Source: Gammaproteobacteria bacterium (GTDB lineage: Bacteria > Pseudomonadota > Gammaproteobacteria > Xanthomonadales > Wenzhouxiangellaceae). From it: a DNA stretch of 64,000 bases. A program made the position numbers and the translations under genes. The notes below the pieces were generated by a model that saw only the letters and a program-made list of their open reading frames with translations, had not been told where the DNA came from and made no database searches. How positions within the stretch are numbered: position 1 is the stretch's first letter; each line of letters begins with the position of its first letter. Shown here piece after piece: positions 1 to 64,000 of the stretch. The stretch covers positions 62,001 to 126,000 of the forward strand of contig JAHJQV010000065.1 of the NCBI GenBank assembly GCA_018819105.1, written 5' to 3'.

Positions 1-43
1 GTTGCGCAGATCGGCCCTCCCCAAACTGCCCACATCTGAACAA

Positions 44-1339
44 ATGCCACGACCCCATCCCCGAAAACTGCGCTTTCTGTTTGTCTCCCGCTGGGGTGAA
101 ATCCTGGACATTGCACATGCCGTGCAGCAGGAGGGCAATGCCGTCAAGCTGTTCAACGAGTACCGTCCCTGGCACGAGATCGGCGACGGCTTTGTGCCCA
201 AAGCACGGCACTGGGAAAAACACGTCGACTGGGCCGATCTCATCGTGTTTGACTACACCGGCTACGGCAAGCAGGCCGCTGCATTGCGCGCTGCCGGCAA
301 GCTGGTCATCGGCGGCACCGAGTACACTGACCGGCTGGAACTGGATCGCAGCTTCGGTCAGAACGAGTTGCGTCGCCACAAGGTCGGCATTCTCGGCTAC
401 AAGGAATTCAGTTCGTTTCAGACCGCCATCGAACACGTCAGCAGCCACCCGAACCGCTATGTGATCAAGCCCTCCGGCGAAGTTCAGGACTTCAAGCAAC
501 TGCTGTTCGTCGGCCAGGAGGACAACGGCAGCGACATCATCCGCATGCTCAAGGCGTATGAAAAAACCTGGGGTGACCAGATCGGTCATTTCCAGCTGCA
601 GCGACGCGTTACCGGTGTTGAGGTGGCGGTGTCAGCGCTGTTTAACGGCAAACGCTTCCTGCGACCGGTGAACGTCAATTTTGAACACAAAAAACTGTTT
701 CCCAAGGAACTCGGCGTGGCCACCGGCGAAATGGGCACCAGCATGTTCTGGACAGATGACAGTCCGATCTTCAATGCCACACTGGCGCGCATGGAGGCGA
801 CGCTGGCGCGGGAAGGCTTTGTCGGCGTGCTGGACATCAACTGCATCGTCAACGGCAGCGGCATCTATCCGCTGGAATTTACCACCAGGTTCGGATTTCC
901 CACCATTTTCATTCAGCGTGCCGGCATCACCGAACCGCTCGGCCAGATGTTGCTTAAGCTGGCCCGCGGTGAGGATTTTCAGCTGCAGACCCGTCGCGGT
1001 TTCCAGATCGGCGCGCTCATTGTGGTGCCACCGTTTCCCTACGAGGATGCCAAAACTTTCAACACCTTTTCCCGTGATTCTGTCGTTGTGGTGCGCAAAA
1101 ACATGCGCGAAGGCCTGCATCTGATGCATCTCAAGCAGGTTGAGGGCGAGTGGCTGATCACCGGCGATGCCGGCGTGGCGCTGGTCGTCACCGGTACCGG
1201 CACGTCCATGAAGGATGCCCAGAGGCAGATGTACAACCGCATCGGTAACGTGCTCATCAACAACGCCTATTACCGCACCGACATCGGCGACCGCTGGGCA
1301 GAAGACCATGACCGGCTGTGGTCGTGGAACCTGTTGTGA
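44..1339 (+). CDS. ATP-grasp protein, phosphoribosylamine-glycine ligase (GARS) superfamily
   Basis: A 431-residue protein with the ATP-grasp architecture of phosphoribosylamine-glycine ligases. An N-terminal Rossmann-like domain begins with RFLFVSRWGE. The ATP-binding lobe includes VIKPSGE at about residues 140-146. A C-terminal lobe carries GFVGVLDINC and PLEFTTRFGFPT, which match the metal- and substrate-binding strands of the family. It is not next to other purine genes, so it is probably a divergent GARS-like ligase and not the housekeeping PurD; its substrate is unknown. I prefer the ATG at 44, but the frame is open to a TTG at position 2 and could continue beyond the window edge. No clear ribosome site precedes either start. 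It overlaps the next gene by 4 bp (GTGA), suggesting co-transcription. Confidence 0.72.
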   Translation: MPRPHPRKLRFLFVSRWGEILDIAHAVQQEGNAVKLFNEYRPWHEIGDGFVPKARHWEKHVDWADLIVFDYTGYGKQAAALRAAGKLVIGGTEYTDRLELDRSFGQNELRRHKVGILGYKEFSSFQTAIEHVSSHPNRYVIKPSGEVQDFKQLLFVGQEDNGSDIIRMLKAYEKTWGDQIGHFQLQRRVTGVEVAVSALFNGKRFLRPVNVNFEHKKLFPKELGVATGEMGTSMFWTDDSPIFNATLARMEATLAREGFVGVLDINCIVNGSGIYPLEFTTRFGFPTIFIQRAGITEPLGQMLLKLARGEDFQLQTRRGFQIGALIVVPPFPYEDAKTFNTFSRDSVVVVRKNMREGLHLMHLKQVEGEWLITGDAGVALVVTGTGTSMKDAQRQMYNRIGNVLINNAYYRTDIGDRWAEDHDRLWSWNLL

Positions 1340-1809
1340 GCACTGCCGCTGCGCTGCGCCTGATCGATCTCAGTGCCGATCCCCGGCCATTTCTGGATCT
1401 GCTCCCAGCCGACTGGCGCGAGGAACTGGTGGCACTGTGGCCGGCATACGCCAGCACCAGTACCGTGCTGGGACTGCAGCTGGATGCCAGCCTGATTGGC
1501 GGTGGCGTGCTGTTTCGACAACCCACCCCGGACACGCTGGGCTATGCTGATCTGGCCCGGTCGCTTTTTGCACGGGGTCTACTTTACATCGGCTATCTGT
1601 GGATTGCACCGGCGCAGCGTGGCCATGATTACGGCGGAGCCTGGCTGGATGCCGTTCGCCAGCGCTTTCCCGGCTGTGGCTTCTGGCTCGCCATCGAAGA
1701 CGCTGGCCTGCGCCGGTTTTATCAACTGCACGGCTTTGATGTCATGCAGGCATACACCAGCAACGACCACACCGAATGGATCATGACCGACAACATTCGC
1801 ACAGCATGA
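1336..1809 (+). CDS. GNAT family N-acetyltransferase
   Basis: A 157-residue GNAT-fold protein. The central stretch GYLWIAPAQRGHDYGGAWLD resembles the acetyl-CoA pyrophosphate-binding motif A of GNAT enzymes. The C-terminal part, with RRFYQLHGFDV, matches the motif B region found in almost all GNATs. The GTG at 1336 overlaps the preceding stop codon (GTGA), which I take as the start. An in-frame GTG at 1318 would give six more residues and a longer overlap. The acceptor substrate is unknown. Tight coupling to the ATP-grasp gene suggests the two act on the same small molecule, but that is an inference. Confidence 0.72.
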   Translation: MSTAAALRLIDLSADPRPFLDLLPADWREELVALWPAYASTSTVLGLQLDASLIGGGVLFRQPTPDTLGYADLARSLFARGLLYIGYLWIAPAQRGHDYGGAWLDAVRQRFPGCGFWLAIEDAGLRRFYQLHGFDVMQAYTSNDHTEWIMTDNIRTA

Positions 1810-1840
1810 ACCTGTCGCCGTGTCGGTACGTCCTGTAAGC

Positions 1841-2416
1841 ATGGCAAACAAACAACAAGCCGATCCCACTCTGGCAGAACAGGACCTTCTGGTGCTGGCA
1901 GCCCAGTCCGGCAACCGTCGTGCGTTTGCCGCCCTGTTCAAGCTGCATCACCGCTCGCTGCTGCGCTTTGCCACCAAGTTTTCCAGAGACCCGGAGCTGG
2001 CCCGTGATGCGGTGCAGGATGCCTGGCTGGGCATGACCCGGGCACTGCCCGGCCTGCACGATCCGCGCGCTTTCCGCAGCTGGCTGTATCGGCGTGTGCG
2101 CTGGCGCTTACTTGATGCCATGCGCGCCAGCCAGCGCGAACCACTGCAAGCCGCTGCGGATGACAGCGCCGGCAACGCCACAGATGCCGAGGACAACACG
2201 CAGCGTAGACAGCAGCAGCAGACCGAGGACCACAACCAGTTGCAGTACGCGCTGGCGCAACTGCCGCTGATCGACCGTCAGGCCATCGAGCTGTTTTATC
2301 TGCAGCAGCTGCAGATCAATGAAATCGCCATCGTGCTGGAAATCCCGACCGGCACGGTCAAGTCCCGACTCAATCGCGCCCGCAAACAGCTGCGAGCCTT
2401 GCTGGCAGACGTTTGA
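1841..2416 (+). CDS. RNA polymerase sigma factor, sigma-70/ECF-like
   Basis: A 191-residue two-domain sigma factor. Region 2 occupies roughly residues 10-90 and includes the core-binding and -10 recognition helices, with FRSWLYRRVRWRLLDAMR as the region 2.3-2.4 signature. A variable acidic and glutamine-rich linker follows. Region 4 covers about 130-185 and has the helix-turn-helix INEIAIVLEIPTGTVKSRLN. No anti-sigma factor with a zinc-finger domain follows. Instead the next gene encodes a small membrane protein that may regulate it. The start at ATG 1841 is preferred over a GTG at 1820 because the extra residues do not resemble sigma sequence. Target promoters are unknown. Confidence 0.86.
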   Translation: MANKQQADPTLAEQDLLVLAAQSGNRRAFAALFKLHHRSLLRFATKFSRDPELARDAVQDAWLGMTRALPGLHDPRAFRSWLYRRVRWRLLDAMRASQREPLQAAADDSAGNATDAEDNTQRRQQQQTEDHNQLQYALAQLPLIDRQAIELFYLQQLQINEIAIVLEIPTGTVKSRLNRARKQLRALLADV

Positions 2417-2454
2417 ACACTTCACCAACGCACAAATCCCGCAGGAGAATACCG

Positions 2455-2832
2455 ATGAACATTGATGAAAAAATCCGTCAGCAACTGGAATCAGAACAGA
2501 TCGATGTGGACAGCATCATGGCCGATGAAAAGGGCCTGTTCAACATGCTGTTTCGGGTCTATCGTGGCAACCTGGCCGGCTGGACCATACTGATGACCGT
2601 GGTCACACTGGTGATCTTTGTCACCGGCGTTTATTGCGGTTATCAGTTTGTCACCCTAGACAGCGCCGCCGATAAAATCCACTGGGGTGTGTTCATGCTG
2701 CTGGCGTTCATTGCCGTGGGTCTGAGCAAAATGTGGATTTTCATGGAAATGAACCGGGCCTCGCTGCTGCGTGAAATCAAGCGGGTGGAAATTGCATTGC
2801 TGCGACTAAAGGCAGCCCGTGACCAGACCTGA
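2455..2832 (+). CDS. small inner-membrane protein, DUF6768-like, partner of the sigma factor
   Basis: A 125-residue protein with an N-terminal soluble segment containing IDEKIRQQL, two transmembrane helices at about residues 42-63 and 77-98, and a basic amphipathic C-terminal tail. This layout matches the DUF6768 family as I know it, which often follows sigma-70-type genes. The start at ATG 2455 is supported by GCAGGAG at 2440-2446, a strong ribosome-binding site. The frame is open upstream to 2413, overlapping the sigma gene, but that extension lacks such a site. A role as membrane-bound regulator of the upstream sigma factor is an inference from position only. Confidence 0.65.
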   Translation: MNIDEKIRQQLESEQIDVDSIMADEKGLFNMLFRVYRGNLAGWTILMTVVTLVIFVTGVYCGYQFVTLDSAADKIHWGVFMLLAFIAVGLSKMWIFMEMNRASLLREIKRVEIALLRLKAARDQT

Positions 2833-2848
2833 TGCCAGTGCCAATGCC

Positions 2849-2883
2849 GTGCCAGCGTGTCTGCAAACGGTTAAAATCTGCAC
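2849..2883 (+). promoter_or_regulatory. candidate promoter placing a leaderless start at 2884
   Basis: GTGCCA at 2849-2854 (four of six matches to the -35 consensus) and TAAAAT at 2872-2877 (five of six to the -10) are separated by exactly 17 bp. The expected transcription start falls on or beside the ATG at 2884, and there is no ribosome-binding site before that ATG. Confidence 0.45.
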
Positions 2884-3405
2884 ATGACCACCCTGCTCAG
2901 TACCGATCGACTCCTCATACGCACCTGGCAGCCGTGTGATCGGGCTGCGCTGGAACAGATGACCGGCGACGCCCAGATGATGCATTACCTCAGCGATGGC
3001 CGGGCCTGGCGGAAAGACGAGATTGACGAGTTCTTTGCCCGCCAGCAGGCGCATCAGGCCAGGCACAACATCTGCATGGGCGTGCTCGCCACACGCGCCG
3101 CTGCTGCCGTGGTGGGCGTGGCTGGCCTGCAGCCGCTGGACGATGGCACGTTCGAGTTGGGCTGGTGGGTGTGGAAAGACCACTGGGGTCTGGGCTATGC
3201 CAGTGAAGCCGGCAGAGCACTGATTCAACATGCCCGCGAGGCGCTGCAATTGCCGCAAGTGCTTGCCGTGATTGATCCGGGTAATCAGGCCTCGATCCGG
3301 GTGGCTGAAAGCATCGGCATGCATTATCAGTGCCAGAAACCTGCCTGCGAGACCGTGGCCCGGCGCGGTGAGCGCATGGTATCGATTTATCAGCTGACTT
3401 TGTGA
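2884..3405 (+). CDS. GNAT family N-acetyltransferase, RimJ/RimL type
   Basis: A 173-residue acetyltransferase of the RimJ/RimL subgroup. It opens with STDRLLIRTWQPCDRAAL, the typical first strand. It has FELGWWVWKDHWGLGYASEA in the middle, the acetyl-CoA-binding loop. It ends with NQASIRVAESIGMHYQC, the motif that precedes the last strands. Members acetylate ribosomal protein N-termini or antibiotics and other small molecules; the substrate here cannot be told. The ATG at 2884 has no ribosome-binding site but lies 6 nt after a -10-like hexamer, so the mRNA may be leaderless. Confidence 0.8.
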   Translation: MTTLLSTDRLLIRTWQPCDRAALEQMTGDAQMMHYLSDGRAWRKDEIDEFFARQQAHQARHNICMGVLATRAAAAVVGVAGLQPLDDGTFELGWWVWKDHWGLGYASEAGRALIQHAREALQLPQVLAVIDPGNQASIRVAESIGMHYQCQKPACETVARRGERMVSIYQLTL

Positions 3406-3492
3406 GTCCGGCGCAGCCCGGACGAGCCCGGCACTGCTACGGATCACACAAGCCAGTCAATCCTTGCTGAATGGTCAATTGCAAGGCCGAGA

Positions 3493-3529
3493 CTGGCATT
3501 AATTCAAGATTTGTTGTAGTATTGAATTA
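3493..3529 (+). promoter_or_regulatory. candidate ars operator/promoter overlapping the arsR start codon
   Basis: A perfect 8-bp inverted repeat, TAATTCAA at 3500-3507 and TTGAATTA at 3522-3529, spans 30 bp and ends on the arsR ATG. Between and around the arms lie CTGGCA (3493-3498) and TAGTAT (3517-3522), usable as -35 and -10 with 18-bp spacing. A dimeric ArsR bound here would occlude the promoter. The ATG follows the -10 by 6 nt with no ribosome-binding site, again suggesting a leaderless message. Confidence 0.55.
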
Positions 3530-3900
3530 TGCAACAGACCACAGCCATTCACATGCTCGAAAGTCTGGCCTCAGGCATCCGCCTGGACATCTACCGGCTG
3601 CTGGTCAAACACATCAGCGCCGGGCTGGTGGCCGGAGACATTGCGCAGCAGCTGGAGCTGCCAGCGACCAATCTGTCGTTTCATCTGAAAAACATGACCC
3701 AGGCCGGTCTGCTCAGCGTCACCCAGCAGGGCCGCTACCAGCGCTACCGTGCCAACCTGCCGCAGATGCTGGCGCTGATCGGCTATCTGACCGAGGAATG
3801 CTGTGGCGGCGAGGCCAGCGCGTGCCTGGATTTCAGCTCACTGATGTACTGCGCCGGACAGCAGTGCGACACGCCAGCGCAGACCATCAGCGAGACCTGA
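3529..3900 (+). CDS. arsR: ArsR family arsenite-responsive repressor
   Basis: A 123-residue winged-helix regulator. The DNA-recognition region is LPATNLSFHLKNMTQAGLL at about residues 44-62, typical of ArsR/SmtB proteins. It has no alpha-3 CxC metal site. Instead cysteines cluster near the C terminus at 91, 92 and 99, with two more at 108 and 113. This resembles the As(III) site of Acidithiobacillus ferrooxidans ArsR, built from Cys95, Cys96 and Cys102. It is the first gene of a three-gene arsenic operon and very probably represses it by binding the inverted repeat over its own start. The function is clear from family and context. Confidence 0.9.
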   Translation: MQQTTAIHMLESLASGIRLDIYRLLVKHISAGLVAGDIAQQLELPATNLSFHLKNMTQAGLLSVTQQGRYQRYRANLPQMLALIGYLTEECCGGEASACLDFSSLMYCAGQQCDTPAQTISET

Positions 3901-3903
3901 CCC

Positions 3904-4392
3904 ATGCACATCCTGTTTCTATGCACCGGCAACTCTTGCCGCTCGATTCTTGCCGAAGCCACCTTCAACCAGCTTGCCGCTGCCTGCGGCATGCATGACT
4001 GGCACGCCAGCAGCGCCGGCAGCCAACCCACCGGGGAGGTGCATCCACGCTCACTGGCCCTGCTGCGCGCCGAGGGCATCAGCATTGCGGGCTTGCACAG
4101 CAAGTCCTGGGATGCACTCACGGAAACCCCGGACATCGTCATCACCGTGTGTGCCAGCGCCGCCGGCGAGACCTGTCCGGTGTATCTCGGCCAGGCACTG
4201 CGCAGTCACTGGGGCGTGGACGATCCGGCCAGGGCCACAGGCAGCGATGCGCAGATCAGCGCCGCCTTTGACCGCGCTTACCGCATTCTGCGCGCCCGCA
4301 TCGAGGCACTGCTGCAACAACCGCTGCGGCAACTGCAGGATGATCCGGCGCGGCTACAGACCACATTGGATCAGATTGCAGAGATTGTCTGA
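3904..4392 (+). CDS. arsC: arsenate reductase, low-molecular-weight phosphatase type
   Basis: A 162-residue reductase that converts arsenate to arsenite. The P-loop CTGNSCR (residues 7-13) is the CX5R anion-binding motif, with Cys7 as nucleophile. The relay cysteines Cys83 and Cys91, in the segment VCASAAGETCP, correspond to Cys82 and Cys89 of thioredoxin-coupled ArsC. The catalytic acid lies in DDPA at 106-109. The sequence therefore belongs to the thioredoxin-dependent class rather than the glutaredoxin-dependent E. coli type. It begins 3 bp after arsR and feeds arsenite to the Acr3 exporter encoded downstream. Confidence 0.92.
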   Translation: MHILFLCTGNSCRSILAEATFNQLAAACGMHDWHASSAGSQPTGEVHPRSLALLRAEGISIAGLHSKSWDALTETPDIVITVCASAAGETCPVYLGQALRSHWGVDDPARATGSDAQISAAFDRAYRILRARIEALLQQPLRQLQDDPARLQTTLDQIAEIV

Positions 4393-4425
4393 CCCAAGCA
4401 CTCAACCCAACTACCTGAGCACAGC

Positions 4426-5511
4426 ATGAACCAGCCTGACCGCAACAACCGTCCGGACATTGCCAGCAACATCGGCTTTTTTGAACGCTACCTGTCGCTG
4501 TGGGTGGCGCTGTGCATCGCCGCCGGCATTGTGCTGGGCAATGCCCTGCCCACGCTGTTCCAGGCCCTGGCCAGGCTGGAGTATGGCTCGGTCAACTTTG
4601 TCGTCGCGGTGCTGATCTGGTTCATGGTCTACCCGATGATGGTGGCGGTGGATTTTGGCAGTCTGAAGCAGATCCACCAGCGCCCGAAGGGTCTGATCAT
4701 CACACTGACGGTGAACTGGCTGATCAAGCCGTTCACCATGGCGGCGCTGGGCGTGCTGTTTTTTCAGTACCTGTTTGCCGATCTGATCGATCCGGAAAAC
4801 ACCGGTCAATACATCGCCGGGCTGATCCTGCTCGGGGCAGCCCCGTGTACCGCCATGGTGTTCGTCTGGTCACAGCTGACCCGTGGCGATGCCAACTACA
4901 CCCTGGTGCAGGTGGCGCTGAATGACGTCATCATGATTTTTGCCTTTGCCCCGATTGTCGCATTGCTGCTGGGCGTGACCGACATCGAGGTGCCATGGGC
5001 AACGCTGCTGCTGTCGGTCGGCCTGTACGTCATCATCCCGCTGCTGGCCGGCATTATCACGCGCAGTGCCCTGAGTGCCAACACTGCCAGCAAGGCGCAG
5101 GCCGCTGCCGCCGTCACCCGCTTTACCGACCGCGTCAAGCCGCTGTCTATCCTCGGCCTGCTCACCACGGTGGTGCTGCTGTTCGGCTTTCAGGGCAACA
5201 TCATCATTGCCCAGCCGCTGCTGATCGGTTTGATTGCGGTGCCGCTGTTGCTGCAGTCCTACGGCATTTTCGCCATCGCCTACGCCGCCGCGAAGCTGTG
5301 GCGGGTGCCGTTCAACGTGGCCGCACCGTGTGCCTTGATCGGCACCTCGAATTTCTTTGAGCTGGCCGTCGCCGTGGCCATCGGCCTGTTCGGACTGAAC
5401 TCCGGTGCCGCTCTGGTCACCGTGGTCGGTGTGCTGGTGGAAGTGCCGGTAATGCTGTCGCTGGTGGCTTTTGCCAACCGCACCCGGCACTGGTTTCCTG
5501 AACTGGCATGA
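4426..5511 (+). CDS. acr3: arsenite efflux permease, ACR3 family
   Basis: A 361-residue membrane protein with about ten predicted transmembrane helices and a short cytoplasmic N-terminus. The motif [13 protein letters not shown] places the conserved Cys of Acr3 at residue 141. [13 protein letters not shown] near the C-terminus carries the conserved acidic residue of the last helices. Acr3 exports arsenite using the proton motive force. It starts 33 bp after arsC and completes a minimal arsR-arsC-acr3 operon; no arsA, arsD or arsH is present. No clear terminator follows, and the convergent vapC gene ends 48 bp away. Confidence 0.92.
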
Positions 5512-5559
5512 ACCGGAGACTTGTCAGCGACCGGATGAACTGTCATCAAGCCAAGGAGT

Positions 5560-5991
5560 TCACTGCTCAAGGAAATCAGCGGGAGTCATGACCGACGCTG
5601 CAAGCTCAAGTCGTCTGAGTTTGCGCGAAAATCTGCGGTCATCAAAACTGATCATGTGCTCGCAGTGTCGACATCGCGACCAGTGCAGCGCATCGGCAAA
5701 GTCCAGACCTTTGCCATGCAAAGTCAAAGCATCATCGACGGCTTCCCAATCTTTCACGGTGACATTTGGCAGACCCAGTAAATGCCGCACAACAAGCATG
5801 AAGTCTTCCCGTGTGCGTTGATAGAAACCACGCATGATCCACTCAAACTCAAGCATGACCGCAACCGTTACATAGATGGCATCGGCATTCTGGAACAGGC
5901 GCAATACCTCTGGGCGTTGCTGCGCGGCTTCTGCATCGTTCGGGTCGTCGCAGTAAAATCGCGCGAGGATATTGGTGTCGACGGCAATCAT
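5560..5991 (-). CDS. vapC: PIN-domain ribonuclease toxin, VapC type
   Basis: A 143-residue PIN-domain protein. The acidic active-site residues can be placed at Asp5 (in AVDTN), Glu48 or Glu50 (in LEFEW), Asp97/Asp100 (in GLDFADA) and Asp117/118 (in SFDDR). This is the full Mg2+-binding set of VapC toxins, which cleave RNA, commonly initiator tRNA or rRNA. The start overlaps the stop of the upstream antitoxin by 4 bp (ATGA), as usual for translationally coupled toxin-antitoxin pairs. The target is unknown and the catalytic residues look intact. Confidence 0.88.
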   Translation of the reverse strand: MIAVDTNILARFYCDDPNDAEAAQQRPEVLRLFQNADAIYVTVAVMLEFEWIMRGFYQRTREDFMLVVRHLLGLPNVTVKDWEAVDDALTLHGKGLDFADALHWSRCRHCEHMISFDDRRFSRKLRRLELAASVMTPADFLEQ

Positions 5992-6236
5992 CGTTGCTTG
6001 CGCGCTACCATTGCAGCCGGATCGAACTCGGACAATCGCCGCGGACGGCCAGTGTCGGTGCAGCGAATCATGCCAAAGCCCTCATCGACCGTTGATGCCG
6101 GTACAGGTCGAGTGATGCGCAGGCGTATGCAGCCATCGTTGTCGACAAAATCAATCTTGGTACCTGGTATCAGCCCATATTTGCGCCGGATTCTGGCTGG
6201 AATCACAACCTGCCCCTTTTCCGTCAGCGTCGCCAT
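5988..6236 (-). CDS. vapB: AbrB/MazE-type antitoxin (VapB)
   Basis: An 82-residue protein beginning with MATLTEKGQVVIPARIRRKY, the swapped-hairpin AbrB/SpoVT DNA-binding fold. The C-terminal half, ending RRLSEFDPAAMVARKQR, is the likely toxin-wrapping tail. It is encoded immediately upstream of the PIN-domain toxin and overlaps it by 4 bp. The pair should autorepress through the palindrome in its promoter. The toxin class together with an AbrB-fold antitoxin is a common VapBC combination. Confidence 0.88.
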   Translation of the reverse strand: MATLTEKGQVVIPARIRRKYGLIPGTKIDFVDNDGCIRLRITRPVPASTVDEGFGMIRCTDTGRPRRLSEFDPAAMVARKQR

Positions 6237-6265
6237 GGCTGCATCCTCTGCTCGGTGACGCTTTC

Positions 6266-6294
6266 ATCATAGTAGTGTCTTACCAGGTAAGCAA
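6266..6294 (-). promoter_or_regulatory. candidate vapBC promoter with palindromic operator
   Basis: On the minus strand, TTGCTT (6294-6289) and TATGAT (6271-6266, five of six matches to -10) are spaced by 17 bp. A perfect palindrome, CTTACC-A-GGTAAG at 6279-6291, lies across the -35 and spacer. This is where a dimeric AbrB-fold antitoxin would be expected to autorepress. Confidence 0.5.
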
Positions 6295-6395
6295 TTTATC
6301 GTGAATTGTCTGCAGATGACCGCTGAATCAGCCTGGGCAATGCGTCTTGCCGTCATCGTTGCACCCAGCGCAGGCATCCCCAGCAACGCTACAAT

Positions 6396-7718
6396 ATGCC
6401 CATGAGCGGCACCCCAGGCACAAGCGTTCCCGACCCAGCCGGCAACCAGCCACTGGCCGATGTGCTGCGGCCGCAGCGCTTTGCCGATGTCGCCGGGCAA
6501 CAGCACCTGCTCGCGGACGATGCCCCGCTGGGGCGCATGATCGCCAGCGGCAGGCTGGCTTCGCTGGTGTTGTGGGGTCCGCCGGGCAGCGGCAAAACCA
6601 CTCTGGCTCGCTTGCTGGCCGGCGTTGGCGGGCTGACATTTGTGCAGATCTCGGCGATCTTCTCCGGTGTGGCCGAGCTGAAAAAGATTTTCGGTGCCGC
6701 CCGCCAGCAACGTGAACAGGGTCAGGGTACGCTGCTGTTCGTCGACGAAATTCACCGATTCAACCGTGCCCAGCAGGATGGCTTTCTGCCCTATGTGGAA
6801 GATGGCAGCATTGTGCTGATCGGAGCCACCACCGAAAACCCGTCGTTTGAGCTCAACAGTGCCCTGTTGTCCCGGCTGCAGGTGCTGGTGCTGCAGCGGC
6901 TCGACGAGCAGGCGCTGGCACAGTTGCTGCAGCGCGCCGAAGCTTATCAGCAACAGCGTTTGCCGCTGACTGATGATGCGCGCCAACTGCTTCTGGAACT
7001 GGCCGATGGCGATGGCCGCTACCTGCTGAACTGCTGTGAGCTGCTGTTTCGGCTGCAGCCGGTCAGCGACCCGGACTCCGGCGAGCGGCTGGACGCCACC
7101 GCCATGCTGCGTCTGTTGCAGCGGCGAGCGCCTTTGTACGACAAGGACCTCGAGGCCCACTACAACCTGATCTCGGCGCTGCACAAGTCGCTGCGTGGTT
7201 CCGATTGTGATGCCGCATTATATTGGCTGGCGCGCATGCTCACCGGCGGCGAGGACCCGCTGTACATCTGTCGCCGCCTGATTCGCTTTGCCTCTGAAGA
7301 CATCGGCCTGGCCGACCCGCAGGCGCTGGGGCAGGCCCTGGCGGCACGCGAAGCTTTTCATGTACTGGGCTCGCCCGAAGGCGAACTGGCCATTGCGCAG
7401 GCGTTGATCTACCTGGCCACAGCCCCCAAGTCGAATGCCGCCTACAAGGCGCAGAAACTGGCCCTGCGTGCGGCGCAAAAAACCGGCTCTCTGGCACCAC
7501 CAGCACACATTCTCAATGCCCCGACCCGGCTGATGAAAGACCTCGGTTACGGCAAGGGCTATGCCTACGATCACGCCACCGAAAGTGGTTTTTCCGGGCA
7601 GAACTATTTTCCTGACGGCCTGCCCCGGGCGCAGTACTACACCCCGGTGGAACGCGGATTCGAACGCGACATTCACAAACGCCTGCAGTACTGGGCGCGC
7701 TTGCGAGAGCAGACTTGA
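6396..7718 (+). CDS. rarA: replication-associated recombination protein RarA (AAA+ ATPase)
   Basis: A 440-residue clamp-loader-like AAA+ ATPase. Walker A is GPPGSGKTT at residues 61-69, Walker B with DEIH is at 117-120, and sensor 1 GATTENPS is near 143-150. The second half is the RarA/MgsA tetramerisation region, with APPAHILNAP and the C-terminal YFPDGLPRAQYYTPVERG typical of the family. RarA acts at stalled replication forks. No ribosome-binding site is seen. A -10-like TACAAT at 6390-6395 sits 6 nt before a second ATG at 6402, so translation may begin there. It overlaps the next gene by 4 bp. Confidence 0.93.
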   Translation: MPMSGTPGTSVPDPAGNQPLADVLRPQRFADVAGQQHLLADDAPLGRMIASGRLASLVLWGPPGSGKTTLARLLAGVGGLTFVQISAIFSGVAELKKIFGAARQQREQGQGTLLFVDEIHRFNRAQQDGFLPYVEDGSIVLIGATTENPSFELNSALLSRLQVLVLQRLDEQALAQLLQRAEAYQQQRLPLTDDARQLLLELADGDGRYLLNCCELLFRLQPVSDPDSGERLDATAMLRLLQRRAPLYDKDLEAHYNLISALHKSLRGSDCDAALYWLARMLTGGEDPLYICRRLIRFASEDIGLADPQALGQALAAREAFHVLGSPEGELAIAQALIYLATAPKSNAAYKAQKLALRAAQKTGSLAPPAHILNAPTRLMKDLGYGKGYAYDHATESGFSGQNYFPDGLPRAQYYTPVERGFERDIHKRLQYWARLREQT

Positions 7719-9373
7719 GCAAGCTGGTCGGCCTGCTGTTCCTGCTCGTTGGCGTGGTCATCGGGGCGTGGCTGCTGAGCGACCTGTATCGCTGGCAGCA
7801 GGCGCGCAGCTGGACAGCGGTCAACGCCGAACTGCTGCACGTGGCGCTGCAGGAAAACCGCTCCGACGACAGCACGACCTGGCGGGTACAGGCACGTTAC
7901 CGCTATCACTACGCCGGCCGCAGCTGGGAATCAGATCGCGTTGGCATCAGCGGTGCTGCCGACAACATTGGCGATTTTCATCAGCGTCTGCACGCGCAAC
8001 TCAAGCAAAGCTGGCAACAACAACAGCCGGTGACCGCCTGGGTCAACCCGGCCAATCCGCAGCAGGCTCTGCTCAATCGCGATCTGCGTACCGGCCTGGT
8101 GGCACTGAAAGCGGTGTTTCCGCTGGCGTTTGGCGGTTTCGGCCTGGCCGCATTGCTGTTCGGCCGGCGCCAGCAGAAACGACAGCAGGATGCTGCCAGC
8201 GTTGCCGACAGACCGGACCAGCCCTGGTTGCAGCGGCAGGCATGGCAATCCAGCACACTGCTGGACAATGCCCGCAGCAACTGGATCGGCGCAGGGGTGA
8301 TGGCGCTGCTGTGGAATGCCATCAGTCTGCCGCTGTTGTTTGTATTCATCGACGAGATAGACGGCGGCAACCCAGCAGCACTGCTGGGGCTGTTGTTTCC
8401 GCTGATCGGCGTCGGCCTGCTGTGGTGGGCTCTGCGCAGCTGGCAGCGCTGGCGTCGATACGGCCAAAGCCGGCTGCAACTTGACGCGCTGCCGGTGCCA
8501 TTGGGTGGCGTGCTGCGCGCAAGGCTGGAAATCCCTGCCCGACTCAGCAGTCGCAGCCTGCAGGCACAACTGTTGTGCGTACGCAAAACGGTGAGCGGGT
8601 CCGGGAAAAACCGTCGCAGCAGCGAGACCATCCTGTGGGAGAACAGTTACGACTTTGGTCTTGCCCCGGGCAGTGCCAGCGGCCTGCACACGGCAGACAT
8701 TGTCATTCCACTGCCAGCGGACCAGCCGGTCAGCGACTGGCAGGATTCGCGGCGCCAGATCATCTGGCGGCTGCGCACAAGTGCCAGCGAGCCGGGCGTG
8801 GATTATGCCAGCCACTTCGAATTGCCGGTGTTTGCCGTCACCGACGAGGCAATCGACGCATCCGCTGTCGCAGACTTGCCAACGCCGCAGCCGGACCTGT
8901 GGCGTGATACCGGCGTGCAGCACGCCTTCGTCAGTCAGGGACAGCGCTTTTACTGGCCTCGCCATCGACTGCTGTCCGCCGGCCTGTGGACATTGCTGGC
9001 GGCACTGCTGTTCGGCGCGGCCGGGCTGTTTCTGCTACTGCAGCAGCAGGCCTGGCTGATGGGTGGCGTGTTCCTGCTGGTGGCGCTGCTGATTCTGTGG
9101 GGTGCGCTGACCATGCTGTTGCAGCGCAGCGAAATCATCATTGGCCAGGGCAAATTGCGTTATGCGCATGGCATTCTGGCGCGGCAGAAAGTGATTCCGC
9201 TGGCGGAAATCCGCGCATTGTCGCAGCAACGCAGCGGCAGCATCGGCCAGCGTACCTATCACCGCCTGGTGTTGCAGCGCTGGGGCAGTGAACACACCGT
9301 CACCATCGCCGACTGGTTACCGGGTGAGCGCCAGACTGCTGCGCTGGTCAAGCATCTGCAGCAGCTGCTATAA
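7715..9373 (+). CDS. DUF3592 membrane protein
   Basis: A 552-residue protein starting from a TTG that overlaps the rarA stop (TTGA). It has a hydrophobic N-terminal helix. A soluble DUF3592-like segment follows (about residues 35-125), with WTAVNAELLHVAL, RYRYHYAGR and VTAWVNPANPQQALL. Further paired helices lie near 130-150, 190-240 and 420-460, and the C-terminus is polar. DUF3592 proteins have no assigned function. Apart from the overlap there is no sign of a functional link to rarA. Confidence 0.72.
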   Translation: MSKLVGLLFLLVGVVIGAWLLSDLYRWQQARSWTAVNAELLHVALQENRSDDSTTWRVQARYRYHYAGRSWESDRVGISGAADNIGDFHQRLHAQLKQSWQQQQPVTAWVNPANPQQALLNRDLRTGLVALKAVFPLAFGGFGLAALLFGRRQQKRQQDAASVADRPDQPWLQRQAWQSSTLLDNARSNWIGAGVMALLWNAISLPLLFVFIDEIDGGNPAALLGLLFPLIGVGLLWWALRSWQRWRRYGQSRLQLDALPVPLGGVLRARLEIPARLSSRSLQAQLLCVRKTVSGSGKNRRSSETILWENSYDFGLAPGSASGLHTADIVIPLPADQPVSDWQDSRRQIIWRLRTSASEPGVDYASHFELPVFAVTDEAIDASAVADLPTPQPDLWRDTGVQHAFVSQGQRFYWPRHRLLSAGLWTLLAALLFGAAGLFLLLQQQAWLMGGVFLLVALLILWGALTMLLQRSEIIIGQGKLRYAHGILARQKVIPLAEIRALSQQRSGSIGQRTYHRLVLQRWGSEHTVTIADWLPGERQTAALVKHLQQLL

Positions 9374-9375
9374 GC

Positions 9376-9650
9376 CAGTTACTAATACCTGCACAAGTAT
9401 TGCCACATTCAGCTTGTCTCACGGCGTGTGTGGCAAGGCGTCGCTGCGCAGCTGTAGCCAGGACTACTGCAAGCAGCGAGAACGCAGTCCACGCGCGCCG
9501 TGAGGCAAGCCCTCCGGGGGCTATGGACGCATCCGCCTGCGGTGTTAAAGTGGCTTGACGTAGAATGACTATGCCTTCGCCACTTTGCCTAGCAGGCGAA
9601 TCCGTCCATAGTCCTGAGTGAGGCAATACTTGTGCAGGTATTAGTAATTG
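9376..9650 (+). repeat. MITE-like element of nested inverted repeats, 275 bp
   Basis: The 323-bp gap between the DUF3592 gene and the next gene is almost filled by this element. Its ends are inverted repeats: 9379-9404 and 9622-9647 match perfectly over 26 bp, and over 29 bp (9376-9404, 9622-9650) with one mismatch. Inside are two more hairpins. The first pairs 9412-9433 with 9489-9510 (19 of 22 identical). The second pairs 9521-9554 with 9579-9611, starting with a perfect CTATGGACG/CGTCCATAG. No coding frame is convincing. It looks like a non-autonomous transposable element or a mobile palindromic repeat; a structured RNA is the alternative. No clear target duplication is visible, and no second copy was seen in this window. 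Confidence 0.75.
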
Positions 9651-9696
9651 AGCTGATCTGCGGAAACCTCTGCATCGAGACATGCACAGGTCGGGT

Positions 9697-10917
9697 TCAG
9701 AGAAACTCCAGCAGCAATTTCGTCAGTGCCACTTCAGCGGCAGCAAAAGCCTGAAATGTCTCGGCTTTGCTGTTGCTGTTGATGGCCACTGCCAGCCGCA
9801 GCTCGGGGTACACCACCAGCCAGCTCATTGCCCCCTTGGAAACGCCACCATGGTGGGCGTGCAACAGCGGCCTGCCCTGGTACTCAACCAGACTGGATGG
9901 ATTGACGCGCCAGCCCAGGGCATAGGATTGCGCATTGATTTCGCCTGTGGCCAGCCGCTGGGGTTGCCAGAACTGCGCTCGCACCGATGCATCGATAAAG
10001 TCCTTGTCCAGCCAGGCACTGCCCAGCCTGGCCAGATCCGATGAAGTCGACAGCAATCCGCCACCCGGCCACTTCAGGCTCAGATCGACCTGCCGCCACG
10101 GCCTGACCCGGCCATCGTCACCACGGCGATAAAACACCGCCATGGTGGCCGGCCGCAGACTCACATCGTCGACACTGGTCTGCGTCATCTGCAGCGGATC
10201 AAACACCAGCGACTGCATCAGCGCCGGATAATCCAGCCCGGTGATGCGGGTCATGACGTGGGCATTGAGGGTGGTGTCAAACGATGAGTAGTGAAAGTCC
10301 GTTCCCGGCGTAAACAGCAGATCGCTGTCATCAAACACCGTCAACATGTCATCGGTGCCGGTAAAGTGCCGGCCCAGGCGAATGCTCTGGTAAACCCCCC
10401 ACCAGTCACGGTTTTCCTCATAGCCGGGCACGCCGGCGGTGTGCGATGCCAGCTGCCGCGCTGTCAGCGTCCGCCAGTCCTGATTCGGCAGATCCTCCAC
10501 ATAGCGGCTGATCGCCGTGTCCAGTTGCAACCGATCCGACTGCACCAGCCGGGCCATGGCCGTGGCGGTCAGCGCCTTGGACGTGCTGCCGATGCGATAC
10601 ACCGTGCTGGTGCTGGCCGGCACTGGTGGCTGCAGACTGGCCCAGCCAGCCGTTCCGGCCCAGATGATTGCGCCGTCACGAGCCACCGCTGCCGACAACG
10701 ACGGCGTGCCGATGCGCTCGCGTTCAAGCAGCAGCTGTGCCATCGCCGCTGCGGCAAAGCCACGATACTCGGGCACGAAGGTCTGCTCTGTCGGCGGCGC
10801 TGAGGATGGCAGTGTCTGCCAGCCCCATGGCGGGGTCAGATAATCCGTATTGTGACTGATCCAGGCGACTGTGAGCAGCAGCAACAGGACCAGCACTGTA
10901 ATCATCTTGCGTTGCAT
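9697..10917 (-). CDS. serine hydrolase, class C beta-lactamase/LACTB-like family
   Basis: A 406-residue protein with an N-terminal hydrophobic segment (residues 5-19) acting as signal peptide or anchor, followed by a beta-lactamase/DD-peptidase fold. The catalytic SxxK is Ser111-Thr-Ser-Lys114. The second motif is Tyr210-Ser-Ser, where most relatives have Tyr-x-Asn. The third is HHGG around 355-358 in place of KTG. Such proteins are esterases, D-aminopeptidases or LACTB-type peptidases rather than true beta-lactamases. It is predicted to be periplasmic. A GGAAGG ribosome-binding site lies just upstream of the ATG. The substrate is unknown. Confidence 0.82.
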   Translation of the reverse strand: MQRKMITVLVLLLLLTVAWISHNTDYLTPPWGWQTLPSSAPPTEQTFVPEYRGFAAAAMAQLLLERERIGTPSLSAAVARDGAIIWAGTAGWASLQPPVPASTSTVYRIGSTSKALTATAMARLVQSDRLQLDTAISRYVEDLPNQDWRTLTARQLASHTAGVPGYEENRDWWGVYQSIRLGRHFTGTDDMLTVFDDSDLLFTPGTDFHYSSFDTTLNAHVMTRITGLDYPALMQSLVFDPLQMTQTSVDDVSLRPATMAVFYRRGDDGRVRPWRQVDLSLKWPGGGLLSTSSDLARLGSAWLDKDFIDASVRAQFWQPQRLATGEINAQSYALGWRVNPSSLVEYQGRPLLHAHHGGVSKGAMSWLVVYPELRLAVAINSNSKAETFQAFAAAEVALTKLLLEFL

Positions 10918-10991
10918 GACAAACCTTCCACTGGTGATGAGCCAATTGTCCCGCGGTCAGACCATGCCGCCGCGAGCCCGGCCGCACTGAA

Positions 10992-11438
10992 TCAGCGCAA
11001 CACGCCCCGCCGGATCATCGCCCTGCTGTAGATGACCAGCAGCACACCGATGACAACAATCGCGGCAGAAAAGATTGCGCCTGTGTTACCCATGACCTGC
11101 AGGCCATCACTGAGCAGAAAACTGTTCACGGTGCTGGCCAGCATCGCCACCAGCGCAATGACGAACAGGTCCAGCGCCCGACGACGTCGCAGCAGCAGTG
11201 CCAGTGAGCCCAGCACGGAGAACCACACCGCAATCGCCCAGGCGGCCACTGCCCAGGCCGGTATGTTGTAGAAATACTCCAGCTGTGCAGCACTGAACTG
11301 GCTCATGTAGAACTCCAGCTGCAACTGTGTGGCCAGGTAATCGAAAGCACCGACACTGTTCCACAGCAGCGACAGCACACCGACGATCCAGAGGTGTACA
11401 GGCACCCGGGTGCTGGCATTGGCAATAATTACGCTCAT
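10992..11438 (-). CDS. small hypothetical membrane protein with four helices
   Basis: A 148-residue protein with four predicted transmembrane helices at about residues 13-35, 58-83, 88-110 and 118-138, and a positively charged loop (RRRR, 84-87). I recognise no named family with confidence. A GGAG ribosome-binding site precedes the ATG. It lies between the 2OG oxygenase and the serine hydrolase on the same strand, with gaps of 36 and 74 bp, so the three may be co-transcribed. Confidence 0.6.
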   Translation of the reverse strand: MSVIIANASTRVPVHLWIVGVLSLLWNSVGAFDYLATQLQLEFYMSQFSAAQLEYFYNIPAWAVAAWAIAVWFSVLGSLALLLRRRRALDLFVIALVAMLASTVNSFLLSDGLQVMGNTGAIFSAAIVVIGVLLVIYSRAMIRRGVLR

Positions 11439-11474
11439 AAGAAATTCTCCGCAGTGTTGATGAGATGTGCTGAA

Positions 11475-12977
11475 TTAGCTTTGATAACGGGAAAATTCAC
11501 GCAGTGTGGTGCGCAGCAGCCATTTTTCACCTGCCAGCACCGGTGTGCCGGTATGCAGCGACAATGGTTCCGGCTTGCCATCGGCAGCTGTGTTGAAATG
11601 CATTGCAGCCATGCGCCGACGGTAGCCGATGCGCACGCCCACCCGGTCATACAGCGTTTCACCACCCTGCAGCGGTGCCACCATGCAGATCAGGAAGGTC
11701 ACCACGCGCTGACCACTGAAATCCTCCAGCTGCTGCTTGTTCTGCGCAATCTGCTCGCTGGTGAAGTAATCCACATGCGACCGGTATTCATGTCCCGGCT
11801 GATAGCGAATCACCGAACTGGGTTCCAGCGCTGTCAGATCCCAGTCGGTCGCTGCGGCGATGCGGCGCTCGATCATTCTGACCACGGTATCCGATGAGAG
11901 GGCACCAAACGAGCGTCCAAGCCCGGTGAAAAAACTATTCTCGGTCTGGCTGTTGCTGGCCGCTGTGGTGTAGGTCTCAGGTGGTGCCAACTCGGCGGCG
12001 ACGAGAAACTGCAGATGCGCTGCTTCTTCATCGCTAATGAATTCATCACTGGTGGCAATGCGCGGCTGTTGTGCATGCCATTGCCAGGCTTGTGGCGCGG
12101 CCTGATACTGGTACGCGTTGGCGGCAAGCACTTGCAGGCGCTGATCGGCACCAATGCGCAGGCTGGGGTGCCCCAGACAGGCAAAATGCGCCTCCAGCCT
12201 GCGGATCACCGGCAACAGGCTATCATCCACCAGCATGCCGGCGGTCTGCAGTGATTGCAGTGGCTGCTGCGCCGCAGCAAGATTCTGCTGTAGCCGCGTA
12301 TACCATTGCTGACATGCTCCGTGATCTGCCTGTGCCGAGAGTGCTTCAGCAGCAGTGCGAGCATCCGGAAAGCCGGCATCGGCGGCGCGCAGCAACAAGG
12401 CGCGGGCGAAATCGACATCCCTGGCCACCCCGTGCCCACCGGCAAAGCGCATGCCCAGCGAGTAGTAGGCGGGCGGATAGCCCATGGCGCAGGCACGGGC
12501 GAAGGCTGCCGCTGCGTCCGCTGCCGCAGCGGCATCATCCTGCAGTGAATGCAGGTAACCCACATCCCAGGCAAAGCGCTGGAAGCCGCCATCGGCCAGT
12601 GACTGCAGCAAACGCATGGCACGCTGCGGCGCAAATTCAAGCCCGATGCCGCGCAGATACTGATTGGCCAGACGGTCCATGGCCGGAGCCAGGCCGGCCG
12701 CTGCTGCCTGCTGCAGATGCTCAAGGGCTTTTTGCCGGGGCGCTGGCAGCGTCATGTGCTGCAGCCAATGCGCTGCCAGTGCCCAATGTGCATAGGCAGC
12801 CTGCGCACTGTCCAGCGCTGACTGCAGATGCTGCAATCCGCGCTGGTAATCCGCTGAGTTCGGCGCAGAATTTTCCAGCAGATGACTGCCCAGCTCTATC
12901 GCCGCCATGACATCACCGGCAGCAGCAGCCTGCTGTAACTGCTGCGGATCGGGAGCCTGTTGCTGATTCACTGACAT
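11475..12977 (-). CDS. 2OG-Fe(II) oxygenase (prolyl 4-hydroxylase type) with N-terminal Sel1-like repeats
   Basis: A 500-residue cytosolic protein. Residues 20-225 contain Sel1/TPR-like helical repeats, for example AYYSLGMRFAGGHGVARDVD followed by a second helix. The C-terminal 190 residues form a double-stranded beta-helix dioxygenase domain of the P4Hc type. The iron ligands are His401 and Asp403 (HVD) and His475 (LHTG), with Lys485 as the 2-oxoglutarate anchor. The likely reaction is hydroxylation of a protein side chain, with the repeats selecting the partner. The ATG at 12977 gives the best start; an upstream frame to 13010 adds 11 unlikely residues. Confidence 0.82.
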   Translation of the reverse strand: MSVNQQQAPDPQQLQQAAAAGDVMAAIELGSHLLENSAPNSADYQRGLQHLQSALDSAQAAYAHWALAAHWLQHMTLPAPRQKALEHLQQAAAAGLAPAMDRLANQYLRGIGLEFAPQRAMRLLQSLADGGFQRFAWDVGYLHSLQDDAAAAADAAAAFARACAMGYPPAYYSLGMRFAGGHGVARDVDFARALLLRAADAGFPDARTAAEALSAQADHGACQQWYTRLQQNLAAAQQPLQSLQTAGMLVDDSLLPVIRRLEAHFACLGHPSLRIGADQRLQVLAANAYQYQAAPQAWQWHAQQPRIATSDEFISDEEAAHLQFLVAAELAPPETYTTAASNSQTENSFFTGLGRSFGALSSDTVVRMIERRIAAATDWDLTALEPSSVIRYQPGHEYRSHVDYFTSEQIAQNKQQLEDFSGQRVVTFLICMVAPLQGGETLYDRVGVRIGYRRRMAAMHFNTAADGKPEPLSLHTGTPVLAGEKWLLRTTLREFSRYQS

Positions 12978-13097
12978 GACAAGTCTGTCACCCGGTCGGG
13001 CATGCTGCAAAGCTTCATCATACTACTGGCCCGTCAGCAGTTGCAAAACCTGCCTGCGACAGCGAACATAGACGACTGTTCCAGCCAGGAAACCAGC

Positions 13098-13862
13098 ATG
13101 TTCAGTCTCTCCGATCGCGTTGTCATCGTCACCGGCTCCAGCCGTGGCATCGGTCTCGCCAGCGCCCGGCTGCTGGCCGCCCAGGGCGCTGCGGTGGTCA
13201 TTTCCAGCCGCCGCCAGGAGGCCTGTGATGAAGCCGCAGCCGCATTGCGCGCGGAAGGTCACCGGGCGCTGCCGGTGGCCTGCCACATCGGCAAGCACGC
13301 AGACCTGCAGCATCTGGTTGACGCCACCATGGCCGAATACGGACGCATTGATGGGCTGGTCTGCAATGCCGCCAGCAATCCGGTGTATGGACCGCTGGCC
13401 AAACTGGACCTCGAGGCCTTCGATGTCATCATGCACAACAACCTGTACAGCCAGATCGAGCTGACGCGCATGGTGGCCAAACCGTTGCAGGATTCAGGGC
13501 ATGGCGCCATCGTGCTGGTGTCCAGTGTGGCCGGTCTCAGCGGCCAGAATCACCTCGGTGCCTATGCCATTTCCAAAGCCGGCGAAATGCAGCTGGCGCG
13601 CAATCTGGCGCTGGAGTACAGCGCTGCAGGCATCCGCGTGAACACGGTGGCACCGGGACTGATCCGCACCGATTTTTCCCAGGCGCTGCTGGCCGATGCC
13701 GACAAGGTGCAGCAACTGGAACGCAGTCTGCCCAGCCGCCGGGTCGGGGAACCGGAGGACATCGCCGGCGTCATCGCATTTCTGCTCAGTGATGCCGCCG
13801 CCTATGTCAACGGCCAGACCGTGGTCGCCGACGGCGGCATGCTCATCGCCCAGTCACTGTGA
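13098..13862 (+). CDS. SDR family oxidoreductase
   Basis: A 254-residue short-chain dehydrogenase. The cofactor motif TGSSRGIG is at residues 12-19, and NAAS at 90-93 replaces the usual NNAG. The catalytic Ser142 or Ser143, Tyr156 and Lys160 are present, and the PG motif and C-terminal VNGQTVVADGG follow the classical pattern. The NAAS variant is characteristic of DHRS4-like and certain acyl-CoA-linked SDRs. The ATG at 13098 is preceded by AGGAAA. The longer frame from 13002 has no ribosome site and overlaps the divergent promoter region. The stop overlaps the next SDR gene by 4 bp. Confidence 0.88.
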   Translation: MFSLSDRVVIVTGSSRGIGLASARLLAAQGAAVVISSRRQEACDEAAAALRAEGHRALPVACHIGKHADLQHLVDATMAEYGRIDGLVCNAASNPVYGPLAKLDLEAFDVIMHNNLYSQIELTRMVAKPLQDSGHGAIVLVSSVAGLSGQNHLGAYAISKAGEMQLARNLALEYSAAGIRVNTVAPGLIRTDFSQALLADADKVQQLERSLPSRRVGEPEDIAGVIAFLLSDAAAYVNGQTVVADGGMLIAQSL

Positions 13863-14692
13863 GCAGGTCGATGCAGCTGGCGCACATCCGTCACCGCACA
13901 GCCGTGGTCACTGGTGCCGCCAGCGGCCTGGGCGCAGCCATGGCCAGACATCTGGCGGCGGCCGGGTTCCAGGTCGCGGTCACCGACCGCAACCTGCAAC
14001 AGGCACAGGCGCTGTTGCAGCAGCACGACTTCCCCGCCGGCAGTTTTGCCTTCGAACTGGATGTGAATCAACCGCAGCACTGGCAGCAGTTGCAGCAGCG
14101 TGTGGCGGAAGAATGGGACGGCCTGGGTGTGCTCATCAACAATGCCGGCGTGGCCGCTGCCGGACCGATGCAGGAAGACCCGCTGGACAACTGGCGCTGG
14201 CTGTTCGACATCAATGTGTTTGGTGTCGCCGCCGGCTGCCAGACCTTTCTGCCCATGCTGCTGCAGCAGAACAATGGCCACATCATCAACATTGCATCGT
14301 TTGCGGCGCTTGCCGGCGCACCGGCAATGAGCAATTACGGCGCCAGCAAGGCGGCGGTTTATGCGCTGTCGGAAAGCCTCTACACCGAGCTGGCGGCCAG
14401 TGAAGTGGCGGTGAGTGTGGCCTGTCCGGCCTTCATCCAGACCGCATTGATCGACAGCATGCGCGCGCCACAGGACAGCTACCGGCAACGCGCCTCACGC
14501 TGGATGCAGAACTCCGGCATCAGCGCCGATGACTTCGCCGCCATGGTGTTTGCCGCGGCGGCGCAACGGCGCTTTCTGATTCTCACTCACGCCAATACAC
14601 GCTGGTTATGGCGCCTGAAGCGCTGGCTGCCAGCAGCGTATTACGGGCTGCTGCGACGCAATGTGCGGCAGTTTGCCCGCCGCCAGCGCTAA
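13859..14692 (+). CDS. SDR family oxidoreductase, second copy
   Basis: A 277-residue classical SDR with TGAASGLG (18-25), NNAG (94-97), Ser147, Tyr160 and Lys164. The basic C-terminal tail, rich in Arg and Trp (LWRLKRWLPAAYYG), could form a membrane-associating helix; this is common among SDRs acting on lipids or retinol-like substrates. The GTG start overlaps the preceding SDR stop, so the two are translationally coupled. They probably act in one pathway, possibly on fatty acyl or hydroxy-lipid substrates, but no specific reaction can be assigned. Confidence 0.86.
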   Translation: MSRSMQLAHIRHRTAVVTGAASGLGAAMARHLAAAGFQVAVTDRNLQQAQALLQQHDFPAGSFAFELDVNQPQHWQQLQQRVAEEWDGLGVLINNAGVAAAGPMQEDPLDNWRWLFDINVFGVAAGCQTFLPMLLQQNNGHIINIASFAALAGAPAMSNYGASKAAVYALSESLYTELAASEVAVSVACPAFIQTALIDSMRAPQDSYRQRASRWMQNSGISADDFAAMVFAAAAQRRFLILTHANTRWLWRLKRWLPAAYYGLLRRNVRQFARRQR

Positions 14693-14719
14693 ACCGGCTG
14701 GCTTACCCCGGCTTACGGC

Positions 14720-15727
14720 TTACAGACGCGAATAAACCGCCTCGGCAAAGCTCTGCGTGCTGCCGTCACCGCCCAGATCCGGGGTCAGCCGATCACCCGC
14801 CATGATCGTTTCGCGGATGGCATGACGCAGTTTCTCGGCAGCTTCATGCAGTTCTATGTGATCCAGCATCATCGCGGCGGCGAGCATCAGCGCACCGGGG
14901 TTGGCGATGCCCTGGCCGGCGATGTCCGGGGCCGAGCCATGCACCGCCTCGAACATGGAGGCGCTGTCGCCGATGTTGGCCCCCGGTGCCAGTCCCAGCC
15001 CGCCGACCAGGCCGGCACACAGATCAGAAATGATGTCGCCGAACAGATTGGTGGTCACCAGCACATCGAATCTGGACGGATCCATGACCAGTTTCATGGC
15101 ACAGGCATCCACGATCATCTCTTCGTATTCGATGTCCGGATATTCCTTGGCAATGCCACGCACGACATCCAGAAACTGGCCGGACACTGCCTTGAGGATA
15201 TTGGCCTTGTGCACGGCGGTGACTTTTTTCCGTCCCTGCTTGCGCGCCAGATCAAAGGCATAGTGGGCGATGCGGCGGGACGCGCGGCGGGTGTTGACCA
15301 TTTTTGATTCCGCGCGCTCGTCGTCTTCGCTGACGAAGGAATCCAGCGCCAGGTAGGCCCCCTCGGTGTTTTCGCGCACGGTGATGATGTCGACATCCTC
15401 ATAGCGCGACAGGGTGCCGGGAAACGACAGCGCCGGCCGCACATTGGCGTACATGTCGAAATGGTTGCGCAAGGTCACGTTGAGTGAGCGAAAGCCGCCA
15501 CCAACCGGTGTCGTCAACGGCCCTTTCAATACCACACCGTGCTGGCTGATCAGATCCAGCGTGGACTGCGGCAGCAACTCATTGCATTCTTCCTGTGCCG
15601 CCAGACCGGCCTTGGCATAGACGAACTCCAGCCCGCAACCAAGCCGCTCCAGGGCGCCCACGGTGGCACGGGTGATTTCCGGTCCGATGCCATCACCGGG
15701 AATCACCACGATGCTACGCGCGCTCAT
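14720..15727 (-). CDS. NAD-type isocitrate dehydrogenase (IDH/IMDH family)
   Basis: A 335-residue beta-decarboxylating dehydrogenase. It opens with VVIPGDGIGPEIT, has VRENTEGAYLAL at the substrate Ser/Thr loop and NLFGDIISDL for metal binding, and contains EAVHGSAPDIAG near the cofactor site. Its length and the NFxx-type loop fit the NAD-dependent isocitrate dehydrogenase group rather than the 420-residue NADP-type Icd. It is not next to leuCD, which argues against 3-isopropylmalate dehydrogenase. It overlaps the glutaredoxin gene by 4 bp and is last in the tus-grx cluster. The exact substrate, isocitrate or homoisocitrate, should be treated as probable. Confidence 0.82.
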   Translation of the reverse strand: MSARSIVVIPGDGIGPEITRATVGALERLGCGLEFVYAKAGLAAQEECNELLPQSTLDLISQHGVVLKGPLTTPVGGGFRSLNVTLRNHFDMYANVRPALSFPGTLSRYEDVDIITVRENTEGAYLALDSFVSEDDERAESKMVNTRRASRRIAHYAFDLARKQGRKKVTAVHKANILKAVSGQFLDVVRGIAKEYPDIEYEEMIVDACAMKLVMDPSRFDVLVTTNLFGDIISDLCAGLVGGLGLAPGANIGDSASMFEAVHGSAPDIAGQGIANPGALMLAAAMMLDHIELHEAAEKLRHAIRETIMAGDRLTPDLGGDGSTQSFAEAVYSRL

Positions 15728-16005
15728 GCCGATGCTCCTGCGGCACCGGTCAGCAGATCATCCAGCTGGCCCTTGCGCTCCAGCGCATTGAGATCATCGA
15801 AGCCGCCGACGTGGTGCTCGCCGACGAAAATCTGCGGCACGGTGCGGCGACCGGAACGTTCGATCATGCGTTCGCGCAATTCGTGTTTGCCTTCAATGTC
15901 GATCAGCTGATAGTCGACGCCCTTGTTGTCCAGCAACTGTTTTGCCATGCGGCAGTAGGGGCAGTATTCCTTGCTGTATATCACGATTTGAGGGGTGCTG
16001 TTCAT
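15724..16005 (-). CDS. grxC: glutaredoxin 3 family
   Basis: A 93-residue dithiol glutaredoxin with the CPYC active site at residues 15-18, the TVPQIFVG cis-proline segment and GGFDDL for glutathione binding. It is full length for GrxC. A GGAG ribosome site precedes the ATG. It lies 42 bp downstream of tusE and overlaps the isocitrate dehydrogenase start by 4 bp. It reduces protein or glutathione mixed disulfides in the cytosol. Confidence 0.93.
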   Translation of the reverse strand: MNSTPQIVIYSKEYCPYCRMAKQLLDNKGVDYQLIDIEGKHELRERMIERSGRRTVPQIFVGEHHVGGFDDLNALERKGQLDDLLTGAAGASA

Positions 16006-16047
16006 GGGGCTCCAGATGTGTTCGCCAGATGAGTTTTTGATCAGGGT

Positions 16048-16428
16048 TCAGATGCAACTGACCGGAATCGGCAAGCCGCCGTAACAGCTCAACTGCCGTG
16101 CCGGCGAGTCGGGAAACAGTCGATACAGGTAACGGCTGGATGCCAGTTCCGGCCCCAGCCGCTGGCGGACTGCGCGGACCAGCAGTCGCATGCCCGGGGC
16201 AATGCCGTAATCGGCATGGTAATCACGCACGAAACGGATCAACTGCCAGTGTGCATCGGTCAATTGTATATTATCGCGCGCAGCCAGTTCGATCGCCAGT
16301 GCTTCGCTCCATTGTTCTGCATGCAGTAAATGACCGTACTGATCCAGTTCTATGACAGCATCAGCCACATTAATCGTCGCTGCAGCATGCCGCTGACCGA
16401 CCGCCTGATCGCCTGACCTGCTCATCAT
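16048..16428 (-). CDS. tusE: sulfurtransferase TusE/DsrC family
   Basis: A 126-residue DsrC/TusE-fold protein. The key feature is the flexible C-terminal arm ending GGLPIPVSCI, with the universally conserved penultimate cysteine at 125. A second cysteine, Cys115, is near the spacing seen in DsrC, whose second Cys lies ten residues upstream. TusE accepts persulfide sulfur from TusBCD and passes it to MnmA for 2-thiouridine synthesis in tRNA. The presence of both cysteines makes a DsrC-like redox role conceivable, but no dsrAB genes are here. Confidence 0.88.
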   Translation of the reverse strand: MMSRSGDQAVGQRHAAATINVADAVIELDQYGHLLHAEQWSEALAIELAARDNIQLTDAHWQLIRFVRDYHADYGIAPGMRLLVRAVRQRLGPELASSRYLYRLFPDSPARQLSCYGGLPIPVSCI

Positions 16429-16432
16429 CCGC

Positions 16433-16729
16433 TCATGTCCAACTGCGCTGCAGTGGATGCCGTTGCATCAGTTGCACTATCTGTGGCCAGGTCACCAGCT
16501 CCGCAAGATCTGGCGCTGCGGCGCTGGTGTGCTGCTGCCAGTGCTCAGCGCAGGCCACCACATGCCGCTGCGTCAGCTGTGGTTCAAGCTCTGGCTGCAG
16601 CAGCAGCAACACCGCCGGCCCCAGCAGCAGAATGCTGTCGGCAGCGCTGCTCGCAGCCAGGCAACGCTGCCAGGCCAGCTGCGGTGCTGCGGCAGCCATC
16701 AGCCAATGCAGGGTGGTACGCTCAGACAC
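16433..16729 (-). CDS. tusB: sulfurtransferase complex subunit TusB
   Basis: A 98-residue DsrH/TusB-like protein, small and alpha/beta in pattern, with SADSILLLGPAVLLLL as the core strand region. It is weakly conserved alone. Position between tusC and tusE makes the assignment strong. It overlaps tusC by 8 bp and leaves 4 bp before tusE. TusB is a structural subunit of the TusBCD hexamer. Confidence 0.82.
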   Translation of the reverse strand: MSERTTLHWLMAAAAPQLAWQRCLAASSAADSILLLGPAVLLLLQPELEPQLTQRHVVACAEHWQQHTSAAAPDLAELVTWPQIVQLMQRHPLQRSWT

Positions 16730-17126
16730 TGAGCAAATGCCGGCAGGTCGCCTGCTGCGCGCGCAACTGCGCCGGCGTGAGGATACTCAGCGGCAGCGCC
16801 AGTTCAGACTGCGAAACACCCCAGCGGCTGGCATCGGCTGTGCTGGTGTACCATTCAGCCCCCAGTTCGGTTGCCGCCAGCCACAGTCTCGACCAGTTTG
16901 CATGGCTTGCGACTGGTGCTGTGCCAGTGCTGCTGCCGCGCCTTGGCAACTGTGCCAGCACCGGTCCGGATAAAAACACTTGCACCTGCCAGTCCATGCT
17001 TAACAACGCCAGCGGCCAGTCCAGCGCTTCCCTTGGCAGAGTGCCCAGCGCACTTTGCAGCAGCACGCCGATGACCGCAGCGCTGTGCGCCTGTGCAGGT
17101 CGGGCCGTGTTGCTGTCAGCCGTCAA
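16722..17126 (-). CDS. tusC: sulfurtransferase complex subunit TusC
   Basis: A 134-residue DsrE/F-fold protein. The segment DWPLALLSMDWQVQVFLSG matches the family pattern of a helix followed by a strand in which the dimer interface lies. Relatives have about 119 residues; the additional N-terminal 15 may be an over-extended start. It overlaps tusD by 11 bp and tusB by 8 bp. It acts in the TusBCD complex that relays sulfur from TusA to TusE. Confidence 0.82.
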   Translation of the reverse strand: MTADSNTARPAQAHSAAVIGVLLQSALGTLPREALDWPLALLSMDWQVQVFLSGPVLAQLPRRGSSTGTAPVASHANWSRLWLAATELGAEWYTSTADASRWGVSQSELALPLSILTPAQLRAQQATCRHLLSV

Positions 17127-17505
17127 AACTGACCACCCGATCGGCCTGCTGCAACAACGCCGCCAGCTGAATCAGCCCGGACAGCTGCCACGGTGACGCT
17201 GTGCAGCACTGGCTGCGCCGGCTCAGACTGGCCCGGCACACCAGCAGCTGCAATGCAGGATCCAGGCCGGCATGGTTTGCCGCCAGCGCGCTGTAGCGCT
17301 CGTGCAAAGCCACCAGGCCAGGGTCAGTGGCAGCCACCGGGAGGGCGTGATAAACCCCGTCTGCATGAAAAAAAACCGTCACTGCGATGCCCGCTGCCAG
17401 CGCCGCGGTGGCGAGTTCCTGCGCGGCCTGCGCCGGCATGCTGGACGGCGCAGCATGGACGATCAGCAACCAGTGCGCGCCAGGTTCAGGAAACGATGCG
17501 GTCAT
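17116..17505 (-). CDS. tusD: sulfurtransferase complex subunit TusD
   Basis: A 129-residue DsrE/TusD-type protein and first gene of the tusDCBE operon. The persulfide-carrying residue is Cys90 in LLVCRASLSRR, corresponding to Cys78 of E. coli TusD. FFHADGVYHAL matches the conserved loop following the second strand. There is no ribosome-binding site before the ATG at 17505, but a perfect TATAAT on the minus strand ends 6 nt upstream of it. Confidence 0.87.
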   Translation of the reverse strand: MTASFPEPGAHWLLIVHAAPSSMPAQAAQELATAALAAGIAVTVFFHADGVYHALPVAATDPGLVALHERYSALAANHAGLDPALQLLVCRASLSRRSQCCTASPWQLSGLIQLAALLQQADRVVSFDG

Positions 17506-17511
17506 GCAGGC

Positions 17512-17519
17512 ATTATAAT
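17512..17519. promoter_or_regulatory. shared palindromic -10 element for divergent tusD and M48 peptidase genes
   Basis: The 8-bp palindrome ATTATAAT contains a perfect TATAAT on each strand: 17514-17519 on plus and 17517-17512 on minus. The minus copy ends 6 nt before the tusD ATG at 17505. The plus copy ends 7 nt before an ATG at 17527. Neither ATG has a ribosome-binding site. Both messages could be leaderless, and the two promoters would exclude each other. The -35 elements are poor on both sides. Confidence 0.5.
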
Positions 17520-17526
17520 CGTTGCC

Positions 17527-19137
17527 ATGGCAAATCTCCGACCCACCCGCCCGCAGATCAAATCATCGCCCGGCCATGACACGCAGCCGGTGGAACCTCA
17601 CGGCACTGTCGGCAGTCCCACTGCTGGCATGTTCAGATCCATCATCGCAACTGCACTCGCTCCCGGCCTGGTCTGGCTGAGCGTGCTGCTGCTCGGCTGT
17701 CAGCCGCTGTATGCACAGACGGGCAGCCCTGCCGGTCGCGTGCAGTTGCCTGATCTGGGCTCATCGGCACAAACCCTGATTCCCGAGCATGAGGCCCGGG
17801 CCTACTCCAGATATCTGTTGAGCCAGTTGCGCCAGCATGATCTGGTGCTGGATGATGCACTGGTGGAGGAGTTCATTCAGGACATGGCGTTTCGCATCGT
17901 CGCGGTCAGTGACGAGCCGGACCGGCAATACCTGTTCACCGTGCTCAATGAACCCAGCATCAATGCCTTTGCCGTGCCCGGCGGGCTGGTGGCACTGCAC
18001 ACCGGCATGCTGCTGGAAGCCGACAACGCCAGCGAGATTGCCGGCGTGCTTGCGCATGAAATTGCCCACATCAGCCAGCAGCATGCGGCCAGACGCTTCG
18101 AGCAGGCCAAGCAGATGTCGGTGCCGCTGATGATTGCCGCGATCGGACTGATTCTGGTTGGCGGTACCGGTGCCATTGCGCCGGCCATCATGGGTACCCA
18201 GAGCGTGGCCATGCAACAACAGATCAACTACACCCGCAGCAATGAGCACGAAGCCGATCGCATCGGTATTTCCTGGCTGTCGGCGGCAGGCTATGATCCC
18301 GATGCCATGGCCAGCATGTTCAACAAGCTGGGTCGGGCGTCACGCAATTTCGCCATCGAAGTACCGGAGTATCTGCGCACCCACCCGGTCTCCTCGACGC
18401 GTGTGGCCGAAGCCAAGGACCGGGCCGCCAGCATGCCGCAGCGCGAGATCACTCAGAGCATTGATTTTTATCTGGTGCAGGCGCGCGCCCGGGTGCTGAC
18501 TGCGGCGCGCCCGGAAACGGCGCTGGCCGAATTTCGTGACAAACTGCGGCAGGACAACAGCCCGTTTCCAGAGGCCTGGCTGTACGGTGAGGCACTGGCC
18601 CTGCTGCAGCTGGGCGAATACGATCAGGCCCGGGACAAGCTGGACACCCTGCTGCAACAGGCTCCGCAACAACTGGCTTACCAGATCGCCCGCGCCCAGC
18701 TTGAACTGGCAGCCGGTAACATGGATCAGGGTATCGCACGCTTCGATACCCTGTACCGCAAGTTTGTCGGCAACCGCGTGCTCGGTCGCTACTACGCCAA
18801 AGCACTGCTGCAGACGCAGCAGCCGGAACTGGCGCAACGTGCGGCCGGGATTCTGCGCGAAGACCTGCGCGTACATCGGGATGATCCGCGTCTGTACGAG
18901 CTGCAGGCGCAGGCCGCCCATCTGGCCGGGGACGAGATCCGGGCCAGCAGTGCCAGCGCCGAATCCAGCTACTGGCGTGGCCAGATCCACGACGCCATCA
19001 GCCAGCTGCAGCGGCTCAACAACCGCACGGACCTGAGCTACTATCAGCGGGCCAGAATCAGCAACCGGCTGGACGAAATGCGACTGGAACTGGAGCAGCT
19101 GATCCGCCTCGGCTATATCGGTGCAGAGCCTGGCTGA
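17527..19137 (+). CDS. bepA: periplasmic M48 metallopeptidase with TPR domain, BepA-like
   Basis: A zinc protease of the BepA/YfgC family, with about 502 residues from an internal ATG at 17629 and 536 from 17527. Numbered from 17629: signal sequence 1-30 (with LLGC, a possible lipobox), zinc motif HEIAH at 143-147, third ligand Glu208 in NEHEAD, and His252 in HPVSSTRVAEAK, equivalent to the His246 switch of E. coli BepA. TPR helices fill the C-terminal half. It should survey outer-membrane protein and LptD assembly. The start is uncertain: 17629 gives a normal signal peptide but has no ribosome site; 17527 fits a leaderless transcript. Confidence 0.88.
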   Translation: MANLRPTRPQIKSSPGHDTQPVEPHGTVGSPTAGMFRSIIATALAPGLVWLSVLLLGCQPLYAQTGSPAGRVQLPDLGSSAQTLIPEHEARAYSRYLLSQLRQHDLVLDDALVEEFIQDMAFRIVAVSDEPDRQYLFTVLNEPSINAFAVPGGLVALHTGMLLEADNASEIAGVLAHEIAHISQQHAARRFEQAKQMSVPLMIAAIGLILVGGTGAIAPAIMGTQSVAMQQQINYTRSNEHEADRIGISWLSAAGYDPDAMASMFNKLGRASRNFAIEVPEYLRTHPVSSTRVAEAKDRAASMPQREITQSIDFYLVQARARVLTAARPETALAEFRDKLRQDNSPFPEAWLYGEALALLQLGEYDQARDKLDTLLQQAPQQLAYQIARAQLELAAGNMDQGIARFDTLYRKFVGNRVLGRYYAKALLQTQQPELAQRAAGILREDLRVHRDDPRLYELQAQAAHLAGDEIRASSASAESSYWRGQIHDAISQLQRLNNRTDLSYYQRARISNRLDEMRLELEQLIRLGYIGAEPG

Positions 19138-19142
19138 TCCGG

Positions 19143-19175
19143 CAGTCATACTTTCGTAACATTCATGCCTATAAT
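19143..19175 (+). promoter_or_regulatory. Pho-box-like site and -10 of the phoB promoter
   Basis: CAGTCAT-ACTT-TCGTAAC at 19143-19160 resembles two 7-bp Pho repeats (six of seven and four of seven matches to CTGTCAT/C) with a 4-bp spacer. A perfect TATAAT at 19170-19175 starts 9 bp after it, close to the spacing of PhoB-activated promoters, where the box replaces the -35. Transcription would start near 19182, which excludes the longer phoB frame from 19165. Confidence 0.55.
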
Positions 19176-19209
19176 CTGTAATGATGTTTCCACTTCCGGC
19201 ATCATTATC

Positions 19210-19941
19210 ATGCAGCAGGCGACTTCATTGACTGGACCCAACATCAATGCCGACGTCCTTATCGTCGATGACGAGCCCGCCATCCGCGACATGCTCGCAT
19301 TTGCCCTGCAGCGCGCCGGCATGACCGCGCGCACTGCCGAAGACGCCGAACACGCACTGCACGCCATTGCCGACAAGCGGCCGGATATCCTGCTGCTGGA
19401 CTGGATGATGCCAGGCATCAGCGGGCTGGATCTGGCCCGCCGCCTGCGGCGCGAGGATTTCACCCGCGATCTGCCGATCATCATGCTCACCGCGCGCACC
19501 GCCGAAGACGACCGCGTGCACGGACTGGATTCCGGTGCCGACGATTACATCATCAAGCCATTTTCTCCGCGTGAGCTGATCGCCCGGGTCAAGGCGCTGC
19601 TGCGACGCACCAGCCACACCGATGCTGAAGGCCGCATCACCGCCGGCGACATCATTCTTGACAGCGAAAGCCATATGGTCAAGGTCAAGGGCCAGACCGT
19701 CAGCATGGGCCCCACCGAATACCGGCTGCTGGAATTTTTCATGAGCCACTCCGGCAAGGCCTACAACCGCACCCAGTTGCTGGACAATGTCTGGGGGGCC
19801 AACGTGTATGTCGAGGAACGCACGGTGGATGTCCACATCCGACGCCTGCGCAAGGCACTGGGGCAGCATGGCGTGGCGCAATACATTCAGACCATTCGCG
19901 GACACGGCTACCGCTTTACCCCGGATGACAGCGGCAGCTGA
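19210..19941 (+). CDS. phoB: phosphate regulon response regulator PhoB
   Basis: A 243-residue OmpR/PhoB-type regulator. The receiver domain has acidic residues Asp20 and Asp21, phospho-acceptor Asp64 (LLLDWM) and Lys116 (IKPF). The C-terminal winged helix contains GPTEYRLLEFFMSHSGKAY and the recognition-helix region VDVHIRRLRKAL, both typical of PhoB. Together with the adjacent phoR and pst genes the assignment is firm. The start at ATG 19210 follows from the promoter position. It activates genes with Pho boxes when phosphate is scarce. Confidence 0.94.
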   Translation: MQQATSLTGPNINADVLIVDDEPAIRDMLAFALQRAGMTARTAEDAEHALHAIADKRPDILLLDWMMPGISGLDLARRLRREDFTRDLPIIMLTARTAEDDRVHGLDSGADDYIIKPFSPRELIARVKALLRRTSHTDAEGRITAGDIILDSESHMVKVKGQTVSMGPTEYRLLEFFMSHSGKAYNRTQLLDNVWGANVYVEERTVDVHIRRLRKALGQHGVAQYIQTIRGHGYRFTPDDSGS

Positions 19942-20001
19942 ACGCGCTGGCGGTGAGCCGGCGCTGCCGCGCTGCGCAAACGCCAGCGGATCGGCAGCGT
20001 C

Positions 20002-21393
20002 ATGAACGGCCTGCTGTCGTCCAGTGCCAGCCGTCGCCATGCCTACCGGCTGCTGGCAGTTTTGCTGCTGGCGCTGCTGCTGCGACTGCTCACTGGCCTG
20101 TGGTGGCCGGGACTGTTGCTGACCGCCGCCGCCCTGCTGTGGCAGGGCTGGCAGTTGCTGCGGCTGGAACAGATCATCGGCAGTCGCGGCATTGCCGGCG
20201 AGCAGCACAGCGCAACGCCACTGAGCGGCATTCATGCGCGCATTCATCAGCGTCTGCTGCTGCTGGAGAAGCACCGCAAACGGCAGCGCAAATTGCTCAA
20301 GAGCACGGTCAGAGAGCTGCGCTTCATCACCGAATCGTTTCCCGAGCCGGCCATCATGCTCGACGAGCGTGGCCACATCGTCTGGTTCAATCCAGCCGCA
20401 GCACGCACGCTGCGACTGCGCAAGCCCGATGATCACGGCCAACCGCTGAGCAACATACTGCGCTACCCCGCGTTCACCGACTGGCTGGCCGAGGGCCTGC
20501 CGCGACCGCTTGACATCAACAGCCCGGCCGACAGCAACATCAAGCTCAATGTGCGTCTGTTCATGCTCAGCCAGCGCCGTCGCCTGCTGCATTTTCGCGA
20601 TGTCACCGAACTGCGCAATGTGGAACAGGTGCGGCGTGATTTTGTCGCCAACGTCTCCCACGAACTGCGCACCCCGCTGACCGTGCTGATCGGCTACCTG
20701 GAAACACTGCTGGACGAGACCGACCCGGGTGTGCGCATGGTCAGCGAACGCATGCGCGAACAGACCACCGCCATGCGCACGCTGATTGATGACCTGATCG
20801 AAATTTCAAGATTGCAGTCACAGCTCAGCGACCGGCACGAAACCACGGTCAACATCCAGCAGCTGATGCAGTCGCTGCAGCGGCAGGCCGACGATCTCAA
20901 CGACAAACAGCACGACATCCACTTCCATTGCGGTGAACCGCATCTGTTGCTGGCCGCGGCCAAGGATCTGGAAAGCGCATTCGCCAACCTGATCGTCAAC
21001 GCCATCCGCTACACCCCGGCGCATGGTCGCATTGATGTGCGCTGGGAAGTCGGGCCCGAGGCCGCCGTGTTCAGCGTCACCGACAACGGCATCGGCATTC
21101 CCCGCGAGGACATCCCCCGGCTTACCGAGCGTTTTTACCGCGTGGCCAAAGATCGCTCGCGCGCCAGCGGCGGTTCCGGTCTGGGGCTGGCCATCGTCAA
21201 GCATGTGCTGAATGCGCACGATGCCAGCCTGGAGATAGACAGCGAACTGGATCGCGGCAGCAGCTTCCGCTGTGTTTTTCCACTGCAACGGCTGCTGCCG
21301 GCAGCCAGCGGTGAACAGTCGCTGGCAACCGTGCTGGCAGAGCATGACGCCTGTGCTGAGGCGGCCACACCCGGCAGCGCGGCACAGCCATGA
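20002..21393 (+). CDS. phoR: phosphate regulon sensor histidine kinase PhoR
   Basis: A 463-residue membrane kinase. Hydrophobic residues about 16-50 form one or two short membrane helices with no large periplasmic domain, as in PhoR. A PAS domain follows at about 105-205. The HisKA H-box VSHELRTPL has His220. The ATPase domain carries NLIVNAIRYTP (N box), DNGIGI and GGSGLGLAIVKH. It lies 60 bp after phoB and overlaps the downstream pstS-like gene by 4 bp. PhoR phosphorylates PhoB and takes its signal from the Pst transporter through PhoU. Confidence 0.94.
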   Translation: MNGLLSSSASRRHAYRLLAVLLLALLLRLLTGLWWPGLLLTAAALLWQGWQLLRLEQIIGSRGIAGEQHSATPLSGIHARIHQRLLLLEKHRKRQRKLLKSTVRELRFITESFPEPAIMLDERGHIVWFNPAAARTLRLRKPDDHGQPLSNILRYPAFTDWLAEGLPRPLDINSPADSNIKLNVRLFMLSQRRRLLHFRDVTELRNVEQVRRDFVANVSHELRTPLTVLIGYLETLLDETDPGVRMVSERMREQTTAMRTLIDDLIEISRLQSQLSDRHETTVNIQQLMQSLQRQADDLNDKQHDIHFHCGEPHLLLAAAKDLESAFANLIVNAIRYTPAHGRIDVRWEVGPEAAVFSVTDNGIGIPREDIPRLTERFYRVAKDRSRASGGSGLGLAIVKHVLNAHDASLEIDSELDRGSSFRCVFPLQRLLPAASGEQSLATVLAEHDACAEAATPGSAAQP

Positions 21394-22421
21394 TCGGCGC
21401 TGGCTGCAGACTGCTGCTGGCTGCCGGCATGCTGCTGACGACAGCCAGTGCAGCAGCCATGCCTCAGGCCGACAGCGCAGCAGCCCCTGCCGCCGATCAC
21501 ACGCCACCCCCATCCCCTGCTGAACAGACACCACAGCCGCTGCAGGGACAGCTCATCTCCACCGGTTCGGTGACCATGGCCGAGCTGATGTATGCCTTTG
21601 CCCAGACCCTGAGCGAGCGACATCCCGGCATCAGCATGCAGGTGCATGCGGCCGGTTCCGCCACCGCACCGCCGGCGCTGATCGAAGGCACCGCCAACAT
21701 CGGCGCCATGAGTCGGCCCATGCGTGCTGATGAGCTGCAGCGCTTTCGCCAGCGCCACGGCCATGATCTGACCATGCGCATGGTGGCACACGATGCCATC
21801 GTCATGATCGTCAATCTGCGCAATCCACTGCCGGACATCAGCCTGACGCAGATCGCACAACTGTTTTCCGCCAGCATGGCCTGCCCGCACATGCTGGCAC
21901 AACCGCTGCTGCAGAGCTGGTCGGATATTTTGCCGCCGCAAACTCAGGCAGGCGCATTCGGTCGCCGCTCGATCCAGCGCTACAGCCGCAACAGCGCATC
22001 AGGCACGTATTCCTGGTTTCGCGAAAATGCCCTGTGTGGTGCCGCGATGGCACCTGCCGTGCACCGCATGCTCAGCCATGCTGCCATCGTCAATGCCGTG
22101 CAGCAAAGCGACAACGGCATTGGTTACATCGGCTATGCCCACAGTGGCTTCGGTACCCGCACTTTGCCGATCCGCACCGGACCTGAAGCCGGGCAGCGCA
22201 TTCTGGCCGATGCTGCCAACATCACCGATGGCAGCTATCCGCTGTCCAGGCAACTTTATCTGTATCTGAACCTGCCGCCGGACGACGCCATGAGCAGCGC
22301 AGTGGTGGCATTGCTGCGGCTGATCTATTCGCCGACCGGTGAACAGATCATTCTGCGTGCCGGACTGCTGCCACTGTCTGCAGCACAACAACGGCAACAG
22401 TTACAGGGCATAATAGAATGA
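21390..22421 (+). CDS. PstS-like phosphate-binding periplasmic protein
   Basis: A 343-residue protein with an N-terminal signal peptide and a proline-rich linker. It then has the PstS-family substrate-binding fold: STGSVTMAELMYAFAQTLSE for the first phosphate loop, GSATAPPALIEGTANIGAMS for the second, and RNSASGTYSWFREN for the third. It overlaps phoR by 4 bp and is far from pstCAB, which contains no pstS. It may be the PstS for that transporter, or a sensor or scavenger co-expressed with PhoBR. Lack of the usual GSDT pattern makes it a divergent member. Confidence 0.78.
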   Translation: MIGAGCRLLLAAGMLLTTASAAAMPQADSAAAPAADHTPPPSPAEQTPQPLQGQLISTGSVTMAELMYAFAQTLSERHPGISMQVHAAGSATAPPALIEGTANIGAMSRPMRADELQRFRQRHGHDLTMRMVAHDAIVMIVNLRNPLPDISLTQIAQLFSASMACPHMLAQPLLQSWSDILPPQTQAGAFGRRSIQRYSRNSASGTYSWFRENALCGAAMAPAVHRMLSHAAIVNAVQQSDNGIGYIGYAHSGFGTRTLPIRTGPEAGQRILADAANITDGSYPLSRQLYLYLNLPPDDAMSSAVVALLRLIYSPTGEQIILRAGLLPLSAAQQRQQLQGIIE

Positions 22422-22447
22422 TTGCACTGCGATAATCCGATGTCCTG

Positions 22448-24637
22448 ATGAGCCAGCCAGCCGCCGCCAAATCCACCAACATCGATCAGCCTGATGCCAG
22501 GGCCGCAGCCGAGGTCAAGCCGCCACAACGCTGGGATCACGACAATCTCAACGACCCGTCGCTGTACATCAACCGCGAGCTGAGTCTGCTGCAATTCAAC
22601 CGCCGCGTGCTGGAGCTGGCGCTGGATGAATCGCTGCCGCTGCTGGAGCGGGTACGTTTTCTGTGCATCTCCTGCACCAATCTGGATGAATTTTTTGAAG
22701 TGCGCGTGGCCTCTGAATTGCAGCGCCAGAAACTGGGTCTGACCACCTCCAACCCGGATGGATTGTCCCCCACTGAAGCGCTGCAGCAGATCCGCGCCAG
22801 CGCCACCGCGCTGGTGCATGACCAGTATCACTGTTTCAACAAAATTCTGCTGCCCATGCTGGCCCGGGAAGACATCCGCGTGGTGCGGCGCAAAGACTGG
22901 ACGAAGAAACAGAAAAAATGGCTGCACAAGCATTTTCTGCGTGAGCTGATGCCGGTGCTGAGTCCGCTGGGGCTGGATCCGGTGCATCCGTTTCCGCGCA
23001 TTCTCAACAAGAGTCTGAACTTCGCTGTCAGCCTGGAAGGGGTTGACGCCTTTGGTCGCGAAGCAGACATGGCGCTGGTGCAGGCACCGCGCTCGCTGCC
23101 CAGAATCATCCGCATCCCGGCATCCTATGCCAGTTCCCAGCACGAGTTCGTGTTTCTGTCTGATGTGCTGCACTGCTTCATGTCCGAGCTGTTCCCCGGC
23201 ATGACCGTGAACGGCTGTTACCAGTTTCGGGTCACCCGTGACAGCGAGCTGTTTGTCGACGAAGAGGAAATCGAGGATCTGGCCCGCGCCCTGCAGGGAG
23301 AGCTGGAACAGCGTGGCTATGCCGAGGCGGTGCGGCTGGAAATCAGCAACGACTGTCCCGCTGATGTGCTCAAGTTCCTGATGAACAAGTTCAGCCTGGA
23401 TGATCAGGCGGTGTATTACTGTGACGGCCCGGTCAACCTGAACCGGCTCTCGGCGATCCACGACCTGGTCGATCGTCCGGATCTGAAATACCGCAGCTTC
23501 AAGCCCCGCATTCCTTTGACCATGCGCGATGACAGCAGCATATTCGCCGCCATCCGCAAACACGACCATGTGCTGCACCATCCCTATGACAGTTTTGCTC
23601 CGGTCATCGACCTGCTGCGTCAGGCCAGCACCGACCCCAACGTGCTGGCGATCAAGCAGACCCTGTACCGCACCGGTGCCGACTCCATCATCGTCAAGCT
23701 GCTGGTGGACGCCGCCCGAAACGGCAAGGACGTCACCGTGGTGGTGGAATTGCGTGCACGTTTTGACGAACAGGCCAACATCCAGCTGGCAACGCGGCTG
23801 CAGGAAGCCGGCGTGCAGGTGGTTTACGGCATCGTCGGCCACAAGACCCATGCCAAACTGATGCTGATTGTGCGCCGTGAAAACGGCCGCATCCGCCGCT
23901 ATGCACATCTGGGCACCGGCAACTACCATCAGGTGACCGCCAACCTCTACACCGACTGGTGCCTGCTCACCGATCACCGTGGCATCTGCGAGGATGTGCA
24001 CAAGATTTTTCAGCAGCTCTCGGGCATGGGCCGGGTACCGCATCTCAAGCATCTGCTGCACTCGCCGTTCACGCTGCACCAGACCATGCTGGAACACATC
24101 GAGGCCGAGATCGAGCATGCCCTGGCCGGACGGACGGCGCTGATCAGGGCGCGCATGAATTCACTCACCGAAACCTCCATCATGCAGGCACTGTACCGTG
24201 CCTCTCGCGCCGGGGTCAGAATCCAGCTGCTGATTCGCGGCATCTGCTGTCTGCGACCCGGCATACCCGGGCTGTCGGAGAACATCGAAGTGCGCTCGGT
24301 GCTGGGCCGTTTTCTGGAGCACAGCCGGGTGTTCTACTTCCACAACGACGGCCACAGCAAACTGTATGCGGCCTCGGCGGACTGGATGGATCGCAATCTG
24401 TTTCATCGCGTCGAGACATGCTTTCCCATTCTGGACAAAAAGAACGCCAGGCGCATGCTGCAGGATTCGCTGGAGCTGCCGTTTCGCGATGACATTCAGG
24501 CCTGGATCATGAGCGCCGACGGCAGCTACCGCTATCGGCAGTATCAGGAACCGGAACAAACCGACGGCAGCGCAGCACAGGACTCCATGCTACAACGCCA
24601 GGAAGAAGTCCTGCTGGGCCAACAGCCCGTCAACTAA
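22448..24637 (+). CDS. ppk1: polyphosphate kinase 1
   Basis: A 729-residue PPK1, which polymerises the gamma-phosphate of ATP into polyphosphate. The N-terminal domain starts with the characteristic YINRELSLLQFNRRVLELA. The catalytic phospholipase-D-like half contains AIKQTLYRTG. His468 in GHKTHAKLMLIVRR is equivalent to the autophosphorylated His435 of the E. coli enzyme. It is 26 bp from the pstS-like gene and 8 bp from ppx, so it sits in an operon with the phosphate sensors. All conserved blocks look intact. Confidence 0.95.
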   Translation: MSQPAAAKSTNIDQPDARAAAEVKPPQRWDHDNLNDPSLYINRELSLLQFNRRVLELALDESLPLLERVRFLCISCTNLDEFFEVRVASELQRQKLGLTTSNPDGLSPTEALQQIRASATALVHDQYHCFNKILLPMLAREDIRVVRRKDWTKKQKKWLHKHFLRELMPVLSPLGLDPVHPFPRILNKSLNFAVSLEGVDAFGREADMALVQAPRSLPRIIRIPASYASSQHEFVFLSDVLHCFMSELFPGMTVNGCYQFRVTRDSELFVDEEEIEDLARALQGELEQRGYAEAVRLEISNDCPADVLKFLMNKFSLDDQAVYYCDGPVNLNRLSAIHDLVDRPDLKYRSFKPRIPLTMRDDSSIFAAIRKHDHVLHHPYDSFAPVIDLLRQASTDPNVLAIKQTLYRTGADSIIVKLLVDAARNGKDVTVVVELRARFDEQANIQLATRLQEAGVQVVYGIVGHKTHAKLMLIVRRENGRIRRYAHLGTGNYHQVTANLYTDWCLLTDHRGICEDVHKIFQQLSGMGRVPHLKHLLHSPFTLHQTMLEHIEAEIEHALAGRTALIRARMNSLTETSIMQALYRASRAGVRIQLLIRGICCLRPGIPGLSENIEVRSVLGRFLEHSRVFYFHNDGHSKLYAASADWMDRNLFHRVETCFPILDKKNARRMLQDSLELPFRDDIQAWIMSADGSYRYRQYQEPEQTDGSAAQDSMLQRQEEVLLGQQPVN

Positions 24638-24645
24638 GCCTCGAC

Positions 24646-26223
24646 ATGCCGCACCGCTCAACCTATGCAGCGATCGATCTGGGCAGCAACAGTTTTCACC
24701 TGCTGATCGTGCGCCTGGAACACGAGGAACTGCGCGTGATCGACCGCGTCAAGGACATGGTGCGACTGGCCGGCGGGCTGGACAAGCGTGGTCGACTGGA
24801 TGCCAGCACCCGTGACAACGCACTGGCTTGCCTGGGCCGGTTCCGGCAACTGCTGGAGGGCATCCCCGAGAGCAATATTCGCGTTGCGGCCACACAGACC
24901 TTTCGCAAACTGCGTCATCCGGGTGCCTTTCTGGCAGCCGCCGAACAGGCTTTGGGCGCACCGATTGAAATCATCAGTGGTCGCGAGGAGGCACGTCTGG
25001 TCTACGCCGGCGTCTACGCCAATCATCCATTGCCAGGCGTCACCGCTGCTTCCGGCGCCGGCCTGGTCGAGGGCCGCCGACTGGTCATCGACATCGGCGG
25101 CGGCAGCACCGAACTGGCGCTGGGTCAGGGACGACAGTTGCTGCTGGCAGAAAGCATGCAGTACGGCTGTGTGGTCAGCAGTCAGGCGTATTTTGCCGAT
25201 GGCAAAATCACCAGCAAACGCTGGCGCAAGGCCATTGCCAGCGTTTGCCGGGACATGCAGGAAAACGCCCTGCGCTTTCGCGAAGCCGGCTTCAGCGAAG
25301 TCATTGGTGCCTCCGGCACCATCCGCGCCATCCAGGCCATCGCCATGCAGCAGGGCTGGACCGAATACCTGATCACGCCCGCCGTCCTGCAACAGCTGCA
25401 GGATGCCATGACCGACTGTGGCCATGTCGAGCGGCTCAGTCTGCCAGGTCTGAGTGAACGCCGCCGGCCGGTGCTGGTCGGCGGCGTGGCGATTCTCGCC
25501 GCGCTGCTGCAAACCATGCAGATCGGCCACATGGCCGTGTCCAACGCAGCGCTGCGCGAAGGGCTGCTGGAAGACATGCTGGGCCGGCTGCGCAACGAGG
25601 ACCCGCGCGATCACAGCATTGACGCCTTCATGCAGCGCCACGCCGTGGATCAGCGCCAGAGCGAGGCGGTGGCGGCGACTGTACAGCACTGGCTGGACCA
25701 GGTCGGAGCGGCCTGGCAGATCAATCCGGCGCAGCGCAAACTGCTGCTGTTTGCCGCCCGCGTACACGAGGCCGGACTGGCCATTGCCCACAGCCAGTAT
25801 CAATTGCACAGCGCCTATCTGCTGGAACACTCCGACCTGCCGGGTTTCTCGCAACTGGAACAGCGCTATCTGGCCGTGCTGGCGCGCTGGCATCGGCGCG
25901 CCATCAGTGCCGACTGGCACGATGGCCTGCCGCAACGTTTGCATACAGCCGCCGCGCGAGGTCTGACGCTGCTGCGGCTGGCGGTGATCATGCAGCGCAA
26001 CCGCATGCGCCTGGATTGCAGCAACATTGCACTGCACAGCAACGATGATGGGCTGCAGATGCTGCTGCCGCCTGACTGGCTGACAGAACATCCGCTCACG
26101 GCGCAGGATCTGCAACAGGAAGCCGATTCCGTGCAGAAACTGGGCATCACGCTGAAACTGACAGAAGCCGACGGCGCTGCTCAGACCAGATCCGCTCGCA
26201 CTCGCCAACGCCGTTCGTCGTGA
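24646..26223 (+). CDS. ppx: exopolyphosphatase/guanosine pentaphosphatase
   Basis: A 525-residue enzyme of the Ppx/GppA family, which removes terminal phosphates from polyphosphate. The actin-like ATPase N-terminus has AAIDLGSNSFHLLIVRL (phosphate 1) and VIDIGGGSTELALGQG (phosphate 2). Glu and Arg residues in ISGREEARLVYAGVY and IGASGTIRAIQAIA are typical. The C-terminal third is an HD-like helical domain, as in E. coli Ppx. It follows ppk1 by 8 bp and overlaps epmA by 4 bp. Confidence 0.93.
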   Translation: MPHRSTYAAIDLGSNSFHLLIVRLEHEELRVIDRVKDMVRLAGGLDKRGRLDASTRDNALACLGRFRQLLEGIPESNIRVAATQTFRKLRHPGAFLAAAEQALGAPIEIISGREEARLVYAGVYANHPLPGVTAASGAGLVEGRRLVIDIGGGSTELALGQGRQLLLAESMQYGCVVSSQAYFADGKITSKRWRKAIASVCRDMQENALRFREAGFSEVIGASGTIRAIQAIAMQQGWTEYLITPAVLQQLQDAMTDCGHVERLSLPGLSERRRPVLVGGVAILAALLQTMQIGHMAVSNAALREGLLEDMLGRLRNEDPRDHSIDAFMQRHAVDQRQSEAVAATVQHWLDQVGAAWQINPAQRKLLLFAARVHEAGLAIAHSQYQLHSAYLLEHSDLPGFSQLEQRYLAVLARWHRRAISADWHDGLPQRLHTAAARGLTLLRLAVIMQRNRMRLDCSNIALHSNDDGLQMLLPPDWLTEHPLTAQDLQQEADSVQKLGITLKLTEADGAAQTRSARTRQRRSS

Positions 26224-27194
26224 GCGCAGACGCGCATTGGGCACCCGGCTGCAGCCTCGACATGCTGCAGCAACGCGGCGAGATGTTTGCGCGCATCAGG
26301 CGTTTTTTCGCCGCACGCAACGTGCTCGAAGTACAAACCCCCATCCTCAGTCGTCATGCGGTCTGCGATCAGCACATTGACAGCATCAGCGCCAGCGATC
26401 CAGTCAGCGCCATGCAAGGCTATCTGCGCACATCCCCCGAATTCGCCATCAAGCGACTGCTGGCAGCAGGCTGCGGCGATTGCTATGAACTGGGCGCGGT
26501 ATTTCGCGCCGGTGAGACCGGTCGCTGGCACAATCCGGAGTTCACCATGCTGGAGTGGTACCGGCTGGGCTGGCAGCGCGCGCAACTGGCACAGGAGTGC
26601 ATCGAACTGCTGTACACAGTGCATAGCGATTTCCGTGGCTGGACGCTGTGCCAGACCACCCACAGCGAACTGTGCATGGAGCAGTTGGGCTGTGATCTGA
26701 TCCGCACCGACGACGCCAGTCTGCAGCAACTGGCCCTGGCGCACGGGCTGCCAGCGGCTGAGCACTGGCTGCGCACACAATGCCTGGATTATCTGTTCAG
26801 CCACTGCGTGCAGGACAACCTGCCGCCCCGGCAGATCACCATCGTGCAGGATTTCCCGCCGGAACAGGCGGCCCTGGCCGAACTCAGCGTCAATGCTGCC
26901 GGCGATCAGGTCGCCAGCCGCTTTGAGCTGTATCTGGGCAGTGTGGAAATTGCCAACGCCTATCAGGAACTCACCGACGCCGGCACGCTGGAGACAAGAT
27001 TTGCTCGCGACAATCATCAGCGCGGCAAACTGGGCAAGCCAATGATCGAGCCGGATCAGCGCCTGCTGGCGGCCATGCGCCACGGCCTGCCGGCCTGTGC
27101 CGGGGTGGCGCTGGGGGTGGATCGTCTGCTGGCGGTGATGCAGGATGCCCGGCAGTTGGGCGATGTCATTGGTTTCGTCAACGTGCAGGCCTGA
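26220..27194 (+). CDS. epmA: elongation factor P beta-lysine ligase EpmA (GenX/PoxA)
   Basis: A 324-residue class-II lysyl-tRNA-synthetase-like protein lacking the anticodon domain. It shows motif 1 (FFAARNVLEVQTPILS), motif 2 (GAVFRAGETGRWHNPEFTMLEWY) and motif 3 (PACAGVALGVDRLLAVM), as in E. coli EpmA of 325 residues. It attaches lysine to EF-P to relieve polyproline stalling. The GTG start overlaps the ppx stop. Its place at the end of the phosphate operon is probably incidental. No EF-P or EpmB gene is in this window. Confidence 0.93.
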   Translation: MSADAHWAPGCSLDMLQQRGEMFARIRRFFAARNVLEVQTPILSRHAVCDQHIDSISASDPVSAMQGYLRTSPEFAIKRLLAAGCGDCYELGAVFRAGETGRWHNPEFTMLEWYRLGWQRAQLAQECIELLYTVHSDFRGWTLCQTTHSELCMEQLGCDLIRTDDASLQQLALAHGLPAAEHWLRTQCLDYLFSHCVQDNLPPRQITIVQDFPPEQAALAELSVNAAGDQVASRFELYLGSVEIANAYQELTDAGTLETRFARDNHQRGKLGKPMIEPDQRLLAAMRHGLPACAGVALGVDRLLAVMQDARQLGDVIGFVNVQA

Positions 27195-27232
27195 GCAGGC
27201 AGCACATACCGCTCAGGAACAGACCGACACGC

Positions 27233-30200
27233 TCAGTCCCATTGATACTGCAGGCCCAGACTGACCTCCCGCCCCACCTCGAACAGGCGGGTGATCTCGT
27301 CACCCTGGGTGAACTTGACTTCATCATTGAGCAGGTTCTTGACGCTGAAGCGGTAGGTAAAGCCGTTGTTGTTGTAGCGCGCGACAAAATCCAGCTGATG
27401 AAACTTCTGTTCAAAAATGTCCGGCCGCCCCAAGGTGCCGACCTGGGCGATGCGCTTGCCGGCGCTGTTGTAGAGAATGGTCAGATTCAGCCCATCATCG
27501 ACGCCGGCGTAGCCGAGTTGTGCGTTCATCACATACGGCGACTGTCCCTGCAGAGCACGCACATCGTTGGTCTGGATGGAAGCGGCGACCTCATCCAGTG
27601 TCACCGAGGACGTGATCCAGGCAAAATTGGTGCTGACAAAGACATCCTGCCAGAACCCGCCGAAAAATCCGAAGGTCTTGTAAAACTCAAACTCGATCCC
27701 GGTCAGGTCGGCCGCTTCGGCGTTGCCGAAACTGATCAGTTGGTTGGCACCTGGCTGGATCAGCGCCTCGATCGGGTCGTCAAAGGTCTTGTGGAAGACG
27801 CTGGTGGAGATGAAATCGGTCTCGCTGAAATACTTGTCCAGACGGAAGTCAAAGTGCTGAATGCTGGCCGGCACCAGATCCGGGTTGCCCACCGCAAGGC
27901 GATCCAGAATCGGGTCGATGAAATCAGCCGGTGTCAGCTCACGAAACTGCGGCCGGTTGACCGATTCGGCATAGCTCAGACGCAGCTCGCTATCCCATGG
28001 CAGGGTCACGGTGGCACCGATGGTGGGCAGCAGATCGTCGGTATCAATGATCGAGGCGACCGGAGTGCCGGTGGGATCGAATGGATCGAAGGTGATCACT
28101 TCCTGCTTAAAATCATCCTTGCGCACACCGCCATTCAGGCGCAACCAGCCAAACAGGGTGATGTCGGCACCGAAGTAGAGTGCCTCGTTGGCCAGATCAG
28201 CGGTATAGAAGTCAGAAGCCTGGGTGATGTCATCCAGCACGAAGCCATCCGGATCAATGGTTGCCGGCGTGATGATCTGCTCCAGCGAAGGCAGTCGGCG
28301 CAGATCCGCATCCTGGGCGATCGGTCCGCGAATGGCAAAGCGGAACCTGCGCGTGTCCGATTCCCTATCCTTCTGCACGTTCTGATAGCCCACCTTCAGC
28401 GTACCGTGATAATCGCCGGCCATGTCACCGATGTTGAAACCCACATCCAGATTCAGCGAGTCGCTGCTGTCATCGAGTTCGGTGAAATTGCGCAGATTAC
28501 CGTCCGCGCGCGATGCGAAGATGAACTGGTCTGTCGCCGGATCAAACTCAAACCGGTATGAGCGAAAATCCGGAATGTCGGAGCTGGCGTCCGACAGCGT
28601 GTACTGCCAGTTGAAGGTGGAGCCATTGAGGACGGGGAACATGTGCTCACCGTTGAACTGGAAAGCCTGCAATTCACGCTCTTCGAACTCGATTTCGGTG
28701 ACCCGGGTGATGGTGTCGAATTCAAACGTGGTGCCGGTCTGGATCTCGTTTTCGTCGGTGGTGCTGCGCAGCATCATTGCATTGATGCCGATTTTATGAT
28801 GCTCGCCCAAATCAGCGCCAACACTGGTATATCCGGTCAGGCTGACCTCACGCTGGGTGATGTCAAAGATCAGATCATCGCGCGGGGACAGCTCGCCTTC
28901 ACCGGCGGCGGCAAAATTACGGCGAATCTGGCTGGTGGTCTGCCAATCGTTGGACAGATCCACGGCCGCCTGACCTCCCAGACTCCAACCGTCGAAATCA
29001 AACCGCAAGCCGCCGGACATGCCAAAACTGAAACCGGGCTCAATGGATTGCGGCAGTACGTCGTAGTTGACCGGCAGTGACTCACCGAAGGCCTCAATCT
29101 CGGCATCGGTGAAACCTTCGCCGGTAAACGGATTGAAACGAAATATGCGTCCTTCTGCGGTGGCTTCATCCAGCGCATCAGGCAGCGCGCGGGCACCGTT
29201 GTCGAAACCGAAGATGTCGGTGCTGCTGCCCTCAGAGCGCAGGCCATCCTTGAACGTGGTCAGAGAATTGTATTCACCGTCGATTTCTAGGCGCACAAAA
29301 TTTGATTCCGGGATGGAGCGGGTTTTGATCTGCACCGCGCCGCCACCAAAATCCGGTGGCTGATCATAGGTATAGCCTTTCTGCACCTCGATCACTTCCA
29401 CAATGCTGGTCGGGAACAGATCCAGCGGCACCACGCGCCGGGTCGGATCCGGGCTGGGGACATCGGCCCGATTCAGATACGTGGCCGAATAGCGCTCGCC
29501 CAGACCGCGGATGAAGATGAATTTTCCGCCCACCAGAGTCAGCCCCGTGACCCGGCGCAGGGCTGAAGCCACATCACCATCCCCGGCACGGGAGATCTGT
29601 TCTGCACCGAGAAAATCTGACACCGATTCGGTGGCGCGGCGATCATCCATGATCGAGGCCAGACTGCCGGCCACAAACGGTTCCACCACGACATATTCCG
29701 GCAGCTCCGAGCCGGCCGGTGAAAGTTTCAAGTCCTGGGTGGTGGTGCTGTTGCTGCTGACCGGAATGTTTTCCAGCGTGCGCGTGTTGAAGCGTGCCGC
29801 CAGCACCGACAGCGCGTACTCGCCCGGCGGCAGCGTAAACGCATAGCGTCCTTCCTCATCGGTCAGCTGCTCATCGGCGACACCGCTGACAAACACGCGC
29901 ACGCCGGCGATGCCCTGGCCATCCTCGGATGAGGTGATGCGTCCAGACAAAGTCCCGGGCTCGGCATCAACATCAATGTTCTGCGCCGCAGTGGCTGTGA
30001 GCTTGTCCGGGTTGGAGGTTTCGATATCAACAAAGGGCGGTGATTGGTCGGCAAAAAAGTTGACCAGAATCTGTACCAGCTCATTTTCGGTGAACTGGAA
30101 CTCGCGCACCCAGGGCACCTGCCCCGGCAGGCTGACTTCCAGCTCATACACGCCCGGTGCGATACGCGTGGTCAATCTGCCGGATGCCATGGTTTGGCCC

Positions 30201-30391
30201 ACGCTGGTACCGTTGAGACTAAGCCGGGCATTGGCCTGTGGCTGGGTTTCGGCGAACACGAACAGGCTCAGCTCGGCGGCATCGTCAGCTTCTGCGGAGG
30301 CTGCCTCTGCAGCAATCTGTTGCGCATGGGTGCAGACATGCACAGACAGCAGCAAGGCAGCGAGCAGCAGACGATGACAACTCAGTAACAC
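27233..30391 (-). CDS. TonB-dependent outer-membrane receptor with N-terminal carboxypeptidase-like domain
   Basis: A protein of about 1,052 residues. After a signal peptide come a PEGA-like beta domain, then a carboxypeptidase regulatory-like domain (LSGRITSSEDGQGIAGVRVF). The plug (DVASALRRVTGLTLVGGKFI) and a beta-barrel with the characteristic NLLNDEVKFTQ near the end complete it. I place the start at the GTG at 30391: AGGA lies 7 nt upstream and it directly precedes the signal peptide. The frame is open to 30484, but that overlaps the TPR gene. It is the last gene of the Pho-box-controlled TonB operon. The ligand is probably a phosphorus-containing molecule; this is an inference. Confidence 0.85.
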   Translation of the reverse strand: MLLSCHRLLLAALLLSVHVCTHAQQIAAEAASAEADDAAELSLFVFAETQPQANARLSLNGTSVGQTMASGRLTTRIAPGVYELEVSLPGQVPWVREFQFTENELVQILVNFFADQSPPFVDIETSNPDKLTATAAQNIDVDAEPGTLSGRITSSEDGQGIAGVRVFVSGVADEQLTDEEGRYAFTLPPGEYALSVLAARFNTRTLENIPVSSNSTTTQDLKLSPAGSELPEYVVVEPFVAGSLASIMDDRRATESVSDFLGAEQISRAGDGDVASALRRVTGLTLVGGKFIFIRGLGERYSATYLNRADVPSPDPTRRVVPLDLFPTSIVEVIEVQKGYTYDQPPDFGGGAVQIKTRSIPESNFVRLEIDGEYNSLTTFKDGLRSEGSSTDIFGFDNGARALPDALDEATAEGRIFRFNPFTGEGFTDAEIEAFGESLPVNYDVLPQSIEPGFSFGMSGGLRFDFDGWSLGGQAAVDLSNDWQTTSQIRRNFAAAGEGELSPRDDLIFDITQREVSLTGYTSVGADLGEHHKIGINAMMLRSTTDENEIQTGTTFEFDTITRVTEIEFEERELQAFQFNGEHMFPVLNGSTFNWQYTLSDASSDIPDFRSYRFEFDPATDQFIFASRADGNLRNFTELDDSSDSLNLDVGFNIGDMAGDYHGTLKVGYQNVQKDRESDTRRFRFAIRGPIAQDADLRRLPSLEQIITPATIDPDGFVLDDITQASDFYTADLANEALYFGADITLFGWLRLNGGVRKDDFKQEVITFDPFDPTGTPVASIIDTDDLLPTIGATVTLPWDSELRLSYAESVNRPQFRELTPADFIDPILDRLAVGNPDLVPASIQHFDFRLDKYFSETDFISTSVFHKTFDDPIEALIQPGANQLISFGNAEAADLTGIEFEFYKTFGFFGGFWQDVFVSTNFAWITSSVTLDEVAASIQTNDVRALQGQSPYVMNAQLGYAGVDDGLNLTILYNSAGKRIAQVGTLGRPDIFEQKFHQLDFVARYNNNGFTYRFSVKNLLNDEVKFTQGDEITRLFEVGREVSLGLQYQWD

Positions 30392-30428
30392 AAATATTTT
30401 CCTGAAATGAGTTCGCTGTGATGGCCGC

Positions 30429-31670
30429 TCAGGCGCATTTCCACGGATCATCGGCACATTCCTGCATGGCCCGGCGCACTTCAATTGCCTTGCGGAACAG
30501 ATCCGAACGGGTGAGCAGACTCAAGTGTGTTTCGGCGGCGGCAAAATCGCCGATCTTGAACAGCGCATAGGCCACGGCGTAGCGAATGTCCTCATTGCTG
30601 AGCAGTCCCAGACGCTGCAGATCATTTTCCATGCCGGCAGCCTGTTCATAGCGCAGCAGCTGGATGTACAGCGCCAGGCGCTGCTTCAGCTTGGTTTTCT
30701 GATCACGGATTTCACTGTTCAGGGTCAGCGCCCGGTACACCTGACCGGCGCGGCGATACAGCTCGCTGGCCTCGGCCATCAGACTGTTGTCCAGCAGGGC
30801 CGCCTGATAGATGATGTCGGCGGCGGCATGCAGCTTGCCGGCATCGATGTAGCTGTGCGCCAGCACCTTGCTGACATCGGTGTTTTCGGGATATTTCAGC
30901 TGGGCAGCTTCGAGAAAGCCCAGTGCCTCGTCCACCGCGCCGCTCTGACGCAGGGCATTGCCGATGGCGATGTAATCGTCCACACTGACATCGTCATTGT
31001 CCAGATAACTGCGTCCCAGGCTGGCCGCCTGCTGATACAGCTGCAGCTCGATCAGATAAAACACCTTGCGGCGGGTGAACGAGCGGTCGGCGGTAAAAAT
31101 GCGCTCGGCCTGATCCAGTATGGCCAGCGCCTCGACCTGCTTGCCCAACAGCCAGTTGGCCTGCGCTTTCAGGTGATACACCGAAGCGATGCGCTCGACC
31201 GCCGCACCGGCGCGCGCCACGGCATCGATGGCAGCCTGGTAGTCCTGCAGGGAAAAATTGATCTGTGCCAGCGTCAGATACAGCGACGACTCATCGCGCC
31301 CGGCCGCCAGCGCCTGGTTGAAGGCATCACGGGCCGGCTCCAGCTGTCCCAGCCGCTGGCTTATGGTGCCGCGCAAAACCCAGTAGCGGCCCAGTTCACT
31401 GCGCGCCTTTTCCGCTGCCTGTCGGTCTTTGTCCTTCATGTCAGCGCTCACCGGCACGGCAGCGGCCTGCAGCGCATCGGGATCCAGATTGTCCAGCGCA
31501 CGCTGGGCGCGATCGAGGTTGCCATCACGCAGCATCAATGCCGCCACGTCCAGATAATTGACCTCGTCGGCCTGATCCTGTGCCGACAAGGGCGTGACCA
31601 GCAAGCAGCACAGCAGCAGTAGCACACTGATGCTGCGTGAGGACGTCTTGATCTGCATCGGACCGTTCAT
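30429..31670 (-). CDS. periplasmic TPR-repeat protein of the TonB cluster
   Basis: A 413-residue protein with a signal peptide (residues 12-30, cleaved after PLSA) and tandem tetratricopeptide repeats over most of its length, for example ARDAFNQALAAG and EALGFLEAAQLKYPENTDV. Such TPR proteins are regular members of DUF3450-ExbB-ExbB-ExbD-TonB operons and are thought to connect the energy module with outer-membrane receptors. It lies 29 bp from tonB and 37 bp from the proposed receptor start. Confidence 0.83.
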   Translation of the reverse strand: MNGPMQIKTSSRSISVLLLLCCLLVTPLSAQDQADEVNYLDVAALMLRDGNLDRAQRALDNLDPDALQAAAVPVSADMKDKDRQAAEKARSELGRYWVLRGTISQRLGQLEPARDAFNQALAAGRDESSLYLTLAQINFSLQDYQAAIDAVARAGAAVERIASVYHLKAQANWLLGKQVEALAILDQAERIFTADRSFTRRKVFYLIELQLYQQAASLGRSYLDNDDVSVDDYIAIGNALRQSGAVDEALGFLEAAQLKYPENTDVSKVLAHSYIDAGKLHAAADIIYQAALLDNSLMAEASELYRRAGQVYRALTLNSEIRDQKTKLKQRLALYIQLLRYEQAAGMENDLQRLGLLSNEDIRYAVAYALFKIGDFAAAETHLSLLTRSDLFRKAIEVRRAMQECADDPWKCA

Positions 31671-31699
31671 GGCTGTGGGCTCAGTGACGCTGTCTGTGC

Positions 31700-32344
31700 T
31701 CAGGACAGGTCAAAGCGCACGCGCTGCTTGGCCCAGGAGCGCACGGTTTTGCCCTGATATTCTGCCGGCTCGAACTTCCAGCTGTTGATGCCGGCCAGTA
31801 CGGCCTGATCAAACACGCCCTCAGGCACCGACTCGACGATCTCGACCTGCTCAATGTCACCGGTGATGCCGATCAGCAGCGACAGCACCACGTAGCCCTC
31901 GGTGCCTTTGGCCTTGGCCCGCGGCGGATACTGCAGCGGTGACTGATAGGTGGCCCGTGGCGGCTGATCGACGGTGTCGTCGGTCAGTATTACATTGTCG
32001 GCACCGCCGAGCAGTTCATCGTTCAAACCCTCCAGTTCCGACGCATCAAAGCCGGGCAGACCAAAATCGATCCCACTCAGTGCACTGCCCAGACTGGCCA
32101 GCGGATTGGGCGGGCTTTTCACCGGCTGCCGTGGCTTCGGCTTGGGTTTGGGTTTTGGCTTGGGCTTGTCCTGCGGTGGCTTCTTGCGCTCGAACGCCAC
32201 CTGCGAAGCGGCGTCGTACTTTTCGTTCTGCGGGGTTTTTGCCAACTGGTTGATCACCACAATGGTGCCCAGTACCAGTACCGTGCCCAGCACCATGCTC
32301 AGCACACCGGCGCCAATGCGGCGCATTTTTTCACGCTGTTTCAT
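31700..32344 (-). CDS. tonB: TonB family energy-transducing protein
   Basis: A 214-residue TonB. One transmembrane helix at about residues 12-32 is followed by a periplasmic linker with KPKPKPKPKPKP. The C-terminal TonB domain has QYPPRAKAKGTEGYVVLSL and INSWKFEPAEYQG, which match the strands contacting receptor TonB boxes. It starts within the exbD stop (TGATG). It probably serves the receptor encoded downstream, and perhaps others. Confidence 0.92.
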   Translation of the reverse strand: MKQREKMRRIGAGVLSMVLGTVLVLGTIVVINQLAKTPQNEKYDAASQVAFERKKPPQDKPKPKPKPKPKPRQPVKSPPNPLASLGSALSGIDFGLPGFDASELEGLNDELLGGADNVILTDDTVDQPPRATYQSPLQYPPRAKAKGTEGYVVLSLLIGITGDIEQVEIVESVPEGVFDQAVLAGINSWKFEPAEYQGKTVRSWAKQRVRFDLS

Positions 32345-32754
32345 CAGCCTGCTCCTGCTTCCTGTTCGGTGGCCACGCCGACATCCTCGGCTCCGGCCAG
32401 TCGCGCCTGGTCGACCACTTCGACCAGACGTCCAGAGGGCACGCCCTCATCGGTGACCACCAGCACGGATTTGTTGGTGCTGGTGGAAATCAGATCACGC
32501 ACCCGGCTTTGGATCACCCAGACCTGCACCGGCTCGCCGTCCAGGTAAACATCACCCTGGTTGTCGATGTAGAGACGAATGGACTTGGTCGATGCGGTGG
32601 TCTGGCTCTGCGCCGACGGGCGGTTCAGATCCAGCTTCATGTCCTTGACAAAGGTGGTGCTGACCATGAAAAAGATCAGCAGGATGAACACCATATCGAT
32701 CAGTGGCGAGATATTGATGTCCTGGACGGTGTCCTTGCGTTCACGATAGCGCAT
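32344..32754 (-). CDS. exbD: ExbD/TolR proton-channel subunit
   Basis: A 136-residue protein with an N-terminal helix containing INISPLIDMVFILLIFFMVS. Asp20 is the protonatable residue essential for ExbD, and a periplasmic ExbD domain follows. The ATG at 32754 is chosen because a longer open frame to 32934 runs through an AT-rich spacer with no family similarity. It forms the motor with the ExbB proteins that energise TonB. Confidence 0.9.
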   Translation of the reverse strand: MRYRERKDTVQDINISPLIDMVFILLIFFMVSTTFVKDMKLDLNRPSAQSQTTASTKSIRLYIDNQGDVYLDGEPVQVWVIQSRVRDLISTSTNKSVLVVTDEGVPSGRLVEVVDQARLAGAEDVGVATEQEAGAG

Positions 32755-32893
32755 GTCAGTTGGCCTCACTGGTTCGCATTTCTCGCCGGGATTCGAGCTG
32801 CTTAGCCAGATTTGGTCTGGGCTCGAACAGGACGTAGAGTACTGATTTAACTTTGTTAAAAAATATTTTGAGTTGTTGAGAGCCAAGCATTTT
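32755..32893 (-). other. AT-rich, hairpin-containing spacer between exbB and exbD
   Basis: This 139-bp gap interrupts an operon whose other core genes overlap or touch. It contains TTTAAC-TTT-GTTAAA (32846-32860). A second hairpin has CGAGC (32794-32798) pairing with GCTCG (32821-32825) around an inner CCAGA/TCTGG stem. Possible roles are transcript processing, differential expression of exbB and exbD, or a remnant of an insertion. Confidence 0.4.
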
Positions 32894-33511
32894 TTAATCT
32901 TCCTTTCCGCCTGGTGAGGAATGCGGACTGGCACACAAAATGTCTTTGAGCTGGGCCAGCTCGATCAGCAGATCACGCTCCTGCCGATGCAGGATGCCGT
33001 TGACGACCATGCCGGGTATTGCCACCGCCAGCCCCATCTGGGTGGTGAACAGCGCCTGTGAAATGCCCCCGGCGATGCCGCCGGACTGGGAAAACAGGCT
33101 CATGTCGGCCAGCGAGTCGAAGGTTTCGATCATGCCCACCACGGTGCCCAGCAGGCCCAGCAGCGGCGCGGTCATGACAATGGTTGTGATCAGCGTGTTG
33201 AATTTGCGCAATTCGCTTTCTTCCTCGGCGAAAGCTTCATCCAGATAGCGGCGCAGATTTGGCAGCTGCCGCCGGCGCAGCTTGAGGCCTTTCTTCAGCG
33301 CCCGGTGCAGCACACCGCGATCGGATGGCATGATGCCCTGTTCGGCGCGCTCGACCAGCACGCGCACCCCGCGCTTGCTGCCGCGCCGCATCGCCATCAT
33401 GCGATAGCCGATGGCATACCAGAGTACGATGGTGGCCAGCAGCAATGGCGGCATGACATAACCGCCCGCCGCAAAGAAGAACAGCAGTTCATTGAGCATC
33501 CCGCCACCCAT
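32894..33511 (-). CDS. exbB: MotA/TolQ/ExbB proton-channel protein, short form
   Basis: A 205-residue ExbB with three membrane helices: residues about 15-37, 105-130 and 145-170. Conserved blocks are APLLGLLGTVVGMIETFDSL and GISQALFTTQMGLAVAIPGM, typical of MotA/TolQ/ExbB proteins. It starts 1 bp before the stop of the larger ExbB-like gene. Two different ExbB proteins in one operon is the usual arrangement for DUF3450-associated TonB systems. Confidence 0.9.
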   Translation of the reverse strand: MGGGMLNELLFFFAAGGYVMPPLLLATIVLWYAIGYRMMAMRRGSKRGVRVLVERAEQGIMPSDRGVLHRALKKGLKLRRRQLPNLRRYLDEAFAEEESELRKFNTLITTIVMTAPLLGLLGTVVGMIETFDSLADMSLFSQSGGIAGGISQALFTTQMGLAVAIPGMVVNGILHRQERDLLIELAQLKDILCASPHSSPGGKED

Positions 33512-33512
33512 A

Positions 33513-34979
33513 TCAGTTGCTGGGATGCCGCGACTGTTCCAGGTTGATCACGCGCAATGCGGCCTTTTCCATGTTGTCCTTGATGCTCTCCGCCCAGCCT
33601 GACAGCAGGTTGCCAAAAATCAGCGCCGGAATCGCCACGATCAGACCGATTTCGGTGGTGATCAGGGCGATGGAAATGCCGCCGGACAGCAGTTTGGGAT
33701 CACCGGTGCCAAATTCGGTGATGATGTCAAACGTGGTGATCATGCCGGTCACGGTGCCGAGCAGACCGAGCAGCGGGGCCACTGCAGCAATCACCATGAT
33801 GATTGAGCCAAAGCGATTGAGATGCGCGCTTTCGTGCAGGATGGCCTCCGAAACAATGTCTTCGACATGTTCGCGATCACGATCCAGATTGCGGATGGTC
33901 GCGGCCATGACACGGCCGGTGGCACCGCCATACTGCTGACAGGTATGCAGTGCCTGATCGCGCTTGCCCTGCTCCAGATCGGCTCGGGTCTCGGCCAGCA
34001 CCTTGTCGGTGGAACTGCCGGCTCGCTGCAGGAAGATGCTGCGCAGAATCACCATCAGCAATGCAATCAGACCCAGGGCGACAATCACCCAGGCGATGGT
34101 GCCACCATCCTGGATGGTGCCGAGGATGCCGCGATCCTCGCTCTCTTCAATCGGCTTGTTCAGTGACTCATACAGAAAGATCGGCAGATTGTCCAGACGC
34201 TGACCACCGACCAGCGCTTTGGCGGCCTCGGTCGCTGGCTCGCGCCACAGTTTGTAGCGGCCCTCACCGGCCGGTGCCAGCACGCCGGCGTGCTCACCAC
34301 TGACGCCGTAGGCGGCAATGTTGCCCAGCTTCAGAATGCTGCCACTCACTTCGGTGCCGTCGAGCAGGTAGAACTTGCCGTCGGTGCGGTAGACACTGCC
34401 GGCATCGCTGAGCATGCGCCCGGCGGCATCAAACAGGGTGATGATCTTGTCTTCATCCGGCAGGCTGGCGAAGGCAGCCTTGTCGAGTTCGATGTTCTGC
34501 TGTTCCAGCGTGCTGCCGGCCTGCTGGTAGGTGGCTTCCAGCGTGCTGCGGTTTTCCTCGATGGTGGCGATGTTGCGATCAGCCTCGGTAAGCAGATTGT
34601 TGAGGCGGTCACCGCGCGACTGCAATCCGGCGATGGCCCCCTGCAGACGGTCGATGTCGGTTTCCGCCTGGTTGCCTTCCTGCGTGGCGCGGGCACGAAA
34701 TGCCTGCAAGCGCTCTTGCAGCTCGGCGCGTTGTGCAATCAGGAAGGCATATTCTTTCTCATAGGCCTGCTGCAGTTGATCCAGCGCGCGTTGCGGCTCA
34801 GGTTCAGGTATCGGCTCCACTGCTGCCTGTTCTGCGGTGGCCGCTGTGCCGGCATCTGTGGTCTGTGCAGACTCATCGGCAGCGTCGTCCTGGGCCTGCA
34901 ATACAGGGGCCAGGATCGCCAGTATCAGCAGGAACAGGCTGAAACTGTGCGCACTGCGCAGCAGACTGGTGCGTTTCAT
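33513..34979 (-). CDS. MotA/TolQ/ExbB proton-channel protein with large periplasmic coiled-coil domain
   Basis: A 488-residue fusion-like ExbB. It has a signal peptide (1-29), an acidic linker, and a coiled coil at about residues 65-165 rich in Glu, Gln and Arg. A beta-containing periplasmic domain ends near 270. A standard ExbB module with three helices completes it, including APLLGLLGTVTGMITTFDII. The N-terminal part resembles DUF3450 in pattern, and it lies next to a DUF3450 gene that it overlaps by 4 bp. It probably spans the periplasm and couples the proton channel to partners near the peptidoglycan. Confidence 0.88.
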   Translation of the reverse strand: MKRTSLLRSAHSFSLFLLILAILAPVLQAQDDAADESAQTTDAGTAATAEQAAVEPIPEPEPQRALDQLQQAYEKEYAFLIAQRAELQERLQAFRARATQEGNQAETDIDRLQGAIAGLQSRGDRLNNLLTEADRNIATIEENRSTLEATYQQAGSTLEQQNIELDKAAFASLPDEDKIITLFDAAGRMLSDAGSVYRTDGKFYLLDGTEVSGSILKLGNIAAYGVSGEHAGVLAPAGEGRYKLWREPATEAAKALVGGQRLDNLPIFLYESLNKPIEESEDRGILGTIQDGGTIAWVIVALGLIALLMVILRSIFLQRAGSSTDKVLAETRADLEQGKRDQALHTCQQYGGATGRVMAATIRNLDRDREHVEDIVSEAILHESAHLNRFGSIIMVIAAVAPLLGLLGTVTGMITTFDIITEFGTGDPKLLSGGISIALITTEIGLIVAIPALIFGNLLSGWAESIKDNMEKAALRVINLEQSRHPSN

Positions 34980-35839
34980 AATCCGGCTCCGGTCAATGCT
35001 GCGCTGTCCGTGCTGGCACGCCTGGGTGGCAGCGTGTTGGGCAGTTCAAAGTAACCCTGGCGGATTTGCTTGCGCAGCGAATCAAACAGTTCGGCAATCT
35101 GCTTGCGATCCTCACTGTCGGTGGCCTTGACCCAACGCCAGCTGCTGCCCTGCGATGAACCGCCGGACGCCTGTGCCATGCCGAATTCGCCATCCCTGGT
35201 CTGAAAATACATGGCGATGCTGCCCAGCTTGGCCACGTCCACCAGCAGCGATTCACCGTCCACGCTGATGGTCTGAGAATAAATGGCATTTTCCCGCGAC
35301 AGCCGCAGTTCGTCTTCAACAAAAGCCCACAGGCGGTTGATGGAGCGTTGCGGATTGGCCACCCCGGCCTCGAGTTCGGTGATCACGGTCTGCAGAGCCT
35401 GCAGACGCTCCTCACGCTTGAAGGGAAACTGTGCGCTGACCTGTTCGCGCAGGCCGGCCGCCACCTGCAGCGCCACCGTCTGCAGGGTCTGGGCGTCGGC
35501 CCCGGCGTTCTCGGCGCGTTCGCGCAGCTCGGCCAGCTCGGTTTCGAGCTGCTCGATGCGTGTCTGCTCGCGATCCTGGGCGGCCTCCAGCTCGGTTTTC
35601 TGTGCCGACAGATAGGCCATGCGGCCCTTGTGCTCCTCGCGCTCGATGTCCAGCTCACCCTGCAGATCCTCGACCTCACCGCGCAGCTGAATCAGCCGTT
35701 GCGCCAGATCGCTGACGGCAGCATTGCCATCGGCAGACTGTGCTGCCAGTTGCAGGGGCATGCTTAGGCATGGCAATACTATGAAAAACAATAATTTATG
35801 ACGCCAGAACTTGGGGCCATGGGGGCTGTGTGTGGACAT
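34976..35839 (-). CDS. DUF3450 periplasmic coiled-coil protein, first gene of the TonB operon
   Basis: A 287-residue secreted protein. The signal peptide is near residues 14-34 (LLFFIVLPCLSMPLQLAAQ). A long coiled coil at about 40-120 includes LIQLRGEVEDLQGELDIE, and a globular C-terminus contains INRLWAFVEDELRLSRENA and RKQIRQGYFELP. DUF3450 proteins form operons with ExbB, ExbD and TonB and have no established mechanism. Upstream is a minus-strand Pho-box-like repeat with a -10 10 bp downstream, so the operon is likely PhoB-activated. Confidence 0.87.
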   Translation of the reverse strand: MSTHSPHGPKFWRHKLLFFIVLPCLSMPLQLAAQSADGNAAVSDLAQRLIQLRGEVEDLQGELDIEREEHKGRMAYLSAQKTELEAAQDREQTRIEQLETELAELRERAENAGADAQTLQTVALQVAAGLREQVSAQFPFKREERLQALQTVITELEAGVANPQRSINRLWAFVEDELRLSRENAIYSQTISVDGESLLVDVAKLGSIAMYFQTRDGEFGMAQASGGSSQGSSWRWVKATDSEDRKQIAELFDSLRKQIRQGYFELPNTLPPRRASTDSAALTGAGL

Positions 35840-35871
35840 CGGCGACGGCGCTATATGGATGACTGCACACT

Positions 35872-35905
35872 ATGCTAGCCACTCAATATGAAGCTATTAT
35901 GACAA
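35872..35905 (-). promoter_or_regulatory. candidate Pho box and -10 for the TonB operon
   Basis: Read on the minus strand, TTGTCAT-AATA-GCTTCAT (35905-35888) gives two Pho-type repeats (six of seven and four of seven matches) with a 4-bp spacer. TAGCAT (35877-35872) follows 10 bp later and matches four of six -10 positions. The DUF3450 ATG lies about 26 nt downstream of the expected start. Confidence 0.55.
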
Positions 35906-35928
35906 TTCGGATGCAGATACAAAGCCCC

Positions 35929-35946
35929 CTGTCACAAGAGTGTCAT
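35929..35946 (+). promoter_or_regulatory. Pho box upstream of the beta-helix gene
   Basis: CTGTCAC-AAGA-GTGTCAT: 7-bp repeats with a 4-bp spacer matching the PhoB consensus at six of seven or better in each half. The best -10 is TCAAAT at 35954-35959, four of six matches and 7 bp downstream, which is weaker than at the other Pho sites. It lies 23 bp from the minus-strand Pho box, so the two promoters are divergent. Confidence 0.7.
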
Positions 35947-36040
35947 CTTATCTTCAAATTACTGCAACATATGGGCTCTAAGATGATGCGTTGCGATCAA
36001 GGTTTCGCAAACACGCTAACAGCAATCTCCAAGGAGTCCC

Positions 36041-37783
36041 ATGATGAAACGCAAGATTTTACACAGCGTCATTGCGATGTGTGCGGGCATTGCCGGCACG
36101 GCCAGCGCTCTGACCATTGATGAACAGTTTTCCGGCCAGTACGTTGAGACCGGCGGCACTTCTAACCGCGGTGTCAATCTCCAGATGTTCAAGATCGGTC
36201 CTGAGCTTTTCGCTGCATTCGTGACCGGATTCACCTACGATGCCGATGGCAATCAAATCTGGTTTGCCGGCACAGATACCTCTGTTGTACCTGGCGATGT
36301 ACGCATCAATGTTGAGGCACGCCAGTTCAATGGTGGTCAGCCGTTTGGTGGCGATCTGGTTGCCGCCAGTGACAACCCGGTTGTTGCTTCAATCGATATG
36401 CAGATCAACACCTGCAACAGTGCAACACTGAATATTGCCCCGGTTGGAGATGCCAACTTTCCTGAGGTGACTGATGCAGCACTGAACCGTGGCAGCATTG
36501 TGTTTGGCCCAGATCGCTGTGCTTATCAGAGTGAATTCACCGCTTGTCCGGCATTTTCAGATGGTTCCGCTGAGGCTGTTACCGGCATCGAACGCTCCTG
36601 CATCATCTCCGGCACGTTCAATCAGGACATCACCCTGACCAATGACACCACCTGGGTCATGAACGGCCCGGTGTTCATCGGCAATGCCTCCGGCGTTGGC
36701 AACAGCAACTCGGTCACCATTGAGCCGGGTACGCGCATTGTCGCCTCTGGTGCAGCCGCACGCGAAGCCTTTATTGTGGCCCGCGGTGCCAAGATCTTTG
36801 CCGACGGTCAGCCGTTCGCGCCGATCGTGTTCAGCAGCATCCGTCCGACCAGCGAAGCCGAGCCAGGCGACTTTGGTGGTGTCATCATCAGCGGTGCCGC
36901 ACCGGCCAACGACTGCCCGCAGGGCGACTGCGAAGGTGAAGGCAACAGCGGCCAGTTCGGCGGTGATGATCCGTTCGATTCCAGCGGTCGCATCGTCTAT
37001 GTGCGCATCCAGTTCGGTGGCGACAGCTTCAACCCGGAAGACCAGCTGAACGGCCTGGCCCTGCAGGCCACCGGTGCCGGCACTGTGGTCAAGTACCTTC
37101 AGGTGCATGCCAACACCGACGATGGCGTGGAATTCTTCGGTGGCACAACCTCCGCATCTTACGTGGTACTGACCGACATCGAAGATGACAGCATCGACTG
37201 GACCTTCGGCTGGCAGGGCGACCTGCAGCACGCGCTGGTACAGGCCGGCCCGATTGGCGACAACGGCATTGAAGCCGACAACAACAGCGGCGGCAATGAA
37301 CTGTCACCGCGTTCACAGCCGCGCATCGCCAATGTGTCATTCATCGGCAACGACGAAGTCGACGTCGGCAACCTGCTGCGTGCCGGCACCGGTGCCAACC
37401 TGACCAACAACGTGGTGGCTGGATATGGTGACGGCTGTCTCGACATCGACGACGATTCCACTTTCACCCAGTCCGGCACCCCGGGCAGCCTGAACGGCAC
37501 CCTGACAGTCGAAAACACCGTGCTGGATTGCACCACCAACTTCATTGAAGATGGCGGTGAGCCGTTTGGCATCGAGGAATTCTTCACCAGCCAGGATGGC
37601 AACGAGACCCTCAACGTGACCTTCGTCAATGGCGTGTTCCCGCAGCCTGGTGCCAGCTACCTGAGCGGCAAGGTGATGGATCCTGCCAAGTTCAACGGTC
37701 TGGATCTGGTCGACTATGCCGGCGCATTCAGCTCGGAAGCAGCCGACTGGACCGCAGGCTGGACCGACTTCATCAACAACTGA
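36041..37783 (+). CDS. secreted beta-helix-like protein of unknown function, predicted Pho regulon member
   Basis: A 580-residue protein with a clear signal peptide cleaved after ASA (residue 23). Residues 25-140 form a small beta domain with FTYDADGNQIWFAGT. The remainder is rich in Gly, Asn and Asp with repeated strands such as VFIGNASGVGNSNSVTIEPG and NTDDGVEFFGGTTSASYVVL, suggesting a right-handed parallel beta-helix. Four or more acidic clusters may bind calcium. AAGGAG at 36031-36036 supports initiation at 36041 or, better spaced, ATG 36044. Its Pho box and its position opposite the TonB operon suggest capture or processing of a phosphorus source. I recognise no catalytic motif. Confidence 0.72.
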   Translation: MMKRKILHSVIAMCAGIAGTASALTIDEQFSGQYVETGGTSNRGVNLQMFKIGPELFAAFVTGFTYDADGNQIWFAGTDTSVVPGDVRINVEARQFNGGQPFGGDLVAASDNPVVASIDMQINTCNSATLNIAPVGDANFPEVTDAALNRGSIVFGPDRCAYQSEFTACPAFSDGSAEAVTGIERSCIISGTFNQDITLTNDTTWVMNGPVFIGNASGVGNSNSVTIEPGTRIVASGAAAREAFIVARGAKIFADGQPFAPIVFSSIRPTSEAEPGDFGGVIISGAAPANDCPQGDCEGEGNSGQFGGDDPFDSSGRIVYVRIQFGGDSFNPEDQLNGLALQATGAGTVVKYLQVHANTDDGVEFFGGTTSASYVVLTDIEDDSIDWTFGWQGDLQHALVQAGPIGDNGIEADNNSGGNELSPRSQPRIANVSFIGNDEVDVGNLLRAGTGANLTNNVVAGYGDGCLDIDDDSTFTQSGTPGSLNGTLTVENTVLDCTTNFIEDGGEPFGIEEFFTSQDGNETLNVTFVNGVFPQPGASYLSGKVMDPAKFNGLDLVDYAGAFSSEAADWTAGWTDFINN

Positions 37784-37820
37784 TCCATGCTGTATACAGT
37801 CTGCCGGTGTTGCAGACAGC

Positions 37821-37849
37821 AAAAAAGCGCGCCACTGGCGCGCTTTTTT
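37821..37849. terminator. bidirectional rho-independent terminator
   Basis: A perfect 13-bp stem, AAAAAAGCGCGCC with GGCGCGCTTTTTT, and an ACT loop, flanked by an A tract on one side and a T tract on the other. It lies between the convergent beta-helix gene (stop 37783) and phoU (stop 37893) and should end transcripts from both. Confidence 0.93.
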
Positions 37850-37892
37850 TTACTCACAATCCGGTTACCCCCATCGTCTGCATGCCATGCGC

Positions 37893-38597
37893 TTACTGCG
37901 GATTGAACAGGTCATCCAGCGGCAGATGCCGCACATCCCGGCCGTGTACCAGATAGATCACGTGCTCGGCGATGTTCTGGCTGCGATCACCGATGCGCTC
38001 CAGCGCCCTGGCCGCCCACATCAATGACATCGCGGCCTGCACGCTGGCCGGATCTTCGGCCATGAAACGCATGGCTTCGGTGGTGATCAGTTTGTACTTG
38101 GCATCCACGCGCTCGTCCTGGCGCGCCACCGCCAGCGCGGCCTGATCGTCCAGTCGGGCGAACGCGTCCAGCACGTCGTGCAGCATGCCCTGCACCAGCT
38201 CGCCCATGTGCCGCAATTCGGCGTTGATTTCCACCGGCAGCACGCTGGCACGCTCGGCTGCCGACATTTTCGCCACGCGCTTGGACTCATCACCCATGCG
38301 CTCAAGATCGGCGATGGTCTTGAACACACCGATGATAAAGCGCAGATCGCTGGCCGCCGGCTGGCGCCTGGCCACCACATCGATGCAGGCGGCATCAATC
38401 TCCATTTCCATGCGATTGATGCCGGCATCGCCGCGCTTGACCTCGGCGGCCAGCGCCTGATCGTTGTCGAGCATGGCGCGAATCGCTTTGTCCAGCTGGG
38501 TTTCCAGCAGCCCCCCCATGCGCAGCACCTGGCTGCGTATGGTCTCAAGCTCATCGTTGAATTCGCGCGATATGTGCTGGCTGTGCCGGTTCTGCAT
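37893..38597 (-). CDS. phoU: phosphate signalling protein PhoU
   Basis: A 234-residue all-helical protein made of two PhoU repeats. The first contains MRMGGLLETQLDKAIRAM-like helices and ERMGDESKRVAKMS. The second contains ALERIGDRSQNIAEHVIYLV. The E(R/M)xGD pattern in each repeat is the metal-binding hallmark. PhoU connects the Pst transporter to PhoR and shuts off the Pho regulon in high phosphate. It ends the pstC-pstA-pstB-phoU operon, 19 bp after pstB. Confidence 0.95.
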   Translation of the reverse strand: MQNRHSQHISREFNDELETIRSQVLRMGGLLETQLDKAIRAMLDNDQALAAEVKRGDAGINRMEMEIDAACIDVVARRQPAASDLRFIIGVFKTIADLERMGDESKRVAKMSAAERASVLPVEINAELRHMGELVQGMLHDVLDAFARLDDQAALAVARQDERVDAKYKLITTEAMRFMAEDPASVQAAMSLMWAARALERIGDRSQNIAEHVIYLVHGRDVRHLPLDDLFNPQ

Positions 38598-38616
38598 GTT
38601 GCCTCAGTGGATTCTT

Positions 38617-39432
38617 TCAGCCATAACGGCCGGTGATGTAATCTTCGGTACGGCGCTGTTTGGGCGTGGTGAACAGCTCACCGGTGGCGGAGAATTCGAC
38701 CAGTTCGCCGCCATCCATAAATGCCGTAAAATCCGACACCCGCGCCGCCTGCTGCATGTTGTGGGTGACGATCAGTATCGTATAGTCGATCTTCAAACTG
38801 GCAATCAGTTCCTCCAGCTTGAGCATGGAAATCGGGTCCAGATTGGAAGCCGGCTCATCCAGTAGCAGAATCTTTGGCTGCACCGCCAGCGCCCTGGCAA
38901 TGACCAGCCGCTGCTGTTGTCCGCTGGACAGCTCCAGTGCGCTGTTGTGCAGGCGATCACGCACCTCATCCCACAGCGCGGCCGCCTGCAGCGCCTGCCG
39001 AACCTGCTCCTGCAGTTCTACGCGCGCGGTCATGCCGAGCAGGCGCAGGCCATAGGCAACATTGTCAAAGATGCTCTTCGGAAACGGATTTGGCCGCTGG
39101 AACACCATGCCGACCTCGCGCCGCAATGACACCACATCCTCATCCGGCGCATAAATGTCGCGACCGTTGATCATCACCTCGCCGTTGATGCGACAGCGCT
39201 CGTCCAGATCATTGAGACGGTTGAGACAGCGCAGCAAGGTCGATTTGCCACAACCCGACGGGCCGATCAGCGCGGTGACATGGCGTTCACGCAGATACAG
39301 ATTGACGTCATGCAGCACCTGACGCTGTCGATACCAGACGCTGAGATCACGGATATTGACCACCACATCATCATGTTCGGCTTGCAGCAGTGAAGCCTGC
39401 TGTTGTTCGCCGTTGTGTTTTTTCGCATGCAT
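38617..39432 (-). CDS. pstB: phosphate ABC transporter ATP-binding protein PstB
   Basis: A 271-residue ATPase. Walker A is GPSGCGKST (57-65), the Q-loop region is [20 protein letters not shown], the signature is LSSGQQQ (168-174), and Walker B is ILLLDEP (to 194). The PNPFP stretch and the (S)IFDN loop are specific to PstB. It is preceded by a 69-bp gap from pstA and drives phosphate import through PstCA. Confidence 0.96.
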
Positions 39433-39501
39433 GGCTCATTGTAACGATGATTGATGAAAGCAGTAAGACAGGCACGATGGGCTGCAAGCACCGCCACGGT
39501 A

Positions 39502-41112
39502 TCAGCCTGGTGCCGTGCTGTAGCGGCTGCGTAAACGCGCCCGCAGGCGGAATGCGAACAGGTTCAGCACCACCACCAGCAGCAGCAGCACCAGCGTGGC
39601 CGCATAGGCCATGGCAATGGCTGTGTCTGACTGCCCCGATTGCATGGCCAGATCATACACCTGATAACCCAGGTGCATGAACGGTTGCTGCAGATGCAGA
39701 AACGGCGGCTCGGCATCCAGCAAAGGCTGCTGGGTATAGGCCACTGCGCCCAGCAGCAACAGCGGCGCCACCTCACCGGCAGCGCGGGCGATGGCCAGAA
39801 TCAGGCCGGTCAGCAGCGCCGGTCTTGCCGCCATCACCACCACGCCCCAGACCATCTCGGTGCGGGTGGCACCCAGCGCCAGCGATGCCAGTCGCAGATC
39901 GGCGGGAATTCTGGACAGGCCTTCTTCGGTGGCGGCAATCACCACCGGCATGGTCAGCAATGCCAGCGCCAGTGCGGCCCACAACAGACCACCGGTGCCG
40001 AACGTGGGCAACGGCAACTGCTCGGCAAACAGCAGCGCATCAATGCGCCCTCCGGCACCGTATACGAACACCCCCAGCACGAACACACCGTACACCACCC
40101 CCGGCACGCCGGCCAGATTACTGATGGCAGCGCGCAGCAGGCCGGTGACCCAGTTCTGTGCGGCGTACTCATGCAGATACACGGCAGTCAGAATCGCCAC
40201 CGGCACCAGCAGCACCGACATCACCAGCACCAGCAGCACCGTACCCAGTATGGCTGGCAGAATGCCGGGTACAGCATCATCCGGGCCATGACTGAGAAAC
40301 AGCCAGGCATTGTGCAGTGCCTGCTGCGCGGCGGCGGCCAGCGACAGCCGGTTCGGCAACAGTATACGGTCGATGTCGGCAGCGGGCAGCTGCATGCTGC
40401 TGCCGTCATGCAGCTCCAGCACCAGTGACCATGCCTCCTGTTGCCCGGTTTTGAGTTGCCGCCACTGCTGCTCGATGCGATCCAGCTGCAGCCCGCGATG
40501 CTCGCTGTCGTCCGCGGCTGTGGCCGTCAGCGTCAGCTCGCCGGTGTCTGCATCGGCGACAACTGCTGCAGCGGTCTGCTCAGACGCGGCAGCGGGCACC
40601 ATGCGCACCCACTGCAGCGGGTATCCGGCGACCGTGCTGGCGTCGCTCAGGGTCAGCAACGCCAGGCTGTGTGGCCTGCCACGGCGCACGATATCGGTCT
40701 CCGCGACCGCCTGCAGCTTCCACACTGGCCGCGATACAGCGGCCGCTTGCCCGCTACCTGGCAACTGCTGCATCTGCTGGTAACGAATCAGCACCGCAGC
40801 ACGCATCGCCGACGACTCTGCACTGGCGCTGTCCGCTGCGGCATCAGGCAACGGAATCTGCACTGTTTCCCCGCCATAGGCAAACAGCCGTTGCGACTGA
40901 CCATTGTCTGCGGCGGCGTCCCGGATCACCCATTCCTCGATCGGTTGCGGCCAGAAATACTGTGCCGAGGACACCAGAATCAGCAGCAGCAACGCCAGCA
41001 CCAGCAGTGCAGCGATGCTCAGCGCAAACAGGCTGTACCAGTGCCAGGCACTGCCACTGCGCCACCAGGACAGCATGGCGGACAGGGTGCTGCGAAATGC
41101 GGACTGCTTCAT
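39502..41112 (-). CDS. pstA: phosphate ABC transporter permease PstA, enlarged form
   Basis: A 536-residue permease, against about 296 for E. coli PstA. After the first membrane helix (about 24-50) a roughly 220-residue periplasmic insertion precedes the usual five-helix BPD_transp_1 domain. The EAA loop, GLSRIPADLRLASLALGATR, identifies it as a Pst-type permease. The 4-bp overlap with pstC (ATGA) couples the two subunits. The large periplasmic insertion is a known variant in proteobacteria, but its function is unclear. Confidence 0.92.
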   Translation of the reverse strand: MKQSAFRSTLSAMLSWWRSGSAWHWYSLFALSIAALLVLALLLLILVSSAQYFWPQPIEEWVIRDAAADNGQSQRLFAYGGETVQIPLPDAAADSASAESSAMRAAVLIRYQQMQQLPGSGQAAAVSRPVWKLQAVAETDIVRRGRPHSLALLTLSDASTVAGYPLQWVRMVPAAASEQTAAAVVADADTGELTLTATAADDSEHRGLQLDRIEQQWRQLKTGQQEAWSLVLELHDGSSMQLPAADIDRILLPNRLSLAAAAQQALHNAWLFLSHGPDDAVPGILPAILGTVLLVLVMSVLLVPVAILTAVYLHEYAAQNWVTGLLRAAISNLAGVPGVVYGVFVLGVFVYGAGGRIDALLFAEQLPLPTFGTGGLLWAALALALLTMPVVIAATEEGLSRIPADLRLASLALGATRTEMVWGVVVMAARPALLTGLILAIARAAGEVAPLLLLGAVAYTQQPLLDAEPPFLHLQQPFMHLGYQVYDLAMQSGQSDTAIAMAYAATLVLLLLVVVLNLFAFRLRARLRSRYSTAPG

Positions 41113-43451
41113 GACTGGTAGCGGCGACGCAGGCGGGTGCGGAAAACTTCCGCCAGGCTGTTCATGACAAAGGTAAACCCGAACAGCACCAGCGCAGCAA
41201 ACAGCAGCACACGAAAATGCACCGAGTCCGGGCTGGCCTCGGACATTTCGCTGGCCAGGGTCGGGGCAATGGCCTGCAGGCCACGCAGCAGCGAGGATTC
41301 CATGATCGGCGTATTGCTGCTCACCATCAGCACGATCATGGTTTCGCCCAGCGCACGACCAAAGCCGATCAGCACCGCCGCCAGAATGCCGGCGCTGGCA
41401 GCCGGCAGCATGACCTGCCAGACCGTCTGCCAGCGACTTGCCCCCAGTGCCAGCGATGCCAGTTGCAGTCGTCTTGGCACCGCAGCCAGGGCGTCTTCGA
41501 CCAGCGCGAAGATGCTCGGGGCTATGCCCAGACCCAGCACCAGTCCCACCAGCAGGGCGTTGTGCAGGTCATAGGTCCAGCCGGCGGCGGTTTCCAGCCA
41601 GGCGCTGAAGCTGCCGCCAAACCAGACCTGCTGCAACAGCATGCCCAGGGCAAACAGCAGCAGCAGTTGCAAGGCAAACAAAAGGTAGGGGAAAACACCA
41701 CGAAATGCGGCCGCCACGCGCAGCTTCAGCGTGCTGCTCCAGTAATACCCGGTCAGCGCCAGCGTCAGCGGCATCAGCAGCAGCAACAGCCACAGGCTTA
41801 GCAGGTGTTGCTGCAGCAGTGGTGCCAGCCACAGCGCACCGATGAAACCCAGTATCACCGTGGGCAATGATTCCAGCATCTCGACCATCGGCTTGATGCG
41901 CTCGCGCCAGCGCTGCGGCAGCAACAGAGCGGTGTACACGGCCCCCAGCAGCGACAGTGGCAAGGCGATCAGCATGCCCAGCAACGCTGCCTTGAAGGTG
42001 CCCGACAGCAATGGCAGCAGACTCAGCCTGGCCCGCGCTTGCGAGCCCGGCTGCGGCTCCCACTGCCAGCTTGCCTGGGCCTCACCCTGATAATGCTGCG
42101 GCCACCACAGGGTCTGCATGTCCACCACCGGGTCGGCGGCCAACTGCCAGCTGTTGACGCGCAGCTTGCCGGCAACATCGCTCTGCGCCAGCAACAGCTG
42201 CGCTGTGTCGATCGCCAGCATTGCCTTGGACTCGCGTGATGCGACCTGGTCCAGACTGAATTGCCATACCGGATCCGGTCTGCCCAGATAGAACAGCTGC
42301 AGCAGATCAGCGCCGACACAGGCCAGCCAGCCCGACTTTGGGTCCACGGCAATGGCCGCAAGCTCGTTACCAGCACAAGCATAGCGATGCACGAGCTGTG
42401 GCTGGTCTGCCTCAGCACGGGTGAATTCACTGATGTGACCGTCCGCATGCGCCACCAGCACCCCGGCCTGGTTCAGGCCGATGAGCGCAACCACGGCAGC
42501 ATCCGGCGGTGCATGAAGCGGCTCTGCCTGCGCAGCAGCATCGCTGCCGACATGCAGCAACATGCCGCTGCTCAGTCCCAGGTAGGCACCGCCGGTCTGA
42601 TCCGGCAGCAGGCTGGTGATGTCTGCGGCAAGCAGGCTGGCGTTGTCTGTCTGCTCAGCGGCGGTGCCTGCCGCCGGCAGGCGAATGCTGTCCAGCGGCA
42701 ACTGTCGCAACAGGCGCAGCTGTGGCGCGGCATCAGCGGTCAGCCTGAGCGCATGCCAGCGCAATTCGGTCTGCGCCGCCTGTTGCCACAGGGTCAGCAG
42801 TCGCAGGCGATCGTCCGTGCCCGCCAGTGCGGCATGCAGCAGCTGTGTACTGCTGGATGGCTGTTCGCGGCGCCGCTCGGCCATGAGTTCAGGGAATTCA
42901 GCCCAGTGCGCGCGCAGCTCGACCCGGTCGTCTGCTGTGTTTTCCGGCTGTGTGGGGTCGTTGCTAGCAGCCACTGATGCCGGCGCAGCAGACCGTGACC
43001 ACTGCAGGACTCCCACACCGCTCACTGCATCGAGCAGCAGCAGGCGCTGCTCAGTCCATTGCAGAATGTGTGCATCGCGCGCAGCCGACAGCTTTGCCCG
43101 CACCTCCTCATCGGCGAGATCCACCGGCAGTTGCGCACCGTTGTCCAGATCCAGCGCGACCAGTTCTCCGGCCTCGAACAGCAGCGCGGTGCGACCATTG
43201 CGCACGTCCACGTCCAGCGTCCCGTCCATCGCCGAGGGGGCCACCGCCGAGGGTGTCCAGGACAGACCGCCGATGGTCAATGCGTTGACCGTCTGTGGTG
43301 CCTGCGAGCGAAACAGCTGCGCCACAGACAACAGCAGGTAGCCCAGCAACAGCATCGCCGTCAACAGCACCAGACCGGCCGCCGCCGCCGCCGCCAGACT
43401 GGCAGCGCGATCAATGCGCAGACGGCGATTAAGCGATGCGTTCAAAGTCAA
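41109..43451 (-). CDS. pstC: phosphate ABC transporter permease PstC, enlarged form
   Basis: A permease of about 780 residues, against about 319 in E. coli. After a first helix near residues 18-45 there is a roughly 400-residue periplasmic beta-rich region, including blocks that look like WD40/propeller blades (SGWLACVGADLLQLFYLG). A normal permease domain follows with EAA loop LAAVPRRLQLASLALGASRW. The open frame reaches 43559, but the Pho promoter lies at 43464-43497, so I prefer the TTG at 43451, preceded by GGAAG. TTG at 43445 is an alternative. The inserted domain may replace or supplement PstS-type binding. Confidence 0.88.
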   Translation of the reverse strand: MTLNASLNRRLRIDRAASLAAAAAAGLVLLTAMLLLGYLLLSVAQLFRSQAPQTVNALTIGGLSWTPSAVAPSAMDGTLDVDVRNGRTALLFEAGELVALDLDNGAQLPVDLADEEVRAKLSAARDAHILQWTEQRLLLLDAVSGVGVLQWSRSAAPASVAASNDPTQPENTADDRVELRAHWAEFPELMAERRREQPSSSTQLLHAALAGTDDRLRLLTLWQQAAQTELRWHALRLTADAAPQLRLLRQLPLDSIRLPAAGTAAEQTDNASLLAADITSLLPDQTGGAYLGLSSGMLLHVGSDAAAQAEPLHAPPDAAVVALIGLNQAGVLVAHADGHISEFTRAEADQPQLVHRYACAGNELAAIAVDPKSGWLACVGADLLQLFYLGRPDPVWQFSLDQVASRESKAMLAIDTAQLLLAQSDVAGKLRVNSWQLAADPVVDMQTLWWPQHYQGEAQASWQWEPQPGSQARARLSLLPLLSGTFKAALLGMLIALPLSLLGAVYTALLLPQRWRERIKPMVEMLESLPTVILGFIGALWLAPLLQQHLLSLWLLLLLMPLTLALTGYYWSSTLKLRVAAAFRGVFPYLLFALQLLLLFALGMLLQQVWFGGSFSAWLETAAGWTYDLHNALLVGLVLGLGIAPSIFALVEDALAAVPRRLQLASLALGASRWQTVWQVMLPAASAGILAAVLIGFGRALGETMIVLMVSSNTPIMESSLLRGLQAIAPTLASEMSEASPDSVHFRVLLFAALVLFGFTFVMNSLAEVFRTRLRRRYQS

Positions 43452-43463
43452 AGCAAACTTCCC

Positions 43464-43497
43464 AATATGCCGCAACACAATGACAGAATCATGACAG
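43464..43497 (-). promoter_or_regulatory. Pho box and -10 for pstCAB-phoU
   Basis: On the minus strand, CTGTCAT-GATT-CTGTCAT (43497-43480) is a perfect pair of Pho repeats with a 4-bp spacer. CATATT (43469-43464), four of six -10 matches, follows after 10 bp. Transcription would begin near 43457, upstream of only the shorter PstC frames. Confidence 0.82.
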
Positions 43498-43736
43498 TGC
43501 GCATGTCCTGTGTCCGACTTGCAATGGCGGCGCAAACTGACCAAACTAGGCGCGTCCAAAGGCTATCACATTCCACCAGACAGCGGATGAACGAGCTATG
43601 CACATGACCGGCACGTCCAGTTGCACCGCGCCATCCGGCCCGTTGACGGCAACGTCAGCAGCCCTCGCCGAGTGGTGTGACCTGCTCTGCGCACAGCCTG
43701 ACGTCAGGCTGCGGCAGCGCATGATGGGGTCAGCAT

Positions 43737-44414
43737 ATGCCGGTTAATTATCTTTCCGGAATTTTCGGACCGTCACTGCTGAAACCGCTGCAGGAGCACA
43801 TGGACGCCGTGATCGCCTGTGTCAGTCTGCTGCCGGAGTTGATCCACAGCCTGAATCAGGGCGATGGCGATCATGCCAGCAAGCTGCATGAGCAGGTCAT
43901 CGAACACGAACAGCACGCCGATGAGCTGAAAATCGTTCTGCGCGAGCATCTCAGCTACAGCCTGCTGTTGCCGATACCGCGACGCGATCTGCTGGAAATT
44001 CTGCAAACCCAGGACAAGATGGCCAACCGTGCCCGTGATCTGGCCGGTCTGGTGCGCCGCCGTGAACTCAGCTTCCCCGAAGATCTGCGTGAAGACTATC
44101 TGCGCTTTCTGCGCTGCTGCGTCAACAGTGCGGTGCAGGCGCAAAGTTCTGTCCATGAACTGGACGAACTGTTCGAGACGGGTTTTCGCGGTCAGGTTGC
44201 GGAGATCATGTCACGCTTTCTCGGCAATCTGGATGCGCTGGAGTCAGAGGCCGATCAGCTGCAGTCCGAGCTTGAAGCCAGAGTCATGCAAAAGGAATCC
44301 AGCCTGCCACCGGTGGACGTGATGTTTCTCTACCGGGTGCTGAGCTGGACCGGCAACCTGGCTGATTACAGCAATCGCATCGGCAACTCGCTGCATTTGC
44401 TGGTGACCCGTTGA
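43737..44414 (+). CDS. DUF47 PhoU-like accessory protein of Pit
   Basis: A 225-residue helical protein of the DUF47/TIGR00153 family, related to PhoU. It has the typical IFGPSLLKPLQEHMDAVIAC start, IEHEQHADELK and a late YRVLSWTGNLADYSNRIGNSL. Such proteins are encoded upstream of low-affinity phosphate transporters and modulate them. A GGGG stretch at 43726-43729 could serve as ribosome site. It lies 47 bp upstream of pit. The 240 bp separating it from the pst Pho box hold no evident feature beyond a possible 47-residue frame that I do not trust. Confidence 0.9.
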   Translation: MPVNYLSGIFGPSLLKPLQEHMDAVIACVSLLPELIHSLNQGDGDHASKLHEQVIEHEQHADELKIVLREHLSYSLLLPIPRRDLLEILQTQDKMANRARDLAGLVRRRELSFPEDLREDYLRFLRCCVNSAVQAQSSVHELDELFETGFRGQVAEIMSRFLGNLDALESEADQLQSELEARVMQKESSLPPVDVMFLYRVLSWTGNLADYSNRIGNSLHLLVTR

Positions 44415-44461
44415 CTCCCCCATCGCCTGATTCACTGCCCCTGTTATAACCGGAAATCACT

Positions 44462-45715
44462 GTGGAATACACCCTGATCCTGTTGATCCTCGCTGGCGTG
44501 TTCGGTTTGTTCATGGCCTGGGGCATTGGTGCCAACGATGTCGCCAACGCCATGGCCACCTCGGTTGGGGCCGGCGCGCTGACCATCTGGCAGGCGCTGG
44601 TGGTGGCGGCGGTGTTTGAATTTGCCGGTGCCTTTCTTGCCGGCGGACAGGTCACCGCGACCATCCGCAAGGGCATCATAGATTCCAGTCCTTTTGTCAG
44701 CCAGCCGGAAGTGCTGGCGATCGGCATGCTCGCCGCCTTGCTGGGTGCCGGCATCTGGCTACTGCTGGCCTCCTGGCGCGGCTGGCCGGTGTCCACCACG
44801 CACTCCATCGTGGGTGGTCTGGTCGGCTTTGCGCTGATCGCCGTGGGTGCCGAAGCCGTGCAATGGGACAAGATCGGCGGCATCGTTGCCAGTTGGGTGA
44901 TCTCGCCATTGCTGGCGGGGGTGCTGGCCTATCTGCTGTTCATGAGTGTGCAGGTGCTGGTGCTGCGACGCAGTGACCCGCTGGCCGAGGCCAAGCGCTA
45001 TGTGCCGTTTTATATCTTTCTGGTCGGATTCATCCTGTCACTGGTTACCCTGTTCAAGGGCCTGAAGCATGTCGGGCTGGAGGTGAGCACATCTCAGGCT
45101 TATGGCATCGCCACACTGATTGGCATAGCCGCTGCTGCACTCGGCTGGGTGGTGATTCGCAATCTGCGCCTGGATCCCAGCGCCGACACCGAGTTCCGCT
45201 TTGCCAATGTGGAGAAAATTTTCGGCATTCTGATGGTGTTCACCGCCTGCGGCATGGCCTTTGCCCACGGCTCCAACGATGTCGCCAATGCCATCGGTCC
45301 GGTCGCCGCTGTGATCAGCATCACGCAATCCGGCACCGTTGCGCAAAGCTCGCCGCTGCCAATCTGGGTGCTGCTGCTGGGTGGGGTTGGCATCGTGCTG
45401 GGTCTGGCCATGCTGGGTCGCCGGGTGATCGCCACGGTGGGTAAGCGCATCACCGAGTTGACCCCGTCACGCGGTTTTGCCGCCGAAATCGCCGCCGCCT
45501 CCACCGTGGTACTGGCTTCCGGCACTGGCATTCCGATCTCCACCACACACACACTGGTCGGTGCCGTACTCGGGGTCGGCATGGCACGCGGCATCAGTTC
45601 GCTGAACCTGCGCGTGATCGGCAATGTGTTCATGTCCTGGATCATCACCATCCCGGCTGGTGCGCTGGTGTCAATCGTCAGTTTTATCATCCTGCGGGCG
45701 ATTTTTATCCACTGA
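44462..45715 (+). CDS. pit: inorganic phosphate transporter, PiT family
   Basis: A 417-residue secondary transporter. Two inverted GANDVANA/GSNDVANAIGP motifs are present (GIGANDVANAMATSVG near residue 22 and AHGSNDVANAIGPVAA near 275), the PiT signature for phosphate and cation binding. About ten membrane helices are predicted. It starts at GTG 44462, preceded by GGAAA. Downstream it overlaps the convergent peptidase gene by 11 bp. With the DUF47 gene it forms a constitutive low-affinity uptake pair beside high-affinity Pst. Confidence 0.94.
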   Translation: MEYTLILLILAGVFGLFMAWGIGANDVANAMATSVGAGALTIWQALVVAAVFEFAGAFLAGGQVTATIRKGIIDSSPFVSQPEVLAIGMLAALLGAGIWLLLASWRGWPVSTTHSIVGGLVGFALIAVGAEAVQWDKIGGIVASWVISPLLAGVLAYLLFMSVQVLVLRRSDPLAEAKRYVPFYIFLVGFILSLVTLFKGLKHVGLEVSTSQAYGIATLIGIAAAALGWVVIRNLRLDPSADTEFRFANVEKIFGILMVFTACGMAFAHGSNDVANAIGPVAAVISITQSGTVAQSSPLPIWVLLLGGVGIVLGLAMLGRRVIATVGKRITELTPSRGFAAEIAAASTVVLASGTGIPISTTHTLVGAVLGVGMARGISSLNLRVIGNVFMSWIITIPAGALVSIVSFIILRAIFIH

Positions 45716-46751
45716 TCGCAAGTCCCGGCTGCCAGCACCAGTGCCACGGTTCCCAGGCGATACCGTGCACATTGTCACGCGGGTAGGATTGGATGAAACC
45801 AAAATCGACAGCATGCTCCTGCAGCCAGTGATGGGCGTCTGTGTTGGCAAACCCAGTGCTCAGCGGCTCACAGCCTGAGGTGGTCAGATCCAGCGCGCGG
45901 CCGCTATGGTGTTCGCTGAAGCCGGGTGCCGCCGACACCAGCAGAATGTCCTCCATGCGCTGGCCTTGCTGCAGTTTGCGCTGCAGCAGTTGCTGCTGAT
46001 ATTCGTGACTGCGATACGCCGACACCAGCAGCACATCGACCCCTGCGCTGTGCGCCTGCGCCTGCAGCGCGCACCAGGCGGCAGCGGTTGCCGCGGTGGC
46101 AAACTGTTGCCGCTGAAAACAATCCGTGCCCAGTGTCACCAGACGGCTGGCCTGGCGCTGCATCGGCAATTGCCGACCAAAGCCGTAATCGGCAGGAATG
46201 CCCAGTGCCCGACAGCGCTGCAGAATGGCCCGACGCACACTGCCCATTCTGGCACCCAGTGAGCGCTGATAACAGCGCTCACTGATGCGCCGATAAGCTG
46301 TTCGGCCAGCCAGCCCGGTCATCACCCCGGTGGCGGACATATCCAGCAGCTGCAATGTTTCAATGGCGAAATCACAGGCCCGGCGCTCCATCGCTGTCAG
46401 CATCTGCAGCAGCTTGTCGTCCGACTCTGCATCTTGTGCTGATGCAGCGTGCAGCAACAGCAGTTGCTGTTCTTGCGGCCACAGCAGCAACAGCAGTGGC
46501 CCACCAGCCGCCTGCTCACCAAGCGCTATCTGTCCAGCGCGCCACATGCGCTGCAGTTCAGCATCGGCATCCGCGCGCAGCAGGCTGTGCAGCTGCGGTG
46601 TTTGCACCGCAAGGCCAACATCGACATGGGCAGCTGCGTCGGCCAGCAGTGCGGCAAGCCGTTTGCTGTCCGCGCCGGTTGGTAGCAGCGAAGCGCTAAT
46701 GCAGCACCACCGCCTGTTGTTGCGGTGCTGGCTTGCCTTCCGCCAGATCAT
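45705..46751 (-). CDS. VanY-type D,D-carboxypeptidase with unknown N-terminal half
   Basis: A 348-residue protein with two parts. The C-terminal 160 residues are an M15B peptidase: LVSAYRSHEYQQQLLQ, zinc ligands in SEHHSGRALDL, and WEPWHW at the end. The N-terminal 190 residues, rich in Ala, Gln and Leu, match no family I know. The N-terminus has no convincing signal peptide. The ATG at 46751 overlaps the SecB-like gene by 56 bp; the first 17 residues look poor and the true start may be nearer 46700 with a rare codon. It may trim D-Ala or D-amino-acid dipeptides from peptidoglycan. Confidence 0.75.
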   Translation of the reverse strand: MIWRKASQHRNNRRWCCISASLLPTGADSKRLAALLADAAAHVDVGLAVQTPQLHSLLRADADAELQRMWRAGQIALGEQAAGGPLLLLLWPQEQQLLLLHAASAQDAESDDKLLQMLTAMERRACDFAIETLQLLDMSATGVMTGLAGRTAYRRISERCYQRSLGARMGSVRRAILQRCRALGIPADYGFGRQLPMQRQASRLVTLGTDCFQRQQFATAATAAAWCALQAQAHSAGVDVLLVSAYRSHEYQQQLLQRKLQQGQRMEDILLVSAAPGFSEHHSGRALDLTTSGCEPLSTGFANTDAHHWLQEHAVDFGFIQSYPRDNVHGIAWEPWHWCWQPGLAISG

Positions 46752-47145
46752 AGGGCAGTTTGACGGTTTCCAGCCCCAGTTGCAGCATCAGCTGGCGCAT
46801 ATGCTGATGCAGCAGCGGATAGAGCTGCCGCGTAAATGGCGCATGCGAGCGCTTGAAGCGCTCGAAGTCCATGGCTTCACCACCGATCTGCTGATAGGCG
46901 GCATGCATGGTCAGCTGCAGGCTGAACAGCGGGTCGCCATCAGACTCGGCTTCACCATGACAACTGATCATGGCAGTGATCTGATAGGTGGGCAGGCTTT
47001 CCTGCTGCCGCTGCATTTCCCGCGGCGTCATGTTCAGCTCCACCTTGGCGGTGATCGCCTGTTCGGCACTGGCCTGTTTGTGCAGATCGGCGTGCACTGC
47101 ACTGAGCTGGGTATGACGCAGGGCAAAGTCATCAATGATGGACAT
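46696..47145 (-). CDS. SecB-fold-like protein
   Basis: A 149-residue soluble protein whose pattern follows SecB. A beta-sheet half contains KVELNMTPREMQ and YQITAMISCHGEAESDGDPLFSLQL. A long helix then contains YPLLHQHMRQLMLQLGLETVKLPYDL, like the LFPYARECISSLV and following residues of SecB. Identity to SecB seems low and some key residues are missing, so it may be a chaperone-like relative, as found in some toxin-antitoxin-chaperone systems. No toxin lies beside it. It is 9 bp downstream of the glycosylase gene on the same strand. Confidence 0.42.
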   Translation of the reverse strand: MSIIDDFALRHTQLSAVHADLHKQASAEQAITAKVELNMTPREMQRQQESLPTYQITAMISCHGEAESDGDPLFSLQLTMHAAYQQIGGEAMDFERFKRSHAPFTRQLYPLLHQHMRQLMLQLGLETVKLPYDLAEGKPAPQQQAVVLH

Positions 47146-47154
47146 AACAGATTC

Positions 47155-47808
47155 CTATAGCATTTCAGTTCGGCGCCACAGATACCAACTGGCCATGGTG
47201 CTCCATGGCTGCCAGCAGCGACCGCGTTCGGCCACCTGTTTCGGCGTCGGCAGCTGCGCCATGTCATCCAGCAGCATCAGCCCCTTGCGGATGCCCAGAT
47301 CGTCCACCGGCAGCACATCGGCGCGGCACAGTGAGAACATCAGAAACATCTGCACTGTCCAGACACCGATACCGCGCACCTGCACCAGCGCATCGATCAG
47401 TTGCTGATCGTGCAGTGTGGACAATTGTGCCACGGGCGGCAGCTGCCTGCTGCGGATTTTACTGGCCAGATCCTGCAGTGCCAGCACCTTGTTGTGCGAA
47501 AGCCCCACCGCGCGCAGCGCATCGTAGGGCAGCGCCAGCAAGCGCGCGGCCGATGCCCGGCGTTGGGGAAACAGCTGCAGAAAGCGCTGGTGGATGGTAC
47601 CGGCTGCACGACCGGACAGCTGCTGGTAAATGATCGACCGCGACAGCGGATGAAACAGCGAGGTGACCCGCTGCGGCTGCAGTGTACAGGGACCATTTGC
47701 CTGCACATGCCGGGTGATGAATGCACCCAGCGCAGGATCGGCGGCGGCCAGCTGGGTGGCCGCCGCCTGCGGTTTCAGCAGCGCCGGTGCATGCGCCTCA
47801 GGTGGCAC
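47155..47808 (-). CDS. DNA-3-methyladenine glycosylase, AlkA-like
   Basis: A 217-residue HhH-GPD glycosylase. It contains FHPLSRSIIYQQLSGRAAGTI near residues 52-72 and the helix-hairpin-helix VRGIGVWTVQMFLM near 144-157. The catalytic aspartate is Asp169 or Asp170 in LPVDDLGIRKG. It is shorter than E. coli AlkA (282 residues) and lacks its N-terminal beta domain, as in many bacterial AlkA-type enzymes. It removes alkylated purines in base-excision repair. The start is a GTG without a strong ribosome site. Confidence 0.87.
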   Translation of the reverse strand: MPPEAHAPALLKPQAAATQLAAADPALGAFITRHVQANGPCTLQPQRVTSLFHPLSRSIIYQQLSGRAAGTIHQRFLQLFPQRRASAARLLALPYDALRAVGLSHNKVLALQDLASKIRSRQLPPVAQLSTLHDQQLIDALVQVRGIGVWTVQMFLMFSLCRADVLPVDDLGIRKGLMLLDDMAQLPTPKQVAERGRCWQPWSTMASWYLWRRTEML

Positions 47809-47826
47809 TGCAGCGACACCGCATCA

Positions 47827-50712
47827 TCATTGCGGGCTGAAGGTTGTCGTGACCACGGCACCGGCCTGCGCCTGTGCGGCGCTGATTGTCAGCGGGTGGA
47901 AGTCGTTGGTCAGCCACAATGGCATCTGGTCGGCAAAGAACGGGCTGAACGGGATCGAGCTGCGACCACCCGGAATCACTTCCAGGCCATCCGGACCAGC
48001 CGGCGTCATGCTGCCGACAAAGCGTCTGGCCGGACCCGAGCCGAACATGAACTCGTTGAGCCCATTGGCGCGCACACTGTGGGTGGATGCATCCACCACC
48101 TGATAGCCGCCGGCGCGGGCCAGACCGGGTGCACCAGCCGCCAGATTGACCAGGCCACCACCATTGGGGATGTTGAATGGATCAACATTAAGCGGGTGAT
48201 CAAACACGATGCGGTGCAACATGCCCCAGCGATAATCCATGATGTTCTGCGAGTTGGCATACACCAGGGAAAACTCATCGCTTTCCAGCAACAGCAGCGA
48301 GGAAATCACACTGCCAATGATCAGCTGGCTGCGGGCATCAACACCCTGCGGTGGGTTGTTCGGATCAAACAGCAGTGGCACGCCGGATTCACCACGCCCC
48401 TGCAGCTGATCAAAATCCACCAGCTGGCGGATCAGCGCATTCCAGGTCAGCTGGTTGCCCGGTTTGAAGTCGCCCAGTCCAGAGCCATCGAGAATGGCAT
48501 CCAGGGAGTTTTCGATCAGCTGACCACGCAGGGTGGCAAAGATGGTGGCGGCCACACTGTGATTGATTTCGCTGGCCGATGGCGACGGCAGGTTGTTTGG
48601 ATCATCGCCCGGATCATAACCGGCCTGGATACCGGTCGGGGTGGAGAAATCCCATGTCGACAACACCTGCACCAGCTGCTGCATGCGCGGATCACAGGCG
48701 AACGCGTCCGGGAAAACCGCCGGGCAGGTCGAGCCAGGCGGCTGCACAAACGCCGCCAGCGTGCCGAGCACGATCGGATGCAGTATTTCGGCATCCAGCA
48801 TCTGGTTGTTGGCCTGCAGAGCGATCATGTCGTCACGGGTGACAGTGCCGCCGGCGACCAGATCCTGCAGCACGCGATCGACCCGGCCCATGCGCAAAGA
48901 GGCATAGCCGGGATTGAGGTAATACAGTCCACCAGCCGGCCGCAACTGGTTCAGCGGGTTGTTGTCCAGCGTCACCCCGATCGGATCGTTGTTGGCATTG
49001 GCCACATAGCCACGCTCGGGATTGATGTCCTTGGGCATCTCTGCCCACGGCATGATCTCGAACGGCACCGCCTGATCCGGCTGCGGGTTCTGCACCGGCA
49101 GCCACTCATGATTCAGCGCGCCAGAGCCATCGCGGATGAGAAACGGCGGAATGCCGCCATCCGGCGCCATGTCATTCTGCAGATCGGCGCGAATCGGATT
49201 CTCAGCCGAGGTGAAGTAGGCGATGTTGCCATCGATGTCGGCATACACGAAGTTCTGGGAACCGACATCAAACTTCTGCAGCGCGGCTTCGAACCCGGCC
49301 ATGCTGGTGGCACGATTGATTTCACGGAACGCTTCCAGCTCGAAGGTCGGACCCCAGCCGGTGTACTGCACGCTGATGCCGGTGTTGCCACTGACATCGA
49401 CGATGGGGCCATTGTTGCGCCGCGGCACGACAAAAGTGATGCCGCCGCCGTCCAGCGGTACGTTGGCACGGCTGACACTGTTGACCTCGCCGTCCTGCGG
49501 ATTGTTGGCAAAATAAGTCTGGAAAATCAATGTGATGGGCTCTTCATCGCCCTGGTAGAGGGTGGCCACTGGCAGGCCCAGGCGATTCAGCTTCAGGGTT
49601 TCCTGATAGGTGTCGGTGACATCCATCGGATGCACGGTGGAACCCCAGCACAGCGCGCTGGTGCAGCCCTGGATGATGCCGGGCGTGCCGGGTACCGAGA
49701 CACCGCTGGCGGAAAAGCCGTCCGCGCCGGTCACGATGATGTGATCCTCGGTGAACACCGAGGGCACATCCAGACTCAGATGCGGGTCGTTGGCGATCAG
49801 CGGATAGCCGGAACTGGTGAACTCACCACTGACTGCCCAGGCATTGGAACCAGAACGGTTTTCACGCCCCTGCAGCTGCTTCTTGAGCATGGGCACGGTG
49901 CTGATTTTCTGCAGATAGCTTTGTGCCAGCTCTGCCACCACCGGATCAATCTCTCCGATACCAGCCGGGGTTGCAGGGGTCACCACTTTGCCGCCAGCAG
50001 TCTGCACAGTGAAGCTGTCATCGGCGGCCGGCAGCAGTACCCCGCCGATGCTTTCCAAAAAGCCCGGCGCACTGACCCGGTCATCCGGCGGGGCCGAACG
50101 CACCAGATCCTGCGAGAACAGCACGGAACCGTCAAAACCGGCCTGCTGTCCGGCCTGCTGGTAGGCCATGGCGAGAATGGTGTTTTCGATGTCCAGATCA
50201 AACGACAACTGGAATGCCAGCGCCTTGCCGACCACGATGGAGTCCACCGGCGACCATGGTGGCACTGCATCCAGCTGCAGCGCGGCGTATTCCGGCGGCA
50301 GCGGATTGTCGGCCAGATAGGTGTTGACGCCGTTGGCATAGGCCTGCAGCCAGGCGCGCGTGTCAGCGCTCATGGCAGCATAGGTGGCCCAGGCGGCGCG
50401 GCGCAGACCCAGCGTGCGCAGCTGGATGTCATCGGGGAGCTGGCTGGCACCGAACAGCTCGGCCGAGGTGCCACTGGCCACTCGACGGTTCAAATCCATG
50501 GCAAAAAAGCGGTCGCGCGCGTGCAGAAAGCCCTGCACATAGGCCACGTCCAGTTCGCTGCTGCCGGCAATGGTGGGTATGCCATTGGCATCTTCGTATA
50601 CGGTGACATCGGCATTGATGCCGGGCACCGTCACCTGCGCCAGCAACGGACCGGAACAGACTGCCAGCAGCGCAAGCAGTAGATAAGTCAATAATGTTGA
50701 TTTAATACTCAT
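47827..50712 (-). CDS. penicillin acylase family N-terminal nucleophile hydrolase
   Basis: A 961-residue precursor with signal peptide (about 1-26), an alpha chain (VTVYEDANGIPTIAG, then YVQGFLHARDRFFAMDLNRR), a spacer and the beta chain. Autocleavage would occur before Ser289 in RSGSNAWAVSG, the N-terminal nucleophile; Asn and Arg residues needed for catalysis follow in the beta chain. The preceding ribosome site is GGGGAG. Relatives include penicillin G acylase, acyl-homoserine-lactone acylases (PvdQ, QuiP) and aculeacin-type acylases. It is about 100 residues longer than typical. The substrate is unknown; a periplasmic amidase on acylated amines is most likely. Confidence 0.88.
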   Translation of the reverse strand: MSIKSTLLTYLLLALLAVCSGPLLAQVTVPGINADVTVYEDANGIPTIAGSSELDVAYVQGFLHARDRFFAMDLNRRVASGTSAELFGASQLPDDIQLRTLGLRRAAWATYAAMSADTRAWLQAYANGVNTYLADNPLPPEYAALQLDAVPPWSPVDSIVVGKALAFQLSFDLDIENTILAMAYQQAGQQAGFDGSVLFSQDLVRSAPPDDRVSAPGFLESIGGVLLPAADDSFTVQTAGGKVVTPATPAGIGEIDPVVAELAQSYLQKISTVPMLKKQLQGRENRSGSNAWAVSGEFTSSGYPLIANDPHLSLDVPSVFTEDHIIVTGADGFSASGVSVPGTPGIIQGCTSALCWGSTVHPMDVTDTYQETLKLNRLGLPVATLYQGDEEPITLIFQTYFANNPQDGEVNSVSRANVPLDGGGITFVVPRRNNGPIVDVSGNTGISVQYTGWGPTFELEAFREINRATSMAGFEAALQKFDVGSQNFVYADIDGNIAYFTSAENPIRADLQNDMAPDGGIPPFLIRDGSGALNHEWLPVQNPQPDQAVPFEIMPWAEMPKDINPERGYVANANNDPIGVTLDNNPLNQLRPAGGLYYLNPGYASLRMGRVDRVLQDLVAGGTVTRDDMIALQANNQMLDAEILHPIVLGTLAAFVQPPGSTCPAVFPDAFACDPRMQQLVQVLSTWDFSTPTGIQAGYDPGDDPNNLPSPSASEINHSVAATIFATLRGQLIENSLDAILDGSGLGDFKPGNQLTWNALIRQLVDFDQLQGRGESGVPLLFDPNNPPQGVDARSQLIIGSVISSLLLLESDEFSLVYANSQNIMDYRWGMLHRIVFDHPLNVDPFNIPNGGGLVNLAAGAPGLARAGGYQVVDASTHSVRANGLNEFMFGSGPARRFVGSMTPAGPDGLEVIPGGRSSIPFSPFFADQMPLWLTNDFHPLTISAAQAQAGAVVTTTFSPQ

Positions 50713-50823
50713 GGTGGCTCCCCGAGCGTGTCAACGGCTCGTATTGATGACAGGTTGATGACATTGCCGATAGTTTAGCATGGCAACCCGGCGTCGCAGC
50801 GTCTGGCGGGATGGCGATGTCGA

Positions 50824-51204
50824 TCAGCCTTGCGGATCGGCCCGGTCATGCCATTGCCAGGCCTGCAGCAGCAGACAGAACCAGCCCGCAAGCAGGGCGA
50901 CGCCACCGATCGGCGTCAGCCAGAACTGCTGCCACGACGTCATCGCTCCCAGATACAGGCTGCCGCAAAACAGCAGCATGCCGATGATCCAGGCGCTGGC
51001 GGTGGCGACGCGCAGCCGGCCTGTCGGCAGCAGTGCCGCCAGCAGCAGCGCCAGTGTGTGGGTGAAATGATAGCGGTTGGCCAGTTCCAGCCAGCCCTGC
51101 TCGGTGGCATCAAGCTGCAGACCATGGCTGGCAAATGCGCCCAGCAGCACCGCCAGCAGGCCGCTGGCGGCGGCCGTGCCCAGCAGTACGCGCGAACCTG
51201 TCAT
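50824..51204 (-). CDS. DUF423 membrane protein (YgdD-like)
   Basis: A 126-residue inner-membrane protein with four helices. It opens with LLGTAAASGLLAVLLGAFASHGL and contains FHFTHTLALLLA-like and SLYLGAMTSWQQFWLTPIGG segments typical of DUF423. It is full length. No biochemical role is established for this family. It lies 30 bp after the DUF4340 gene and may be last in that operon. Confidence 0.88.
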   Translation of the reverse strand: MTGSRVLLGTAAASGLLAVLLGAFASHGLQLDATEQGWLELANRYHFTHTLALLLAALLPTGRLRVATASAWIIGMLLFCGSLYLGAMTSWQQFWLTPIGGVALLAGWFCLLLQAWQWHDRADPQG

Positions 51205-51234
51205 GACCGTTGCAGCGGTGCCTTCGCTGTCGCG

Positions 51235-52422
51235 TCAGTCATCGCTGTCAGCATCTGCCGCTGGCAAGGGCTTGAGCAGATCCTCCAGCCGCTTGTTCAG
51301 TGCGTTGAACTTGTACTGAGGAATCACGTACTCCCAGCCGCGCAGACGCTGGTTGAGTTCTGCCACTTCCGCGACGGCCGCAGCCCGTGCGCCACTGTCG
51401 TCGTTTGCTGGCTCAGCCTCAGCCTCAGCGGCTGCGGCTGTCACCGCCGCGCTGTCGCTGGCAATGGCCGGCACCGGTTCCAGCGATGCCTCGGCCCGCA
51501 AGCGATAGCTGCTGTCGTCGTCTGCGGCGTCATCAACGTCATTGCCGTCGTCGGCGCTGGCAGCATCCGCTGCGCTGTCGGTGTAAATGCTCAGCAGCAG
51601 GTTGATGCCGTTGTCACTGACATACAACAGCCGGGTGGCATCGTCCGGCAGCGGATCGGTGGCGGCAAAAACATTGTCCGCCTGCAGGCCAGTGAGGGCG
51701 TTGACAAGGCCGTTGATGGCCCATTGCCCGCTCAGCTCGCGGCCTTCCGGCAGATTCTGCAGTTGCAGTTCCAGCGCGTCGGCGTCGGGTCTGGCCAGCT
51801 GGATCAGGTCCTTGTCGGCATGCCGCACGGTGACTGCACTGATGCGGCTGCCCTGCCAGTCGATGATGTCGCGGTCGATCCAGTCGCGCGGCCGCGTCGG
51901 CACCTCCAGCACCTTGTCAACCAGATAGCTCTGCGCCTGCTCCGGCTGGCGCACATAGCGGCCCTCCAGATCGTCGGAACGAATGCCGATGATCAGGGCC
52001 TGGTCTGGCCCCTGCCCCCAGCGCAGCAGACCGCCGCCGGTGTTCTCCATGCTGATGTCGGCCACGCCCAGACGCGGGTACATGGCCTCGCGACTGGTCT
52101 TGGCGGCAATCACTCTGGCCTGCCCCAACTCACGCAGCAACTCGCGCACCTTGCTCCAGTCGGCCGCATAAGCATCCTTCTGCAGCACGGTCCAGCGCTG
52201 ATCCTCGCGCTTGAGCTCCACCAGCAGCTGCTCACCGGCACCGTAAACCTGCAGGCTGTCGATGGCATTGGCGGCAGCGGCGAACTCCGGCAGCAGCAGC
52301 TCACCTGTGGCAATGGCACCGGCCTGGTGCGCACTGCGCTCGCTGGGTCGGGAAAAATGCCAGGCCAGCAGGCTGGCGATGACTGCGGCCAGTGCCAACA
52401 GCAGCAGATTTCTGTTGCTCAT
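51235..52422 (-). CDS. DUF4340 protein of a Gld-type ABC cluster
   Basis: A 395-residue protein with an N-terminal membrane anchor (residues 5-22). It has a mostly periplasmic DUF4340 region with WTVLQKDAYAADWSKVRELL, RLGVADISMENTGGGLLRW and an extended acidic, alanine-rich linker near 280-330. DUF4340 proteins regularly accompany GldF/GldG-like ABC transporters. It overlaps gldG by 4 bp. Its role, perhaps in substrate handling at the outer side, is not established. Confidence 0.85.
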   Translation of the reverse strand: MSNRNLLLLALAAVIASLLAWHFSRPSERSAHQAGAIATGELLLPEFAAAANAIDSLQVYGAGEQLLVELKREDQRWTVLQKDAYAADWSKVRELLRELGQARVIAAKTSREAMYPRLGVADISMENTGGGLLRWGQGPDQALIIGIRSDDLEGRYVRQPEQAQSYLVDKVLEVPTRPRDWIDRDIIDWQGSRISAVTVRHADKDLIQLARPDADALELQLQNLPEGRELSGQWAINGLVNALTGLQADNVFAATDPLPDDATRLLYVSDNGINLLLSIYTDSAADAASADDGNDVDDAADDDSSYRLRAEASLEPVPAIASDSAAVTAAAAEAEAEPANDDSGARAAAVAEVAELNQRLRGWEYVIPQYKFNALNKRLEDLLKPLPAADADSDD

Positions 52423-54344
52423 GATGATCCTCCCGTTACCTCGTCGGCGGCCTGGGCCGATTGCCGCCCGGCATTGTCCGGCTCTGCAGGTCTGGCGGTC
52501 GCAGCTTTGCTGCGACGGCGAAAATGCAGCACCAGCAACAGCAACACCACCAGCAGCGGCACCAGGCCGATGTTGATGATCTTCAGCGATGTGCCAAGTG
52601 CTTCGATCTCCTTGTCCAGTTCACGGCGCACGCGACGCAGATCGCGACGGATTTCCAGCCGCTGGTCGATAAAGCGATCGATCTCGGCCTGCTGCTCGGG
52701 TGAAAACACGCTGAGATTGCTGCCATCTTCCGGCCGCGCCGATTGCAGTTCGTTGATGCGTTGCTCGGTCTCCTGCAACTGCTGCTGCAAGCGCTGTTCG
52801 GTGTCGCGCAGGCGCTGTTCGGCATCGCGTCGCAACTGCTCCACGCGCGTGAACGGCCGTGCCGAGGTGGCGCGCGTGCGGATGCTGATCAGATCGCTGT
52901 TGCCGATCAGATTGTCCACCGCATTGATGACCAGATCACCGTTGTTGGCAAACGGGCTCAAGATGGTCTGGCCGAAGAAATTCTGCCGTTGCACCCAGAA
53001 CCGGTCATCCAGCAGGTCGGTATCGCCAACCAGCACCACATTGATGTTTCCGGACAGCTGCCCGTCGGCTGCGGCTGCCTGGTCCGGGAAGGCGCTGTCG
53101 GCAGCACCGCTGACGCGCACGGCAAAATTGTAGATGCTGCCGGAGGCCTGAAAGCCATTCAGAAGATCGGCCGGATTGGCCAGCATCTGCAGCCGGTTGA
53201 CGTTGATCAGCTGGCTGTTCTCACTGCTTTGCAGCAGCGGCTGCATGGTCGTTGTGGCGTTTTCACTGCGGGTAAAATGACCGCCAGTGGAAAGGTTTAC
53301 GGTCTCCAGTTCGGCGGTGATGATGTCATCGGCCGACATGGCGTCCGCAGTCAGACCCAGAATGGCCAGGTGCCGCACCGGCGGCTGGCCCTGACCCAGG
53401 CTGACCTGCAGAGCATAGAGGGCATCACCAACCACATTGGCGGCATCGAAATCCACGCCCCAGGCCTGAAACAATTCCGGCAGTGTGGAGCTGCCGGGCA
53501 GTGCCGGGCCACTCATCGGACTGGCCTGATTGGCGGTATCCTGCTCTGCATTCGGATCCACAAACGCCAGCACGCGGCCGCCACCGAGCGCGAACTGATC
53601 GATGGCGTACAGCATGTCCTGACTGAGATCGCGCGGATGCACCAGCAGCAGCAGATCCAGCCCGTCCGGCAATTCGTTGGCGGCCGGGGCGATCGCCTGC
53701 ACATCAAACAGCTGCGTGAGCTGGTCGTAGATCGCCCACCCCGGCGTCATGCTGCCACGCTGCGGATCAAAACCGCCGCTCAGCGGCAGCTGACTGAGCA
53801 GACCCACCGACAGCGGTTCCGGCTGGTTCAGGGTATAGATCATTTTGGCCAGATCGTATTCCAGGAACTCTTCCTTGTCCGGCTGCAGAAACGGCATGGC
53901 CTGGGCACCGTCGATGGCGTTCACGCCGACCAGACCGAAGTACAGCGTGTCGCCACCGTTGTTCACCGGCACCGCCTGCAGACCGTAGGCAGCGGCCTGG
54001 TCTTCGGCTTCCGAGAACGGTGCCGGGTCAATGAATTCCAGCCGCAGATTGGCCCCGGCATGGGATTTGAATTCCTGCAGCATCTCGCGCACGCGTTGAT
54101 GGTAACTGCGGATCTGCGGCAGGTCCTCACTGGCTCTGGAGGAGAAATACAGTTGCAGCGTGATCGGCTCCTCGATGCTGGCAAGGATGTTTTTGGTGCC
54201 GTCACTGAGTGTGTACAGATTGTTTTCGGTCAGATCCAGCCGACCGCCGCGCAGCAGGGCATTGCTGAGCATGGTCAGCGCCAGAAACAGCACGGCAAGA
54301 ATCAGCAGGCTGCTCCAGGAGTAAAGTTTGTTGTTGGACATCAT
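52419..54344 (-). CDS. GldG-like ABC transporter auxiliary protein
   Basis: A 641-residue membrane protein with one N-terminal helix (about 9-31) and a C-terminal helix (about 590-610). Between them is a periplasmic domain of the ABC_transp_aux/GldG type. Conserved segments include LDLTENNLYTLSDGTKNIL and the pair LQLYFSSRASEDLPQIRSYH and PVRHLAILGLTADAMSADD. A coiled coil rich in Arg and Glu lies near 500-560. It is 9 bp from gldF. The family is known from gliding Bacteroidetes and, without gliding, from many proteobacteria. Confidence 0.85.
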   Translation of the reverse strand: MMSNNKLYSWSSLLILAVLFLALTMLSNALLRGGRLDLTENNLYTLSDGTKNILASIEEPITLQLYFSSRASEDLPQIRSYHQRVREMLQEFKSHAGANLRLEFIDPAPFSEAEDQAAAYGLQAVPVNNGGDTLYFGLVGVNAIDGAQAMPFLQPDKEEFLEYDLAKMIYTLNQPEPLSVGLLSQLPLSGGFDPQRGSMTPGWAIYDQLTQLFDVQAIAPAANELPDGLDLLLLVHPRDLSQDMLYAIDQFALGGGRVLAFVDPNAEQDTANQASPMSGPALPGSSTLPELFQAWGVDFDAANVVGDALYALQVSLGQGQPPVRHLAILGLTADAMSADDIITAELETVNLSTGGHFTRSENATTTMQPLLQSSENSQLINVNRLQMLANPADLLNGFQASGSIYNFAVRVSGAADSAFPDQAAAADGQLSGNINVVLVGDTDLLDDRFWVQRQNFFGQTILSPFANNGDLVINAVDNLIGNSDLISIRTRATSARPFTRVEQLRRDAEQRLRDTEQRLQQQLQETEQRINELQSARPEDGSNLSVFSPEQQAEIDRFIDQRLEIRRDLRRVRRELDKEIEALGTSLKIINIGLVPLLVVLLLLVLHFRRRSKAATARPAEPDNAGRQSAQAADEVTGGSS

Positions 54345-54353
54345 CAGACTCCT

Positions 54354-55100
54354 TCAGTCGGCTTTGCGCAGTTGCAGGACTATGGCATTGGCAGTCAGCC
54401 AGAAACCGATCACCAGCAGGAAGAACACCAGATCACGCAGATCCAGCACGCCACGCGAAATGTCGGCAAAGTGGCTGATCAGACTGAGATTGGCGATGCC
54501 GTCGACAAACACCTGCGGCAACCAGCCGCGAAAGGCCTCCAGCACGATCGGCAGGCCACTGAGCAGAAAGCCGAAGCAGACCACCACCGAGAGGATAAAC
54601 GCCACCACCTGATTGCGGGTCAGCGCGGAGATGCAGCTGCCGATGGCAAGAAAAGCACCGGCCATCAACCAGCTGCCGATGTAGGCGGCGAGGATCACGC
54701 CGTTGTCCGGCGCCCCGAGATAATTGACGGAGAACCAGATCGGCACGGTCAGCAACAGGGCCAGACCGAGGAACAGCCAGGCGGCAAGAAACTTGCCAAC
54801 GATGGCCTCAACCAGCGTCACCGGTAGCGTCAGCAGCAACTCGATGGTGCCGGATTTGCGCTCCTCGGCCCACAGCCGCATGGACAGCGCCGGCACCAGA
54901 AACAGGTACAGCCAGGGGTGAAAGCGGAAAAACGGTTCCAGGTCGGCGATGCCACGCTGGTAGAAACCGCCCAGATAGAAGGTGAACGCGGCCGCCATGA
55001 CCGTGAAGATGACGATGAACACCCACGCCACCGGGGTGGAAAAATAGGCGCGCAGTTCGCGCTGCATGATGGTGCGCACGCCGGCGATGGTGGTGTTCAT
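54354..55100 (-). CDS. GldF-like ABC transporter permease
   Basis: A 248-residue ABC-2-type permease with six predicted membrane helices and the typical start IMQRELRAYFSTPVAWVFI. LFLVPALSMRLWAEERKSGTIELLLTLPV is the ABC-2 coupling region. It overlaps the ATPase gene by 4 bp. Together with GldA and GldG it forms an exporter of unknown substrate. Confidence 0.9.
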   Translation of the reverse strand: MNTTIAGVRTIMQRELRAYFSTPVAWVFIVIFTVMAAAFTFYLGGFYQRGIADLEPFFRFHPWLYLFLVPALSMRLWAEERKSGTIELLLTLPVTLVEAIVGKFLAAWLFLGLALLLTVPIWFSVNYLGAPDNGVILAAYIGSWLMAGAFLAIGSCISALTRNQVVAFILSVVVCFGFLLSGLPIVLEAFRGWLPQVFVDGIANLSLISHFADISRGVLDLRDLVFFLLVIGFWLTANAIVLQLRKAD

Positions 55101-56032
55101 GCTGCCTCCTTGTGTGCTGGTTCGCCACGGGTGATGTCACGGAACACTTCATCCAGCCGGCCCTCTTCCAGCCGGATGCTGTCCACGGCCCAGCCGTGCT
55201 TGTCGATGCTGGCGGTCACCGCCGACAGCAGCTGTTTCTGCGCATGCGGGAACAGCGTCAGCTCGTCATCACTGATTTCCACACGCGCCACCCCGGGCAG
55301 CTTGCTGAGCACGCTGGCGGCGGCGCGCAGATCACCCAGCTTCAGCGTGACCGCGTTGTGGTAGCGCGAGCGGGTGATCAGACCAGCCGGCGTGTCATCG
55401 GCCACCACCCGGCCGCGGGCAATGATCATGGCCCGGTTGCACAGCGCATCCACCTCTTCCAGGATGTGCGTGGAGACGATGATGATGCGGTTTTCCGACA
55501 TGGAACGAATCAGCTCGCGCACATGGTGCTTCTGATTCGGATCGAGACCGTCGGTGGGCTCGTCAAGGATCAGCACACGCGGATCATGCAGGATCGCCTG
55601 GGCCAGTCCGACCCGGCGCTTGAAGCCCTTGGACAGGGTTTCGATGGTCTGTTGCAACACACCGGCAAGCTCCAGCCGGTCGGCAGCGGCGAGCGCCTTG
55701 CGACGCACTTCCGCGCCACCAAAGCCGCGTGCTCTGGCAATGAAGTCGAGAAACTCCAGCACTGTCATTTCACCATACAGCGGCGCGCCTTCCGGCAGAT
55801 AGCCGATCTGTCGACGTGCCTGCAGACTGTCACTGACAATGTCGTGGCCATTGATGATCGCGCTGCCGGAACTGGGTGCAAGAAAGCCGGTGAGCATTTT
55901 CATGGTGGTCGATTTGCCGGCGCCGTTGGGCCCCAGAAAACCCAGCACGCAACCGGGTTCGACCTTGAAGCTGATGTTGTCCACCGCCAGCAGACGATCG
56001 AAATATCGAGTCAATGCTTTCGCTTCAATCAT
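55097..56032 (-). CDS. GldA-like ABC transporter ATP-binding protein
   Basis: A 311-residue ATPase. Walker A is GPNGAGKST, Walker B is VLILDEPTDGLDP, and the signature-like segment is TLSKGFKRRVGLAQAIL. It has an additional C-terminal domain of about 90 residues as in ABC-2 exporters. I place the start at ATG 56032, preceded by GGGAAA, instead of the longer frame from 56101. It powers the permease and GldG-type partner encoded downstream. Confidence 0.93.
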   Translation of the reverse strand: MIEAKALTRYFDRLLAVDNISFKVEPGCVLGFLGPNGAGKSTTMKMLTGFLAPSSGSAIINGHDIVSDSLQARRQIGYLPEGAPLYGEMTVLEFLDFIARARGFGGAEVRRKALAAADRLELAGVLQQTIETLSKGFKRRVGLAQAILHDPRVLILDEPTDGLDPNQKHHVRELIRSMSENRIIIVSTHILEEVDALCNRAMIIARGRVVADDTPAGLITRSRYHNAVTLKLGDLRAAASVLSKLPGVARVEISDDELTLFPHAQKQLLSAVTASIDKHGWAVDSIRLEEGRLDEVFRDITRGEPAHKEAA

Positions 56033-56357
56033 TGGATTTCCCGTTTGTTTATGAATTGTATTGTCGCTTCGCTGTCTGCCACCCTGGCATCCCATGGTCA
56101 TGCCGATGATGGTGCTTCGCAGGCACGCGAACGGCGATGGATATCGGGTTGACGGGGCCAGGATTCAAGTGCCTATGACCTCATCTCAGCAGACATCGTT
56201 CATGTTTGCAGGAAACTTCACATCACCGGTAAAACCGGCTATGTTAGGCGGATGACCCTTAGTGAACCCGCTATTCCGAACAATTCCCAGGCACTGTCGG
56301 CGCTGGCATGCGCAATCTCTGCGCCAGCAGGCGCAAGCAACTGCCGCGGTGGACATC
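56033..56357. other. intergenic region between divergent gldA and hydrolase genes
   Basis: The 325 bp hold the promoter regions of both flanking genes, but I see no confident -10/-35 pair, operator or RNA. A frame from GTG 56262 adds 32 arginine-rich residues to the hydrolase and another at ATG 56252 encodes 39 residues; neither is convincing. Confidence 0.4.
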
Positions 56358-57452
56358 ATGTTGCATCCTGAGGCGGTGCCCGCCAACGCTCAACCGGCAC
56401 CGGCGCAGCCGCTGGTGCTGGACGCGCTGCCGGCTGAAATCCTGGAGATGCCTGCCACCGCATTGTACCAGTCACTACCCGGACCCTGCCTGATCCGTCT
56501 CGCCGGCGACGACCCCAGACCGCTGGTGGTTTCGGTGCTGCAACATGGCAACGAGGATTCCGGCTGGGAAGCCATCCGTCAGCTGCTCAAACATCGCTAC
56601 CAGCGACAGCGCCTGCCGCGCAGCCTGTGGTTGTGGATCGGCAACACCCAGGCCGCGCGCTGGCGACGACGCCGGCTGCCGGATCAGCCCGACTTCAACC
56701 GCTGCTGGCCATATCCGGGGCGCCCACCAGCCACTGAGCAGGATCGTCATGAAGTGGGCATGTTTGGCCAACTGGTGGAGATGCTGCGCGCGGCCCAGCC
56801 GCTGGCAGTGATCGACGCGCACAACAATTCCGGTCTGAATCCGCATTATTCGGCAATCAACCGGCTGGACTGGCGCAGCTACAACCTGGCGCGACGGTTT
56901 GCCGACATCGTGGTGTATTTCACTTCACCACCGGGCACCATGGCCAACGCCTGTGCCGACTTCTGCCCGTCGCTGACGCTGGAATGCGGCCAGGCCGGAC
57001 AGGTGCACGGCACCGATCACGCCATGCGCTTCATCGACGACTGTCTGCAGCTGCCGGCGGTGGATGCCGCACCGCGCCCGCTGGGTGAAGGCGTGGTCTA
57101 CCACATGATGGCAACGGTGTATGTCTCGCCCGGTGTGCAGTTTGGGTTTCAGCCGGAAAGCCACCCGATCAGTTTTGTCGCCAATCTCGATCACCACAAT
57201 TTCCGCCATCTGCCCGCCGGCAGCAAACTGGCCGACATTGCTGTCGCCGGTGCCCGCTGCGTGCTGGCGCTGGACAGTCACGGTCATGACATCACCGACG
57301 ATTACTTCAGTTTTGAACACGGTGAGTTGCGCACCAGGCGCGAGATCATACCGTCCATGCTGACGCTGGATGAGCGCGTGATCAGCCAGGATTGTCTGTG
57401 TTACCTGATGGAAGTGATCGATCCGTTCCCGCAGCATGCCGAACCGGACTGA
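56358..57452 (+). CDS. succinylglutamate desuccinylase/aspartoacylase family zinc hydrolase (M14-like)
   Basis: A 364-residue hydrolase of the AstE/AspA group. The zinc motif is in SVLQHGNEDSG (His and Glu three residues apart), and IDAHNNSGLNPHY supplies the third ligand. CADFCPSLTLECGQAG contains the catalytic glutamate region. The start at ATG 56358 fits other family members; GGTGG precedes it. Full-length relatives remove acyl groups from amino acids or cleave carboxypeptidase-type bonds. It is not within an ast operon, so the substrate is unknown. It has no signal peptide. It stops 9 bp before the convergent lipA gene. Confidence 0.83.
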   Translation: MLHPEAVPANAQPAPAQPLVLDALPAEILEMPATALYQSLPGPCLIRLAGDDPRPLVVSVLQHGNEDSGWEAIRQLLKHRYQRQRLPRSLWLWIGNTQAARWRRRRLPDQPDFNRCWPYPGRPPATEQDRHEVGMFGQLVEMLRAAQPLAVIDAHNNSGLNPHYSAINRLDWRSYNLARRFADIVVYFTSPPGTMANACADFCPSLTLECGQAGQVHGTDHAMRFIDDCLQLPAVDAAPRPLGEGVVYHMMATVYVSPGVQFGFQPESHPISFVANLDHHNFRHLPAGSKLADIAVAGARCVLALDSHGHDITDDYFSFEHGELRTRREIIPSMLTLDERVISQDCLCYLMEVIDPFPQHAEPD

Positions 57453-57461
57453 CTGGCCGAT

Positions 57462-58463
57462 TCAGCCGATGCCGCAGTTGTTCTTTTCCAGCACCCGCTC
57501 GGCCCGGTAACTGGAGCGCACCAGCGGGCCTGAGACCACTTCCAGAAAGCCCATCTGCAGACCGGCTTCGCGGAATGCCTGGAACTGCTCCGGCGTGACA
57601 TAGCGCTGCACCGGCAGATGGTTGATGGTCGGGCGCAGATACTGGCCGAAGGTGACAATGTCGACACCGATGGCGCGCAGATTCTGCATGCATTCGATCA
57701 CTTCGGCATCGGTCTCACCCAGCCCCAGCATCAGACTGGTCTTGGTGAGCACCTCAGGTCGGTGCTGCTTGGCGTGCTGCAGCACCTGCAGGGTCTGGTC
57801 GTAACCGGCACGCGGATCGCGTACCGGATGGGTCAGCCTTCGTACGGTTTCGACATTCTGTGCAAACACTTCCAGCCCGGCGTCCACCACCGTTTCAATG
57901 CATTGCAGCCGGCCCTGGAAATCCGGTGTCAGCGCTTCCACTGCGGTATCCGCATTGACCTGTTTGATCGCCCGCACACAGGCGGCATAGTGGCCGGCAC
58001 CACCGTCGGGCAGATCGTCACGATCCACCGAGGTCAGCACGATGTAGCGCAGATCCATCAGCCGCACTGATTCGGCGACGTTGGCCGGCTCGTCATGATC
58101 CAGCCAGCCACGCGGGTTGCCGGTGTCCACCGAGCAGAACCGGCAGGCGCGGGTGCACACATCGCCCATCAGCATGATGGTGGCGGTACCGGCATTCCAG
58201 CACTCGCCGATGTTCGGACACTTGGACTCCTCACACACCGTAGCGAGCCGGTGCGTGCGCACGTTGGCCTTGACCGCTTCATACCTGCCGCCAGAAGGCA
58301 ATCGCACACGCAGCCAGGACGGCTTGCGCCCGATCGGCTCGGGCTGATTGCCGGGACGCGAGCGCATGCCGTCTCGGATGGCAGTGAAGCCCTGCGGCTT
58401 CTGTACCTTGTCACCACTTTTGACGGTGATGGGGATGCGTTGTGCGCTGATGGTTTCGCTCAT
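57462..58463 (-). CDS. lipA: lipoyl synthase
   Basis: A 333-residue radical SAM enzyme that inserts two sulfurs into octanoyl groups. The auxiliary cluster cysteines are Cys77, Cys82 and Cys88 ([12 protein letters not shown]). The SAM-binding cluster is Cys103, Cys107 and Cys110 (CTRACRFC). The C-terminal [10 protein letters not shown] supplies the serine ligand of the sacrificial cluster. All expected elements are intact. LipB is not visible nearby. It is on the same strand as argH, 51 bp downstream of it, but is functionally unrelated. Confidence 0.96.
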
Positions 58464-58514
58464 GTGGGTGCTGGCCGTGGCTTAAGCATGACATTTTAAT
58501 CGATGTTCAGTGCA

Positions 58515-59855
58515 TCAGCTGGGGTTGCTGTGGCGATTTGCAACGGCGACAGCCGGGTGCCCCACCAGCTGCTGCAGGCGCTGCTCGATGCGCGCCAGTT
58601 CGAGTCGGGCACAGGCACCGGGTGACACCCGTGCACGCACGCTGTCCTGCGCATCGCGCGCGGCCAGGCTTGGCAGTTCATCGGCCACCTGGCGATAGGC
58701 ACTGCGGAAGCTCTGTCCGGCGGCGACCAGTTCGTTGGCGCGATCGGTGGCATGCATCGCCGGCGTGATCAATGCGCGCATGCGCGCCGTGTCCCAGCGC
58801 AGTCCGCGCAGCAGATCAGGCAGCAGCTGCAGCGCCGGCAGCGCCTGGGCAAAGGCGCGCAGCACTGGCCCCTTGCTGTTTTGCAGATCGCGCTGATAGC
58901 CCGATGGCAGGCTCAGCAGGGCATCAATTTCCACCCGCGCGGCGGCCACTGTGGCGTGGCTGGCACGCAGCAGCTCAATGGTGTCGGGGTTGTGCTTGTT
59001 GGGCATGATCGACGAGCCGGTGCAGTACTCGGCCGGCAGCTCGGCCATGGCGAACTCCTGGGTCACAAACAGACTCAGATCCCAGCTCAGACGACGCAGA
59101 TCGGCGCTGGCGGCATGCAGCGCGTCCAGCGCGCGCAGCTCGACCTTGCCGCGCGCGTTCTGAGCGTACTGCGGATTCACCAGCAGGCGGGCAAAACCCA
59201 GCTCGTCCGCCACGCCGTCGCGATCCAGCGGCAGATTGACCCCAAAGCCCGACGCCGTGCCCAGCGGACAGGCGTCCAGCCAGTCGTGCGTATGCAGCGC
59301 CAGCGCCACATTGTCGACATAGGCTTCGGCGTGTCCGGCCCACCACAGCCCCAGCGTTGATGGCATGGCCTGCTGCAGATGCGTGTGCCCTGGCATCACC
59401 ACCTCGGCCTCGGCTTCGGCGCGCTGCAGACAGACCGTGGCGATGTCGGCATTGCACTGCGCCAGTTGCTGCAGCCGCTGCTTAAGATACAGGCGCATGG
59501 CCACGGCAATCTGGTCGTTGCGGCTGCGTCCGGCGTGCACTCTGGCACCCAGATCACCAAGCTGTTCGACCAGCCAGTGCTCAATCGCGGAATGGCCGTC
59601 CTCGAAGCGCTGATCAAGCACGAAATCGCCCGCCACCAGCGCGGCATCCAGCGCCTGCAGCGATGCCAGCAAACGCTCGGCGTCGGCCGCGGTGAGCAGT
59701 TCGATGCGCGCCAGCCCGCGCACATGCGCCATGCTCGCGCGGATGTCATGGTGGATCAGTTCGCGGTCCAGTTCGACGTCGGCGCCGGCGAGAAAACGCA
59801 TCACCTGGTCATCGGTGGTCGTCTGTCCGGCTTTTTTCCAGATCGGTTCAGTCAT
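58515..59855 (-). CDS. argH: argininosuccinate lyase
   Basis: A 446-residue enzyme of the fumarase/aspartase superfamily that splits argininosuccinate into arginine and fumarate. It contains HAGRSRNDQIAVAMRLY, PGHTHLQQAMPSTLGLWW and the signature GSSIMPNKHNPD with its catalytic serine. It is somewhat shorter at the C-terminus than E. coli ArgH (457). ATG 59855 is the start; the longer frame from 59987 lies in argC and encodes unrelated sequence. It overlaps argC by 8 bp. Confidence 0.95.
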   Translation of the reverse strand: MTEPIWKKAGQTTTDDQVMRFLAGADVELDRELIHHDIRASMAHVRGLARIELLTAADAERLLASLQALDAALVAGDFVLDQRFEDGHSAIEHWLVEQLGDLGARVHAGRSRNDQIAVAMRLYLKQRLQQLAQCNADIATVCLQRAEAEAEVVMPGHTHLQQAMPSTLGLWWAGHAEAYVDNVALALHTHDWLDACPLGTASGFGVNLPLDRDGVADELGFARLLVNPQYAQNARGKVELRALDALHAASADLRRLSWDLSLFVTQEFAMAELPAEYCTGSSIMPNKHNPDTIELLRASHATVAAARVEIDALLSLPSGYQRDLQNSKGPVLRAFAQALPALQLLPDLLRGLRWDTARMRALITPAMHATDRANELVAAGQSFRSAYRQVADELPSLAARDAQDSVRARVSPGACARLELARIEQRLQQLVGHPAVAVANRHSNPS

Positions 59856-60804
59856 GTCGAATTCCCGTGAGCTCATCCAGCCCCAGCGCCAGATTGATGT
59901 TCTGCAGTGCCTGGCTGGCCGCGCCCTTGAGCAGATTGTCCAGCACCACCACCAGCGCGCATCGGCGGCCATCACGCTGATCGACACTGAAGCCGCCGAT
60001 CAGCGCGGCACAGGTTTCCCGCACCTGACTGACCTCCGGGATTTCCTGCTGCACCACAAGCAAAGCTTCATCGGCATAACAGGCCTGAAACTGTGCCCGC
60101 AGCGTGTCGGCATCGGTCGGCTCGCGCAGGGTGACGGCCAGCGTCATGCTGATGCCACGAAACCAACTCGCCACATGCGGCATAAAGCGCACCGTCTGGC
60201 CGAGCCGGTGACTGACCTCCCGTTCATGCACATGCCCGCACAACGCATACGGCAGCAGATTGTCTGCAAGGCGCTGCGGATTGTTGCGCGGTGACGGTGT
60301 GCTGCCGGCACCACTGTAGCCGGACACTCCGAACGCCACCGGCGTGGCCGCGAGCTGTTGCTGCAAAGGCAGCACACCCAGCTGCATGGCGGTGGCATAA
60401 CAGCCCGGATTGCTGATGCGGCGGGTGGCCGTCAGCGCCTTGCGCTGCCACTCGGTGAGGCCATAGGTCCAGTCGTCGGCAAAGCGGTAATCGGCACCCA
60501 GATCCAGAATCAGCGCCCCGGGATGGGCTGCGGCAATGGCCTGCACCCAGGGCTCGCTGTGACCATTTGGTACCGCCAGCACCCACACCTCGGCAGCCAC
60601 TTCGGCAACCTGCTGCGGCTTGAGATCGACAAAACGCTGTCTGCCCTGCCAGTGCGGAATGACTTCTGCCAGGGCGCGACCGGCCTGACTGCCGGAGGAA
60701 GCCAGCACCATTTCAATGCCGTCATGACGCGTCAGCAACCGCAGCAGCTCCGCCCCGGTGTGGCCGCGCGCGCCAATCAGCGCCAGCGATACTCTCTGCT
60801 GCAT
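59848..60804 (-). CDS. argC: N-acetyl-gamma-glutamyl-phosphate reductase
   Basis: A 318-residue NADPH-dependent reductase. The Rossmann motif is ALIGARGHTGAELLRLL at the N-terminus, and the catalytic cysteine is Cys135 in SNPGCYATAMQLG. VSGYSGAG and PHVASWFRG follow. It produces N-acetylglutamate semialdehyde. I start at ATG 60804, one base beyond the stop of the upstream kinase gene. It is complete. Confidence 0.94.
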   Translation of the reverse strand: MQQRVSLALIGARGHTGAELLRLLTRHDGIEMVLASSGSQAGRALAEVIPHWQGRQRFVDLKPQQVAEVAAEVWVLAVPNGHSEPWVQAIAAAHPGALILDLGADYRFADDWTYGLTEWQRKALTATRRISNPGCYATAMQLGVLPLQQQLAATPVAFGVSGYSGAGSTPSPRNNPQRLADNLLPYALCGHVHEREVSHRLGQTVRFMPHVASWFRGISMTLAVTLREPTDADTLRAQFQACYADEALLVVQQEIPEVSQVRETCAALIGGFSVDQRDGRRCALVVVLDNLLKGAASQALQNINLALGLDELTGIRHD

Positions 60805-60805
60805 G

Positions 60806-62170
60806 TCAGGCCGGCTCCCCGATCCTGCCGCTGCTGACCTGTGCGCCTGCGGCCTGTTCCGGCAGCCAGCCGGAGTCACGCTGCAGGGCATCACGGGTGA
60901 GGGCATCGACCTGTGGAAAATCCGCACAGCCGTTCACAAACACCACCCACTCGCCCTGGCGGTGGCTGATGTCGGCGTGCTGAAAATACCAGTTGCTGAT
61001 CGGATTGTTGACCCTGGAGCGCCAGTACAGTTGCGGGCAACGGCTGATCAAAGCCTGCCACAGTGACGCCCCCAGACCCTCGCCGCGTGCCTCCGGGGTC
61101 ACCGCCAGCTTGTCCAGGTAGGGCACGCCATCATGACCGCACAGCACCACGGCGGCAGCACGGTTGCTTTGTGCGATGAGCAGGCCATGCAGCCGGCGTC
61201 CCTGCAACCAGTCCGGCTGCAGCTGGCGCCCGAAACTGGCTTCGATCAGCTGTTCCAGTGCCGCGCGTCGCGGCTCGGGAATGTCTTCCAGCCAGTCGAT
61301 CTGCTCACCCTTGCGCAGCAGGGTGCCGGCACCGCTGTGGGTAAACAGCTCCCGGGTCAGTTTCACCGCCGAGGTGATCGACACCGAAGCCGCCGGCGGC
61401 AGCGGCTCGAGCATGTCGCGGATCTGCTGCAGCTTCAGACGCATGCCGGAATGCACCCAGTCGCGCGCCAGCAGGTCATCGTAATCGCTGCTCAGGCTGA
61501 TCGAGGAAATGATCCGGCCGCTGTCATCCAGCAGCCCGCCGGTGGGGGTGAGGAAGATGATCTTGTATGGCTCGATCTTCCACACCAGCTCACGCGTGGC
61601 GATGTCGGCATTGATATTGAGCACCTGACCGGCGCGGGTTTCACCCAGACAGGCCACCACCGGCAGCATGCCTGCCTCAACGGCGGTGCGGATCGGTGTC
61701 AAATCGATCTGTTTGACCTGACCGACCAGCCCGAGCCGGTCCCGATCTTCGAACTCGCATTCAAAAATGCCGTGCAGCAGGCCGCGTGCGCGCACACCAT
61801 GCTGCTCCAGCCGATCCACCAGCCGCGCGTTCTCGCGATAGATCACTGGCCGCGCCACGGCCATGACATCTTCGGTGGTGACGCGCAGGCCCTCATGTTT
61901 GACCGTGGCAATGCCGGCCTCCTCCAGCGCCTGGTCCAGTTGCTGTCCGGCCCCGTGCAGCACGATCGGATACAGCCCCAAACGATGCAGGAAACCCAGT
62001 GCGGCAGCCAGTTCATCCAGCTGCTCGGCAAGAATGCCGCCACCCACCTTGATCACGGCAAAGTGACTCTCGTTGACCTGGGAAAACTGCTCCAGATACT
62101 GCCTGGCCTCACGCGAGGAACCAAGCTGACCAAGCAGTTCGACGACGATTGGACGAATGCTGTTGATCAT
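60806..62170 (-). CDS. argB: bifunctional N-acetylglutamate synthase/kinase (fused kinase and GNAT domains)
   Basis: A 454-residue protein. Residues 35-290 form an amino-acid kinase domain with AVIKVGGGILAEQLDELAAA and NINADIATRELVW for ATP and acetylglutamate binding. Residues 300-440 are a GNAT domain with LDKLAVTPEARGEGLGASLW. This fused arrangement, NAGS-K, is found in Xanthomonas and Maricaulis, where it carries both first steps of arginine synthesis. It overlaps argE by 4 bp. Regulation by arginine is typical of the family but not tested here. Confidence 0.92.
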   Translation of the reverse strand: MINSIRPIVVELLGQLGSSREARQYLEQFSQVNESHFAVIKVGGGILAEQLDELAAALGFLHRLGLYPIVLHGAGQQLDQALEEAGIATVKHEGLRVTTEDVMAVARPVIYRENARLVDRLEQHGVRARGLLHGIFECEFEDRDRLGLVGQVKQIDLTPIRTAVEAGMLPVVACLGETRAGQVLNINADIATRELVWKIEPYKIIFLTPTGGLLDDSGRIISSISLSSDYDDLLARDWVHSGMRLKLQQIRDMLEPLPPAASVSITSAVKLTRELFTHSGAGTLLRKGEQIDWLEDIPEPRRAALEQLIEASFGRQLQPDWLQGRRLHGLLIAQSNRAAAVVLCGHDGVPYLDKLAVTPEARGEGLGASLWQALISRCPQLYWRSRVNNPISNWYFQHADISHRQGEWVVFVNGCADFPQVDALTRDALQRDSGWLPEQAAGAQVSSGRIGEPA

Positions 62171-63267
62171 GCCTGCGTGCTCCCGGGCAGCGCCTGTGCC
62201 AGCACTGCCGCATACAGTTCAGCGGCGCGATCAAGCTGATCCAGCGCCACCCATTCATCAATGGTGTGGGCCTGGGCGATGTCGCCGGGGCCTAGCACCA
62301 GGGCCGGCATGCCGGCAGCCGAAAACAGCGAGGCTTCGGTCCAGAAATGCACCGGCGGCGACACCGGCAGACCACAGGCCTCGGCAAAAGCGCGGGCGGC
62401 GGCATCGGTCTGCCCGGCCGCCGGCAGTGGCGGGCCGGAAAAAGGCACCTGCCAGCTGGCATGGTCTGGTGCATCGGCCAGGGCCGTCAGAGTATCCAGC
62501 AACGCCTGGTTGTCGGCACCGGGTGGTAACCGTGCCGACCAGTGCAGGTCACATGCGGCGGCGATCACATTGCTCTTCTTGCCGCCTTGCAGCCGACCCA
62601 AATTAAAGCAGGTGCGTCGTCCGGCATCGGCTTCGGCCTGACAATAATCCAGCGCCGCATGCGCCCAGCGCACGGCACGGTGGTTGGCGCTTTCGCTGAG
62701 CGCCTGCGGTTCCGACGAGTGTCCGGCAATGCCGCTGAAATGCCCCAGCACCGAGAGGTAACCGCGATGACTGAACACCGCCTCGCAGCGGGTCGGTTCG
62801 CACACCACCACCTGGGCATAGCGACGCGCGCGGTCGGTCTGCAGAAAGCGCTCCACGCAACAGCCGTTGGAACCTTCCTCGTCGGTGGTGAACAGCAGCG
62901 CCAGTGGCAGCGTGGTGGTTTCTGCCAGCGCCAGCAGCACCGCCGCTGCCCCCTTGATGTCGCAGGCCCCGCGGCCATAGGCGCGCTCATCGCGCAGCGT
63001 CAGCTGCAAAGGCGGCAGTTGCCAGCCATCACCGCATGGCACCGTGTCCAGGTGGCAGTTGAACAGCACCTCTGGTGCGCCGCGCACGGCCAGAAAGCTG
63101 ACATGGCCGTTGCCATGATCGCTGATCTCGACGCGGCAATCAGGCTCCAGCACCGCGCGCAGATACTCGAACATCGGCGAGTCTGCGCTCAGATCACGCG
63201 GTGGATTCTGGCTGTCGAAGGCAAGGAGTTGTTGTAAATGATCAAGTGTTTGCTGTCTAATGTTCAT
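62167..63267 (-). CDS. argE: acetylornithine/acetylcitrulline deacetylase, M20 family
   Basis: A 366-residue M20 metallohydrolase. Zinc ligands are visible in FNCHLDTVP, GRGACDIKG, FTTDEEGSNG and CEPTRCEAV. In Xanthomonas the homologue next to the fused kinase acts on N-acetylcitrulline after an acetylornithine transcarbamylase. Here no transcarbamylase gene is in view, so either specificity is possible. ATG 63267 overlaps the argG stop (ATGA). The long frame to 63396 is inside argG and unrelated. Confidence 0.9.
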   Translation of the reverse strand: MNIRQQTLDHLQQLLAFDSQNPPRDLSADSPMFEYLRAVLEPDCRVEISDHGNGHVSFLAVRGAPEVLFNCHLDTVPCGDGWQLPPLQLTLRDERAYGRGACDIKGAAAVLLALAETTTLPLALLFTTDEEGSNGCCVERFLQTDRARRYAQVVVCEPTRCEAVFSHRGYLSVLGHFSGIAGHSSEPQALSESANHRAVRWAHAALDYCQAEADAGRRTCFNLGRLQGGKKSNVIAAACDLHWSARLPPGADNQALLDTLTALADAPDHASWQVPFSGPPLPAAGQTDAAARAFAEACGLPVSPPVHFWTEASLFSAAGMPALVLGPGDIAQAHTIDEWVALDQLDRAAELYAAVLAQALPGSTQA

Positions 63268-64000
63268 GAAGATTGTCGCCTGATTTTCGCTGCCAGGGTG
63301 GAGCTTTGACCAATCAGCTTGACGAAGCCCTCGGCCTGTTCCGGCGTCCACGATGCCGATTGTGCGTACACCGATTCCGCGTCTCGCAGAATCCACGGCG
63401 AATCGATCGCCACCGCGTGGATGTCACCGCCGCTGCTGGCCAGCGTGACCGTGCCGCTGACAAAGCGATTGCTGCTGTGCAGATAGGCATGCAGGTCTGC
63501 CATTTGCGGCTCGTAGAAAAATCCGTTGTAGACCAGTTCTGCCCAGCGTGCGGCGATGATGTGTCGAAACTGGTTCTGGAAGCGCGTGTTGACTGCCTCC
63601 TGCAGCGCCCGCTGCGCCACCAGCAGACCATCGATGCCCGGACATTCAAACACGATGCGGCCTTTCAGGCCAATGCTGACATCGCCGGTATAGACATGGC
63701 GACCGATGCCCCAGGCACCCAGTTCATGATTGAGCCGCGCCAGCAATTCAGGACCAGGCAATGCCTCGCCGTTCAGCGCTGTGGGCACACCACCGGCAAA
63801 CTCCAGCGACCAGCTGGCCTCGCCTGCCGGCCAGTCCGCACGCGCTGCACACCAGACACGGGTGTCGTCCCGGGGTGCGGCAAACTCATCGATCTCGGCC
63901 CCGGACAGGGTCACGCCGAGCAGATTCTCGTTGATGGAGTAGCGGCTGGCGTTATCCGGCACCTCGATGCCGGCCTGTTGCAGCCATTCCAGCTCGTGCT
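63264..64000 (-). CDS. argG: argininosuccinate synthase, C-terminal part (cut by window end)
   Basis: The minus-strand gene continues past position 64000. The visible 245 residues correspond to the C-terminal part of ArgG: ASRYSINENLLGVTLSG, the tetramer-region GRHVYTGDVSIGLKGRIVFE, and a final domain with FVSGTVTL. It condenses citrulline and aspartate, using ATP. It is the first visible gene of the argG-argE-argB-argC-argH operon. The N-terminal ATP-binding portion is outside the window. Confidence 0.94.
   Translation of the reverse strand, partial: HELEWLQQAGIEVPDNASRYSINENLLGVTLSGAEIDEFAAPRDDTRVWCAARADWPAGEASWSLEFAGGVPTALNGEALPGPELLARLNHELGAWGIGRHVYTGDVSIGLKGRIVFECPGIDGLLVAQRALQEAVNTRFQNQFRHIIAARWAELVYNGFFYEPQMADLHAYLHSSNRFVSGTVTLASSGGDIHAVAIDSPWILRDAESVYAQSASWTPEQAEGFVKLIGQSSTLAAKIRRQSS

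Follow-up and report, generated by a model that had tools for sequence, protein, structure and literature searches.

A candidate PhoB-switched TonB import system pairing a Ttp-type energiser with an apparent ElpS-family beta-helix protein

In a window of 64,000 nucleotides, the whole stretch of DNA analysed here, we identified a TonB import operon and a divergent gene for a secreted protein that probably form together a PhoB-switched outer-membrane phosphorus acquisition system, a reading to which we assign, from sequence comparison, a probability of about 0.75. Because its starvation switches are conserved in many relatives, the module very probably gathers phosphorus in phosphate shortage. 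According to the open reading frames of the window and their domain matches, the operon runs on the minus strand in the order DUF3450-ExbB(TtpC)-ExbB-ExbD-TonB-TPR-receptor, and the secreted beta-helix gene is read away from it. The features are as follows.

19165..21393, plus strand: phoB and phoR, the presumed regulator pair (window annotation)
27233..30484, minus strand: TonB-dependent receptor, last gene of the operon (CarboxypepD_reg, Plug and beta-barrel; weak PEGA)
30429..31670, minus strand: TPR protein, TtpD-like partner (domain match and TtpD-like position; PMC6957404)
31700..32344, minus strand: TonB (TonB_C domain)
32344..32934, minus strand: ExbD (domain match)
32894..33511, minus strand: ExbB (MotA_ExbB)
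33513..34979, minus strand: long ExbB with N-terminal extension, TtpC-like (domain match and tree)
34976..35839, minus strand: DUF3450 protein, TtpB-like, first gene of the operon (PF11932, 100.3 bits)
35888..35905, minus strand: the operon's Pho box, TTGTCAT-AATA-GCTTCAT, scoring 15.4 and lying about 48 bp upstream of the DUF3450 ATG
35929..35946, plus strand: the secreted protein's Pho box, CTGTCAC-AAGA-GTGTCAT, scoring 20.0 and lying 94 bp upstream of its ATG
36041..37783, plus strand: secreted parallel beta-helix protein, apparently of the ElpS/FI-FII family (fold model, sequence relatives)
37893..43559, minus strand: pstC-pstA-pstB-phoU, inner-membrane phosphate uptake and Pho signalling (window annotation)
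43480..43497, minus strand: perfect Pho box CTGTCAT-GATT-CTGTCAT in the pstC promoter, an internal positive control

The gene order, the divergent secreted gene and the two Pho-box-like repeats were all recovered at the positions, and with the families, given in a preliminary description of this DNA, and the flanking genes match its placement of the locus between phoBR-pstS-ppk-ppx and pstCAB-phoU. To the left lie phoB, phoR, a pstS-like gene, ppk and ppx, with a tRNA-synt_2 (epmA-like) gene; to the right lie phoU, pstB, pstA and pstC, and beyond them PhoU_div and Pit. All six Ttp components as defined in PMC6957404, TtpB(DUF3450), TtpC, ExbB, ExbD, TonB and TtpD(TPR), are encoded in the one operon, the true start of ExbD being probably downstream of the GTG given by the ORF finder. 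The receptor carries both plug and beta-barrel (PF07715 and PF00593, each above the Pfam cut-off). No SusD-type binding lipoprotein was found among the Pfam matches of the module and its window neighbours, and no phosphatase, nuclease or phytase genes in the window's module.

As a Pho box we accepted two 7-bp direct repeats of the CTGTCAT type, 11 bp apart, in a promoter. Judged alone, both module boxes are imperfect: against a score ceiling of 27.3 the operon's own box is the weaker of the two, and a score of 20.0 is reached by about 1% of random 360-bp stretches of the window. A mismatch search of the window gave no excess of Pho-box-like sites as a class (9 found against 6.75 expected), and these counts, being near chance, were left out of the evidence. 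The two boxes stand above chance because they are conserved in orthologues. This check had been named in advance in the preliminary description, and conservation was found: a sense-strand box scoring at least 12 lies upstream of DUF3450 in 40 of 64 operons of the module's clade against 3 of 44 other DUF3450 operons, and shuffled upstream regions reach that score in 2.5-3.1% of cases. One of the three box-positive controls, L126, is itself a misfiled fragment of the module's own clade. Counted by family, the box is present in 19/28 (clade) against 1/33 (other DUF3450 systems). In an unbiased word test of all 4-mers at all spacings, GTCA repeated at 11 bp was the strongest signal, with 21 of 64 clade regions against 2.6 at other spacings and 1 of 43 controls. 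The beta-helix gene is likewise preceded by a Pho box in 37 of 60 loci (shuffles, 2.3%). In about one third of the clade loci no box exceeds a score of 12, and none was found in the Myxococcota, Bdellovibrionota and L044 loci. Box conservation across many families supports Pho control of the module in its entirety, its TonB included, as well as of the secreted gene.

The gene neighbourhoods point in the same direction. Genes of the pst/pho group occur in the fetched flanks of 17 of 66 clade loci, the other 49 being without them, and in 1 of 51 controls, an Alteromonas locus with an ElpS pair of its own. Downstream of the receptor, Hahella, Halothiobacillaceae and related loci have a PhoX-domain-like gene and pstS. 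Alteromonas pBGP9 carries phoB-phoR-pstS-2OG oxygenase-ElpS-receptor-DUF3450-TonB consecutively, and its phoB, ElpS and DUF3450 promoters all bear boxes. The pairing of beta-helix gene and receptor recurs outside the clade: the 8 controls that have the beta-helix all contain the same receptor type, which is present in no other control locus, and in plasmids, where 21 records hold the beta-helix gene and 19 this receptor type, the homologues lie side by side. Several apparent neighbour clusters in GC-rich loci resembled antisense open frames and were discarded.

Among DUF3450-TonB systems, the energiser falls in a single branch with a fixed gene order. The TtpC tree splits this clade from the DUF3450 systems of Vibrio chromosome 2 with 100% support, and the DUF3450 clade profile separates them by 224 against 82 bits; a Pfam family search by itself mixes both clades, so that the clade profile is required. 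Membership of the module in the Vibrio chromosome-2 clade (TonB2, iron) was ruled out by the tree and the profile gap.

The secreted protein has a signal-peptide-like N-terminus and is modelled by AlphaFold2 as a right-handed parallel beta-helix. It gave no match to Pfam or NCBIfam models, a sequence search of solved structures detected no relative of it or of the receptor, and Foldseek with the model returned nothing below E 0.001. A second structural look found a resemblance to alginate epimerases, pectate lyases and tailspikes (Z 20-24), which names the fold only. Among 63 sequences an acidic ladder, D360, D361, E364, D382, D386 and E411, is invariant and has the appearance of a site for metal binding or catalysis. 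The protein shares 32-36% identity with Indioceanicola and Sphingomonas proteins in the syntenic position of ElpS (protein-receptor-gspN-gspD), and it is through these relatives, not Caulobacter ElpS itself, that it apparently joins the ElpS/FI-FII-FIII family. This tie to phosphate starvation was overlooked in the preliminary description. ElpS is a surface lipoprotein induced by low phosphate and encoded beside the receptor CC0171 (PMC2996285); the ElpS-related FI, FII and FIII of Flavobacterium are induced by low phosphate only, FI and FII adjoining low-phosphate receptors (PMC8115612). By a simple pattern, a lipobox is absent from the window protein and present in 14 of 60 relatives.

We propose that phosphate starvation would activate PhoB at both divergent boxes, as their conservation suggests. 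One transcript would supply the receptor and its dedicated Ttp-type energiser (TtpB/DUF3450, TtpC, ExbB, ExbD, TonB and TtpD), which, by analogy with known families, would drive the receptor by proton motive force. The other would supply the ElpS-family beta-helix protein, exported as ElpS is to the cell surface or medium, where the near-obligate gene pairing suggests that it may capture or process a phosphorus-bearing ligand for its receptor. Phosphate released in the periplasm would then enter PstSCAB, encoded next to the module. The cargo is most likely an organic or polymeric phosphorus compound, or a bound form of phosphate, held by the receptor at low concentration; phytate, nucleic acid or other organophosphates are candidates. 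A bolder version, which we hold only tentatively, sees a phosphorus-specific TonB machine with a private motor, assembled independently at least twice from the ElpS-receptor pair and separate Ttp branches, the ElpS partner being a hitherto undescribed metal-dependent enzyme or capture protein whose target is a phosphorus-rich polymer unable to pass through any porin.

The fold and the acidic ladder, together with the structural likeness of FI-FIII to polygalacturonase noted by Lidbury et al. (PMC8115612), could instead indicate a Pho-regulated glycan importer. In that case the phosphate-starved cell would be altering what it feeds on or how its envelope is built, with the beta-helix protein acting as a polysaccharide lyase or a binding protein that supplies sugar, not phosphorus, to the receptor. 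We consider this unlikely, as the beta-helix fold is common to many functions, and the recurring neighbours are pst/pho genes, pstS and a PhoX-like gene, with no recurrent glycan gene seen among the loci examined. An iron or siderophore system of the Vibrio TonB2 kind, merely adjoining pho genes, would share the six-component energiser of that siderophore importer (PMC6957404), yet it is quite improbable: the clades are separate, a simple consensus match showed no enrichment of Fur boxes (1/62 at 13 or more matches; shuffles, 2.7%), Pho boxes are kept in clade loci far from pho genes, and the genome's second, ordinary DUF3450 system at C19 (L001) has no good box (score 7.8). Least probable of all is a receptor and beta-helix pair that senses surface phosphorus without importing it. 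A sensing role was considered for CC0171 by Le Blastier et al., but ElpS is still produced after cc0171 deletion (PMC2996285), and the receptor here has no signalling domain and, in the window, no adjacent gene recognisable as encoding a sigma or anti-sigma factor.

By strength of induction, ElpS-type proteins rank near the top of the phosphate-starvation proteins in Flavobacterium, and starved Caulobacter secretes them in large amounts. In many gammaproteobacterial families a protein of this kind is tied to one receptor type, one energiser and a conserved switch, so that the orphan becomes a defined, genetically testable import machine. On the phosphorus acquisition reading, these bacteria would also take phosphorus across the outer membrane actively, not by porins alone.

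The statement in the preliminary description that DUF3450 TonB modules lack an assigned substrate was wrong, since TtpB (DUF3450) and TtpD (TPR) are both needed for TonB2 siderophore uptake in Vibrio vulnificus (PMC6957404). Vibrio TonB2 and TonB3 (TtpB-TtpC-ExbB-ExbD-TonB-TtpD) have the same six energiser components as the module, which differs in its separate clade, in Pho boxes in place of Fur control and in its union with an ElpS-type receptor pair. The substrates of TonB2 are siderophores, whereas TonB3 has no known substrate and a receptor in its operon (PMC6957404), features that made it an attractive candidate for the same system. It may be one, but the DUF3450 loci examined in Vibrio, Photobacterium, Salinivibrio and Aeromonas, a set apart from V. 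vulnificus TonB3 itself, are without the ElpS-receptor pair. Of these examined loci, those of Vibrio, Salinivibrio and Aeromonas have no Pho box, Photobacterium being the exception.

Caulobacter ElpS (CC0170) and CC0171 likewise pair a member of apparently the same family with a TonB receptor, low-phosphate induction of ElpS corresponding to the Pho box of the module's secreted gene. ElpS, unlike the window protein, carries a lipobox; the pair adjoins a type II secretion system, with no dedicated TonB operon described there, and the CC0171 receptor gene was reported not to be phosphate-regulated (PMC2996285). The Flavobacterium clusters PUSIII and PUSIV, one of them in the phoBR operon, also combine a TonB-dependent transporter with an ElpS-related surface lipoprotein (FI/FII) under low-phosphate-only induction (PMC8115612). 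They belong to another phylum and list no energiser genes, and PUSIII additionally encodes further exported proteins as well as a putative phosphodiesterase (PMC8115612). In Pseudomonas aeruginosa the PUMA3 regulon includes exbB2-exbD2-tonB4, which lies close to a type II secretion system for an alkaline phosphatase and is, like the module, a TonB energiser set, with a PhoB-requiring promoter (PMC4971064, PMC7035377). Unlike the module it requires the sigma factor VreI, lists no Ttp proteins, has no beta-barrel TonB receptor and is of uncharacterised function. Phosphate-regulated TonB receptors and this one PhoB-dependent exbB-exbD-tonB set are thus already published; what is new is the full Ttp-type energiser and the ElpS-receptor pair joined under Pho boxes, a joining that apparently happened more than once.

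Gene and domain calls in the window gave seven genes on the minus strand and one divergent gene on the plus strand, exactly as laid out in the preliminary description. The energiser consists of DUF3450 (TtpB), a long, N-terminally extended ExbB (TtpC), a short ExbB, ExbD, TonB and a TPR protein (TtpD), and the receptor carries CarboxypepD_reg, Plug and barrel domains. The accompanying statement that DUF3450 modules lack an assigned substrate is incorrect, as DUF3450 is TtpB of the siderophore-importing Vibrio TonB2 system (PMC6957404). Each transcript has one Pho box, both within a single 201-bp intergenic region, scored here against an E. coli-style matrix fixed beforehand (maximum 27.3):

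35888-35905, minus strand, Pho box of the operon, score 15.4
35929-35946, plus strand, Pho box of the secreted-protein gene, score 20.0

Both are imperfect relative to the pstC promoter box (25.7), and by mismatch counting the Pho boxes of the window, as a class, were no better than chance. In the same genome, strong boxes precede pstC, a PstS-OmpA fusion gene and a Pit-family transporter gene, indicating that the matrix works in this organism; strong boxes likewise precede a second TonB-receptor-like gene and a choice-of-anchor I gene.

A window-type DUF3450 profile separated two populations without overlap, with scores of at least 224 bits in 12 of 369 gammaproteobacterial genomes and at most 82 bits for all other DUF3450 proteins except one clade-member fragment. 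The window type was present in 47 of 101 relatives (genus to order), and in the TtpC tree all 64 window-type members fell on the same side of one branch with 100% support, one Bdellovibrionota and one Myxococcota member being among the 64. The order DUF3450-ttpC-exbB-exbD-tonB-ttpD-receptor was fixed in every clade locus on a long enough contig. One genome (G323) carries the whole module twice with equal DUF3450 scores, one copy adjoining pst genes and the other having the beta-helix gene (L117, L118).

Absence of the boxes from orthologous loci had been named beforehand as evidence against Pho control; the boxes are conserved instead. The 350 bp in front of DUF3450 held a sense-strand box scoring at least 12 in 40/64 clade operons versus 3/44 of the other DUF3450 operons, where one hit is a misfiled clade fragment; at a score of at least 15 the figures were 27/64 versus 3/44. 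About 3% of dinucleotide shuffles reached 12 and 0.5% reached 15. Taking one best value per family, which favours families with many members, boxes were present in 19 of 28 clade families versus 1 of 33 others, the single positive being the Alteromonas-type family f140. GTCA repeated at 11 bp was the top signal upstream of clade DUF3450 in a matrix-free word-and-spacing test, and the beta-helix gene had its own box in 37 of 60 loci; Fur boxes were not enriched at clade loci. All of these counts come from related, non-independent genomes and are not to be read as probabilities. Among clade loci, 17/66 had pst/pho genes in the flanking sequence fetched, versus 1/51 control loci (other DUF3450 systems, including plasmid loci picked for the ElpS-receptor pair), the one control being Alteromonas, which holds an ElpS pair, as does f140. 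In the Hahella/Halothiobacillaceae lineage two genes come after the receptor, one PhoX-domain-like, which narrowly misses the Pfam cut-off (E 5e-5 in L050), and pstS. On these sequence comparisons, we consider Pho regulation of the module to be real and well supported.

Box-like elements outside the module include the following. The PstS-OmpA fusion, in which the binding-protein part is PstS-like, has tandem box-like repeats at its start (C9:16902-16930, L019). Three stacked Pho repeats (C7:78225-78253; L008, L016) precede the second TonB-receptor-like gene (CarboxypepD_reg, Plug, OMP_b-brl_4), which therefore probably encodes another outer-membrane protein of the Pho regulon. Four stacked repeats (C7:97856-97895, L017) precede the choice-of-anchor I family gene, the product of which is perhaps a secreted Pho-regulon enzyme. 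In the window, the one-mismatch box ATGTCATCAACCTGTCAT (50747-50764, minus strand) lies 35 bp before a penicillin-amidase family gene (47827-50712; 961 aa, weakly PvdQ-like); phosphate control of such an acylase would be unusual. The 767-aa protein at 50830-53133 (plus strand) matched no Pfam or NCBIfam model, and a related sequence occurs near pit and phoUdiv in two other loci (L161, L163).

The putative secreted protein had no sequence match in Pfam, NCBIfam or solved structures. Its predicted fold is a right-handed parallel beta-helix (mean pLDDT 65, pTM 0.68, core mostly 80-90), with Z about 24 against alginate epimerase AlgG, a modelled likeness that does not indicate function. Among 63 sequences, D360, D361, E364, D382, D386 and E411 were invariant and D383 nearly so, with a spacing of roughly one turn of the helix; DDxxD together with an aspartate in the preceding turn is similar to the site at which family 9 pectate lyase binds calcium, and is offered as a lead. 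Plasmid homologues adjoin a window-like receptor in Pseudoalteromonas, Alteromonas, Indioceanicola, Sphingomonas, Hymenobacter, Aureibacter and Parabacteroides, and one in Marinobacter does not. In the alphaproteobacteria Indioceanicola and Sphingomonas the order is protein, receptor, type II secretion genes, which is the arrangement published for Caulobacter ElpS (CC0170), CC0171 and gsp (PMC2996285). The Flavobacterium proteins FI, FII and FIII, surface lipoproteins made only at low phosphate, are reported to be 31-36% identical to ElpS; FI adjoins a low-phosphate receptor and FII another, in the phoBR operon (PMC8115612). We assign the window protein to this family through its homology to the syntenic copies of Indioceanicola and Sphingomonas. 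Unlike the ElpS-family lipoproteins it has no lipobox, and it is without the long N-terminal part of the Alteromonas/Pseudoalteromonas ElpS-like protein (about 1,360 aa; L208 11364-15434, L209 15701-19789).

The ElpS-receptor pair also stands next to a TonB2-like energiser in eight loci of the control clade (Alteromonas, four Pseudoalteromonas, G139, G025 and G210); among control loci the window receptor type occurs in all eight and only there. Boxes were found at ElpS or DUF3450 promoters in five (L208, L209, L219, L250, L258), only off-strand in L225 and L251, and not at all in L223. Together with the TtpC tree, this suggests that the pair and a Ttp energiser came together on at least two occasions, each in its own branch.

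The module is a probable phosphorus importer, in which PhoB would bind the boxes, the Ttp-TonB set would energise the receptor, the beta-helix protein would be secreted and the cargo would contain phosphorus. In the part of the literature searched, no description of an ElpS-receptor-Ttp module or its Pho boxes was found. A Pho-controlled TonB system has precedent, since PhoB regulation of TonB receptors has been published for Caulobacter (PMC11208175) and the exbB2-exbD2-tonB4 set of P. aeruginosa is PhoB-dependent (PMC4971064, PMC7035377).
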